DNA of 64,000 nt from Archivesica marissinica (lineage: Eukaryota > Mollusca > Bivalvia > Venerida > Vesicomyidae): positions 49,396,557 through 49,460,556 of the forward strand of contig CM026395.1 of the NCBI GenBank assembly GCA_014843695.1. Reading direction: 5' to 3'. The number at the start of each line of letters is the position of its first letter. The stretch's first letter is position 1. Of this stretch, positions 1-64,000 are shown one piece after another. Below the pieces are notes generated by a model, which was not told the origin of the DNA, searched no databases, and saw only the letters and a program-made list of their open reading frames with translations. The position numbers and the translations under genes are program-made.

Positions 1-647
1 NNNNNNNNNNNNNNNNNNNNNNNNNNNNNNNNNNNNNNNNNNNNNNNNNNNNNNNNNNNNNNNNNNNNNNNNNNNNNNNNNNNNNNNNNNNNNNNNNNNN
101 NNNNNNNNNNNNNNNNNNNNNNNNNNNNNNNNNNNNNNNNNNNNNNNNNNNNNNNNNNNNNNNNNNNNNNNNNNNNNNNNNNNNNNNNNNNNNNNNNNNN
201 NNNNNNNNNNNNNNNNNNNNNNNNNNNNNNNNNNNNNNNNNNNNNNNNNNNNNNNNNNNNNNNNNNNNNNNNNNNNNNNNNNNNNNNNNNNNNNNNNNNN
301 NNNNNNNNNNNNNNNNNNNNNNNNNNNNNNNNNNNNNNNNNNNNNNNNNNNNNNNNNNNNNNNNNNNNNNNNNNNNNNNNNNNNNNNNNNNNNNNNNNNN
401 NNNNNNNNNNNNNNNNNNNNNNNNNNNNNNNNNNNNNNNNNNNNNNNNNNNNNNNNNNNNNNNNNNNNNNNNNNNNNNNNNNNNNNNNNNNNNNNNNNNN
501 NNNNNNNNNNNNNNNNNNNNNNNNNNNNNNNNNNNNNNNNNNNNNNNNNNNNNNNNNNNNNNNNNNNNNNNNNNNNNNNNNNNNNNNNNNNNNNNNNNNN
601 NNNNNNNNNNNNNNNNNNNNNNNNNNNNNNNNNNNNNNNNNNNNNNN
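1..647. other. Assembly gap (N)
   Basis: All bases are N up to position 647. The gap continues to the left edge of the window, so its true size and content are unknown. Confidence 0.99.
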
Positions 648-737
648 GCTGCATGTACTACTCATAGTATTGCCAATATTTATATTTAAGCACACAACAA
701 TCGATTTGTTTTGCATTTATGTGAAGTTATTATTATA

Positions 738-952
738 CTAGAGGACATAGAAAACGCACACTTCGGATAAATGTGTTTTTACATGAAAATATTTTTTGAA
801 AAACAATAACTAAATGCATATACATTTGTTTGTTCAGTTCGTGTTTTGTAATAAAGATGTGATATATCTTTGATGGAATCCATCGTATTTCGTTTTCATA
901 TATATATAATAATAACCATATAATGTACGTGTGCGTTTTCTATGTCCTCTAG
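738..952. mobile_element. Short inverted-repeat element (MITE-like), family I
   Basis: A 24-bp terminal inverted repeat starting CTAGAGGACATAGAAAACG at 738-761 is matched in reverse complement at 929-952. The interior is AT-rich with no coding capacity. Length about 215 bp fits a non-autonomous DNA transposon. The superfamily is not assigned. Confidence 0.7.
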
Positions 953-964
953 CATATAATTAAG

Positions 965-1285
965 CTTTAAACAAATTAATTTTAGTTTGGATGCGAAATA
1001 CATTTTGTTATCTCTTACACATTAGATAAAACGCTCTCAAGAGCACCACATTCCTCATGGAATCCATCGTTACGAGGGAGAGAGAAGAGCAGCACATTCC
1101 TCATGGAATCCATCGTTACGAGGGAGAGAGAAGAGCAGCACATTCCTCATGGAATCCATCGTTACGAGGGAGAGAGAAGAGCACCACATTCCTCATGGAA
1201 TCCATCGTTACGAGGGAGAGAGAAGAGCACCACATTCCTCATGGAATCCATCGTTACGAGGGAGAGAGAAGAGACACTGAGGATG
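965..1285 (-). mobile_element. SINE-A relic carrying an internal 46-bp tandem array
   Basis: The left part resembles the 3' tail of SINE-A (compare 26112-26180), and the right part is its central core (ATTCCTNATGGAATCCATCG followed by ACGAGGGAGAGA). From about 1036 to 1275 the core is repeated about five times at exactly 46 bp. The tRNA-like head is missing. Short open frames over this array are periodic artefacts. Confidence 0.75.
1036..1275. repeat. 46-bp minisatellite derived from the SINE-A core
   Basis: CATGGAATCCATCG recurs at 46-bp spacing about five times (near 1057, 1103, 1149, 1195 and 1241). Units differ only at an AGCAGCAC/AGCACCAC position. The sequence is the conserved centre of the SINE found intact at 13661-13889. 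Confidence 0.9.
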
Positions 1286-1289
1286 TATG

Positions 1290-1734
1290 TGTCTTAGTCA
1301 TCTGCCCAGAGCAAAACTCTTCAAATTCTTAAAGTACATACCAGGAATAAAAAACGTAGTGTAGACTTTTACTACACCGGACATAATGTCACTAGGGGAC
1401 GATATTCAAAATGGCCGCCGTCGCACTTTAAGTCATTATATATATTGGCTCATAGATGTGATAGAAATGCAACCTTAGTGTCTAGAATGGGGGTTTTGGG
1501 GTCTGGGAATTCAATTATGGCAATATAAATGCTCTTGAGCAGATGTGTAATCCAGGGATCGCAGGTATGGGCAACCGACAGCGACTACAAATAAACGTAA
1601 AACACGAAATGTAAAAATGTGGGTGTATGAGTTTTACCACTGGGTATGTACTTTAAGAATTTGAAGAATATTGGTCTGGGCATAAAAATGCATACGCACG
1701 CTTCCTCAGCCACCGCATTATCTGTTCTGAGGAC
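1290..1734. other. Gene-free stretch with a SINE-B scrap
   Basis: No gene is recognisable. A deleted SINE-B fragment lies at about 1546-1640: a tRNA-like piece (GTAATCCAGGGATCGCAGGT) is joined directly to the 3' tail (ATAAACGTAAAACACG type). The rest is AT-rich and unassigned. Confidence 0.5.
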
Positions 1735-1822
1735 AACACCACAGTGACTGGCTGGGCTCGAACTCACAGTATATGGGTTGCAAGGCGGACACCGTATCCA
1801 TTACACCACGGAGGCCCACAAC
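1735..1822 (-). mobile_element. tRNA-like SINE head or tRNA pseudogene
   Basis: Read on the minus strand, the segment starts GGCCTCCGTGGTGTAATGG and later has a B-box-like GAGTTCGAGCCC, as in a tRNA-derived promoter. It is probably the head of a degraded SINE. A functional tRNA is unlikely because no clean cloverleaf with acceptor pairing is seen. Confidence 0.45.
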
Positions 1823-2225
1823 ATAAATAAATCTCAAAGTATGTTCATCCGCATCAGATAACGACGTAATGTCATGAAGAACTGTATGAGAGCTAAGTGG
1901 ATGGTTATATACGAGTATTGATAAATAATGACCGACGTCCGTTCCAATAAAGGTTACATCGGAAGAAATGTTCCTCATCTTCAATGCTATGATTACATGA
2001 ACAATCGGGCTTAATTGGTGACGTTGTAAACGTCTGTGCCTATACTTAGCATTCCTTGTTTGTAAATAGCAACTATCTATCAAACACCAATGTGTTTCAA
2101 ATATACGACGATCCGAAAGTCCAGATACTGTTATCATAGTTGGAATTAAAACATTGTGATAATAGTTATTTGTATACGTTAATAGGAGGCGAAACACATC
2201 TGCCTTTTGTCATTTTGTTTAATCC
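1823..2225. other. Gene-free stretch
   Basis: Nothing recognisable. A 159-codon minus-strand open frame (1718-2197) has no domain I recognise and overlaps the tRNA-like fragment, so it is not called. Confidence 0.5.
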
Positions 2226-2396
2226 GGGTTCTTTTACATGCCCGTATGTAGGCTGTGACACCGATACACGAGACCTCGGTTAATAGTCCCATCTGAAAGA
2301 CTGCTAATATTATTAGGCAGATGAATGATCGAACCTACGATTCCTGGGTTCGCAATGCATGGAGTTAACATCGGATCACTGACCCGTCTTCCAGAA
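2226..2396 (-). mobile_element. SINE-B fragment (diverged)
   Basis: It matches the head and middle of SINE-B (GGTTCTTTTACATG, ACGAGACCTCGGTT, CATCTGAAAGACTG, a B-box-like segment and a terminal CCCGTCTT). The 3' tail is missing and several substitutions are visible, so this is an old copy. Confidence 0.65.
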
Positions 2397-2399
2397 AAC

Positions 2400-2857
2400 A
2401 ATACATGTATTAGTGTTTTAGTACAATAGTGTGTCACAATACATACCATACACATGTACGCCTATATGTTCGAATCAATAGTTAAGGATTGAACAATTCG
2501 AATTAAGGGCTATATGAGGCCTGGCAGGGGGTATTCTAATAAAAATATCAATAACAGTAAAATGGCTTATGGAATATTTCAGCCTAATTTCAGATATGCC
2601 AGCAATATACCTGAGTTAAATTCTGAATAATACGCCTAACGACATTGAGCCGACCTAGATTACGGACAAGTCTGGCAGGTGAACATACAGCAATGCATGG
2701 GTTTTACTGGTATCGACTTATCGATAATCAATTAATTGTTAAGATCAATATGATATATATAAACCCACATAAAGTTATGTTCCAAAATTAATCTGTCGGG
2801 GACTCAAAATATACACAGCCAAATCGAACAGTTACACGTGAGCATGTAGCATGAGGA
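2400..2857. other. Gene-free stretch
   Basis: AT-rich sequence with no repeat unit, gene or element that I can support. Confidence 0.5.
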
Positions 2858-2860
2858 AAG

Positions 2861-3156
2861 TGTGTGTGTTTTACGTTTATTTATCGTCGCTACCGGTTGG
2901 CGATATGAGCGACGCCTAGTGAAGAGATTAGTAATTTTAGATGTTGGAGGATATTGCAATGATACAGACAGAGACCCATTCCATTCCAAAGTCTCCTCTG
3001 GTTCTTTTACGTGCACGGTGTAAAGCTCCGACACGAGACCTCGGCTTAAAGTCCCAACTGATAGACTGTTAATTGTATTAGTCAGACGGGGGATAGAACC
3101 TGCTATCCCTGGATTACCAGTCCAGCGTGTTACCACTGGACTACAGATTCGTCTGC
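2861..3156 (-). mobile_element. SINE-B, near full length
   Basis: A tRNA-derived SINE. On the minus strand it has a tRNA-like head with an A-box-like CCAGTGGTAACACG and a degenerate B box, then a body containing GAGGTCTCGTGTCGGAGC and CATATCGCCAACCGGTAGCG. It ends in a TAAACGTAAAACACACAC-type tail. Other copies lie at 5127, 12514, 27323, 57826 and 59254. Confidence 0.8.
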
Positions 3157-5126
3157 ACGAGGAAAGCAATCATAAGTAGTATATATATTGTTCCTTTCAT
3201 CCGGGTACATCACTTTAAAACTCCTGCTCCTATTTAAAATGAATACAATTATATTCGTACTTGAAAAATATATAATCTTCATTTGACTATAATTAAGGAA
3301 TGAATCGCGGGTTAATAGTTTCCATCGGGGTATGAACTATATTGGGCGTGGTTAAAGTGTGTGGAGGCGGAAGGTCAATGACACAAAGAAAATATAGCAC
3401 ACTTTGCATTTAAAATGTTTTTTATCCAGATTTGCAACTTACCGTCTGCCGGAACAGGTAAATAGATTATCCTTGGAACAGCGTAAACTGTGTAAGACAC
3501 GCATTTTCTCGTGACGAACGAAGCCTAACACTGCGATTGCGCATGCCCTAAGCTTCGAGTACGCATGTCAGCTGCATATCATTAGTTGGGAACCCTCATA
3601 CAAAAGTGTATACAATCAGGGTACATACGTTCATCGAAGGAAATGCAATCGCGGTGTAAATATTAAATTATAGTCCATTTTCGTGCAGCGCACTACGTAG
3701 TAAATAATAATAGTAGATAACTTAAGGCGAGTAAATCACGTTTAGCATGTTTTAAACGAGACTCTGGAGCCGTTACGAGTGTATCCTTACACGTATGTGC
3801 CCTTAGATATTTATTAATCCACTGCTAAATGCTTCTATTGTTATTGTAATGTATGCATCGGTGGATCTAGCTTGACACGTGTCGAACACACATGCTCGTG
3901 TAGTCCTCTGAACTCTATATATTGCAATCACATGACTAAATACCACGTGACAGTCAACACGCAGCCATCTTAGATGACAATGCGCCAGATGCTCGTGACG
4001 GCATATGAAATATATGTATTATAATCTCCTACACACGGGCGATGTGTCTGCGACATCAAGGCACAGCTGTCAAATATGCAGAAATCATTCATTCAATCAC
4101 GTGACTAAATACCACGTGGAAGCCAACACACATCCATCTTGAAGGCCAATGCGCCAGGTGTTCGTGACGTCAAGATGCCAAATATGCAGACATCATTCCA
4201 TACCTCTTTGCAGAAATGTCCTGGATATGCTGTGGCAGGACGCTTTGGCATCGGTAAGATGTTGAACACAACGAAACAACAGTCACTGAGAATACTTGGA
4301 GATATTGAGGAACTTGACATGAAGTAGTGAAGCAGGCAACCTATGGCCAGACAAGTTGCCATTGTCTATGTGAGGGTAGAGCACATGTATAAAAGATCAC
4401 AATAGGCAAGCGTGGCAGGCTGGCAGAACACTGCCAACACTTTATTCTCTGCCACAAGCTCATGCTGCCTTCAAAACAAATCTGAGAAGAGCATACCTAC
4501 ACAATAATACCGTATGGAAGAATGAGGATCAACTGTTAGTATGGAAGGAGCAAAGATAAGGTTCATACGGTCAACAATATTACATACAGGAATCCAACAG
4601 ATTCCAGAGTACAACACGGAGATCAATCGTGGCTACTCCGATGCAGGCCAAGTGGAAGTAACCAATGCTGATGAAACAAAGCTCGAAGTATATGCTCAGT
4701 TGTCTGTGCCTGTCAGCTACTGTGCGTAGCTTAAATATGTCACAACAGATGAATAGTATACTACCTGAGAGTGATGGTGAAACAAGTGAATATGGTAATG
4801 GGGAAAATGATGACGAAGACAACACTCTGCTGACGTTTAGCATCAGAAACATTTTGAAACCAAATACAGATGTATGGTTACTGTCTGTCGTTTAGCAACT
4901 TGAATTGTATATGTACACACTGTGCTGGTCATTTACGTACAAAGCTGTGATGTAATCATTTAATACAAAAAGCTACGCTTAACTTCCTACTTGATCCTTT
5001 GCATTATGTATGTAGTGCATGTATGTATGTTGCTGTTGTAGGCCTATATGTGATTTATGGTTTGCAATAAATAATGTTTAAACCAAAGCCAGAATGAAAG
5101 TAGAAAATAACAATCGAAGAGATGCA
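3157..5126. other. Gene-free stretch with an 80-bp direct duplication
   Basis: An imperfect direct repeat of about 80 bp occurs at 3925-4000 and 4095-4180 (shared ATCACGTGACTAAATACCACG and CAATGCGCCAG). The interval 4100-4890 has short plus-strand open frames with ordinary-looking composition (one ends in an acidic stretch) broken by stops. It might be a decayed transposon ORF or orphan exons, but I recognise no domain and call no gene. Confidence 0.4.
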
Positions 5127-5366
5127 GACCCCGGGTACGCTGGACTGGTAATCCAGGCATCGCAGGTTCGATCCCCCGTCTGACCCTAATACAATTAACA
5201 GTCTTTCAGATGTGACGTTAAACCGAGGTCTCGTGTCGGTGCTTTACACCGTACACGTAAAAGAACCAATATCATTGCACTATCCTCCAAAATCTAAAAT
5301 GACTAATCTCTTCAGGAGTCGCTCATATGGGCAACCTGTAGCGACGATAAATAAACGTAACACACA
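5127..5366 (+). mobile_element. SINE-B, 5'-truncated
   Basis: It begins inside the tRNA-like head (GGACTGGTAATCCAGG, then the perfect B box GGTTCGATCC). It continues through CCGAGGTCTCGTGTCGGTGC and ATGGGCAACCTGTAGCGACG to the ACGATAAATAAACGTAACAC tail. The A box is missing. Confidence 0.8.
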
Positions 5367-5600
5367 CGCTCTGGTATCTGACACATGGTCACTTCGGTGA
5401 TTGCCACGACCATGTGTTTCACCGATTTCCCCAGTTACGTTGTTCACAGAAAGACGCACGCAGGCACGCATGCATTCAAGGTAAGTCTTAGCAACAACAG
5501 ATGTGGGAATAGTCCAAATATTTAGACTTGAAGAATGCAACATTTTACAATCAAGGCATTTTTCTCGAAAACAAATTCATGTAGAGGTCTTATATATAGG

Positions 5601-5718
5601 ACTTCTTCTCTATCCCTCGTGGCAATGGATTCCATCAGGAATGAGGTCTCGAGAGTGATTCATATAAATTGTAAGAACTTGCTTCGCAATCGAGCTACAA
5701 TAAATTTGTATAAACTAA
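5601..5718 (+). mobile_element. SINE-A 3' half
   Basis: It contains the core GTGGCAATGGATTCCATCAG and the tail (AGAACTTGCTTCGCAATCGA, then AATAAATTTGTATAAACTA). The tRNA head is missing, consistent with 5' truncation. Confidence 0.75.
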
Positions 5719-6078
5719 TGAAAGCAGCAAGTCATCATTGCCAAACATCCGATAGATGGCGTCACCCCATTGTAAATCAGCCCGACTCGATTAGTCATTC
5801 GGGCTGTTCCAGAGATTAACCGAATGTTGATCTCCACTACATATCTCAGTGCTAAAACAGACTTATAGGATAATGTGGTAATACATTAAGCTTGGGCGAA
5901 GTCGATTGATGTGTTCACATAAGTAATATACTTCACGAGGCCTTGCTGTTTTGCTGTAGTAATGAATTAAGCTTGGAAGGGTTAGTCGACGTATCCCAAT
6001 TTAAACACATAGTTTATGCCAATTTATTTTACCTCGATTGCGAAACAAGTTTAACCTTAATTATCGAGATCTCAGTCC
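5719..6078. other. Gene-free stretch
   Basis: No recognisable gene or repeat unit. Confidence 0.5.
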
Positions 6079-6232
6079 TAGCCTGGGAACAGGCGTCGAT
6101 AAATGTTGCCTGGTCAGTCAAATAAATATATATTTAACACCGATACTATTAATTGGGCCGTATTGAGTTTCTGATCATGTCATTTTACCAGAAGTTAAAA
6201 ATTGAAAAATCGACAGACTGGCACTCAGGCTA
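6079..6232. mobile_element. MITE family L (about 150 bp)
   Basis: It starts TAGCCTGGGAACAGGCG and ends in a degraded inverse of that sequence. The interior (ATTTAACACCGATACTATTAA, CATTTTACCAGAAGT) matches 28222-28360 and 32127-32279. Three dispersed copies with inverted ends indicate a small non-autonomous DNA element. Confidence 0.7.
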
Positions 6233-6313
6233 CCTCATTCCTGATGGCATCCATCGCCACGAGGGACAGAAAAGCCAGCGAACGCTCAACCACTGCACTA
6301 TCACGACTTCCAC
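6231..6313 (-). mobile_element. SINE-A internal deletion derivative
   Basis: The core (CATTCCTGATGGCATCCATC) and the A-box end (AACCACTGCACTATCACGAC) are fused, and the middle with the B box is deleted. It abuts MITE L. A MITE L also lies close to SINE-A near 32.3 kb. Confidence 0.65.
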
Positions 6314-6578
6314 AAAGGTAAACACATACTTTGCAACGGCCTTGTGTTTTTGATGGTTCTAGTGTACCGTAATCGTATAGCTTTTGTGTTACAAGTTCAA
6401 CTCCACTAAGTTAAACATAGTTACATGTATTTTTTTTTTTTCATTTATCAAATTCCCTGACTAGCCCTTTCTCTAGCCCCTACCGACTCTCCATTTCCAC
6501 TCTAGTGAGACGGAGTTGGAAGAGGCTGGCATGTAGCCCCAATGCGCCAGGGTTGTCATGGTGCTTTAGTAGACGAGG

Positions 6579-7175
6579 TTAAAGCAGCATTACATCGTAT
6601 GAAATAAAAGATATTTGAAAAATTCAAATTTTACGTATGGGTAGCAATGCTGCTACACATTCTAACATTATACTTTGTATGCTTATGTTCATTTGGTAAA
6701 GTGTTCTTTTGCGATAAAACAAACTCGAAACCGAAAGTATGACTTTCCGAGTCGATCGGTCACGCACTTGTTTAGAACCGGAATGCATCGTCCGCACTTG
6801 TTTACATTCGGAATGCATCGTCCCCATTTGTCCCACGTTGTCTTTTTAATTAAATTACTTGATATGTTGATTCATACCTCTGTTAGCTAAGTCTTTTAGG
6901 GATATTTCTACATCCCCGCGAGGGGTTCGACATTAGAGGAAGATAGATAGTCTTTCATGTTCAAAATATATATGTTGTTTTCTACATCCTCTGTTGTTTC
7001 ACGCATGCGCGCTGTGCGTGTTTACATTTCGTGTGTTGATAAACAAATTCGCATATACGACGGTTTAAATTTATTGGAATGTTATCGTTTCTGAGCGACT
7101 ATTTTGTAAACACACACACATTAGTATTTATATTTTACCCAAAACATCCTTTATTACGATGTAATTCTGCTTTAA
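6579..7175. mobile_element. Inverted-repeat element related to family G
   Basis: It starts TTAAAGCAGCATTACATCGTA and ends in a near inverse (TTACGATGTAATTCTGCTTTAA). The ends resemble those of the elements at 7636, 9296 and 60427, but the interior differs, suggesting a separate subfamily. Confidence 0.6.
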
Positions 7176-7635
7176 GGTTGTATGTACGTAATTAGGCGGA
7201 AGTGCATCCGAGGTCGAATGTAGTCCTGATAACTAATATAGTGCATTTTTCGTTTTGGTAAAAAATGCATTTTCATGACAGGCTTATAGTGTTTTTCTTT
7301 GAGAAATTATGTGACTTGAGAAGACTTCAAGACTAGTTGATGTGGAGAAAAGAAGTGAAATAAGTCAGGCAATGCAAACTGAAGGTGGGTATACTGTGAT
7401 ATTTGGCGGAGGTGTACAGTGTGTAAACACAATGACGTCATTCACAGGTGACCCGGTGCCAATGTTGAACATTACATTTGTGATATATCTGTTGTTTTTC
7501 AGTTTGATTTGAATACCTCTTCACAGTGGATGTGGTATCAGAAGAAATGAAAGTTTGGAAATATAAATGAACAGATTGTATGTACTTACTTGTTACTATG
7601 TATTTAATAGGCAATTTATTTGTTGTTTTACAACC

Positions 7636-8094
7636 TTAAAGCAACACTAAATCAGTGAAAACGCACATTTATACAGAATGTAATTTCCTATTATATGTTA
7701 TAATATTTTTCAAGTAGTTCAACTAATAAACAAGCGTCGTTGTTGACGTAACAAAATAATGTAAACAGGGTCGACATACATGCGTAATACAACCTGTGTA
7801 TCCTGAATAGCGAGATTTATGATACATATTTACCATTATATTTCACATTTGTGCATATGCATATTTATTTGTAGACTAATCTTAGTTAAATTTATTATCT
7901 CTAAGCGACAGTATCAAGCGTTTAGTATTGACTACAATACAATAGCGTGGATGACTAGTATATGAAATCCTACATTCACTTTTGAAAGCTTGTAGACCAC
8001 AAACACACTGTTTATTGATTCAATATTTGTGTTTGAATGTATTCGGAATAATTTGTAGTAGCAATTTTTTTTTGCGATGTAGTGTTGCTTTAAA
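7636..8094. mobile_element. MITE family G
   Basis: The ends are inverted (TTAAAGCAACACTA and TAGTGTTGCTTTAA). The interior shares GTGAAAACGCA, TGTAATTTCCTATTATATG and CACTGTTTATTGATTCAAT with the elements at 9296 and 60427. There is no coding capacity. Confidence 0.75.
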
Positions 8095-8848
8095 ACGAAG
8101 ATGCATTGCCTTCTATTATGTTTTCTGTTCTAAACACAAAACACGCTTTTCAAGCTATTAAATAATACTCGTAGATGTCCATAAATGTTATATTCATAGT
8201 ATTTGAATATGCTTGTAACCCATTAGCAAGGGGCTCAGCATTCCACAATCTATTTTACATATACATGTCCGTTAATGGTTGTTTAAAGGTTACTAGTGTG
8301 TTTTTGTCAAATTTTATATTATTAAATTGTTACAAATGTTACTGGTGAGGGCCGATTTCCAATGTGATTTGCACTTGTGGCTCAAACCATTTGCATGTAT
8401 TTTGTACATTTAAGAGGCAATAGTATATGCCTAAATGAGGGTATTATTCCAGTGATGCAGAATTCAAGCATTTCTTAAAAGGCTTTGGAGACATATTGAT
8501 ATTTATTTCATCGAGTGAAACCGAAATGTCGTTAGCCACAAGTGGAAATACATATTTCGGTTATCACGAGATGAAATAAAATCCAATTTATTCATTTTTA
8601 ACTGGCCCTGCTGGGAACCTCATTTCACTACAATACACAACCGCACAACCAGTTATGTTAGTGTGAACGATCGCAATAAAAATAAGTCCAGTATAATTTT
8701 CAAGTTAGTTTCAACTAGCAAAAATACAAAAGTACATGCAACCACAGAGGAACATGAAACACAAGCAGTGGGGAAGAAAATGCCATCTTCCACAGTTCAA
8801 AATGGTGAACGACAGCAGTTCCTTTCACTGAGAAAACTCATTCAACAA

Positions 8849-8853
8849 TTCAT

Positions 8854-8890
<37 letters not shown>
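8849..8890. repeat. (CAA)n microsatellite
   Basis: About 13 uninterrupted CAA triplets. They give a polyglutamine run in an 87-codon plus-strand frame (8663-8926) that has no recognisable domain and is not called a gene. Confidence 0.95.
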
Positions 8891-8891
<1 letters not shown>

Positions 8892-9295
8892 ACATTTGTT
8901 GCATAAAACACATAATATGCTTATAGCAAATACAGATCATTCCAAAGTAGACAAATACATTTAGACAGTTTTAATACATTTACACAGTTTTAATAATAAT
9001 GCCTTTGATTCGACTGTTAAAAGGTTGGTCATTTGTTGTAATGTAGGCCAGGTATAGTAGTATCTTTTTAAATAGTTGTGTCTTAGATCAGTTTATTTAG
9101 GGCATATTAAGAGGAAATGAAATTCAATTTCTATCATATTCATACTGCATTGAGTACATAGTCGTTGGTGTCTCGGTAAATGTAAGTAGCGTCCCCTTTC
9201 TATAGAAAGATCATGTGATGTCCTAAATTATTTAGCTACTGCTGTTCTATGTTTCAGCTATGATGTCCAGATATGTTTCGAATTTAAAAGAATGC

Positions 9296-9812
9296 TTAAA
9301 GCGACACTACTTCGGTGAAAACGCAAATATCTGCAGAATGTAATTTGCTATTATATGGTATAATTTGTTTTTGAAATATTTGCCTCAAAAACTGAGTATT
9401 TCAACAAATAAACAAATGTTGTATACGCAGTTTGTTGACATAACAAAATAATGTAAATAGGGTCGACATTCATACGTAATACAAGCGTTTATCCTTAATA
9501 ACACAAGTTATGCTACATATTTACCGTTATATCTCACATGTGTGCCTATGCATATTTATTTGTAGACTAATCTTAATTAAATGATCTCTAAACAAAAGTA
9601 TCGCGTGTTTAGTATTGACTTCAATGACAACAAACGTCAATTCAGGAGCCTGTATGACCGTTATATGAAATCCTAATTTCACGTTTGAAAGTTTGAATAC
9701 CACAAAAACACTGTTTATTGATTCAATGTTAGTGTTCGATGTATTCAGAAGAATTTGTAGTACGTGAAAAAGATGCATTTTATTTGCTTTTTGCGATGTA
9801 ATGTCGCTTTAA
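9296..9812. mobile_element. MITE family G, best-preserved copy
   Basis: The termini TTAAAGCGACACTAC and its near inverse ATGTCGCTTTAA bound about 517 bp. The flanking TTAA could be a target duplication or part of the end, which the sequence alone does not settle. The interior is homologous to 7636-8094 and to the inverted copy 60427-61140. Confidence 0.8.
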
Positions 9813-9901
9813 ATAAACAATATTTTTCAAGTCATTCATTGATTGAGAAGCAAACTAGAAATGTTATGCTTCGATGTTTTTTCTGAAAAGAAACCACAAT
9901 A

Positions 9902-10078
9902 CAGTCAACCCTGTGTTAGTGGTCACCTCCATTAAGCAGCCAACCTATATTAAGCAGCCAGTTTCAAATTCCGAATATGTTGTTTTACTATACATTTGAC
10001 CTGTATTAAGCAGCCACCTGTGTTAAGCAGCCACTTTCTCTGACTCCCTTGGCTGGCTGCTTAAGACAGGTTTGATTG
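9902..10078. mobile_element. MITE family F (AAGCAGCCA element)
   Basis: Imperfect inverted ends (CAGTCAACCCTGTGTTAGTG and AAGACAGGTTTGATTG) enclose repeated AAGCAGCCA words in both orientations. About 177 bp. TA dinucleotides flank other copies (10405, 43988, 56644), which fits a Tc1/mariner or pogo-type element by inference. Confidence 0.75.
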
Positions 10079-10404
10079 TGCATGGTTTCCCAAAACTAAT
10101 GTCCGTCGCAGTCTTGAGGCGATATTTGTTTTTGAATCATTGAACATCCCATAGGAACTGCATAGCATGCAAACTTTGAAATATTATTTTAACCGTGTTT
10201 AGGTTAAATTTTAACCCTGTTTAGGTTATATTATATTGTCTATGCAAGTGTTGACAACACAAACAAACTCTGACATATCTTAGAAAGACAATTTGAATAC
10301 ATTATTGTGTAATAACAACTTTTCAATAGCGAAAATGAAACACAAACAATTTATTCAATATACAGTCATAAAATATACAAAGTAAATATTAAGAGAATTA
10401 AATA

Positions 10405-10830
10405 CAGTCAAACCTGTGTTATGCAGCCAGCCAAGGGAGTCACAGAAAGTAAATACAGTCAAACCTGTGTTATGCAGCCAGCCAAGGGAGTCACAGAAAG
10501 TAAATACAGTCAAACCTGTGTTATGCAGCCAGCCAAGGGAATCACAGAAAGTAAATACAGTCAAACCTGTGTTATGCAGCCAGCCCAGGGAATCACAGAA
10601 AGTAAATACAGTCAAACCTGTGTTATGCAGCCAGCCAAGGGAATCACAGAAAGTAAATACAGTCAAACCTGTGTTATGCAGCCAGCCAAGGGAATCACAG
10701 AAAGTAAATACAGTCAAACCTGTGTTATGCAGCCAGCCAAGGGAGTCACATAAAGTAAATACAGTCAAACCTGTGTTATGCAGCCAGCCAAGGGAATCAC
10801 AGAAAGTCAAACCTGTGCTATGCAGCTAGC
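10405..10830. repeat. 51-bp minisatellite from a transposon end
   Basis: About eight copies of a 51-bp unit containing CAGTCAAACCTGTGTTATGC and CAGCCAAGGGAATCAC. As 51 is a multiple of three, long open frames appear on both strands. They are not coding. Confidence 0.95.
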
Positions 10831-10981
10831 CAGGGGAATCACAGAAAGTGGCTGCTTAGCACAGGTGGCTGCTTAATAGAGGTCAAATGTATAATAAAAC
10901 AATACATTGGGAATCTGGAAATTGGCTGCTTAATACAGGTTGGCTGCTTAATAGAGGTGACAACTAACATAGGTTTGACTG
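10405..10981. mobile_element. MITE family F copy with one end amplified
   Basis: The right part (10831-10981) is the normal element ending in AGGTTTGACTG next to TA. The left terminus is tandemly multiplied from 10405 to about 10830. The outer ends still match the family termini. Confidence 0.8.
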
Positions 10982-11310
10982 TAGATAATAACCAACATGA
11001 CTCGGCATTTTGTCTGTACAAAGAAGGAATTTACCGAGTTTAAATCTGCAATAAACAATGGCCTATCGCATGATGGCGAACGTGACTTCATTTTACTAGC
11101 ATCTTTGTGATGTCATTTACGCTATCTTAAGAAATAACACCAATTATTTTTGCAATTTTTAGATATTTTGGTCATGTTCAAACTAATACTTGTATTTCAT
11201 AAAAATGTGAAGCGTTTAAATTAAGACTAAAACTACACATTTTCCACACCCCTTTGCATTGTTCTCGTTGGCGCGAAAGAAAGGTATACATGTGATCATT
11301 TGTGATTACA

Positions 11311-11412
11311 CGGAGAAAACCCAGTTGTCCGATGTGGCGATCACTGTACCATCTCACATACTTCCCTGTCTGTAGATCGAACCCGGGTTGCATTAGTGAG
11401 AAGCGAGATTTG
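11311..11412 (-). mobile_element. SINE-E fragment
   Basis: It matches the head and body of SINE-E (GGATCGAACCCGGGTTGCAT type B-box region, ACCATCTCACATACTTCCCT). The start of the tRNA head and the tail are degraded. Confidence 0.6.
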
Positions 11413-11529
11413 TATTTCTTGAAATTTGGAGAACTGATAGGAAAAAACCTATGCTCTACAAAAAGTGGAGATTTCCTATCAAAATGCATAGCACCCATAG
11501 TATCCTTCTTAACTCTGTTGAGTAAATAA

Positions 11530-11765
11530 AATCACATTTTCAAACAACATAGATCCAGATCAGCCCCGCCGTAACACCGCATCTGATCAGGATCTATGTT
11601 GTTTGCTTTTCAGCCAAGTGTTTTAGTTTCACTATCCGAATAGCAAACAGCATAGAGTCTGATCAGAGAGCACATTCTTTGTTGTCTGATCGGAACGTGC
11701 CGTCTAATCTGGCTCTATGCTGTTTGCAAAAGTGATTTTATCTGCCGCTAGCGTGCAAAGGGTTA
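11530..11765. repeat. Double-hairpin repeat
   Basis: Two consecutive imperfect palindromes. AAACAACATAGATCCAGATCAG pairs with CTGATCAGGATCTATGTTGTTT (11534-11600), and GCAAACAGCATAGAG pairs with CTCTATGCTGTTTGC (11643-11737). Both are framed by AAAATCAC and GTGATTTTATC. Likely a foldback or MITE element. Confidence 0.6.
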
Positions 11766-11903
11766 ATACACATTACATGTACTTAGCTAATACACATAGC
11801 TAGAATTGAAGCACCAAATATTACAACTTTAACTCTTAGCATGCTGGGTATAATAATGGCTATAAATAGTTCAAATAATTGTTTGTTTTTTGGGATGTTT
11901 AAC

Positions 11904-12087
11904 CCATTCAACACTAAGTAACTGACATGGTATTTTTAGACCAATAAATGAATCAGAAAATTACATTTGGACCAGTTCATTTATCAAAATGGGTAATTTT
12001 GTCTAAAAATAGTAATAATACTGGCAAAAAGTGTGTCATGATCCGGCTCATCTGGATCCTATTTAGAGGTAGGTGATGTTGAAAGGG
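11904..12087. mobile_element. piggyBac-like MITE family H
   Basis: It begins CCCATTCAACAC, ends GATGTTGAAAGGG and is flanked by TTAA on both sides (11900-11903 and 12088-12091). TTAA target duplication and CCY-starting ends are typical of piggyBac. The other copies are 45159-45392, 45891-46128 and 58311-58543. Confidence 0.75.
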
Positions 12088-12109
12088 TTAAAGTCTGAAT
12101 CGGTATGAA

Positions 12110-12925
12110 AGTCAGCTTAGGTCATATGTACGGCGATTGTACAGCTATTATTGGTGGAGAAATACTCCAGGTGCCTCTCCGAACAGTATTGCAGGCACGG
12201 ACGGGTACCCGGGTATAACCTACCACAAGTCATCTGGATAGCTTCCTCACATGAAACAATTCGACACCCCCCAATGAGATTCGAACCTGCAATGGTGAGA
12301 GGCAAGTGACTTGATGTAAACGACCTTATACACTGGGCAACGGAGACGACGACAATTCATTAATGTTTTGTTTTAATTGTAACTGATAACTCTGGGAAAA
12401 TGCTATGGAATTTCACGACACAATTCTAATGAAATTCCATGACATATTTGACTGTTATTTTCACTTCCAGCATGCACAAACATGCATTAAACAAGTGTTT
12501 GAGCAAGAGGGTGGGTGTGTGTGTTTTACATTTATTTATCGTCGCTACCGATTGCCCATATGAGCGACGCCTCCTGAAGAGATTAGTCATTTTAGATTTT
12601 TGGAGGATAGTGCAATAATACAGATAGAGACCCATTCCAGAGTCTCCTCTGGTTCTTTTACGTGCACGGCTTAAAGCACTGACACGAGACCTCGGTTTAA
12701 AGTCCCATCTGAAAGACTGTTAATTTTATTAGGGTCAGACTGGCGATAGAACCTGCAATCCCTGGATTACCAGTCCAACGTGTTAACCACTGGACTACAG
12801 ATCTGTCTGTTAGAGCAAGAGGGTGATTTGGGAGAAGTCCATATAGTCTCCCTGAGATGCATAACTTCTCCCTATTGAGCCATTTAAGGGAGAATTTTAT
12901 TCTATATACAGGGAACGCTTGGCTA
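12110..12925. repeat. Composite repeat (SINE-C plus linked segment) with nested SINE-B
   Basis: 12110-12350 is a SINE-C copy (minus strand, class II tRNA-like head). 12350-12500 and 12826-12925 match 16740-17008 (shared ATGCTATGGAATTTCACG and GATGCATAACTTCTCCC). The whole unit is therefore a paralogue of 16527-17008, interrupted by SINE-B. Confidence 0.7.
12514..12812 (-). mobile_element. SINE-B, nested insertion with target duplication
   Basis: A near full-length SINE-B. The 13-bp target duplication GAGCAAGAGGGTG is present at 12501-12513 and 12813-12825, and the unoccupied site is visible in the paralogue near 16912 (GAGCAAAAGGGTG). This marks it as younger than the composite repeat. Confidence 0.85.
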
Positions 12926-13151
12926 AATCAACCAACTTCTCCCATGCACAGGTAAATTTTAACCTCCCCTCATTTGAAAATCTAACTTAAGCCCGGTAAT
13001 ATACTAAAGGCAACAATATAAAATAGGTTATATACATACAAATGATTTTGGTGTTTAGAAGTACACCAATAAATACGGAAACATTATCTATACATGTAGG
13101 CACTACTTGTATTATACATTTAAACAGATCATATGCAAATAATATTTAGAG

Positions 13152-13251
13152 GTTATTACGTGGCTAGTTTCAGTCTCAGGCTGATATCTCGGGTATCTAA
13201 GTTACCTCGGGTCGATAACTATGCTGATAGGAAACTAGCCACATAATAACG
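13152..13251. mobile_element. 100-bp inverted-repeat element
   Basis: TTATTACGTGGCTAGTTTC at the left end is matched by the near inverse GAAACTAGCCACATAATAAC at the right end. A tiny MITE or foldback sequence without coding capacity. The rest of 12926-13660 shows nothing I can assign. Confidence 0.6.
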
Positions 13252-13660
13252 TCTTTATTACTTTGATCTGAATTTGAATATTTCATAATCAAAATCATGC
13301 AATAGATACACGAAAACTATTGAAATATTACCACGACACCACAAACATCTGTTATCTGTCAAATTTGAAACACTGGGATGCTACAGGAAGTAAGGAAACT
13401 AGCACCGAGTGCGCATGTGTTATGATACGGCTTTTTCTGGTTGACCGTTGTATCAAACCAGCAAATGTATATTACACTGGATATCACAGCGTATCGACCT
13501 GGGTGGTACAGTATTGTGTTGTGGGCAAAAAATATGGTAGGGTAAAACTCATATCTAAGTAATAAATTATATATCTCCAGAATATCTGTAAGTGTATTGT
13601 TCAGCATATTTTATGCTTTCCAAAGAAATATAGAAGTCTATCAGTGGTACCTAGCCACTG

Positions 13661-13889
13661 TATGCGAAGTCGTTATAGCGCAGTGGATGCGCGTTCGCTT
13701 TCGGTGTGAATGGTCCGGAGTTTGAGCCCCACGAGCCGTTATGATTGTGCCCTTAGGTAAGGCATTTAAATTCCACGTTGCCTCTTCTCTCTCCCTCGTG
13801 GCGATGGATTTCATTAGGAATGAGGTCTCGTGAGTGATTAATATAAGTTGTAAGAACTTCGCAATCGAGCTAAAATAAATTTGTATAAA
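13661..13889 (+). mobile_element. SINE-A, full-length reference copy
   Basis: A tRNA-derived SINE of about 229 bp. The head has an A box (TAGCGCAGTGGATGCGC) and a B box (GAGTTTGAGCCCC). The core is TGGCGATGGATTTCATTAGG, and the tail runs through AGTGATTAATATAAGTTGTA to AAATAAATTTGTATAAA. The flanking target duplication CTAGCCACTG lies at 13651-13660 and 13890-13899. Confidence 0.88.
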
Positions 13890-14110
13890 CTAGCCACTGC
13901 GGACTCAAGCTGTCAGTGACGTCATTTATGACATCATTTATTGTCGTCTAACCACAACATTCTAACGACGCCATTTAACGCACGGTTGCAGCGTTTTCAG
14001 TTAAAAATAAAAATAATTATTTATTAGTAGTTAGTGCCAGTCGTACTGCTATTGCTTTCAATGTTTGTCTCAAAGTTGAAATCGTATCTATCAATTGGTA
14101 GCATAATGGT

Positions 14111-14222
14111 GTATTTTATTCTAGCTCGAATGCGAAACAAGTTCTTACAACTTATATTAATCACACTTTAAATGCCTTGCCTATGGGCACAATTGTAACG
14201 GCAACAGCTGTGCGCGAATGGT
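14111..14222 (-). mobile_element. SINE-A, centre deleted
   Basis: The tail (CGAATGCGAAACAAGTTCTT) is followed directly by the AAATGCCTTGCC and GGGCACAATTGT segment, so the core block is missing. The head is degraded. Confidence 0.6.
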
Positions 14223-14529
14223 GTATTGTACTTTCATTAATTTGATCATACACTACCACAAACAAATATCTTCTTAATATTAGAAATATACACAGATAAA
14301 ATATATAATATATATTTAGGCACATAGTTCAGGCTATACGACGATGAACAGTTATGACAATTTTGGATTGAGATCTCATTTACTGGGTGATGCACATCAA
14401 AATACAAATATGTGATCATTTTCGCACCATATCTGCTGAAATCGTGGAGATGCACAAAGTGTTTCAAACCACTAGCTGTCAGCCAAAGGGCTAAGACAAT
14501 AGTTCCATTTCTAAACTATACAGGCAGGG

Positions 14530-14865
14530 CCCTCATGAGCCCTCATTCTAGAGGGCGACTTGGGCGAAATAGTCACCCTAGGGACCCTGACTTCGCCCCC
14601 TAGGTGCCCCACTTCTCCCTAAAAAAAAATATTTAAAATAAAAAAAATTAAAAAAAAAAGATTTTCATACAAGATTTTGTCCAGTAAGATCACACTGGCC
14701 CATTATAAAGCACTGCTATTCAAATGTTGTATTCAATGGTCATACTGTGTATTTTAATTTTTAACCCTATTTTGCTGAAATTTATTAAAGAACACCATTT
14801 AAGGACACAATCGCGCGCTTTCTCACTTCTCCCAACAAATCTGACCTAGAATGAGCCCTGTGTAA
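14530..14865. repeat. Dispersed repeat family J
   Basis: The left part (GGGACCCTGACTTC, then A-rich) recurs at 59160-59220. The right part (CATTATAAAGCACTGCT through TGCTGAAATTTATTAAA to CAATCGCGCGCTTTCTCAC) recurs around 27240-27690. No open frame or termini are recognised. Confidence 0.6.
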
Positions 14866-14963
14866 CCATGGCATCACACAGATATCACATTGATCTCGTG
14901 AATGACTAGATATGATACAACCTTTGACATTTTCTGTGAGGTTTGGATAAACTGGCTTTGAAC

Positions 14964-15226
14964 TACATTTTTAAATTTTTTTTAAAGTTTATTTAACGTC
15001 GCTACCGGTTGCCCATTTTAGTGACGGGCAGTTTACCTAACAACACCTGTCCTGGGCAGGCTCCAGCGTTTAACCAGTACTTGGTGCACCAACCGCCTTA
15101 AGAAACTGCCAACTTTTTTATATAAATGAGACACGGTCTGAGCGGGGCTCGAACAAGTGACCATCAGTGATGATTGGTTAGTGGTATACGAGCCAGCGAC
15201 CGTAACCACACGACAACGGAGGCGGA
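14964..15226 (-). mobile_element. SINE-D
   Basis: The minus-strand head resembles a class II (Leu/Ser-type) tRNA. The body includes GGCAGTTTCTTAAGGCGG and GGACAGGTGTTGTTAGG. A short CTTTGAAC duplication flanks it (14956-14963 and 15227-15234). The second copy is at 60725-60987. Confidence 0.75.
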
Positions 15227-16526
15227 CTTTGAACGTCATTCAATTTCTTTACCTTTTAGTTAGGTAACCATTTGCATGCTGGGTAAAATAAAGGCTATTA
15301 ATACATTTAGTTCAAACAATTGAAACAGACAATTCATTAATGTGTTTTTTCTTCTTTGTAACTGGAAATTGAAACTGCACGACATATTAAACTGTTTATT
15401 TTCACTGATAGCTTGCAAAGAGTTAAATTTAGGAACTAAGGTCTGCACATCGGACATGTGTATTTACTAATGTTGATCCGTTTCAATGTACGGTCAGCTA
15501 AAACATTTATTTTACAATGATTGCGAACAACTTATAGTAATCACTCAAGCTGACGCGGATGTAAGTGTTTATATGGTCGTACATGTGTGATGAAACTGCA
15601 GTACCAGGAGAAAACTATTCTGTCTGATCTGGCGACCACCGTACTATCTCATAATTCAACTGACTCCGTTTATGTCAAATTTCGGTTAGTCAAATTTTTC
15701 GTTATATCAGATTTATGTTTTGGTCCCTTCAGTACAAATAGTCAGTATTTCATACTTGTGATGTCAAAGTGTCAGCTTGTCGCCGAAGTACGACCTTCAT
15801 TTGGCAAATTCACCTGATCAAAGATGCACCGTGCCTGAGCAAACAATCGATAAAGATAGTTGAAGGTGTTTACCGTGACAGCAATTACAATATGTTCACT
15901 ACAGGTACACACTTATGCCACTTAACCAATAGTTTGATAAACGGCTCATCGTAATAATTACATTTGTATAATTAATCAGTTGTTTTGACTTTAACTTTAA
16001 TTTGTCAATAATTAGTGCAAAATGACATGCTTAACAGAATATTAAATACGATATTTCCAGGGCTTCTAAAATATCATATTTTTTATCATGTCATGGCTGT
16101 AACAGACAATGAATGACAACTTGGAAAATAATTTATTATGGGACAAATTTAATAACGGGTAAGGCTTATGATCTACGGGAAACATCATGTTGGGAAATAT
16201 GGTCAATATCCGTTATGTCAAACTTCGGTTATGTCAAAGTATTTTGTTTGGTCCGACGTAATTCGACATAACGGATGTAGACTGTATATTGGTGCATCTG
16301 TTAGTTTTACGACTACTGTATAAATATATATGGGAATGGATAATGGCGTGAAGAGGCACTTCCATGTGGGAATAATATGTGACCAGCTACAAAATCAACA
16401 ATATCAGTGACAAATATTCTTCAGATCTGTAAAGAACTTATAAATAAAATATATGGAGTATTTGTCAGATATTTCTCCCTTTTGTGAAGGTCAGACAATG
16501 TTTGTTTGTTTTGGGATTTCATATGG
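15227..16526. other. Gene-free stretch with TGACATAACGG-type words
   Basis: A SINE-E scrap lies at about 15599-15650. TTATGTCAAATTTCGGTTA at about 15670 and CGTTATGTCAAACTTCGG at about 16210, with an inverse TTCGACATAACGGATG near 16262, suggest the ends of one or two pogo/mariner-like MITEs. No gene is recognised. Confidence 0.45.
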
Positions 16527-17008
16527 CACCATCAGCTTAGGTAATAACCGTAACATGATGACTTCCAAGCTATTATTGGTGGAGGCAGATCCTAGAGACA
16601 CCTCTGAGCAGTTTTTCAAGGGCACCTGGGTAGAGCCAGCTGAAATCATTCAACACCCCCAGTGGGATTTGAACCAGCAATGGTGAGGGGCAAGTGATTT
16701 GAGTCATCAACCGTAACCACTCAGCCACAGAGGCCATTTCAAATAATTGTAGATGACGACAATTCATTAATACGTTTTGTAACTGATAACTCTGGAAATA
16801 TGCTATGGAATTTCACGGCACAATTCTAATGAAATTCCATGACATATTGAACTGTTATTTTCACTGCCAGCGTGCACAGAGTTAATCACAAACATGCATT
16901 AAACAAGTGTTTGAGCAAAAGGGTGGCGTGGGAGAAGAGCATATAGTCTCCCTGAGATGCATAGCTTCTCCCTATTGAGACATTTAAGGGAGAAGTTTAT
17001 TCTATAGA
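16527..17008. repeat. Composite repeat, uninterrupted paralogue
   Basis: A SINE-C copy (16527-16735, minus strand) is followed by the same downstream segment as 12350-12925. It lacks the SINE-B insertion and so preserves the pre-insertion arrangement. Confidence 0.7.
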
Positions 17009-17139
17009 ACATACAGTATACATGAATCTGCAGGTAGCAAGAAACCAGTTGGCCTCATAAGCAGGGCTTTGAACCAACATTACTAGAATGATGTCACCTA
17101 ACAATAACGAATTTGACAATTTCTTAAATTGGGCCACAT

Positions 17140-20100
17140 CACGACATCAACTATGTCACATCACGACATCAACTATGTCACATCACGACATCAACTATGT
17201 CACAGCATGACACAACATAACCTGCATCACATCACGACATCAACTATGTCACAGCATGACACAACATAACCTGCATCACATCACGACATCAACTATGTCA
17301 CAGCATGACACAACATAACCTGCATCACATCACGACATCAACTATGTCACAGCATGACACAACATAACCTGCATCACATCACGACATCAACTATGTCACA
17401 TCACGACATCAACTATGTCACATCACGACATCAACTATGTCACAGCATGACACAACATAACCTGCATCACATCACGACATCAACTATGTCACAGCATGAC
17501 ACAACATAACCTGCATCACATCACGACATCAACTATGTCACAGCATGACACAACATAACCTGCATCACATCACGACATCAACTATGTCACAGCATGACAC
17601 AACATAACCTGCATCACATCACGACATCAACAATGTCACAGCATGACACAACATAACCTGCATCACATCACGACATCAACTATGTCACAGCATGACACAA
17701 CATAACCTGCATCACAGCATGACACAACATAACCTGCATCACAGCATGACACAACATAACCTGCATCACAGCACGACACAACATAAACTGCATCACAGCA
17801 TGACACAACATAACCTGCATCACAGCATGACACAACATAACCTGCATCACAGCATGACATCAACTATGTCACAGCATGACACAACATAACCTGCATCACA
17901 GCATGACACAACATAAACCTGCATCACAGCATGACACAACATAACCTGCATCACAGCATGACATCAACTATGTCACAGCATGACACAACATAACCTGCAT
18001 CACAGCATGACACAACATAACCTGCATCACAGCATGACACAACATAACCTGCATCACAGCATGACACAACATAAACTGCATCACATCACGACATCAACTA
18101 TGTCACAGCATGACACAACATAACCTGCATCACATCACGACATCAACTATGTCACAGCATGACACAACATAACCTGCATCACAGCATGACACAACATAAC
18201 CTGCATCACAGCATGACATCAACTATGTCACAGCATGACACAACATAACCTGCATCACAGCATGACACAACATAACCTGCATCACAGCATGACACAACAT
18301 AACCTGCATCACAGCATGACACAACATAAACTGCATCACATCACGACATCAACTATGTCACAGCATGACACAACATAACCTGCATCACATCACGACATCA
18401 ACTATGTCACAGCATGACACAACATAAACTGCATCACAGCATGACACAACATAACCTGCATCACAGCATGACACAACATAAACTGCATCACAGCGCGACA
18501 CAACATAAACTGCATCACAGCATGACACAACATAAACTACATCACAGCGCGACACAACATAAACTGCATCACAGCATGACACAACATAACCTGCATCACA
18601 CAACATAACCTGCATCACAGCATGACACAACATAAACTGCATCACAGCATGACACAACATAACCTGCATCACAGCATGACACAACATAAACTGCATCACA
18701 GCATGTCACAACATAAACTGCATCACAGCATGACACAACATAACCTGCATCACAGCATGACACAACATAAACTGCATCACAGCGCGACACAACATAAACT
18801 GCATCACAGCATGACACAACATAACCTGCATCACAGCATGACACAACATAAACTGCATCACAGCGCGACACAACATAAACTGCATCACACAACATAAACT
18901 GCATCACAGCATGACACAACATAACCTGCATCACAGCATGACACAACATAAACTGCATCACAGCATGACACAACATAAACTGCATCACAGCGCGACACAA
19001 CATAAACTGCATCACATCATGACACAACATAAACTGCATCACAGCATGACACAACATAACCTGCATCACAGCATGACACAACATAACCTGCATCACAGCA
19101 TGACACAACATAAACTGCATCACAGCATGACACAACATAAACTGCATCACAGCATGACACAACATAACCTGCATCACAGCATGACACAACATAACCTGCA
19201 TCACAGCATGACACAACATAACCTGCATCACAGCATGACACAACATAACCTGCATCACAGCATGACACAACATAAACTGCATCACAGCATGACACAACAT
19301 AACCTGCATCACAGCATGACACAACATAAACTGCATCACAGCGCGACACAACATAAACTGCATCACAGCATGACACAACATAAACTGCATCACAGCGCGA
19401 CACAACATAAACTGCATCACATCATGACACAACATAAACTGCATCACAGCATGACACAACATAACCTGCATCACAGCATGACACAACATAACCTGCATCA
19501 CAGCATGACACAACATAAACTGCATCACAGCATGACACAACATAAACTGCATCACAGCATGACACAACATAACCTGCATCACAGCATGACACAACATAAC
19601 CTGCATCACAGCATGACACAACATAACCTGCATCACAGCATGACATAACATAACCTGCATCACAGCATGACACAACATAAACTGCATCACAGCATGACAC
19701 AACATCAACTGCGTCACAGTGCGATACAACATCAACTGCATGACAGCATGACATAACATCAACTGCATCACAGCATGATACAACATCAACTGTGTCACAG
19801 CATGACACAACATCAACCGCGTCACAGCATGACACAACATAAACTGCGTCACAGCATGACACAACATCAACTGGGTCACAGCGCGACACAACATCAACTG
19901 CGTCACAGCATGACATAACATCAACTGCATCACAGCATGACACAACATCAACTGCGTCACAGTGCGATACAACATCAACTGCATCACAGCATGACATAAT
20001 ATCAACTGCATCACAGCATGACACAACATCAACTGCGTCACAGTGCGATACAACATCAACTGCGTCACAGCATGACACAACAGCAACTGGGTCACAGCAT

Positions 20101-20575
20101 GACATAACATCAACTGCGTCACAGCATGACACAACATAAACTGCATCACAGCATGACACAACATCAACTGGGTCACAGCATGACATAACATCAACTGCGT
20201 CACAGCATGACATAGCATCAACTGGGTCACAGCATGACATACCATCAACTGGGTCACAGCATGACATAACATCAACTGCATCACAATGCATCATCAATTG
20301 TGTCACAGTGCGATACAACATCAATTGCGTCACAGTGCGATACAACATCAATTGCGTCACAGTACGATACAACATTAATTGCATCACAGTGCGATACAAC
20401 ATCAATTGCGTCACAGTGCGATACAACATCAATTGCGTCACAGTGCGATACAACATCAATTGCGTCACAGTGCGATACAACATTAATTGTGTCACAGTGC
20501 GGCACAACATTAATTGCGTCACAGTGCGGCACAACATCAATTGCGTCACAGTGCGATACAACATCAATTGTGTAA
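17140..20575 (-). repeat. 27-bp minisatellite just past the ABHD stop codon
   Basis: About 3.4 kb of 27-bp units (plus-strand core CATGACACAACATAACCTGC then ATCACAG). Three zones are visible: 17140-17700 alternates with a CACGACATCAACTATGT variant, 17700-19690 is nearly homogeneous, and 19690-20575 is diverged (GCGTCACAGTGCGATACAAC). It begins 78 bp beyond the stop codon, so it probably lies in the 3' UTR or immediate flank. The minus (sense) strand is rich in U and G (TTATGTTGTGTCATG). As 27 is a multiple of three, open frames of hundreds of codons exist on both strands and are artefacts. Confidence 0.95.
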
Positions 20576-20652
20576 CCAATTATTCAACAACGATCGCTAT
20601 CAATATTACATTTATGTGAAACAAACAATATCCTCTAGGTGTTTATCAAACA

Positions 20653-20832
20653 TCAAACTTGTGTAAAAGGATAGTTCTCTAGATCACTTTCAGTCTTTGC
20701 TCTTTTTATTTCTGCCTGTACTGTTATAGCATTGTCAGCATGTTTGTCCATGGTATCTAAATACTGGTTAAGCAAGATGTTGAAGTTTTCGGCTTTATCC
20801 GCATATACGTGATGGCCTGCACCAACAATTAT
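20653..20832 (-). CDS. ABHD4: ABHD-like exon 6 (catalytic His, stop codon)
   Basis: Using the most 3' of 18 repeated acceptors (TTTTCAG|ATAATT), 180 bp encode residues 325-383 and TGA at 20653-20655. It begins IIVGAGHHVYADKAENFNIL with His331 and the HX4D Asp336, and continues with a charged C-terminal extension (EIKRAKTESDLENYPFTQV). Using any upstream acceptor would insert 19 to 323 residues in frame. No canonical AATAAA is seen before the 27-bp array; CATAAA occurs at about 20609-20614. Confidence 0.9.
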   Translation of the reverse strand: MIVGAGHHVYADKAENFNILLNQYLDTMDKHADNAITVQAEIKRAKTESDLENYPFTQV

Positions 20833-23800
20833 CTGAAAACAACACCAAGCTTTATCCGCATATACGTGATGGCCTGCACCAACAATTATCTGAAAACAAC
20901 ACCAAGCTTTATCCGCATATACGTGATGGCCTGCACCAACAATTATCTGAAAACAACACCAAGCTTTATCCGCATATACGTGATGGCCTGCACCAACAAT
21001 TATCTGAAAACAACACCAAGCTTTATCCGCATATACGTGATGGCCTGCACCAACAATTATCTGAAAACAACACCAAGCTTTATCCGCATATACGTGATGG
21101 CCTGCACCAACAATTATCTGAAAACAACACCAAGCTTTATCCGCATATACGTGATGGCCTGCACCAACAATTATCTGAAAACAACACCAAGCTTTATCCG
21201 CATATACGTGATGGCCTGCACCAACAATTATCTGAAAACAACACCAAGCTTTATCCGCATATACGTGATGGCCTGCACCAACAATTATCTGAAAACAACA
21301 CCAAGCTTTATCCGCATATACGTGATGGCCTGCACCAACAATTATCTGAAAACAACACCAAGCTTTATCCGCATATACGTGATGGCCTGCACCAACAATT
21401 ATCTGAAAACAACACCAAGCTTTATCCGCATATACGTGATGGCCTGCACCAACAATTATCTGAAAACAACACCAAGCTTTATCCGCATATACGTGATGGC
21501 CTGCACCAACAATTATCTGAAAACAACACCAAGCTTTATCCGCATATACGTGATGGCCTGCACCAACAATTATCTGAAAACAACACCAAGCTTTATCCGC
21601 ATATACGTGATGACCTGCACCAACAATTATCTGAAAACAACACCAAGCTTTATCCGCATATACGTGATGGCCTGCACCAACAATTATCTGAAAACAACAC
21701 CAAGCTTTATCCGCATATACGTGATGACCTGCACCAACAATTATCTGAAAACAACACCAAGCTTTATCCGCATATACGTGATGACCTGCACCAACAATTA
21801 TCTAAAGACAACACCAAAGAATGCAGTCATCCTAATGACATCCCCTTAGAAATGACATTTCAATTTTCCTTCAATACACTAGCTTCTAGTACATTTTTTT
21901 CTAGGTCTTTTCCTAAGTTATACTGTCCGATTAGCACTCGCTTCTCACCAATGCAACCCGGGTTCGATCCTCGGACCGGGAAGTATGTGAGATGGTATGG
22001 TGGTCGCCAGATCAGACAGGTGGGTTTTCTCAAGGTACTCCGGTTTACTCCCACATGAAAGACCACATATACGCTTTCATCCAGAGTGATTAATATAAGT
22101 TACTTGCTTCGCAATCGTTGTAAAATACTGTCGAACAATCAATTTCTGTTTATGATTCGCAGGTCCGTTCTCCTTCTATTTAGGGACACACTCAACATCG
22201 ATGCAATCAACCCAGAAGAGAGGCAATATGGAATTTAAGAGCACACCCGAGAGCGAACCCGAGTGGCCTCTCACACCCGAGGAGCGAACCCGAGCAGCCT
22301 CTCATACCCGAAGAGCGAACCCGAGTGGTCTCTCACACCCGAAAAGAGCGAACCCGAGCAGGCTCTCATGGCCTCTCACACCTGAAGAGCGAACCCGAGC
22401 AGCCCCTCACACCCGAAAAGCGAACCCGAGCGGTCTCTCACACCCGAAAAGAGCGAACCCGAGCAGGCTCTCATGGCCTCTCACACCCAAAGAGCGAACA
22501 CGAGCAGCCCCTTACACCCGAAGAGCGAACCCGAGTGGCCTCTCACACCCGAAGAGTGAACCCGAGCGGCCTCTCACACCCGAAGAGTGAACCCGAGCGG
22601 CCTCTCACACACGAAGAGCGAACCCGAGCGGCCTCTCACACCCGAAGAGTGAACCCGAGCGGCCTCTCACACCCGAAGAGTGAACCCGAGCTGGTCTCTC
22701 ACACACGAAGAGCGAACCCGAGCGGCCTCTCACACCCGAAGAGTGAACCCGAGCGGCCTCTCACACCCGAAGAGTGAACCCGAGCGGCCTCTCACACCCG
22801 AAGAGTGAACCCGAGCTGGTCTCTCACACACGAAGAGCGAACCCGAGCGGCCTATCACACCCGAAGAGCAAACCCGAGCGGCCTCTCACACCCGAAGAGC
22901 GAACATGCTACCATAAATATTATTTACTTACTGCAATGACGAGGTCTGAATATAATGGTGACACATCTCATGGTCAAACCCATTTGTGTACCGCTATTTT
23001 ATTAGTATGTCTGATTGTTCTGGATTTTATTTGATTGTGTTTATAGTTTTTTTGAGGTTTAACGTCACACCAACAGCTTAGGTCATATAGCGACTCTCCA
23101 GCTAGTATTGGCTCCTCCGAGCAGTATTTCAGACATGGGCGGGCACCCGGGTAGAACCACCGGCCTACTGCAAGCCAGCTGGATAGCTTCCTCACTTGAA
23201 ATAAATTGACACCCACAGTGGGATTCAAACCTACAGTGGTGAGGGGCAAGTGATTAGAAGTCAGCGACCTTAACCACTCGGCCACGGAGGCCCCATTTTT
23301 ACTTGTATGATATATATTCAATATTAAACTACGCAAGTCAAATGTCTAACTTAATCGAGATTGTTACTAACCTAATGGAGATTGCTACTAACCTAATGGA
23401 GATTGTTACTAACCTAATGGAGGTTGTTACTAACCTAATGGAGAATGTTACTAACATAATGGAGGTTGTTACTAACCTAATGGAGGTTGTTACTAACCTA
23501 ATGGAGGTTGCTACTAACCTAATCGAGGTTGTTACTAACTTAATGGAGGTTGTTACTAACTTAATGGAGGTTGTTACTAACTTAATGGAGGTTGTTACTA
23601 ACCTAATGGAGATTGTTACTAACCTAATGGAGGTTGCTACTAACCTAATGGAGGTTGTTACTAACTAAATGGAGATTGTTACTAACTTAATGGAGATTGT
23701 TACTAACCTAATGGAGGTTGCTACTAACCTAATGGAGGTTGTTACTAACCTAATGGAGGTTGTTACTAACCTAATGGAGGGAGGTTGTTACTAACCTAAT

Positions 23801-26800
23801 GGAGTTTGTTACTAACCTAATGGAGATTGTTAATAACCTAATGGAGGTTGTACTAACCTAATGGAGGTTGTTACTAACCTAATGGAGGTTGCTACTAACC
23901 TAATGGAGGTTGTTACTAACCTAATGGAGGTTGTTACTAACCTAATGGAGGGAGGTTGTTACTAACCTAATGGAGGTTGTTACTAACCTAATGGAGGGAG
24001 GTTGTTACTAACCTAATGGAGTTTGTTACTAACCTAATGGAGATTGTTAATAACCTAATGGAGGTTGTACTAACCTAATGGAGGTTGTTACTAACCTAAT
24101 GGAGGTTGCTACTAACCTAATGGAGATTGTTACTAACCTAATGGAGGTTGTTACTAACCTAATGGAGATTGTTACTAACCTAATGGAGGTTGTTACTAAC
24201 CTAATGGAGGGAGGTTGTTACTAACCTAATGGAGATTGTTACTAACCTAATGGAGTTTGTTACTAACCTAATGGAGGTTGTTACTAACCTAATGAAGATT
24301 GTTACTAACCTAATGGAGGTTGTTACTAACCTAATGGAGGTTGTTACTAACCTAATGGAGATTGTTACTAACCTAATGGAGATTGTTAATAACCTAATGG
24401 AGGTTGTACTAACCTAATGGAGATTGTTACTAACCTAATGGAGATTGTCACTAACCTAATGGAGGTTGTTACTAAGGAGTTGACATTGATCTAATGGGGA
24501 TTTATTACTGACCTAAAGGGGATGTGCTAGTAAGCTAATGGGACCTTATTACAAACCAAATGGTGATATATTACTAACGAAATGGTGATATATTACTAAC
24601 AAATGGTGATATATTACTAACAAATGGTGATATATTACTAACAAATGGTGATATATTACTAACAAATGGTGATATATTACTAACGAAATGGTGATATATT
24701 ACTAACAAATGGTGATATAGTACTGTTAGTAATGGTGATATAGTACTAACCAAATGGTGATGTAGTACTAACCAAATGGTGATGTAGTACTAACCAAATG
24801 GTGATATAGTACTAACAAATGGTGATATAGTACTAACCAAATGATATAGTATAACCAAATGGTGATATAGTACTATACAAATGGTGATATTGTACTAACC
24901 AAATGGTGATATCGTACTAACCAAATGGTGATAGAGTACTAACCAAATGGTGATGTAGTACTAATCAAATGGTGATATAGTACTAACCAAATGGTGATAT
25001 AGTACTAACCAAATGGTGATATATTACTAACCAAATGGTGATATAGTACTAACCAAATGGTGATGTAGTACTAACCAAATGGTTATACATAGTACTAACC
25101 AAATGGTGATGTAGTACTAACCAAATGGTGATATAGTACTAACAAATGGTGATATAGTACTAACCAAATGGTGATGTAGTACTAACCAAATGGTGATGTA
25201 GTACTAACCAAATGGTGATATGGTACTAACCAAATGGTGATATAGTACTAACCGAATGATATAGTATAACCAAATGGTGATATATTACTAACCAAATGGT
25301 GATATTGTACTAACCAAATGGTGATATAGTACTAACCAAATGGTGATGTAGTACTAACCAAATGGTGATGTAGTACTAACCAAATGGTGATATAGTACTA
25401 ACTACATATGTAACAGGTGATTTTCTACTAACTTATTGGGGAGTTACTACTAACCTCTACATCCACTCTGCTCTCATTCCGAAGGTATTTTGTCTGGTTC
25501 CCACATTCCCTGTCCATCCAGGTCCGGGATCCGTAGATAAATGTAAGAGGAAGGTCCTTGTCGATGTCCGCAATGCGCTGTATCATGGGCCGCTTGGCCC
25601 ACCCTAAAGGCAAGGCCAGGGTCTTGAAGGCTGATTCACCACTATAAACAATTATGTATATTGTTTTATATGCCCAGATACCGCAATAGTAAACATAAAA
25701 TGTCAGTTGTCTGATTAGCACAGTGGTCATCACGCTCTCTTCTCATCAATGCAACCAGAGTTTGATCCTCGGATAGGGAAGTATGTGTGAGATGGTATGG
25801 TGGTTTTCTCTGGATACTCCAGTTTCCTACCACTTATATGCTTTCATCCATGCAAATGCGAGTAATTAACATAAGTTTCATAATTGTTGCAAACTAAATA
25901 AAGTTTATGAAACAAACAAGATCACCACGCATGATTGGCTATCTATATTTTTGAGAAATAATAATTTCTGATATCAACTAATTTTTGCCAAAATTCAAGT
26001 TAAAGTTTACTAATGGGGGCGTGTGGGTGTAAATAATTAGTCGTTGATTTTGCACAGTATGCAAAGTTGTAAAACAACAACTTTAACAGTTTTTGAGAAA
26101 TGATAATGTTTAGTTCATACAAATTAATTTTAGCTCGATTGCGAAACAAGTTCTTATAACTTATATTAATCACTCTCGAGACCTCATTCCTGATGGAATC
26201 CATCGCGACGAGGAAGAGGCAACGTGGAATTAAATGCCTTGCCTAAGGGCACAATCGTTAGTTTGTTACGCCTCCAGCGGGGTTCGAACTCCGGACGTTT
26301 CACAACTGAAGCGAATGCGCTACCACTGCACTATTACGACTCCCACAATGCACGCATGCATGTAAAGAAATGCTGAAATCAGACCATTTTTGGACAAGTT
26401 CAAGGTCACTCTATGGGCTGTGGACTTACTGTGGGTGAAGAGAAATAGTACCCATGTGTATCCAAATAAAAGCAATAACTTGGCCGGTTTTTGATAAATG
26501 ACAATGTTTGAGTTTTTCTAAGCATAAATAATTTCCGAATTTCCAAAAACGGTGACCGGAAAACCGACTGATTAGTCTCACTTAAAGTGGACGAGATGAA
26601 AACCTAAACCCTGAGCTCAAAAGAGGGAGAAATAAGAGAGATCAGGGAGAATACTTCTCCCAAATCGTCCTGTCACTCCAGCCCCTATGTACCTTGGGAA
26701 TTGGGCATTGCAGTGATAGATGTAGTCTAGAATTGTGTCGTCATCAAACAGCTGAGAAAACTTGGCTTGCAGATCTGGGCGAAATCTTTTGATTAAACCT

Positions 26801-29800
26801 GGACCTAGAAGAATAGACAACATTTTTATTTTTTTCGATTTTTATTTCCTGATCAATTACACATATATATAATAATTACACATATACATAATAATTACAC
26901 ATATATATAATAATTACACATATACATAATAATTACACATATATATAATAATTACACATATACATAATAATTACACATATATATAATAATTACACATATA
27001 CATAATAATTACACATATATAAAGTTATATGTAATCATGAGAAGCTACGTAAAGCGTTGAAATAATAACCTGATGTATATTGGGAGGGAGGGGTAATTTT
27101 TTAAGTAGAAGAGATAAGATTAGCAAAAGAAAGTAGGAATAGACAACATTGCTGTGATAAGAAACAATAAAACATACTTATCACATTACCCTTGTATTCA
27201 GTGTAATACAGCCATCATATATTTTCTTAGATGTTATAATGTACACATTATAAAGCACTGCTTCTATTCATATATTCTATTTAATTGTCATATTGAGTAT
27301 TTTAATCCTATTTTGATGAAATGTGTGTGTTTTACGTTTATTTATCATCGCTACCGGTTGCCCATATGAGCGACGCCGCCTGAAGAGATTAGTCATTTTA
27401 GATTTTTGGAGGATAGTGCAATGATACAGACAGAGACCCATTCCAGAGTCTCCTCTGGTTCTTTTACATGCACGATGTAAAGCAACGACACGAGACCTCG
27501 GTTTAAAGTCCCATCTGAAAGACTGTTAATTTTATTAGGGTCAGACGGGGGATCGAACCTGCGATCCCTGGATTACCAGTCCAACGTGTTAACCACTGGA
27601 CTACAGATCCGTCTGATGAAATTTATTAAATAACATCATTTAAAGATGCAATCGCGCGCTTTCTCACTTTTCCCAAACATTCTCATCTAAAATGAGTCGT
27701 GAAGAGATATGCAATTAAGTAAAATGTAAAATGTATTCTTATCTTAACCCTTTCCCTCATAGAAGCACCTCTTGACACCATTACCAATATGACATACATT
27801 GACGTAAATTAGCCAACCCAATGTTCATAATAAAGGCTAGAATCTCATGTAGTCCCAGTAATATCTATGGATGTGGGACAGATATGGCGACTATTTATCC
27901 ACTGCATGATAGCTAAATGACTGTCGTTTGTATGGAGATATAATAGTATATAACCTAAATCTCTATGTAGTTCCAGTAATATCTATGGAGGTGGGATAGA
28001 TATGATGACTACTTATCCACTGCATGATAGCTAAATGACTGTCGTTTGTATGGAAATATAATAGTATATAAATCTCTATGAATGAAAGGATTAGGTAAAA
28101 GTTTGATGACCTGTCGACAAATGAACTATTTTTGTGAAATTGTTATTTGTAAATTACCTCCCTTGATGAGAATTTATCTACAATCCCGAATAACTTTGTA
28201 AATTCTTGTTTATAATAACACTTAGCCTGGGTTCTGCGATTTTTCACTTCTGGTAAAATGACATAATCAGAAACAATACGGCCCAATTAATAGTCTCGGT
28301 GTTAAAATATATTTATTTGACTGTCCAGGCAAAATATATCGACGCCTGTTCCCAGGCTAAATAACACTATACAGCTGAACAATAGCTTATTTTTCCGCTT
28401 GAATAACAAATTAGGGCTTGACACTTGTTCAAATTACATAGTTAGTGTTTTGAATTTCTAGGCCCGCCTAATAAATATAGCACCGAAGATACAGTGGTAT
28501 TGGGGGAGTGGTACTAGTGGCATGCCCCCCAGGACAACTTTGAATACATGGTGCATAGTTCTGACATATTTTAATGTACGTTTTAAGACATTCATATTTC
28601 GCTGTAGTTTTCAAAATGTTGCCAAATTGAGTATAAAATTGCTATACAGAGATGCCATGTTGACATGATGACAGAGATCGACTACACAGATATGTGATCT
28701 CGTGGTGAGATATGCGAGATTCTATATCATACAGATATGTGATCTCATGGTGAGATATGCGAGATTCTATATCATACAGATATGTGATCTCGTGGTGAGA
28801 TATGCGAGATTCTATATCATACAGATATGTGATCTCATGGTGAGATATGCGAGATTCTATACCATACAGATATGTGATCTCGTGGTGAGATATGTGAGAT
28901 TCTATACCATACAGATATGTGATCTCGTGGTGAGATATGCGAGATTCTATATCATACAGATATGTGATCTCATGGTGAGATATGCGAGATTCTATACCAT
29001 ACAGATATGTGATCTCGTTGTGAGATATGCGAGATTCTATACCATACAGATATGTGATCTCGTGGTGAGATATGCGAGATTCTATATCATACAGATATGT
29101 GATCTCATGGTGAGATATGCGAGATTCTATATCATACAGATATGTGATCTCGTGGTGATATGCGAGATTCTATATCATACAGATATGTGATCTCGTGGTG
29201 ATATGCGAGATTCTATATCATACAGATATGTGATCTCGTGGTGAGATATGCGAGATTCTATATCATACAGATATGTGATCTCGTGGTGATATGCGAGATT
29301 CTATATCATACAGATATGTGATCTCGTGGTGAGATATGCGAGATTCTATATCATACAGATATGTGATCTCGTGGTGAGATATGCGAGATTCTATACCATA
29401 CAGATATGTGATCTCGTAGTGAGATATGCGAGATTCTATACCATACAGATATGTGATCTCGTGGTGATATGCGAGATTCTATATCATACAGATATGTGAT
29501 CTCATGGTGAGATATGCGAGATTCTATACCATACAGATATGTGATCTCATGGTGAGATATGCGAGATTCTATACCATACAGATATGTGATCTCGTGGTGA
29601 GATATGCGAGATTCTATACCATACAGATATGTGATCTCGTGGTGAGATATGCGAGATTCTATACCATACAGATATGTGATCTCGTAGTGAGATATGCGAG
29701 ATTCTATACCATACAGATATGTGATCTCGTGGTGAGATATGCGAGATTCTATACCATACAGATATGTGATCTCGTGGTGAGATATGCGAGATTCTATATC

Positions 29801-32800
29801 ATACAGATATGTGATCTCGTGGTGAGATATGCGAGATTCTATACCATACAGATATGTGATCTCGTGGTGAGATATGCGAGATTCTATACCATACAGATAT
29901 GTGATCTCGTGGTGAGATATGCGAGATTCTATATCATACAGATATGTGATCTCGTGGTGAGATATGCGAGATTCTATACCATACAGATATGTGATCTCGT
30001 AGTGAGATATGCGAGATTCTATACCATACAGATATGTGATCTCGTGGTGAGATATACGAGATTCTATACCATACAGATATGTGATCTCGTGGTGAGATAT
30101 GCGAGATTCTATACCATACAGATATGTGATCTCGTGGTGAGATATGCGAGATTCTATATCATACAGATATGTGATCTTGTGGTGAGATATGCGAGATTCT
30201 ATACCATACAGATATGTGATCTCGTGGTGAGATATGCGAGATTCTATATCATACAGATATGTGATCTCGTGGTGAGATTCTATACCATACAGATATGTGA
30301 TCTCGTGGTGAGATATGCGAGATTCTATACCATACAGATATGTGATCTCGTGGTGAGATATGCGAGATTCTATACCATACAGATATGTGATCTCGTGGTG
30401 AGATATGCGAGATTCTATATCATACAGATATGTGATCTCATGGTGAGATATGCGAGATTCTATACCATACAGATATGTGATCTCGTGGTGAGATATGCGA
30501 GATTCTATACCATACAGATATGTGATCTCGTGGTGAGATATGCGAGATTCTATACCATACAGATATGTGATCTCGTGGTGAGATATGCGAGATTCTATAC
30601 CATACAGATATGTGATCTCGTGGTGAGATATGCGAGATTCTATATCATACAGATATGTGATCTCGTGGTGAGATATGCGAGATTCTATACCATACAGATA
30701 TGTGATCTCGTGGTGAGATATGCGAGATTCTATATCATACAGATATGTGATCTCGTGGTGAGATATGCGAGATTCTATACCATACAGATATGTGATCTCG
30801 TGGTGAGATATGCGAGATTCTATACCATACAGATATGTAATCTCGTGGTGAGATATGCGAGATTCTATACCATACAGATATGTGATCTCGTGGTGAGATA
30901 TGCGAGATTCTATACCATACAGATATGTGATCTCGTGATGAGATATGCGAGATTCTATATCATACAGATATGTGATCTCGTGGTGAGATATGCGAGATTC
31001 TATACCATACAGATATGCTAATACCTACTCAATATTTATTGCATTTTTGGCCTGTTTAGACTTCATATTCTATTGCAAGTTGCAGGCCCAGGCCTTCAGT
31101 GCCTTATAGGAGTTACACACCTGACATGTGTAAATGTTTCAACATTTAATGCAGTCAATATTTTTGCCTTGTCTTTCTGTCCACTTACCCCAAGGTCCCG
31201 TAGCTCTGACTACTGCAAGTGGATTAAATGGTTGAAGCACCTTGGCAACTGCTCGAACCCACACCGGTATCCTCTTGCTGCGCTCGTTATCTTTTGGACG
31301 ATCGGGAAAGCCCCACGGATCTATCACGAACAAATGTTGTATCCTATCTGGATATTTTAACGCATACGCACTAACAATATAGGCGCCCAAACTGTGCCCA
31401 AGCAATGCCATTTTGTCTATTTTCATTTCTTGCCTCCATTCCTCGATAGATTCAACAAATTCCATTTCCACTAGTCTTGCACTTGAGCTAAATGTGGGTC
31501 TAGAACTTCTTCCAAACCCAAGCAAGTCAAAAGCATAAACGGGCCGCTTTGCCGAGAAAGCATCAATATTCTGAGCCCACAGCCCAATCCCTCCACCCAT
31601 CCCATGCACCATGACCAGTGGTACGCCAGGCTTGTCTTTGCTTGCAACCACTGTCCATATCCTGTGTTGACTTTGAGGAAGTGTAACAAATCTTTTGTCA
31701 AAAACACTTTTTAAACCTGAAAATAACAAAATTATGTAATGTCAATGTACATAATAAATGTATATAATTTTAATGAATGGCTCCCACTTCAGTGTTCAAA
31801 TATCAACAAACTTTACAATAAAAGCCTAGTTTTAAAAATGATTAAAAAAACACCGATTATATTTATTTCTATAATCAATCCCAAAAATTTGATACAATGA
31901 TTATTGGTGTCATATGTTGATGATGATGTTGATGATGGAGCTATGACGATGACGGAAAGTATGATACATAACAAAATGTATGTGTTATTTGATGATTGGT
32001 GGCCGCCTCACATCCAGATGATCCACACCTGCATTAAGTGCTCACTCACCTTAAGGAACCAAAATAGTCATTTCCCTTGAGTGGCTGCTCAAGACAGGAT
32101 TGACTGTAGCAAACTAAATATACAGGTTAGCCTGTGTTCCAGTAGGTCGATTTTCACCAATTCACTTCTGGCAAAATAACATTATCAGAAACTCAATACG
32201 GTACAATTAATGGTCTCGGTGTTAAAATATATTTATATCACTGACAAGCAAAAATATATCAACGTCAGTTCCCAGGCTACATACATGTGAATATTAATCC
32301 AAAATGTACCTGTACATATATACAAGGTCATCACAGTTTATTTAATACAAATTTAGTTTATCTCGAATGCGAAACAAGTTCTTACAATATTAGTTTAATC
32401 GCTCTCGAGACCTCATTCCTGATGGAATCCATCGCCATGAGGGAGAGAGGAGACAATGTGGAATGTAAGTGCCTTGTTGAAGGGCACACTCATAATGGCT
32501 ACAGCTGGCCATCTCAATTACTGGTATCTAAAGCGAATGCGCTACCACTGCACTATCAGTGCGCTACCACACCACTACCACAGCACTATCAATGTGCTAC
32601 CACTGCGCTACCACTGTACTATCACTGCGCTACCACTGTACTATCACTGCGCTACCACTGCACTATCACTGCGCTACCACTGTACTATCACTGCGCTACC
32701 ACTGCACTATCACTATGCTACCATTGCACTATCACTATGCTATCACTGTACTATCACTGCGCTACTACTGCACTATCACTATGCTACCACTGCACTATCA

Positions 32801-35800
32801 CTGCGCTACCATTGTACTATCACTGCGCTACCACTGTACTATCACTGCGCTACCACTGTACTATCACTGCGCTACCACTGTACTACCACTGTACTATCAC
32901 TGCGCTACCACTGTACTATCACTGCGCTACCACTGCACTATCACAGCGCTACCACTGTACTATCACTATGCTACCACTGTACTATCACTGCGCTACCACT
33001 GTACTATCACTGCGCTACCATTGTACTATCACTGCGCTACCACTGTACTATCACTGCGCTACCACTGTACTACCACTGTACTATTACTGCGCTACCACAG
33101 CACTATCACTGCGCTACCACTGCGCTATCACTGCGCTACCACTGTACTATCACTGCGCTACCACTGCACTATCACTGTGCTACCACAGCACTATCACTGC
33201 GCTACTACTGCACTATCACTGCGCTACCACTGTACTATCACTGCGCTACCATTGCACTATCACTGCGCTACCACTGCTCTATCACTATGCTACCACTGTA
33301 CTATCACTACGCTACCACTGTACTACCACTACGCTACCACTGTACTACCACTACGCTACCACTGCACTACCACTACGCTACCACTGTACTACCACTACGC
33401 TACCACTGTACTACCACTACGCTACCACTGTACTATCACTGCGCTACCACTGCGCTACCACTGCGCTACCACTGTCCTATCACTGCACTACCACTACGCT
33501 ACCACTGTACTATCACTGTGCTACCACTGTACTATCACTGCACTACCACTACGCTACCACGACGCTACCACTGTCCTATCACTGCACTACCACTGTAATA
33601 TCACTGTGCTACCACTACGCTACCACTGTCCTATCACTGCACTACCACTACGCTACCACTGTACTATCACTGTGCTACCACTACGCTACCACTGTACTAC
33701 CACTGTACTATCACTGTGCTACCACTACGCTACCACTGTACTATCACTGTGCTACCACTACGCTACCACTGTCCTATCACTGCACTACCACTACGCTACC
33801 ACTGTACTACCACTACGCTACCACTGTACTATCACTGCGCTACCACTGTACTATCACTGTACTACCACTACGCTACCACTGTACTATCACTGCGCTACCA
33901 CTGTACTATCACTGCGCTACCACTGTACTATCACTGCGCTACCACTGTCCTATCACTGCACTACCACTACGCTACCACTGTACTATCACTGTACTATCAC
34001 TACGCTACCACTGTACTATCACTGCACTACCACTACGCTACCACTACGATACCACTGTACTATCAGTGTGCTACCACTATGCTACCACTGTACTACCATT
34101 GTACTATCACTGTGCTACCACTACGCTACCACTGTACTACCACTGTACTATCAGTGTGCTACTACTATGCTACCACTGTACTACCATTATACTATCACTG
34201 TGCTACCACTACGCTACCACTGTACTATCACTGCGCTACCACTGTCCTATCACTGCACTACCACTGTACTACCACTGTACTATCACTGTACTACCACTAC
34301 GATACCACTGTACTATCACTGCACTACCACTACGCTACCACTGTACTACCACTGTACTATCAGTGTGCTACCACTATGCTACCACTGTACTACCATTGTA
34401 CTATCACTGTGCTACCACTACGCTACCACTGTACTACCAATGTACTATCACTGTACTACCACTACACTACCACTGTACTACCACTGTACTATCACTGTAC
34501 TATCACTGTACTACCACAACGCTACCACTGTACTATCACTGCGCTACCATTGTACTATCACTGTGCTACCACTACGCTACCACTGTCCTATCACTGTACT
34601 ATCAGTGTGCTACCACTATGCTACCACTGTACTACCATTGTACTATCACTGTGCTACCACTACGCTACCACTGTACTATCAGTGTGCTACTACTATGCTA
34701 CCACTGTACTACCATTGTACTATCACTGTGCTACCACTACGCTACCACTGTACTATCACTGCGCTACCACTGTCCTATCACTGCACTACCACTACGCTAC
34801 CACTGTACTACCACTGTACTATCACTGTACTACCACTACGCTACCACTGTACTATCACTGCACTACCACTACGCTACCACTGTACTACCACTGTACTATC
34901 AGTGTGCTACCACTATGCTACCACTGTACTACCATTGTACTATCACTGTGCTACCACTACGCTACCACTGTACTACCACTGTACTATCAGTGTGCTACCA
35001 CTATGCTACCACTGTACTACCACTGTACTATCACTGTACTACCACTACACTACCACTGTACTACTACTGTACTATCACTGCGCTACCACTGTACTATCAC
35101 TGTGCTACCACTACGCTACCACTGTCCTATCACTGCACTACCACTACGCTAGCACTGTACTATCACTGTACTACCACTACGCTACCACTGTACTATCACT
35201 GCGCTACCACTGTCCTATCACTGCACTACCACTACGCTACCACTGTACTACCACTGTACTACCACTACGCTACCACTGTACTATCACTGCACTACCACTA
35301 CGCTACCACTACGCTACCACTGTACTACCACTGTACTATCAGTGTGCTACCACTATGCTACCACTGTACTACCATTGTACTATCACTGTGCTACCACTAC
35401 GCTACCACTGTACTACCACTGTACTATCAGTGTGCTACCACTATGCTACCACTGTACTACCACTGTACTATCACTGTACTACTGCTACACTACCACTGTA
35501 CTACTACTGTACTATCACTGCACTACCACTGTACTATCACTGTGCTACCACTACTCTACCACTGTCCTATCACTGCACTACCACTACGCTAGCACTGTAC
35601 TATCACTGTACTACCACTACGCTACCACTGTACTATCACTGTACTACCACTACGCTACCACTGTACTATCACTGCGCTACCACTGTACTATCACTGCGCT
35701 ACTACTGCACTATCACTGCGCTACCACTGTACTATCACTGCACTACCACTACGCTACCACTGTACTATCACTGCGCTACCACTGTACTATCACTGCGCTA

Positions 35801-38800
35801 CCACTATGCTACCACTGTACTATCACTGCGCTACCACTACGCTACCACTGTACTACCACTATGCTACCACTGTACTATCAGTGTGCTACCACTATGCTAC
35901 CACTGTACTACCATTGTACTATCACTGTGCTACCACTGTACTACCAATGTACTATCACTGTACTACCACTACACTACCACTGTACTTCCACTGTACTATC
36001 ACTGTACTATCACTGTACTACCACAACGCTACCACTGTACTATCACTGCGCTACCATTGTACTATCACTGCGCTACCACTATGCTACCACTGTCCTATCA
36101 CTGCACTACTACTACGCTACCACTGTACTATCACTGTACTACCACTACGCTACCACTGTACTATCACTGCGCTACCACTGTACTATCACTGCGCTACCAC
36201 TGTACTATCACTGCGCTACCACTGTACTATCACTGCGCTACCACTGTACTATCACTGCGCTACCACTACGCTACCACTGTACTATCACTGCGCTACCACT
36301 ACACTACCACTGCACTATCACTGCGCTACCACTGCACTACCACTGTACCTTCACTACGCTACCACTGCACTACCACTACGCTACCACTGTACTACCACTA
36401 CGCTACCACTGTACTATCACTACGCTACCACTGCACTATCACTACGCTACCACTGTACTACCACTATGCTACCACTGTACTACCACTACGCTACCACTGC
36501 ACTACCACTATGCTACCACTGTACTACCACTACGCTACCACTGTACTACCACTACGCTACCACTGTACTATCACTGCGCTACCACTGTCCTATCACTGCA
36601 CTACCACTACGCTACCACTGTACTATCACTGTGCTACCACTACGCTACCACTGTACTATCACTGCACTACCACTACGCTGCCACTGTCCTATCACTGCAC
36701 TACCACTACGCTACCACTGTAATATCACTGTGCTACCACTACGCTACCACTGTACTATCACTGCACTACCACTGTACTATCACTGTGCTACCACTGTACT
36801 ACCACTGTACTATCACTGTGCTACCACTACGCTACCAAGGTACTATCACTGCGCTACCACTGTCCTATCACTGCACTATCAGTGTGCTACCACTATGCTA
36901 CCACTGTACTACCATTGTACTATCACTGTGCTACCACTACGCTACCACTGTCCTATCACTGTACTATCAGTGTGCTACCACTATGCTACCACTGTACTAC
37001 CATTGTACTATCACTGTGCTACCACTACGCTACCACTGTACTACCACTGTACTATCAGTGTGCTACTACTATGCTACCACTGTACTACCATTGTACTATC
37101 ACTGTGCTACCACTACGCTACCACTGTACTATCACTGCGCTACCACTGTCCTATCACTGCACTACCAATACGCTACCACTATACTACCACTGTACTATCA
37201 CTGTACTACCACTACGCTACCACTGTACTATCACTGCACTACCACTACGCTACCACTGTACTACCACTGTACTATCAGTGTGCTACCACTATGCTACCAC
37301 TGTACTACCATTGTACTATCACTGTGCTACCACTACGCTACCACTGTACTACCACTGTACTATCAGTGTGCTACCACTATGCTACCACTGTACTACCACT
37401 GTACTATCACTGTACTACCACTACACTACCACTGTACTACTACTGTACTATCACTGCGCTACCACTGTACTATCACTGTGCTACCACTACGCTACCACTG
37501 TCCTATCACTGCACTACCACTACGCTAGCACTGTACTATCACTGTACTACCACTACGCTACCACTGTACTATCACTGCGCTACCACTGTCCTATCACTGC
37601 ACTACCACTACGCTACCACTGTACTACCACTGTACTATCACTGTACTACCACTACGCTACCACTGTACTATCACTGCACTACCACTACGCTACCACTACG
37701 CTACCACTGTACTACCACTGTACTATCAGTGTGCTACCACTATGCTACCACTGTACTACCATTGTACTATCACTGTGCTACCACTACGCTACCACTGTAC
37801 TACCACTGTACTATCAGTGTGCTACCACTATGCTACCACTGTACTACCACTGTACTATCACTGTACTACCACTACACTACCACTGTACTACTACTGTACT
37901 ATCACTGCACTACCACTGTACTATCACTGTGCTACCACTACTCAACCACTGTCCTATCACTGCACTACCACTACGCTAGCACTGTACTATCACTGTACTA
38001 CCACTACGCTACCACTGTACTATCACTGTACTACCACTACGCTACCACTGTACTATCACTGCGCTACCACTGTACTATCACTGCGCTACTACTGCACTAT
38101 CACTGCGCTACCACTACGCTACCACTGTACTATCACTGCACTACCACTACGCTACCACTGTACTATCACTGCGCTACCACTGTACTATCACTGCGCTACC
38201 ACTATGCTACCACTGTACTATCACTGCGCTACCACTACGCTACCACTGTACTACCACTACGCTACCACTGTACTATCACTGCGCTACCACTGTACTATCA
38301 CTGCGCTACCACTGTACTATCACTGCGCTACCACTGCACTATCACAACTTTCATAAGTCATCAACTTCAAGGATGTCCAGCCAATGTGGCTAACTGCTTG
38401 CCGATATAAGCAATGGTGACTGGGAAATAGCATTTCTGTAACAATGAAGCTTTGATATACCCACAGCATAAGCTGGTATGACACAGATACGACCGAACTT
38501 GGAAAGTTTCCATAATACCTACATGAAAGCACTAAAAAACAAATAAAAATGACTTCAAATAAACAATCATTTGTGTGGGTGGAAACAGGAGTACCCAGAG
38601 GAAACCCATCTTACATACTGCCCGGCCGGAGGATCGAACCCGGGTTGCATTGATGAGAAGCGAGCATGCTAACCACTGCGCTAATCGGACAGCCAAAACA
38701 TTACTTTTGAAAAAGATTATGTTTTTCTAAACCTTTTTAAGTATACATTTTATAATATGTTCACATTTTATGGCTCTCATGCTAAGTTATTCCCAAACTG

Positions 38801-41800
38801 AAATGTTTTCTTCTTTTTTTTATCAGCAAGTAATATTATTTTTTAAAAAGGATCTTTCTTCGTACTATAGTCTGACAGCTGTGTTAGTGGTAACCTCCAT
38901 TAAGCAGCCAACCTGTATTAAGCAGCCAGTTTCAAGATTCCCTATATGTTGTTTTACTATACATTTGACCTCTATTAAGCAGCCACCTGTGTTAAGCAGC
39001 CACTTTCTCTGACTCCCTTGACTGGCTGTTTAACACAGGTTTGACTGTATTTATTTTCATAATTCTCAAACATCTTCAATTGTAAAATGCACATTTATTT
39101 TTTATTTTTTATTATTGAATATATTTATTTTGTTATTTAAACACATTTCACAAAATTATACATTTAACAGTTTGATAATAACAGAAATTATTTGCAAATG
39201 TGTACATATTTATCAAATGTGGTCAAGTTACAAAAATATTTAAATCTATCATTCTCTCTTTCTCCCTCACATACATAGCCTCGTATTCACACTTACATCC
39301 CCCATTCACTCACACAACCAACGCCCACGCACGCATTCAAACCCAGCAAGTACAGACATATAGGACGTAGCTGTATATATTTTTTAAGGAATAAATATGC
39401 ATGTTGGACAGGAGGCATCTTTTTTTTCACTCACTTTTTTTTCACTGTGTGTGTGTTATCATTTTTGGTATTTGTCAGTTATGTTAGGGGTATATTTTTC
39501 CATTTTTTATTATGTTTTTCTATTTTATCTCCTGTAAAGGCGATATGTTGTTCTATGTTTATTCTACTCTTTAAGTAATTTTTAAAGACTGGTAAATTTG
39601 GTAACGTTTTTCTAAACTTATTTATGAAGATATAATACTTTGCTAAGAGCAATATAAAGTTTTTGGCATCAGCGTGATTTGTCTTGTCTGTGTGTAAGAA
39701 ACAAACTAATTCATAATTTATACAGAAATCAAATCCTTGTTGCTTGAAATAGTTACACAAATCATTCCAAAATGTTTGGATTGGCAAGCACTCCCAAAAC
39801 AAATGCTCTATGCTTTCGGTATACATAGAACAAAAGTCACATAGATTGCAATTTACTATATGTTTGTTTCATTAATAACTTGTTTGTTGGAATCGCTCTA
39901 TGTAGAAATTTGAACTGAAAGTTCCTAAGTTTTGTGTCAATAGTAGATGTAAATGTGTTGCTGTAAATAGTTGTCCAATTAAATGTACTGTTTGATATGA
40001 CTGTTTCCCATTTACTATGCGATGTTACTGGACTAGTTGCCTCATGTTTCAATTGGAACTGATATAGGTATTTGTTTACTCTGTTTGTTTATGAATTCAT
40101 TTAGTGTTCTTGCATGTTGAGGTTCGATGTATACTTGTTCCAGAGATATTTTAATTTTGAAATGGTTAGGTATGCTTGCTATTAGTGAATTATATTTAAG
40201 AAAATCATTTATATGTATATCATATATGTTTGTTAGGTCCGTAAACGAGTAGAATGTATTTTTTCTGAAATCATATAAGTGTTCTAGATATTTAATTCCC
40301 TTGTTGTACCATGTTTTATAGTAAAATGTGTTATTATTATTTTGAATTAAACGATTATTCCATAATATTTCTTTGTTCGCGTTTGCTTGGTTGCTTACAA
40401 GTTTTATCTTATTCCATGACAGTATGATATCTGTCAAAAACGGTTTCCCTTTAAGTTTATTTTTGACATCATTTTCATTTATATTACATTCAAAGATTAA
40501 ATTTCCCCCAAAAGAAGACAGTAGTTGTGAACTGTATATCTGCTTTATAAACGATCTGTTATTAGTTTCTAATAAACGTTGTACCCAACTGCCTTTTGTG
40601 GCGTGCATAAACTTTTCAAAATCGATCATTTTAAGTCTCCCTTTACAGTAGTCTTGTTTGAGTGTTTCTCTTTTAATCTTATCCGGTTTTCCGTCCCAAA
40701 GGAATGTGTGTGTTACTTTTTCTATATGTTTAATTTCAGACTTGTGTAAATTTGGCAACATTGACATAGGGTAGATTAATTTTGGGAGTGCAAACGATTT
40801 AATTACAGTGACCTTTCCCAGTAACGTTAGTTTACGATGATGCCATTGCTTCAAACAGTTTTCAAAATCCCTGATTTTCGATTCTATGTTTTTTGTGTAA
40901 CAATATCGTGTTTCTGTATAAAATGTTATTCCTAAAGAATGTGCACTTTCTGATGTCCAGGTGAACTTTTTACCTTTTAGAAATTGTATGTCTGTTTCTT
41001 TTAATGAACTTAGAGCTGTGCATTTTTTATTGTTTAATTTTAGACCAGAAATATAGCTGTAATTGTCCAGAATGTGTATAAGTGTTTCAAATGATTTTCT
41101 CGAGCCATCCGTAACAAAGGTAGCATCGTCTGCAAAAAGAACATTTCTTATTTCCAAGTTATTAATCTTTATACCTTTTACATCCTTATTATTAGTAATA
41201 CAGTTAGACAATAATTCGATGCATATAATGAATAAATACGGCAATAAAGGACATCCTTGACGTACGCCCTTTTTAATGCTGAAAAAATTGGACATATGGC
41301 CATTACTAATGACACAGCTCTTAGCATCCTCGTAAAAAAGTTTGATCCATTGTATTAAAGTGTCATCAAAGTTAAAGTGTTTTAGAGTGTCGAATAAGAA
41401 GTTATGATTTAAGCTATCAAAGGCTTTTTCAAAATCTGAGAAGAATAATATTGATTCGTCCGGTTTATTCTCTAATTGTTCAAGAAGTTCTATAATTAGA
41501 CGAATATTTTCACCTATATAGCGGCCTTTCACAAATCCTGTTTGAGATTGATGAATAATTTTTGGAAGTACTTTTTTAATTCGGTTTGCAATAACTTTGG
41601 TAGCAATTTTGTAATCGATGTTCAATAAACTAATTGGTCTCCAGTTTTCTATGTATTTTGTATCTTTATTTCCTTTTGGCAACATTGTAATTATTCCTTG
41701 TTTTTGAAGTTCTGTAAGTTGTAGGTTTACATATGAAAAGTTAATTGAGTTTATGTAATATTGCTTAAGATCATTCCAGAATATTTTGAAAAATTCTGCA

Positions 41801-44800
41801 GTCAGACCGTCCGAGCCAGGACTTTTATTATTGTTCATGCTTTTTAGCGCTATAGCACATTCATCTTCTTTAATAGTATCACCTTTACATATTAGTGTTT
41901 CTTCTTCATCCAAAATATTCATATGTATGTCCATGAAGTTGTAATAAGATGGTTGTTGGTCTACATATCTGTATAATTTTTCAAAAAATTGCTTTTGTTT
42001 CTCTATAATTTCCGGTTGATTATTTATAATAATTCCGTTGACAATTAGCTGCGACATAACTTTTTTTTGTGAGTTTCGTTTTTCTAGGTTTGCAAATAAT
42101 TTACTGTTTTTTTCACCAAATTCAACTTGTGAGGCCTTTGATCGTATAATTATTCCATTTAGTCTATGTTCATATATATTGTCTAGGTTTTTTTTTAAAG
42201 TATCAAATGTTGTCTTAAGCTTATGTAATTTATTTTCTTCAGTTTCTTTCGATATTTCATTTTCTATTTCATTTATATGATTTTTTATATCATTTTCACT
42301 TTTAGTTTCTTCCTTTTTCTGTTTCGATGCATATTTGATTGTTTCATTCCGTATGTTACCTTTAATAACTTCCCAAATTGTATTTGGATTAGCTCCTTTA
42401 TTGATATTGGCAGTTTCAATAATAATTTTCCTTATTATTTCTTGGTAATCTTTCTGAAGGATAAGACTATTATTTAATTTGAAATATCCTCTTCCTTTTG
42501 GTTGATTAGATATATTGAGATTTATAATTACGATAGAATGGTCTGACTTTATACCTACTTTAATTTTACAATTGGTAGTTTTATTTAAAAGGTTATCAGA
42601 TATTAAAAACAGATCTAGTCTACAAAATATAGGAGGTTTATCGTTTGAATGCCAAGTAAATTGTGATTTCTCCTTATTAAGTACTCGCCATGCATCTACT
42701 AGTTGAAATTGGTTTATTATTGACTGTAATTTATTTCTACATTTTGTATGTGTGTTTTTCTGTCCGTTTTTCTTATCAATAGCTGGGTCCAGAACTACAT
42801 TATAATCGCCTCCAATTATTAGATTTTTTTCTTCGTTTTCCTTTAGAAACTGGTTTAATTTTTCAAAAAATATTGTTTCATCTTTGTTTGGACCATACAT
42901 ATTCATCATAAGAAAAGATTCATCGTGATATTCAAATTCCATTGCTATTAGCCTTCCACATATTATTTCAGTGTACTTTATAGATTTAAGATTGAGTTGT
43001 TCGGCCACTAGAATGCATACGCCTGCGCTGTTGCTTTTGTTGCCACTAAAATATGCTTCCGTACCCCAGTCGTCTTTCCATTTTTTAGCATCATTTGGAT
43101 TGTAATGTGTTTCTTGTAAAATACAAATATCAAAATTCTTGTCTTTCAACCATGCAAAAATTTGTTTTCGCTTTAAAATATTCCCTAATCCCCTAACATT
43201 AAACGTGCAAATTTTCAAACTCATGTTATAGCTGTTTTTAGGTATTTCAACAATTTTTGTGAAAAAAGAAGCCTCCTACCAGAATGCATGATAATGTAAG
43301 TTAAGTATATACTTTTTATATACATAGTATGTAATAGAAGGTCCACGTAGACTGATGTATGTATGTTTATATCATTTTTGCAGTTTTGTTATCACAAGAG
43401 CTATTAGGAAATATCGCTCTCGACTGTCCGATGCAGTAACAATACATTGCATTAACAAATAGAGTATAATTAGAAAACAATATAAACGACTGGCATAGAG
43501 TGCACCGGACAGTTGCAATACAAAATATCCTTCCATTATTTAAGGATGTCCAATGCTAAGTCGTCATGTTATGTTTGGCTTAAAGCTGTATTACTGTTAA
43601 AGAGAGGTTGGGGTGTAAACGAGTTTCCTGTACTACATGACACTTGTTTCACCAAAACCAGCTAAAAGTCATGTACACATATTAAGTTCATGGTGTCATA
43701 GTGCCGACCAAACAAAAACAAAACCCCCAACCCAGTCAAAAACCGGACTACATGTAACCCAACCGTGCCCAAGCACGTCAAAGCACAGCGGATGGACTTC
43801 CCCTACACATAATGAGAGCAGCACTGGTCCTGCAACGTATACAACCGCAGGATAGCAATTTGTCTAAACTTGTGATAGTCAGTTTGAACAGTAATATAAC
43901 TTTAAGTTTGTAATGATGACTAAGTTTATCTAAGGATGTATTGGTTTTCCTGACATATATATAGTTACGCATGTATCCAGTAATATACAGTCAAACCCGC
44001 CTCAAGCAGCCAGCCAAGGGAACCACAGAAAGCGGCCACTCAGCACAGGCGACTGCCCAACAGAGGCCAAATATATAATAAAACAACACATTGGGAATCT
44101 CGAAACTGGCTGCTTAATACAGGTTGGCTGCTTAATGGAGGTGATCACTAACACATGTTTAACTGTAGAGAACAAATTGAATACAAGGAGAAATATCTCT
44201 CGGCACAAATCCCTTAATTTTACTTATTCCACCAGACTATTTCAAATACATGTGTATATATACACACACATACATATATATACACATATACACACGTACA
44301 TACATATATATATATACACATCTATACACATACACGCATGCATGCATGCATACATGCATACACACATATACCGTACATATATATATACCCATCATGCACA
44401 CATACACATGCATGCACGCATGTATACACACATATACCGTACATATATTTACCCATCATGCACATATACACATACATACATACATACATACATGCATGCA
44501 CGCACGCATACACACATATATATACCCATCATGCATATATACACATACATACATACACGCATGCACGCATGCATACACACATATACCGTACATATATATA
44601 CCCATCATGCACACATACATACATACATGCATGCACGCACGCATACACACATATACCGTACATATATATACCCATCATGCACACATACACATACATACAT
44701 ACATACAAATAAAATGCACATTTCAGTCATTCAACAACTCGATATCCATATTCCAAGTCTTCCCTTCCAAAATTCAATCATGTTTATCTGTTACTGGTTA

Positions 44801-47800
44801 ATTAGTTTAAACATATTTATTTTCTGTCAATACATGATAATTTACAACAACTGATATAAGGAATTGAACAGAAAGCTGTATAGTTTACGATTGTCCTCAC
44901 CCTATTGGTTAATTGAATGATATACAAAGATTTGATTAATCCCATGGCATAAATAATCACAACTAAACTAACACCTATACAGCCACAAACAGGACCGCAA
45001 TTTAATCATGTCCGCCGAGGATCATGGGTAGTAATCGCTGAGAATCATGGGTAATATCCAAGAACAGTAATCAACAGACAATCTTGTTTCTTGAGAGAAG
45101 AGTATGGATGTAAGTCTTATCTGTAAGGTGTATCATGTAGATGACACATAGTAATTAACCCATTCAACACCAAGTAACTGACATGGACTGGACCATCATA
45201 TTGCTAGACCAATAAATTAATAAGAAAAATACATTTGGACCAGTTCATTTATTAAAATGGATAATTTTGTCCAAAAATAGTATTACTGGCAAAAATATTG
45301 CAGATTGCAGATCCTGATGAGACGGATCATCACTAGCCGGCTCATCTGGATCAACACTTTTTGTAATCCTATTTAGATATCTGTAGTATGGTTTAATGCA
45401 TTTTCATGCATTTTCATACTATAACATGTACATACAATTTTGAACATAAAAATAATAAAACTAAAAATTCCAGGTAAGTTTAATTAATATGTAATAATTA
45501 GAAATAATATTTGAGCTGCACCATGACAAAACAAACATAGCACAAGTCAAGAACTACTAATGTTAGAAAGATAAACTTGGTAACATTGTAGTTTTATAAA
45601 TATTATGAAATACCATTATGTTTCAAATCACAATCGGCGAAGACAGGGTTAGGGCGAATATTTTGCCCATGTCGCTATCTAGAATGAGCTGTGCATGTTA
45701 CGATCGACACAATGGAATCATAGTGGGTACAGTGAACTTCCAGCAATCTCTACGGAGGTTGGATAGACATGATACATGTACATTGATCATGAAAGTAAAT
45801 GGCTGACATATGTATGGAGATATAGTTACATATAAACATATATCTCTACGGAGATTGGATAGACATGATTTATGTGCATCCAGTGATTAACCCTTTCAAC
45901 CCCAAGTAACTGACATGGACTGGTGCATGCTATTTTTAGACCAATAAATTAATAAGAAAATTACATTTGGACCAGTTCATTTATCAAAATGGGTAATTTT
46001 ATCTAAAAATAGTAATAATTATTACTGGCAAAAAAGTGCAGATCCTGATGAGACGGCTCATTACGAGCCAGCTCATCTGGATCTACACTTTTCATAAGCC
46101 TATTTAGAGGCCTGTGGGGTTGAAAGGGTTAAGATAGATGGCTGCGATATGTATGGAGATATAGTTACATATAAACATATATCTCTACGGAGATTGGATA
46201 GACATGATTTATGTGCATCCAGTGATTAAGATAGATGGCTGCGATATGTATGGAGATAAGAGTAGCATGTAAGCCTACGTTTCTACGTTAACGATAGAGA
46301 CAGTAACGAAATATACAATTGGCAGTAATCTTGTGACAATTGGCAGTAATCTTGTGACAATTGGCAGTAATCTGGGTATTAGGGTTAGGGCTAAATTTGA
46401 TCTTCAATTGAAGAGTATTCTACTGTTCAGCTTTAGTTTACTGCCACCTATTTTGTGGGATTACTGCCTCTATCCCTAACCACGTTTCTATATGGGAAAT
46501 ACTTACTGTGTAGCATATAAGCTTACGTTTCTATGTGGGAAATACTTACTGTGTAGTATATAAGCTTACGTTTCTATGTGGGAAATACTTACTGTGTAGC
46601 ATATAAGCTTACGTTTCTATGTGGGAAATACTTACTGTGTAGCATATAAGCTTACGTTTCTATGTGGGAAATACTTACTGTGTAGCATATAAGCTTACGT
46701 TTCTATGTGGGAAATACTTACTGTGTAGCATATAAGCTTACGTTTCTATGTGGGAAATACTTACTGTGTAGCATATAAGCTTACGTTTCTATGTGGGAAA
46801 TACTTACTGTGTAGCATATAAGCTTACGTTTCTATGTGGGAAATACTTACTGTGTAGCATATAAGCTTACGTTTCTATGTGGGAAATACTTACTGTGTAG
46901 CATATAAGCTTACGTTTCTATGTGGGAAATACTTACTGTGTAGCATATAAGCTTACGTTTCTATGTGGGAAATACTTACTGTGTAGCATATAAGCTTACG
47001 TTTCTATGTGGGAAATACTTACTGTGTAGCATATAAGCTTACGTTTCTATGTGGGAAATACTTACTGTGTAGCATATAAGCTTACGTTTCTATGTGGGAA
47101 ATACTTACTGTGTAGCATATAAGCTTACGTTTCTATGTGGGAAATACTTACTGTGTAGCATATAAGCTTACGTTTCTATGTGGGAAATACTTACTGTGTA
47201 GCATATAAGCTTACGTTTCTATGTGGGAAATACTTACTGTGTAGCATATAAGCTTACGTTTCTATGTGGGAAATACTTACTGTGTAGCATATAAGCTTAC
47301 GTTTCTATGTGGGAAATACTTACTGTGTAGCATATAAGCTTACGTTTCTATGTGGGAAATACTTACTGTGTAGCATATAAGCTTACGTTTCTATGTGGGA
47401 AATACTTACTGTGTAGCATATAAGCTTACGTTTCTATGTGGGAAATACTTACTGTGTAGCATATAAGCTTACGTTTCTATGTGGGAAATACTTACTGTGT
47501 AGCATATAAGCTTACGTTTCTATGTGGGAAATACTTACTGTGTAGCATATAAGCTTACGTTTCTATGTGGGAAATACTTACTGTGTAGCATATAAGCTTA
47601 CGTTTCTATGTGGGAAAGGCTTAATACTTACTGTGTAGCATATAAGCTTACGTTTCTATGTGGGAAATACTTACTGTGTAGCATATAAGCTTACGTTTCT
47701 ATGTGGGAAATACTTACTGTGTAGCATATAAGCTTACGTTTCTATGTGGGAAATACTTACTGTGTAGCATATAAGCTTACGTTTCTATGTGGGAAATACT

Positions 47801-50800
47801 TACTGTGTAGCATATAAGCTTACGTTTCTATGTGGGAAATACTTACTGTGTAGCATATAAGCTTACGTTTCTATGTGGGAAAGGCTTAATACTTACTGTG
47901 TAGCATATAAGCTTACGTTTCTAATGTGGGAAATACTTACTGTGTTACTGTGTAGCATATAGGCTTACGTTTCTATGTGGGAAAAGCTTAATAGTTAATG
48001 TGTAGCATATAAGCTTACGTTTCTATGTGGGAAATACTTACTGTGTAGCATATAAGCTTACGTTTCTATGTGGGAAATACTTACTGTGTAGCATATAAGC
48101 TTACGTTTCTATGTGGGAAATACTTACTGTGTAGCATATAAGCTTACGTTTCTATGTGGGAAATACTTACTGTGTAGCATATAAGCTTACGTTTCTATGT
48201 GGGAAATACTTACTGTGTAGCATATAAGCTTACGTTTCTATGTGGGAAATACTTACTGTGTAGCATATAAGCTTACGTTTCTATGTGGGAAATACTTACT
48301 GTGTAGCATATAAGCTTACGTTTCTATGTGGAAATACTTACTGTGTAGCATATAAGCTTACGTTTCTATGTGGGAAATACTTACTGTGTAGCATATAAGC
48401 TTACGTTTCTATGTGGGAAATACTTACTGTGTAGCATATAAGCTTACGTTTCTATGTGGGAAATACTTACTGTGTAGCATATAAGCTTACGTTTCTATGT
48501 GGGAAATACTTACTGTGTAGCATATAAGCTTACGTTTCTATGTGGGAAATACTTACTGTGTAGCATATAAGCTTACGTTTCTATGTGGGAAATACTTACT
48601 GTGTAGCATATAAGCTTACGTTTCTATGTGGGAAATACTTACTGTGTAGCATATAAGCTTACGTTTCTATATGGGAAATACTTACTGTGTAGCATATAAG
48701 CTTACGTTTCTATGTGGGAAATACTTACTGTGTAGCATATAAGCTTACGTTTCTATTTGGGAAATACTTACTGTGTAGCATATAAGCTTACGTTTCTATG
48801 TGGGAAATACTTACTGTGTAGCATATAAGCTTACGTTTCTATGTGGGAAATACTTACTGTGTAGCATATAAGCTTACGTTTCTATGTGGGAAATACTNNN
48901 NNNNNNNNNNNNNNNNNNNNNNNNNNNNNNNNNNNNNNNNNNNNNNNNNNNNNNNNNNNNNNNNNNNNNNNNNNNNNNNNNNNNNNNNNNNNNNNNNNNN
49001 NNNNNNNNNNNNNNNNNNNNNNNNNNNNNNNNNNNNNNNNNNNNNNNNNNNNNNNNNNNNNNNNNNNNNNNNNNNNNNNNNNNNNNNNNNNNNNNNNNNN
49101 NNNNNNNNNNNNNNNNNNNNNNNNNNNNNNNNNNNNNNNNNNNNNNNNNNNNNNNNNNNNNNNNNNNNNNNNNNNNNNNNNNNNNNNNNNNNNNNNNNNN
49201 NNNNNNNNNNNNNNNNNNNNNNNNNNNNNNNNNNNNNNNNNNNNNNNNNNNNNNNNNNNNNNNNNNNNNNNNNNNNNNNNNNNNNNNNNNNNNNNNNNNN
49301 NNNNNNNNNNNNNNNNNNNNNNNNNNNNNNNNNNNNNNNNNNNNNNNNNNNNNNNNNNNNNNNNNNNNNNNNNNNNNNNNNNNNNNNNNNNNNNNNNNNN
49401 NNNNNNNNNNNNNNNNNNNNNNNNNNNNNNNNNNNNNNNNNNNNNNNNNNNNNNNNNNNNNNNNNNNNNNNNNNNNNNNNNNNNNNNNNNNNNNNNNNNN
49501 NNNNNNNNNNNNNNNNNNNNNNNNNNNNNNNNNNNNNNNNNNNNNNNNNNNNNNNNNNNNNNNNNNNNNNNNNNNNNNNNNNNNNNNNNNNNNNNNNNNN
49601 NNNNNNNNNNNNNNNNNNNNNNNNNNNNNNNNNNNNNNNNNNNNNNNNNNNNNNNNNNNNNNNNNNNNNNNNNNNNNNNNNNNNNNNNNNNNNNNNNNNN
49701 NNNNNNNNNNNNNNNNNNNNNNNNNNNNNNNNNNNNNNNNNNNNNNNNNNNNNNNNNNNNNNNNNNNNNNNNNNNNNNNNNNNNNNNNNNNNNNNNNNNN
49801 NNNNNNNNNNNNNNNNNNNNNNNNNNNNNNNNNNNNNNNNNNNNNNNNNNNNNNNNNNNNNNNNNNNNNNNNNNNNNNNNNNNNNNNNNNNNNNNNNTGT
49901 AGCATATAAGCTTATGTTTCTATGTGGGAAATACTTATGTGTAGCATATAAGCTTACGTTTCTATGTGGGAAATACTTACTGTGTAGCATATAAGCTTAC
50001 GTTTCTATGTGGGAAATACTTACTGTGTAGCATATAAGCTTATGTTTCTATATGGGAAATACTTACTGTGTAGCATATAAGCTTACGTTTCTATGTGGGA
50101 AATACTTACTGTGTAGCATATAAGCTTACGTTTCTATGTGGGAAATACTTACTGTGTAGCATATAAGCTTACGTTTCTATGTGGGAAATACTTACTGTGT
50201 AGCATATAAGCTTACGTTTCTATGTGGGAAATACTTACTGTGTAGCATATAAGCTTACGTTTCTATGTGGGAAATACTTACTGTGTAGCATATAAGCTTA
50301 CGTTTCTATGTGGGAAATACTTACTGTGTAGCATATAAGCTTACGTTTCTATGTGGGAAATACTTACTGTGTAGCATATAAGCTTACGTTTCTATGTGGG
50401 AAATACTTACTGTGTAGCATATAAGCTTATGTTTCTATGTGGGAAATACTTACTGTGTAGCATATAAGCTTACGTTTCTATGTGGGAAATACTTACTGTG
50501 TAGCATATAAGCTTACGTTTCTATGTGGGAAATACTTACTGTGTAGCATATAAGCTTATGTTTCTATGTGGGAAATACTTACTGTGTAGCATATAAGCTT
50601 ACGTTTCTATGTGGGAAATACTTACTGTGTAGCATATAAGCTTACGTTTCTATGTGGGAAATACTTACTGTGTAGCATATAAGCTTACGTTTCTATGTGG
50701 GAAATACTTACTGTGTAGCATATAAGCTTACGTTTCTATGTGGGAAATACTTACTGTGTAGCATATAAGCTTACGTTTCTATGTGGGAAATACTTACTGT

Positions 50801-53800
50801 GTAGCATATAAGCTTACGTTTCTATGTGGGAAATACTTACTGTGTAGCATATAAGCTTACGTTTCTATGTGGGAAATACTTACTGTGTAGCATATAAGCT
50901 TACGTTTCTATGTGGGAAATACTTACTGTGTAGCATATAAGCTTATGTTTCTATGTGGGAAATACTTACTGTGTAGCATATAAGCTTACGTTTCTATGTG
51001 GGAAATACTTACTGTGTAGCATATAAGCTTACGTTTCTATGTGGGAAATACTTACTGTGTAGCATATAAGCTTACGTTTCTATGTGGGAAATACTTACTG
51101 TGTAGCATATAAGCTTACGTTTCTATGTGGGAAATACTTACTGTGTAGCATATAAGCTTACGTTTCTATGTGGGAAATACTTACTGTGTAGCATATAAGC
51201 TTATGTTTCTATGTGGGAAATACTTACTGTGTAGCATATAAGCTTACGTTTCTATGTGGGAAATACTTACTGTGTAGCATATAAGCTTACGTTTCTATGT
51301 GGGAAATACTTACTGTGTAGCATATAAGCTTACGTTTCTATGTGGGAAATACTTACTGTGTAGCATATAAGCTTACGTTTCTATGTGGGAAATACTTACT
51401 GTGTAGCATATAAGCTTACGTTTCTATGTGGGAAATACTTACTGTGTAGCATATAAGCTTACGTTTCTATGTGGGAAATACTTACTGTGTAGCATATAAG
51501 CTTATGTTTCTATATGGGAAATACTTACTGTGTAGCATATAAGCTTACGTTTCTATGTGGGAAATACTTACTGTGTAGCATATAAGCTTATGTTTCTATA
51601 TGGGAAATACTTACTGTGTAGCATATAAGCTTACGTTTCTATGTGGGAAATACTTACTGTGTAGCATATAAGCTTACGTTTCTATGTGGGAAAGGCTTAA
51701 TACTTATTGTGTAGCATATAAGCTTATGTTTCTATGTGGGAAATACTTACTGTGTAGCATATAAGCTTACGTTTCTATGTGGGAAATACTTACTGTGTAG
51801 CATATAAGCTTACGTTTCTATGTGGGAAAGGCTTAATACTTATTGTGTAGCATATAAGCTTATGTTTCTATGTGGGAAATACTTACTGTGTAGCATATAA
51901 GCTTACGTTTCTATGTGGGAAATACTTACTGTGTAGCATATAAGCTTACGTTTCTATGTGGGAAATACTTACTGTGTAGCATATAAGCTTACGTTTCTAT
52001 GTGGGAAATAGTTACTGTGTAGCATATAAGCTTACGTTTCTATGTGGGAAAGGCTAATACTTACTGTGTAGCATATAAGCTTACGTTTCTATGTGGGAAA
52101 TACTTACTGTGTAGCATATAAGCTTACGTTTCTATGTGGGAAATACTTACTGTGTAGCATATAAGCTTACGTTTCTATGTGGGAAATACTTACTGTGTAG
52201 CATATAAGCTTACGTTTCTATGTGGGAAATACTTACTGTGTAGCATATAAGCTTACGTTTCTATATGGGAAATACTTACTGTGTAGCATATAAGCTTACG
52301 TTTCTATGTGGGAAATACTTACTGTGTAGCATATAAGCTTACGTTTCTATGTGGGAAATACTTACTGTGTAGCATATAAGCTTACGTTTCTATGTGGGAA
52401 ATACTTACTGTGTAGCATATAAGCTTACGTTTCTATGTGGGAAATACTTACTGTGTAGCATATAAGCTTACGTTTCTATGTGGGAAATACTTACTGTGTA
52501 GCATATAAGCTTACGTTTCTATGTGGGAAATACTTACTGTGTAGCATATAAGCTTACGTTTCTATGTGGGAAATACTTACTGTGTAGCATATAAGCTTAG
52601 TTTCTATGTGGGAAATACTTACTGTGTAGCATATAAGCTTACGTTTCTATGTGGGAAATACTTACTGTGTAGCATATAAGCTTACGTTTCTATGTGGGAA
52701 ATACTTACTGTGTAGCATATAAGCTTACGTTTCTATGTGGGAAATACTTACTGTGTAGCATATAAGCTTACGTTTCTATGTGGGAAATACTTACTGTGTA
52801 GCATATAAGCTTACGTTTCTATGTGGGAAATACTTACTGTGTAGCATATAAGCTTACGTTTCTATGTGGGAAATACTTACTGTGTAGCATATAAGCTTAC
52901 GTTTCTATGTGGGAAATACTTACTGTGTAGCATATAAGCTTACGTTTCTATGTGGGAAATACTTACTGTGTAGCATATAAGCTTACGTTTCTATGTGGGA
53001 AATACTTACTGTGTAGCATATAAGCTTACGTTTCTATGTGGGAAATACTTACTGTGTAGCATATAAGCTTACGTTTCTATGTGGGAAATACTTACTGTGT
53101 AGCATATAAGCTTACGTTTCTATGTGGGAAATACTTACTGTGTAGCATATAAGCTTACGTTTCTATATGGGAAATACTTACTGTGTAGCATATAAGCTTA
53201 CGTTTCTATGTGGGAAATACTTACTGTGTAGCATATAAGCTTACGTTTCTATGTGGGAAATACTTACTGTGTAGCATATAAGCTTACGTTTCTATGTGGG
53301 AAATACTTACTGTGTAGCATATAAGCTTACGTTTCTATGTGGGAAATACTTACTGTGTAGCATATAAGCTTACGTTTCTATGTGGGAAAGGCTTAATACT
53401 TATTGTGTAGCATATAAGCTTTTCTATGTGGGAAATACTTACTGTGTAGCATATAAGCTTACGTTTCTATGTGGGAAATACTTACTGTGTAGCATATAAG
53501 CTTACGTTTCTATGTGGGAAATACTTACTGTGTAGCATATAAGCTTACGTTTCTATGTGGGAAATACTTACTGTGTAGCATATAAGCTTACGTTTCTATG
53601 TGGGAAATACTTACTGTGTAGCATATAAGCTTATGTTTCTATATGGGAAATACTTACTGTGTAGCATATAAGCTTACGTTTCTATGTGGGAAATACTTAC
53701 TGTGTAGCATATAAGCTTACGTTTCTATGTGGGAAAGGCTTAATACTTATTGTGTAGCATATAAGCTTATGTTTCTATGTGGGAAATACTTACTGTGTAG

Positions 53801-56800
53801 CATATAAGCTTACGTTTCTATGTGGGAAATACTTACTGTGTAGCATATAAGCTTACGTTTCTATGTGGGAAGGCTTAATACTTATTGTGTAGCATATAAG
53901 CTTATGTTTCTATGTGGGAAATACTTACTGTGTAGCATATAAGCTTACGTTTCTATGTGGGAAATACTTACTGTGTAGCATATAAGCTTACGTTTCTATG
54001 TGGGAAATACTTACTGTGTAGCATATAAGCTTACGTTTCTATGTGGGAAATAGTTACTGTGTAGCATATAAGCTTACGTTTCTATGTGGGAAAGGCTTAA
54101 TACTTACTGTGTAGCATATAAGCTTACGTTTCTATGTGGGAAATACTTACTGTGTAGCATATAAGCTTACATTTCTATGTGGGAAATACTTACTGTGTAG
54201 CATATAAGCTTACGTTTCTATGTGGGAAATACTTACTGTGTAGCATATAAGCTTACGTTTCTATGTGGGAAATACTTACTGTGTAGCATATAAGCTTACG
54301 TTTCTATATGGGAAATACTTACTGTGTAGCATATAAGCTTATGTTTCTATGTGGGAAATACTTACTGTGTAGCATATAAGCTTACGTTTCTATGTGGGAA
54401 ATACTTACTGTGTAGCATATAAGCTTATGTTTCTATGTGGGAAATACTTACTGTGTAGCATATAAGCTTACGTTTCTATGTGGGAAATACTTACTGTGTA
54501 GCATATAAGCTTACGTTTCTATGTGGGAAATACTTACTGTGTAGCATATAAGCTTACGTTTCTATATGGGAAATACTTACTGTGTAGCATATAAGCTTAT
54601 GTTTCTATGTGGGAAATACTTACTGTGTAGCATATAAGCTTACGTTTCTATGTGGGAAATACTTACTGTGTAGCATATAAGCTTACGTTTCTATGTGAGA
54701 AATACTTACTGTGTAGCATATAAGCTTACGTTTCTATGTGGGAAATACTTACTGTGTAGCATATAAGCTTACATTTCTATGTGGGAAATACTTACTGTGT
54801 AGCATATAAGCTTACGTTTCTATGTGGGAAATACTTACTGTGTAGCATATAAGCTTATGTTTCTATGTGGGAAATACTTACTGTGTAGCATATAAGCTTA
54901 CGTTTCTATGTGGGAAATACTTACTGTGTAGCATATAAGCTTACGTTTCTATGTGGGAAATACTTACTGTGTAGCATATAAGCTTACGTTTCTATGTGGG
55001 AAATACTTACTGTGTAGCATATAAGCTTACGTTTCTATGTGGGAAATACTTACTGTGTAGCATATAAGCTTATGTTTCTATATGGGAAATACTTACTGTG
55101 TAGCATATAAGCTTATGTTTCTATGTGGGAAATACTTACTGTGTAGCATATAAGCTTACGTTTCTATGTGGGAAATACTTACTGTGTAGCATATAAGCTT
55201 ACGTTTCTATGTGAGAAATACTTACTGTGTAGCATATAAGCTTACGTTTCTATGTGGGAAATACTTACTGTGTAGCATATAAGCTTACATTTCTATGTGG
55301 GAAATACTTACTGTATAGCATATAAGCTTACATTTCTATGTGGGAAATACTTACTGTGTAGCATATAAGCTTATGTTTCTATGTGGGAAATACTTACTGT
55401 GTAGCATATAAGCTTACGTTTCTATGTGGGAAATACTTACTGTGTAGCATATAAGCTTTCGTTTCTATGTGGGAAATACTTACTGTGTAGCATATAAGCC
55501 TACGTTTCTATGTGGGAAATACTTACTGTGTAGCATATAAGCTTACGTTTCTATGTGGGAAAGGCTTAATACTTACTGTGTAGCATATAAGCTTACGTTT
55601 CTAATGTGGGAAATACTTACTGTGTAGCATATAAGCTTACATTTCTATGTGGGAAATACTTACTGTGTAGCATATAAGCTTACGTTTCTATGTGGGAACT
55701 ACTTACTGTGTAGCATATAAGCTTACGTTTCTATGTGGGAAATACTTACTGTGTAGCATATAAGCTTACGTTTCTATGTGGGAAATACTTACTGTGTAGC
55801 ATATAAGCTTACGTTTCTATGTGGGAAAGGCTTAATACTTACTGTGTAGCATATAAGCTTACGTTTCTAATGTGGGAAATACTTACTGTGTTACTGTGTA
55901 GCATATAGGCTTACGTTTCTATGTGGGAAAAGCTTAATAGTTAATGTGTAGCATATAAGCTTACGTTTCTATGTGGGAAATACTTACTGTGTAGCATATA
56001 AGCTTACGTTTCTATGTGGGAAAGGCTTAATACTTACTGTTCAAAATGCGTGACTCAATCTGTATTAGTTGAGCCATTGATGTTGGAACCCACTTAAACC
56101 ATCCGCCACTCTCTTCACTGACAGCTACAATTTGACTGCAAAAGCAAATAATACAAATAATAAGCTATTTTATCACCCCCCACCCTAAAGAAAGTGACGT
56201 CTAATGTGGGACTTGTAGGGTCGTGTCTTGTATACCACTCACAGATTTACAGCCGGGGTTTGCTATCATAATAAACATCGGTTTGACGGTTTATATGCAT
56301 TATTTCATCATCATCATCTCTGGTGATTGCCTCAATCTGTCACGGGCCGTAACTATGGTTGTTGAACACATTTGTAATTGTGTAATTGATAGATATACAA
56401 TGAATAGTGGTTTCTCGTGTTCTCGATGGGCCCATGTTCTCGAGGTAGATTATATTGACACCGTTTTGTTAACGAGAACCTTACAATTGTCTGTAAGTCA
56501 TTAAATGTTTACTCAACTGTAAACAGTAAATGCCGGGCCAGTGGAAATATCCAAAATGTTGGTAAGTATCGCTACTGAAAGGAGCAAGTTACTAAATTGG
56601 AAGATAGAATCTAGCCCCACCATATACCCTTCATATATATATACAGTGAAACCTGTGTTAGTGGTCACCTCCATTAAGCAGCCAACCCTTATTAAGCAGC
56701 TAGTTACCAGATTCCCAATATGTTGTCTTATTATATATTTTACCTCTATTAAGCAATAAGCAGCCACCTGTGTTAAGCAGCCACTTTCTCTGACTCCCTT

Positions 56801-59800
56801 GGCTGGCTGCTTAAGACAGGTTTGACTGTATGTGACAATGTATGTGTATTTATTGACAGTGGACATGTTATTATTATTAAACAATCACGATTGTGCCCTT
56901 AGACAAGGCATTTAAATTCCATTTTGCCTCTTCTCTCTCACTCGTGGCGATGTATTCCATCAGGAATGAGGTCTCAAGAGTGATTACCGGTAATATAAGT
57001 TGAAAGAACTTGTTTCGCAACTGAGCTAAAATAAATTTGTATAAACTAATTAAACAATCCCAATGTTCTGATATCATCTGATGACCAAGTTTCTGAAAAA
57101 CATCTTATTCTCTGTGACCTTTCATGACATATTATTCTTAATCACTAACTGAAATGTTTAATACGTGCATGTATGTGTATGTATGTATATATGTATATGT
57201 GTGTATGTATGTATATGTGTATATGTGTGTATGTATGTATGTATGTTTGTATGTATGTATGTATATGTGTGTAATTTGTTCTTGTAATGACATGAAAAGG
57301 AAAATAAAAAATATTAATACAAAAAAAAAAGTTTCTGAAATGAATCACTATTGACACGACTCCGATAAATATGTAAATAAATGGGTGAAGTGCCGCCAAA
57401 ATTAAGGGGACATAACTACGTCATATTCAATATTGCTGAGGTTCTGAAAGTGTGTCTGTAACAATCTTAGTGGGGAATGTTTAGAAATGTAAGTTTTTGT
57501 CAAATGAAAGAAATTATCAAATGTTTTAGTGCTGCTTAAAATATGAGTATTTTATAGTTCTTTTCCAGGCTGAATGTAGGTCCTCCATGATGATGATGAT
57601 ACTGACAAAACCGATCTCTGGCGAGCCTAATGGTGCCTCACAAAAAGGGATGACAATATTGCAAACATCTCACTAAAAACTTATTTACCACAAGTGGTTG
57701 AAAAGTAAAAAACTGTAATAAAAATGTTGTTTGCTATTGTTCTCTTACAAATGTATAATAACACCATTCAGGGCCTCATAGGAGGAATACATCGAGAATA
57801 TGGTAATCTCCCCTGAATATTGTAGTGTGTGTGTGTATTTTACGTTTATTTATCATCGCTACCGGTTGCCCATATGAGCGACGCCTCCTGAAGAGATTAG
57901 TCATTTTAGATTTTGGAGGATAGTGCATGATACGACAGAGATTTTTGGAGGATAATGCAATGATGCATACAGAGACCCATTCCAGCGTCTCCTCTGGTTC
58001 TTTTACGTGCACGGTGTAAAGCACCGACACGAGACCTCGGTTTAACGTGCCATCTAAAAGACTGTTAATTTTATTATGGTTAGACGGGGGATCGAACCTG
58101 CGATCCTTGGATTACCAGTCCAGCGTGTTACCACTGGACTACAGATCCGTCTGTAATATTGTAGAGAAAACATACCCGTCTAGCAAAGCTAGATAATAAT
58201 AATTGATGTCTAAATTAATTTATTGGAAACATCTCTTAAAACTTTAAGCTGAATGAAGACAAAATATATTTGAAAATGTAAGCTTTGATGAATGAGCTAA
58301 TGCTGATTAACCCATTCAACACCAAGTAACTCACATGGACTGGTCCATGATATTCATAAACCAATTAATGAATCAGAAAATCACATTTGGACAAGTTCAT
58401 TTATCAAAATGGGTAATTATGTCTAAAAATAGTCATATCACTGGCAAAAAGTGCAGATCCTGATGAGACGGCTCGTCACGAGCCGGCTCATCTGGATCTA
58501 CACTTTTTGTAAGCCTATTTAGAGGTCTGTGGTGTTGAAAGGGTTAAAGTCTCGAGAACTAGGTCCACAATTCCACATATAGAGGCGCTTTCTAGGATAG
58601 CCGTAAAAGGTATGTTGTGCCTTATGGTTTCAATTTCAAGCTCCCTGTTCCCAAACATTGGGAAATCTTTGCTTGAGACCAATTTGATTTTGGTACGTTT
58701 TGACCTCACCTCAATGCCGGCAACAAGAAGGCATTCTTTGTCATATTATGACAATGTGATTTATGTATATGTATTTATTATATTATTAATATCTCATATT
58801 GTTGCAAACCTGCATTCTGAGAAAATGACTTACCGGTACACATAGCTTATGTTTATTGTATGTATCATGACGAGTTTATTGTATGTATCATGACAAGTTT
58901 ATTGTATGTATCATGACGAGTTTATTGTATGTATCATGACGAGTTTATTGTATGTATCATGACGAGTTTATTGTATGTATCATGACGAGTTTATTGTATG
59001 TATCATGACAAGTTTATTGTATGTATCATGACTACAGTAAATAAAATTGGATTTGAGTGGATGATCATTCTTGGTCACACGGTCGCCAGAGTCTGGCTGA
59101 GACTGTTTAACCATATTGACTACATAGAACTTATGTCGCGGTACAGACTTACAGGGATCATTCTATAGGGCGAAATTGTCGCCCTAGGGACCCTGACTTC
59201 TCCCTTAAAAAAAATAAAAATATTTTTTGGTTTTTACCATTTTCAAACATTTTCTGTTGTCCAGTGGTAACATATTGGACTGGTAATCCAGGGATTGCAG
59301 GTTCGATCCCCTGTCTGACACTAATAAAATTAACAGTCTTTCAGATGTGACTTTAAATCAAGGTCTTGTGTTGGTGCTTTACACCGTGCACATAAAAGAA
59401 CCAGAGGAGAATGTGTCTCTGTCTGTATCATTGCACTATTGGATAGCCTCCACAAATCTAAAATGACCAATCTCTCCAGGAGGCTTATATGGGCAACCGG
59501 GTAGCGACGATAAATAAACGTAAAACACACACAGTCATATAATTGCCTTATATGGCATGTATTGTTAACTAGTATTAACTTCTTAGGCAAAATTTACATT
59601 GTCACCGATAAATTGGCATCACTGCATAAATAAAAGATGGAGGTCAGTTCTGTTACTTTCACTTTGTTATTGATTCAGTTATGATTTATTTCTTACTAAA
59701 TGATACTGGAGACAATAAAATAAATATCATTATGCTTAATTGAGAGTGAACATTATTTACGCAGCCTCTTTTTGAAACACAAATACCGGTACACAAGTTA

Positions 59801-61768
59801 TTGCTTGTCATCAGTAATCGCTATACCCAGGATACCGTAGTTTACACAAATTTATCATCTAGTCGGTTCAAAAGCTCACTCAGGGCTTGTGTTTAGTCCA
59901 AATATTTAGACTTGAAAAATGTGACATTTTACTATCCAGGCATTTTTCAAAGTCTAAACGCTAAACCTCAATTATGCGTAGCATATTTTATATTCTAAAA
60001 AGTCGTTTTTATAAAATAAAATTGTTAACAAGATGAACACACATACCGTTGTTTGAATTTTGCACAGTCTATAACGTCTCTTGACACAATATTATACATG
60101 AAATCAACGTTTAAATTTCATGACAGAGTTTCGCCATTCCAAATCGGCCATTTTGAATATTTGATTATTGCGAAAAACAAAAATAGAACTCGAAATAAGA
60201 CGAAAATGTTTACAAGATTTATCTCCATGCCATTACGGTGAACCAAATAAGATTTCGTTTAATATCCAATTGTTCATACGCATGAAATGTACTAAATAAT
60301 AAATCATTCAAATTTCTTTTGTGAAGACTGCACTGAAAATATGGGAGAATTTCACCTGCCGAACAGCTAAATAACAGTAAGACAATATATTTTTAACGTT
60401 CTTAATATCTATATTTAGGATTAATCTTAAAGCGACATTACATCGCAAAAAGCATATAAAATGCATGTATAAATGGATTGTTACTACAAATTCTTCTGAA
60501 TCCATCAAACAATAACATTGAATCAGTTTTGTGGTATACACTTTCAAACGTGAACGTAGGATTTCATAAAACAGTTATCCAGGCTCCTGAATTGACCTTT
60601 GTTGTCATTGAAGTCAATACTAAACACGCGATACTTTCGCTTAGAGATAATTTAATTAAGATTAGTCTACAAATAAATATGCATAGGCACACATGTGAGA
60701 TATCACAGTAAATATGTAGCATATTATGTTATATTTCGGGTTTTACGCCTGCATCAGCACCATTTTGGGCTATATCGCCGGCGGGCAGTTTACCTAATAA
60801 CACCTTTCCTGGGCAGGATCCAACGGTTAACCAGTACTTGGGTACACCAACCTCCATAAGAAACTGCCAACTTTTTCATATAAATGAGACACGGTCTGAG
60901 CGGGGCTCGAACCCGTGACCATCAGTGATGATAGGTTACAGTGGTACACAAGTCAGCGACCTTAACCACTCGACCACAGAGGCGGACAAATATGTAGCAT
61001 ACCTTGTGTTATTGAGGATAAACGCGTTGTATTACGCTTGTATCAGTTATTAGGCAAAAATTTGGGGGGAAATTATACCATATAATAGCAAATTACATTC
61101 TGCAGACATTTGCGTTTTCACCGATGTAGTGTCGCTTTAACACAAAATTTCACAAATGTACACATTTATAACCGTTCATGTCCGAAAAGCTTCAAAATAT
61201 TGGTCAGAAATCCTGCCATCGGATCAGGGCAGAAAGTGCTATGCGAAAATGAGCTGTAACGAGAAAGTGCTATGCGAAAATGAGCTGTAACGATATGACC
61301 TCGAAATAACAGAAACATTTTTTTTATGTAGAGGTCTTATTTATAGGCTTGTGTTGTACTGTTGAGATCTTGCCGACTCAAAATAAAAAATGATCTTATC
61401 TTAGCTTATAGCTCGATTACGAAGCAAGTTCTTACAACTTATATTAATCACTCTTGAGACCTCATTTCTGATGGAATCCATCGCCACGAGGGAGAGAAAA
61501 GATGCAACATGGAATTTAAAACGCATTGCTTAAGGGTACAATCGTAGCGGCTCCAGCGAGGCTTGTACACCAGGTCTTTCACACCTAAAGCGAATGTGCT
61601 ACCACTGCTACCCCTACCATTGCACTATCACGACTTCCATTACCAGGATACATCATACAGTACCTGTGGTTGTTGAGTTGAACTTGATCCTCTTGTTTTA
61701 TTTCCATTTTGAATAGATGAGATTTATCTATCGATACTCATACTGCACTAGAACATACCTGAGTGTGT

Positions 61769-61799
<31 letters not shown>

Positions 61800-62009
61800 T
61801 GTGTGTGTGGTGTGCGTGCGTGCGTGCGTTGCGTGCGTGCGTGCGTGCGTGTGGTGCGTGTGTGTGTGTGTGTGTGTGTGTGCAACTACTGTTTAAATAA
61901 CATGTTCCAGTTTATGCCAGAATAAAGTTTCTAGGACGGAGTATTACGAAATATGTGTTTACCTTTCTGATGACTTGTCAAGTTCAACCGCATGAACGTC
62001 ATCCGCCAT
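20653..62009 (-). CDS. ABHD4: ABHD4/ABHD5-like alpha/beta hydrolase, six coding exons, 383 aa
   Basis: Spliced from 61963-62009, 56038-56135, 31189-31716, 26693-26804, 25455-25641 and 20653-20832, all GT-AG with matching phases. The family acts on N-acyl or lyso-phospholipids (ABHD4) or co-activates adipose triglyceride lipase at lipid droplets (ABHD5). Seen in the 383-residue product: N-terminal Trp motif (W28, W31) before PTSM; oxyanion region HGMGGGIGLW (86-95); FDLLGFGRSSRP (111-122); nucleophile elbow GHSLG with Ser157; the family signature DPWGFPDRP (181-189); PVWVRA (199-204); GWAKRPM (275-281); Asp305; and GAGHHVYAD with His331 and an HX4D pair to Asp336. Mammalian ABHD5 has Asn in place of the serine, so this copy looks catalytically competent and ABHD4-like. 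It could equally be the single ABHD4/5 co-orthologue found in many invertebrates. The C terminus runs about 40 residues past the HX4D motif. Introns 2 and 5 are largely tandem repeats that start at the splice sites. Confidence 0.9.
20792..21815 (-). repeat. 57-bp minisatellite made of the exon-6 acceptor and exon start
   Basis: 18 acceptors at exact 57-bp steps (exon-side first bases 20832, 20889, ... 21801). On the sense strand each unit has GGTGTTGTTTTCAG followed by ATAATTGTTGGTGCAGGCCA and TCACGTATATGCGGATAAAG C. The unit is 19 codons, stop-free, in the host frame, and reads IIVGAGHHVYADKAWCCFQ. The outermost copy has a divergent tract (GTTGTCTTTAG). The only repeated substitution inside the coding part, GGC to GGT (four copies), is silent. 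Confidence 0.97.
21923..22128 (+). mobile_element. SINE-E, full length, in intron 5
   Basis: Head TGTCCGATTAGCACTCGCTT, B box GGGTTCGATCCTCGG, body GGGAAGTATGTGAGATGG, and a tail AGTGATTAATATAAGTTACT then TGCTTCGCAATCG shared with SINE-A. Confidence 0.85.
22245..22905. repeat. 31-bp minisatellite in intron 5
   Basis: About 21 units with plus-strand core CTCACACCCGAAGAGCGAAC, CCGAGCGGCC, T. It is unusually GC-rich for the window. As 31 is not a multiple of three and no frame has a stop, all three plus-strand frames stay open. They are not coding. Confidence 0.93.
23050..23295 (-). mobile_element. SINE-C
   Basis: The minus-strand head GGCCTCCGTGGCCGAGTGGT then TAAGGTCGCTGACTT and GGTTTGAATCCCAC resembles a class II tRNA. 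The body contains GGTTCTACCCGGGTGCCC. The head shares the GAGTGGTTAAGGTCGCTGAC word with SINE-D. Confidence 0.8.
23340..24480 (-). repeat. 21-bp minisatellite, donor-core family
   Basis: Plus-strand unit TAATGGAGGTTGTTACTAACC. On the sense strand each unit reads AGGTTAGTAACAACCTCCAT T, so almost all carry AG|GTTAGTA, like the exon-5 donor GAG|GTTAGTA. About 54 units, with sporadic GGAG insertions that form a longer period near 23780-24010. Confidence 0.96.
24480..25454 (-). repeat. 22-bp minisatellite carrying the exon-5 donor core
   Basis: Plus-strand unit AAATGGTGATATAGTACTAA CC. On the sense strand it reads GGTTAGTACTATATCACCAT TT. The first sense-strand units, directly at the exon-5 donor, are degenerate (GTTAGTAGTAACTCCCCAAT, then GTTAGTAGAAAATCACC) and grade into the regular array. 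About 40 units; a 19-21 bp variant without CC lies near 24570-24720. Confidence 0.95.
25455..25641 (-). CDS. ABHD4: ABHD-like exon 5 (catalytic Asp)
   Basis: Acceptor GTTTATAG|TGG and donor GTAGAG|GTTAGTAG, 187 bp, phase 2 in and 0 out. It encodes residues 263-324, including GWAKRPMIQRI and YGSRTWMDRECG with Asp305. Arg301 occupies the place of the arginine reported to matter for lipase co-activation in ABHD5. The donor uses the less common GTTAGT hexamer and is the first unit of the adjacent array. Confidence 0.93.
25706..25905 (+). mobile_element. SINE-E, near full length, in intron 4
   Basis: Head CTGATTAGCACAGTGGTCA, a diverged B box, body GGGAAGTATGTGTGAGATGG and TACTCCAGTTTCCTACCAC. 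The tail (GAGTAATTAACATAAGTTTC) resembles that of SINE-A. It ends about 65 bp from the exon-5 acceptor. Confidence 0.75.
26112..26346 (-). mobile_element. SINE-A, full length, in intron 4
   Basis: On the minus strand: A box TAGTGCAGTGGTAGCGC, B box GGAGTTCGAACCCCGC, the core and the tail. This copy has the exact A-box 11-mer from which the intron 2 array is built. Confidence 0.88.
26693..26804 (-). CDS. ABHD4: ABHD-like exon 4
   Basis: Acceptor TATTCTTCTAG|GT and donor CCAAG|GTACAT, 112 bp, phase 1 in and 2 out. It encodes PGLIKRFRPDLQAKFSQLFD and then DDTILDYIYHCNAQFP, corresponding to the cap-domain region of ABHD4/5 (RLRPDF...DDTVTEYIYHCN in the human protein). Confidence 0.93.
26859..27016. 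repeat. 19/38-bp AT-rich tandem repeat
   Basis: Alternating 19-mers ACACATATATATAATAATT and ACACATATACATAATAATT, about eight in total, near the acceptor of exon 4. Confidence 0.95.
27323..27613 (-). mobile_element. SINE-B inserted into repeat J
   Basis: A full-length SINE-B with target duplication TGATGAAAT at 27314-27322 and 27614-27622. The interrupted host repeat continues on both sides, and the unoccupied version (TGCTGAAATTTATTAAA) is seen near 14775. Confidence 0.85.
27840..28080. repeat. Tandem duplication of about 117 bp
   Basis: Two copies with CAGTAATATCTATGGA, TTATCCACTGCATGATAGC and GACTGTCGTTTGTATGGA. The unit resembles the 96-bp duplication near 46 kb, so the two are probably one dispersed family. 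Confidence 0.8.
28222..28360. mobile_element. MITE family L
   Basis: Inverted ends TTAGCCTGGGTTC and GTTCCCAGGCTAA, 139 bp, the cleanest of three copies. Confidence 0.8.
28680..31018. repeat. 45-bp minisatellite in intron 3
   Basis: About 52 units with plus-strand core GATATGTGATCTCGTGGTGA, GATATGCGAGATTCTATACC, ATACA. Each unit has a short hairpin (ATCTC-GTGGT-GAGAT). Sites vary as CATGG/CGTGG and ATATC/ATACC, and three or four units lack GA. A 505-codon plus-strand frame is periodic and antisense to the host gene. It starts about 170 bp inside the exon-3 donor and does not repeat that donor. Confidence 0.96.
31189..31716 (-). CDS. ABHD4: ABHD-like exon 3 (oxyanion hole and nucleophile)
   Basis: Acceptor TTATTTTCAG|GT and donor TTGGG|GTAAGTGG give 528 bp, phase 1 in and 1 out. 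It encodes residues 50-224 of the product, including HGMGGGIGLW, FDLLGFGRSSRP, GHSLG (Ser157) and DPWGFPDRP. It is the longest and most conserved exon and identifies the family. The open frame runs a few codons into both introns, so the frame alone misplaces both ends. Confidence 0.95.
31717..32000. other. Gene-free intronic stretch
   Basis: AT-rich beginning of the region upstream of exon 3, with a short GATGATGTTGATGATGG run near 31920 and nothing else recognised. Confidence 0.5.
32127..32279. mobile_element. MITE family L
   Basis: Ends TTAGCCTGTGTTCCAG and AGTTCCCAGGCTA, with an interior matching 28222-28360 (CACTTCTGGCAAAATAAC, GTCTCGGTGTTAAAATATAT). A MITE F scrap precedes it at about 32005-32107. 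Confidence 0.75.
32338..38352 (-). mobile_element. SINE-A split by an expansion of its own A box
   Basis: 32338-32545 is a SINE-A tail and core (CGAATGCGAAACAAGTTCTT, CATTCCTGATGGAATCCATC), and the head terminus resumes at about 38330-38352 (CACTGCACTATCACAACTTT). Between them lies the 11-bp array. The B box of this copy is degraded: no GTTCGAA word is present between 32480 and 32530. Confidence 0.85.
32540..38340 (-). repeat. 11-bp/22-bp array of RNA polymerase III A-box sequence
   Basis: About 5.8 kb, roughly 525 head-to-tail 11-mers. On the minus strand they alternate TAGTACAGTGG and TAGCGCAGTGA, matching the A-box consensus TRGYNNAGTGG and the A box of SINE-A (TAGTGCAGTGG). Variants such as TAGCGTAGTGG give a 22-bp or longer super-period. 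The plus-strand 11-mers (CTACCACTGTA, CTATCACTGCG) lack stops in all three frames, producing open frames of over 1000 codons that are not genes. Confidence 0.97.
38571..38694 (-). mobile_element. SINE-E, head and body
   Basis: On the minus strand: GGCTGTCCGATTAGCGCAGT (A-box region), then GGTTCGATCCTCCGG (B box), then the GGTTTCCTCTGGGTACTCCT body motif. The tail is missing. Confidence 0.8.
38872..39047. mobile_element. MITE family F
   Basis: Ends TCTGACAGCTGTGTTAGTGG and AACACAGGTTTGACTG, with internal AAGCAGCCA words as in the other copies. It sits directly at the LINE 3' side. Confidence 0.75.
39479..40052 (-). pseudogene. LINE ORF2 C-terminal part, two frameshifted pieces
   Basis: 39837-40052 continues the post-RT region (FQFKFLHRAIPTNKLL). 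A second shift near 39840 leads into 39479-39826, which holds a zinc-knuckle-like CDFC...HLFWEC cluster typical of the end of L1/Tx1 ORF2. Two shifts separate these pieces from the main frame. They could be real lesions or homopolymer errors, since the region is AT-rich. Confidence 0.8.
40042..43224 (-). pseudogene. L1/Tx1-type LINE ORF2: endonuclease and reverse transcriptase
   Basis: A 1060-codon frame. Residues 1-235 form an AP-type endonuclease (FNVRGLG near 10, LQETHY near 38, MYGPN near 110, GGDYN near 140, SDHS near 230). Residues 490-760 form the reverse transcriptase (NWRPISLL, SDFEKAFD near 600, GVRQGCP near 655, FADDA near 698). The organisation suits the L1/Tx1 group of non-LTR retrotransposons, which reverse-transcribe at a nicked target. 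The usual QGCPLSP reads QGCPLLP here. The frame stops at 40042 after a frameshift, and the C-terminal part continues in other frames to 39479. It lies in intron 2 in the same orientation as the host gene. Intact endonuclease and RT with broken ends suggests a fairly recent but probably dead copy. Confidence 0.92.
43245..43987. other. Stretch upstream of the LINE ORF
   Basis: It may contain the LINE 5' region, but no ORF1 domain is recognised. A 72-codon plus-strand frame at 43637-43855 has low complexity and is not called. Confidence 0.4.
43988..44165. mobile_element. MITE family F
   Basis: Inverted ends CAGTCAAACCCGCCTCAAG and ACACATGTTTAACTG between TA dinucleotides, about 178 bp, with internal GCTGCTTAATACAGG words as in the copies at 9902 and 38872. 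Confidence 0.8.
44240..44712. repeat. Complex CA/TA/CATG variable repeat
   Basis: Irregular units of about 63-76 bp marked by ATACCCATCATGCA alternate with CATACATACATGCATG blocks, giving about five copies. Several overlapping Tyr/His/Thr-rich open frames arise from it and are not coding. Confidence 0.9.
44720..45150. other. Gene-free intronic stretch
   Basis: AT-rich intron 2 sequence without a recognised repeat or gene. GGATCATGGGTAGTAATCGC and GAATCATGGGTAATATCC form a local imperfect duplication near 45020. Confidence 0.5.
45159..45392. mobile_element. piggyBac-like MITE family H, diverged
   Basis: The left end CCCATTCAACACC follows TTAA (45155-45158). The right end is degraded (TGTAGTATGGT) before TTAA at 45393-45396. 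The interior matches the other family H copies. Confidence 0.7.
45780..46260. repeat. 96-bp tandem duplication carrying a MITE in one copy
   Basis: The segment with GGCTGCGATATGTATGGAG and ATATATCTCTACGGAGATTGG occurs before and after the MITE at 45891-46128, and a further partial copy begins at 46222. The repeat right of the MITE shows the undisturbed junction CAGTGATTAAGATAG. Confidence 0.75.
45891..46128. mobile_element. piggyBac-like MITE family H with visible empty site
   Basis: Ends CCCTTTCAAC and GTTGAAAGGG lie within duplicated TTAA (45887-45890 and 46129-46132). The adjacent tandem copy reads GTGATTAAGATAG without the element, which is the expected pre-insertion site. The interior carries a GACGGCTCATTACGAGCCAGC hairpin. 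Confidence 0.85.
46262..46485. repeat. Array edge and triplicated 21-bp word
   Basis: A degenerate 43-bp-like unit (AGCATGTAAGCCTACGTTTC) is followed by three copies of ACAATTGGCAGTAATCTTGT at 46315-46370, then unassigned sequence leading into the array. Confidence 0.6.
46486..56040 (-). repeat. 43-bp minisatellite, each unit carrying the exon-2 splice donor
   Basis: About 8.5 kb of sequenced array plus a 1000-N gap, roughly 200 units. On the sense (minus) strand each unit reads ACAGTAAGTATTTCCCACAT, then AGAAACGTAAGCTTATATGC and TAC. The first unit is the true exon-2/intron-2 junction at 56038/56037, in a variant with AAGCC inserted that also recurs inside the array. A degenerate unit lies at about 46265-46290. 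Units are highly homogeneous, with C/T changes in the AAGCTTACG word and occasional AAGGCTTAATAC inserts. Confidence 0.97.
48898..49897. other. Assembly gap, exactly 1000 N
   Basis: The gap has the round length typical of a placeholder. Both flanks are the 43-bp unit, so the missing sequence is almost certainly more array, of unknown length. Open frames across it are meaningless. Confidence 0.98.
56038..56135 (-). CDS. ABHD4: ABHD-like exon 2 (Trp motif)
   Basis: Acceptor TTGCTTTTGCAG, 98 bp, donor ACA|GTAAGTATT. It encodes QIVAVSEESGGWFKWVPTSM and then AQLIQIESRILN. This aligns by eye with the Trp-containing lipid-droplet anchor and the PTSM segment of ABHD5. Phases are 2 in and 1 out, agreeing with exons 1 and 3. 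The donor is also the first unit of the 43-bp array. Confidence 0.88.
56140..56640. other. Gene-free stretch, intron 1
   Basis: Unassigned intron sequence next to exon 2. A 93-codon plus-strand frame at 56223-56504 shows no domain and is antisense to the host gene. Confidence 0.5.
56644..56828. mobile_element. MITE family F
   Basis: Ends CAGTGAAACCTGTGTTAGTG and TAAGACAGGTTTGACTG between TA dinucleotides. The AATAAGCAGCC word is locally duplicated inside. Confidence 0.8.
56880..57058 (+). mobile_element. SINE-A, head missing
   Basis: It starts at the GATTGTGCCCTTAG segment, continues through CTCGTGGCGATGTATTCCAT, and ends in the AGCTAAAATAAATTTGTATA tail. Confidence 0.8.
57150..57275. repeat. 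(GTAT)n/(GT)n microsatellite
   Basis: Alternating TATG and TGTG words over about 125 bp. Short Tyr/Val/Cys-rich open frames across it are artefacts. Confidence 0.95.
57276..57825. other. Gene-free stretch, intron 1
   Basis: AT-rich intron sequence without a recognised element. Confidence 0.5.
57826..58154 (-). mobile_element. SINE-B with a short internal duplication
   Basis: A full-length copy flanked by AATATTGTAG (57816-57825 and 58155-58164). The ATTTTTGGAGGATA and TGCAATGA block is present twice inside. Confidence 0.85.
58311..58543. mobile_element. piggyBac-like MITE family H
   Basis: Ends CCCATTCAACACC and GGTGTTGAAAGGG between TTAA at 58307-58310 and 58544-58547. The interior has a strong hairpin around CGGCTCGTCACGAGCCG. 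Confidence 0.85.
58850..59035. repeat. 23-bp tandem repeat
   Basis: About eight copies of TTTATTGTATGTATCATGAC GAG with only G/A variation in the last triplet. Confidence 0.95.
59254..59534 (+). mobile_element. SINE-B, full length
   Basis: A box TGTCCAGTGGTAACA, GGACTGGTAATCCAGG, B box GGTTCGATCC, body and ACGTAAAACACACAC tail. A scrap of repeat J lies just upstream (59160-59230). Confidence 0.85.
59540..60426. other. Gene-free stretch, intron 1
   Basis: Unassigned AT-rich sequence. No gene or repeat unit is recognised. Confidence 0.5.
60427..61140. mobile_element. MITE family G, inverted, with nested SINE-D
   Basis: It starts TTAAAGCGACATTACATCGC and ends GATGTAGTGTCGCTTTAA, with an interior homologous to 9296-9812 in reverse. 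It is interrupted by SINE-D at 60725-60987. Confidence 0.82.
60725..60987 (-). mobile_element. SINE-D nested in MITE G
   Basis: Target duplication AAATATGTAGCATA at 60711-60724 and 60988-61001, 14 bp and exact. The minus-strand head has GTGGTCGAGTGGTTAAGG and the B box GGGTTCGAGCCCCGC. Confidence 0.88.
61405..61640 (-). mobile_element. SINE-A with a short A-box duplication
   Basis: A full-length copy (tail, core, degraded B box, head). In the head, the A-box complement occurs more than once (GCTACCACTGCTACCCCTAC then CATTGCACTATCACG) where a single copy is expected. Confidence 0.8.
61765..61885. repeat. (GT)n/(GC)n microsatellite in intron 1
   Basis: GT dinucleotides with an interior GTGC/GCGT variation, about 120 bp long and about 80 bp inside the exon-1 donor. 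Confidence 0.95.
61963..62009 (-). CDS. ABHD4: ABHD-like exon 1 (start codon)
   Basis: ATG at 62007-62009 in a good context (TTAAAATGG) opens MADDVHAVELDKSSE. The exon ends AG|GTAAAC after two bases of a Ser codon, matching the one-base start of exon 2. This first exon is short and acidic like the N terminus of vertebrate ABHD5. Upstream, ATCATGTGAC (about 62019-62028) resembles an MiT/TFE M-box, which is only suggestive. No cDNA supports this exon, so it is the least certain of the six. Confidence 0.7.
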
Positions 62010-62089
62010 TTTAAATTGTCACATGATCAAGGAAAGCAATCACGACTAACACCGGTATACGGTCCTTTCTTGGGGGCTGTCTAAAATGC

Positions 62090-63280
62090 GGACGCGTTAA
62101 GCGGGCGCTAATATAGAGAGAGAAAATGCGGACGCTATGTAATATATAGGGAAAAAGCGGGCGCTATAGGTATTACTTGATAATGGTGTTAGATAAGGTG
62201 TGCGATTAAACGAACTTATAACCGCCGTGTTTTTAGTGTATCTGGTGTCTTTTCTTTCATTCAATATGTTATTTTCTTATAAATTATATACTATTTCGTC
62301 TTTTTTTTTTTTAAAGTATGTGTTTCTTTGTCCCTTTCTGTTATTATTTTCGTTATTGATTTACTCTTTAATGAATTAAAACTATGAACTATTTGGAAAC
62401 TAAATCGTATTTACTGAAATCATATCATGGTAGAATTTGAGATTATTATCGTGGGGAAATTAATGTGTTATCACCACTTTTTTATTTCGTTAATTTGATG
62501 AAGTCTTACTAATGTGTTTATTACCTTAAAACCCCAATAACAATTATTAAGCAACATATACATTTTCTATAGCGCCCGCGTTTTCACACTATATATACAT
62601 AGCGTCCGCGTTTTCCCACTATATATACATAGCGTCCGCGTTTTCCCACTATATATATATAGCGTCCGCATTTTCCCACTATATATATATAGCGTCCGCA
62701 TTTTCCCACTATATATATATATAGCGTCCGCAGTTTGTTATATGTTCATTATGTCTGCTTTTCATACAGTGATATCGACGCATCTGCAAATTTACCAGAC
62801 GTACTCTTTAATGAATTAAAACTATGAACTATTTGGAAACTAAATCGTATTTACTGAAATCATATCATGGTAGAATTTGAGATTTTTATCGTGGGGAAAT
62901 TAATGTGTTATCACCACTTTAGAGCAGACTGCATGGTATAATGCAGACGCTTCGATATCACTGTTTCGAAATGGCAGACACATTAAACATATAACAAACT
63001 GCGGACGCTATATATATATATAGAGGGAAATGCGGACGCTATATATATATATAGTGGGAACACACGGGCGCTATAGACATATATTGATCATAGAGCAGAC
63101 TGCATTGTATAATGCAAACGCTTCGATATCACTGTTTCGAAATGGCAGACACATTGAACATATAACAAACTGCGGACGCTATATATATATAGAGGGGAAA
63201 TGAGGACGCTATATATATATAGTGGGAAAACGCGGACGCTATAGTAACTAGCTGGCGATATAGTTTTTAATTGCGGACGC
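62090..63280. repeat. Inverted and tandem GCGTCCGC/TATATA repeats
   Basis: About five units of 28-31 bp (AGCGTCCGCGTTTTCCCACT then ATATATA) at 62570-62730 run opposite to similar units at 62095-62170, 63000-63075 and 63165-63260. A block of about 115 bp is directly duplicated at 62366-62480 and 62805-62920, and another at 62930-63045 and 63088-63205. An inverse of the latter (GTCCGCAGTTTGTTATATGT) is at 62727. No coding capacity. Confidence 0.85.
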
Positions 63281-63375
63281 TCCAATTATGAGATCATTTT
63301 ACTATGATTATATTCAAATTCTTGTATGGTATTTCAAGTGTCATAATGATCATAGAACGTAAACTTTTCTTCCAG

Positions 63376-63482
63376 AGTGTAGTTGTCGTCGTCGGTGCAA
63401 ATGATATTGGATCGCGGAGTGCTGACGTCATTGTTGCTGACATCGACTATCTCTGTTCTGAAGTCCATCTGGCTTCCCCTTG
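63376..63482 (+). CDS. SGNH-type hydrolase-like protein, internal exon (partial gene)
   Basis: Acceptor TTTTCTTCCAG and donor CCTTG|GTATGT bound 107 bp, encoding SVVVVVGANDIGSRSADVIV and then ADIDYLCSEVHLASP. The G-x-N-D block III (GAND) is the signature of SGNH/GDSL hydrolases, which cleave esters using a Ser-Gly-Asn-His set. Upstream exons with blocks I-II are not found before 63376. The next exon matches in phase. Confidence 0.6.
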
Positions 63483-63731
63483 GTATGTTTCTGATAATTA
63501 ATGTTATATTAATGATGAATAAGGTTTGAGATACAGAACACTGCTTGCTGTATTCAAATAAATATTTACAATGCTGTCATAGATAATTATTGGAATTCCT
63601 ATGTATACATTACCACGTCAGTGGATATACTTCTTCTAGAAACAGACTATTCGAAGCACATGAAAAGATTACACTTTAATGGAATGGCTTTGAACTTTTT
63701 GAATCTTAGTTGTCATAAATAGCTTTTATAG

Positions 63732-64000
63732 CTGTACAGTAGTTGTCTCTGAAATACTACCGCGGGGCCAGAATGGGTTCGATGGAAGACAGCATCATCG
63801 GAATTTCCTTGACGCATGGAATCATGATGCCAACCAAGTCAACCGACTTCTACGTCAGATGTCATCATCTAGGCCATGGATGGTTGCATTGAGACATTCC
63901 AACTTCTACACTATGTTTGGAGCGAAGTGTAAGCTGCTCAGCAGGGACGGACTCCATCTCAGCTTCGAAGGTACGGAGGCGTTTGCTGCAATTATTGACT
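63732..64000 (+). CDS. SGNH-type hydrolase-like protein, C-terminal exon (runs off the window)
   Basis: Acceptor GCTTTTATAG|C restores the frame from the previous exon. It encodes CTVVVSEILPRGQNGFDG..., ...SSRPWMVALRHSNFY and DGLHLSFEGTEAFAAII. DGLH is block V (D-x-x-H) with the catalytic Asp and His. Similar SGNH-like domains are common as multi-copy, possibly transposon-linked genes in invertebrates, so this may not be a single-copy host gene. The frame is open at the window end. Confidence 0.65.

Follow-up and report, generated by a model that had tools for sequence, protein, structure and literature searches.

At the last exon of a predicted hydrolase gene of the clam Archivesica marissinica, the junction between intron and exon occurs 18 times in tandem. 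The initial annotation read this array as a copy-number-variable device able to produce a ladder of protein lengths, each step remaining in frame, or else as a decoy acceptor array that lowers correct splicing. The locus thus raises two questions: which of the 18 acceptors opens the exon, and whether the array is an evolved generator of length variants or a minisatellite that the gene tolerates.

A Predicted ABHD4-Like Gene and Its Arrays

The gene lies on the minus strand of the window (the whole 64,000-nt stretch of DNA that was analyzed). Its model covers exons 2 to 6, positioned by homology, with the ends of exon 2 set by eye. The features used below, in window coordinates and in the order of transcription, are these (a slash marks a splice boundary):

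56038..56135, minus strand, exon 2 (QIVAVSEESGGWFKWVPTSMAQLIQIESRILN), by homology, its start and first four residues by eye
46506..56037, minus strand, 43-bp minisatellite in the intron after exon 2, with 185 copies of ACA/GTAAGTATT
31189..31716, minus strand, exon 3, by homology, with the GHSLG nucleophile motif and Pfam Abhydrolase_1
26693..26804, minus strand, exon 4, by homology
25455..25641, minus strand, exon 5, by homology, ending in phase 0
23371..25454, minus strand, 85 copies of GTTAGT in the 5' part of the exon 5-exon 6 intron, the first being the real exon-5 donor
21802..21831, minus strand, first acceptor in the direction of transcription (GTCTTTAG), its tract, and a branch-point-like TGAC with its A near 21827
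20776..21801, minus strand, 18 tandem 57-bp copies of the acceptor and exon-6 start, the last continuing into canonical exon 6
20653..20832, minus strand, canonical exon 6 (IIVGAGHHVYADKAENFN...TQV, stop), by homology
17200..20551, minus strand, 27-bp minisatellite about 100 bp past the stop codon

The predicted product is an ABHD4-like hydrolase (lyso-N-acylphosphatidylethanolamine lipase-like). It matches Pfam PF00561 (E = 1.3e-23) and has the features of ABHD4/5-type proteins, namely an abhydrolase domain with a GXSXG nucleophile, here GHSLG, and the GAGHHVYAD histidine motif in the last exon, one histidine of which we take to be catalytic. Residues G146, H147, S148, and G150 (numbering of P0001) are invariant in 35 homologs hand-chosen from the listed homology matches, and none of these 35 aligned proteins has an insertion after HHVYAD. 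The closest matches in a protein homology search, each at 85% identity, came from Mercenaria mercenaria and Ruditapes philippinarum, as fits a venerid-like clam. Two homology searches, the second of which scored the 7999 candidates sharing most words and contributed the best 120 of 589 matches, listed 187 proteins, none recognized as the clam's own and the best at 85% identity to it; WCCFQ occurred in 0 of these 187. No known repeat-bearing protein was found among the 187 matches listed; one of them, a beetle protein of 502 aa (P0034), has two GAGHH-like motifs 126 residues apart and no tandem array. The gene looks single-copy, as all four protein matches of the assembly fall in the window, and the same four matches yielded no paralog, haplotig, or retrocopy in which the spliced form could be read.

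Several other features of the window were recorded. The 27-bp array (127 copies) may form the 3' UTR of the ABHD4-like gene, and the intron after exon 2 holds an open 1077-aa LINE-type ORF with endonuclease and reverse transcriptase (40042-43275). An Rfam scan gave three tRNA-like matches, none inside the 57-bp array.

The Exon-6 3' Splice Junction Is Repeated in a 57-bp Unit

A sequence scan of the window located the 18 copies of the exon-6 3' splice junction at 20776-21801 on the minus strand. The 57-bp unit reads ATAATT...GATAAAGC, which is 41 nt of exon 6, followed by TTGGTGTTGTTTTCAG, the 16-nt intron end. ATAATTGTTGGTGCAGG starts occur 18 times from 21801 to 20832 at an exact spacing of 57, as expected from the 18 tandem in-frame 3' splice sites originally described, and 17 full units precede canonical exon 6. 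The description of the unit as acceptor plus exon-6 start was also correct, except that the exonic part amounts to 13 2/3 codons and not to 14. TRF reported 18.0 copies at 20792-21817 with a 99% match, so the array consists of the head-to-tail, highly identical units of 10-100 bp that define a minisatellite. A 31-mer of the C type (see below) had 15 exact matches in the whole 1.537-Gb assembly, in a search for exact matches to that type, and every one lies inside the array; the 57-bp array is therefore not a chance product.

Variation among the copies is sparse. Their exon-derived parts differ at one silent site, T (GGT) in copies 1, 2, and 4 and C (GGC) in the remaining copies, which bears out the earlier observation that the sole recurrent coding change is silent. 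The first acceptor is GTCTTTAG and the other 17 are GTTTTCAG, a difference of two transitions within the 16-nt intron end; the 17 downstream acceptors are of the CAG type and identical across the 20 nt preceding the exon. All 16 counted spacings are 57, with no indels, whereas two further arrays of the gene keep their main spacing in 42/49 cases (45 bp) and 163/184 cases (43 bp). At 99% match the array is among the three most uniform of 63, and this uniformity marks it as young or constrained; two arrays sampled elsewhere in the genome likewise reach 99%.

As annotated, exon 5 (25641-25455) has a phase-0 end, and its donor begins at 25454 with GTTAGT. From the first acceptor the reading frame runs for 382 aa to the stop at 20653 without an internal stop, and from the last acceptor it runs for 59 aa. 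The array is thus open in the frame of the gene, as a coding variable-number tandem repeat (VNTR) would be.

Two Donors of the Same Gene Also Lie in Arrays

The initial annotation missed two donor arrays in the ABHD4-like gene. One of them, the 43-bp array (46506-56037), contains 185 identical copies of ACA/GTAAGTATT, and the foremost of these is the exon-2 donor; its unit shares only 3 nt with the exon, and a gap of 1000 N (48898-49897) interrupts the array. In the other, GTTAGT occurs 85 times, for the most part every 21/22 bp, beginning with the exon-5 donor. When the first 52 nt past exon 5 were aligned with the GTTAGT array, the score was matched by 0/300 letter shuffles, and for the first 22 nt it was matched by 2/300; the last 40 nt of exon 5 did not align with the array (300/300 shuffles reached the score). 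Among the 85 GTTAGT are 43 AGGTTAGT, which resemble joined acceptor-donor sites of the kind we take to be ratchet sites.

Given the exon-5 donor array and the 57-bp acceptor array, one intron is crowded at both of its ends and, with the exon-2 donor added, three junctions of the gene lie in arrays. We propose a class of splice-junction-seeded arrays, defined by a unit with sequence from both sides of a junction and by one end unit that is the real junction. The ABHD4 acceptor array, the exon-2 donor array, and a kinesin array described below fit this definition, and the exon-5 donor array fits it in part, only the intron side being repeated.

Minisatellites Are Abundant in the Genome and Thin Out toward Exons

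The genomic background was sampled in 20 stretches of 10 kb (L013-L032), which were placed by hand at round numbers and not at random. With an array defined by a period of at least 15 and at least 5 copies, 49 arrays covered 76,017 of 192,471 bases (39.5%); the array content of the window is 40.8%. One sampled stretch (L020:4490-5050) contains a coding-like exon end with AAAG/GTAA repeated eight times at 58-61 bp spacing; its 34-aa piece has no Pfam match and is an exon by appearance only.

Preferential seeding of arrays at splice sites was considered and found no support. The donor motif GT(A/G/T)AGT is present in the consensus units of 4/49 sampled arrays (letter-shuffle mean 3.9), and a 5' splice-site score of at least 7 is likewise reached in 4/49 (shuffle mean 6.2). 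In the window, which was chosen for its arrays, 3/14 carry the donor motif (shuffle mean 0.9, reached in 11/200 shuffles). Array content also drops toward exons. Around kinase exons, with the boundary of the Pfam match as the reference for distances, 24-mers that recur two or more further times numbered 4/164 in the exon, 12/123 just past its 3' end, and 40/246 and then 63/369 from the donor side into the intron; on the acceptor side the counts were 103/351 and 49/234 for intronic positions, 9/78 close to the exon, and 0/78 inside it. Arrays are therefore depleted toward exons, though still present there, as expected if selection removes most of them. Because the sampled arrays lack donor-motif enrichment, splice sites do not look like favored seeds; they look simply not fully protected. 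Separately, a COX1 match with four TGA was seen on a chromosome-size contig (C18:57969556-57970428), perhaps a nuclear mitochondrial copy.

Junction Arrays Occur in a Minority of Other Splice Sites

Exon ends were surveyed in hand-picked Pkinase and Kinesin matches, which are partial and stop-free and not all of which end at true splice sites, some being single-exon or last-exon matches. A site was counted by rule when the 24-mer at the predicted site had at least two further copies. An array built from the exon end and donor was found at 5/61 exon 3' ends (41 Pkinase and 20 Kinesin), two of these by eye. The rule itself picked out L083, L088, L090, and L131 (4/61); L131 was dropped, its exon probably ending ahead of the array, and L051 and L052 were added by eye, so that the rule alone gives 3 or 4/61. 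At L090 the site chosen by the rule differs from the presumed exon end, and both are repeated. Of 59 exon 5' ends, L110 and L124 had no usable acceptor and were dropped, and 0 of the remaining 57 carried a junction array by rule. Within the kinase set, the comparison of donors with acceptors gave a Fisher p of 0.056 (5/41 v 0/38) or 0.24 (3/41 v 0/38), which makes the asymmetry no more than suggestive. Most of the surveyed splice sites have no junction array. At L131, the 41-bp array comprises 7.5 copies, each with TTTTACAG/GTAATG, and starts about 30 nt past the probable kinesin exon end. A 31-bp array of 12 copies at L100 has a consensus with the branch-point-like CTAAC and ends about 9 nt before an acceptor.

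Two acceptor arrays came to light outside the survey count. In a kinesin gene (L137, C6:90884200-90885300), an acceptor with its exon start forms 6 units of 113 bp and is out of frame. Translation from acceptor 1 or 2 stops after 56 codons, and in units 3-5 the CAG of the acceptor is replaced by CAT. Unit 6 alone (predicted acceptor at 90884976) continues into an open exon that has a donor. On the assumption that this gene works, the last acceptor would be the one used. The analogy with the ABHD4-like gene is imperfect because the intron end within the unit is about 27 nt in the kinesin and 16 nt in the ABHD4-like array. The other is a kinase locus on C12 (L036, L053, and L076), presumably MAST-like, with a piece of a kinase exon and 45 AG/GTAAGC sites in which an acceptor is fused to a donor-like site. 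Spacings there are 48 (24 cases), 53 (17), and 47 (3), and 28/44 units contain an in-frame TGA; unrelated sequence follows the array, and no intact exon was recognized within 1.5 kb downstream. MAST-like and ratchet site are presumptive labels throughout.

Choice among the 18 Acceptors

The sequence upstream of acceptor 1 sets it apart from its copies. A branch-point-like TGAC is found 26 nt ahead of it, beyond the limits of the unit, and the 30 nt upstream contain no further AG, findings that agree with the initial suggestion of a distinct tract and a probably ancestral junction. Of the downstream acceptors, whose units are otherwise identical, numbers 2 and 18 were checked for a branch point. 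Both have a TNAY site (TCAC) 35 nt upstream, with an additional TNAY at 38 nt where the 57-bp unit has T, and in both a competing AG lies 17 nt upstream, between the TNAY and the acceptor; splicing at this AG would add 17 nt and put the product out of frame. The splice-site matrix and the TNAY pattern applied here are general knowledge.

A preference of the spliceosome for the first AG past the branch point is described in two papers (PMC1431707 and PMC7317903), and in the second, linear scanning is stated to be inapplicable to the effects of almost half of 49 mutations (PMC7317903). Such a first-AG preference favors acceptor 1. Of the 18, only the last acceptor (20832) is predicted to give the conserved protein. 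The kinesin array suggests that a last acceptor can be the one a gene needs. In classic experiments with duplicated splice sites, full exon context reportedly favors a distal site. Arguments from exon length say little here, because the stop codon is in exon 6 and neither AATAAA nor ATTAAA occurs between 20652 and 17001, 3.6 kb past the stop. As judged from these sequence features, dominant use of the last acceptor falls somewhat short of an even chance and so does dominant use of the first, the two being about equal as candidates for the main site; a mixture or ladder would be a fairly unlikely outcome, and any other outcome very unlikely.

A Probably Tolerated Minisatellite and the Alternatives

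The reading that we hold to be probable is that the array is a young, tolerated minisatellite seeded by the exon-6 3' splice junction and not an evolved length generator. It would be a by-product of rampant minisatellite growth. Since the normal enzyme needs the last acceptor, substantial use of 20832 would be expected, with in-frame leakage to earlier acceptors. Acceptor 1 differs at two sites and the T variant is scattered over several copies, which suggests a history in which a first duplication was followed by a pause and then by expansion from one later unit. The frame of the array does not argue for design. When pretend units were built from 38 predicted acceptors of the clam genome, 27% were open and in frame; since a single unit underlies every copy, "all in frame" reflects one shared property and not 18 independent ones, and it weighs no more than its chance of about 0.27. 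The kinesin array is out of frame, and frame is therefore no general requirement. What survives of the ladder proposal is that the array spans a real junction and is in frame at 18/18 copies; the inference of a purpose-built ladder does not follow from the frame. The ABHD4 array is better seen as one example of a class of minisatellites that span junctions in the clam genome and are tolerated there than as a device.

A rival reading, possible to a degree a little below even odds, is that the array is a coding VNTR. The native upstream acceptor would be used and the array would be exonic, so that the region of the catalytic histidine would gain 17 x 19 residues (IIVGAGHHVYADKAWCCFQ), and copy number would vary protein length between alleles. 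The TGAC at 26 nt and the 30-nt AG-free zone of acceptor 1 speak for this, as do the array being open throughout for 382 aa, the indel-free 57-bp spacing that its neighbors lack, and the silence of the sole exonic change; by analogy, internal duplications around exon 28 of NOTCH1 expand that region (PMC11718197), a precedent for a lengthened protein. The inserted residues would nevertheless fall in the histidine loop of a conserved enzyme, where 35/35 aligned homologs have none, in-frame openness has the 0.27 chance given above, and homogeneity could equally reflect youth, as in the two sampled arrays with the same 99% match. A broader version, in which the clam lineage often amplifies splice junctions and the ABHD4 array is read as exon, yielding an enzyme with as many as 17 additional copies of its catalytic-histidine segment, in a number that varies in the germline, seems doubtful to us; under it, about 185 identical donors and 18 acceptors would mean that splice sites are chosen by position and not by sequence. 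A true ladder, with many of the 18 acceptors used in one animal and proteins 19 residues apart, is rather unlikely: the identity of the 17 CAG acceptors and the TNAY at 35 nt of the two tested would permit it, whereas the competing AG at 17 nt would shift the frame, and none of the comparisons made requires it.

It is also unlikely, and slightly more so, that a recent expansion on the sequenced haplotype damaged the gene while other haplotypes stayed short, leaving a deleterious or null allele. High identity suggests recent expansion, and only one gene copy is visible. Against this, exons 2-6 are otherwise intact, and the acceptor types differ at 2/16 nt with the T/C variants spread over copies 1, 2, and 4, so that the duplicated state probably predates the final expansion by some time. 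An assembly artefact of copy number appears highly improbable. The assembly does break in arrays: the 1000-N gap falls inside the 43-bp array of this very gene, and N runs occur in 10/20 sampled stretches, 8 of the 10 runs lying within 60 bp of an array. The 57-bp array, however, is only 1 kb long with unique flanks and no N, and the definite order of its T/C variants, as assembled, argues against simple stutter.

Relation to Known Systems

The ABHD4 array resembles minisatellites and VNTRs in its tandem, near-identical, locally derived units of 10-100 bp, and differs from them in that the unit includes a real 3' splice junction and coding sequence. Some duplications at NOTCH1 exon 28 in T-ALL reportedly copy an intron end with the exon start and lengthen the protein (Sulis 2008). 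Those duplications give 2 copies and belong to a tumor, compared with 18 copies in a genome assembly for the ABHD4-like gene. NAGNAG tandem acceptors similarly place several in-frame acceptors at one exon start (PMC3250501), whereas the ABHD4 spacing is 57 nt and there are 18 candidate sites. Helentron-borne satellite-like repeats of oyster show another bivalve genome full of short tandem arrays (PMC7492417), whereas the junction units of the clam come from the exon and intron at the site itself. Among the titles listed in the open-licence literature, none concerned splice junctions repeated in tandem, which does not imply absence in print.

To our knowledge, choice among identical splice sites has mainly been studied in engineered genes. 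The clam offers a natural experiment, in which genes that apparently work carry many identical donors and acceptors in a row, and its RNA would reveal whether the choice depends on nearness, the order of transcription, the branch point, or the exonic context. Array copy number probably varies between animals, and minisatellites that reach coding exons may let genes change rapidly and may mislead annotation.
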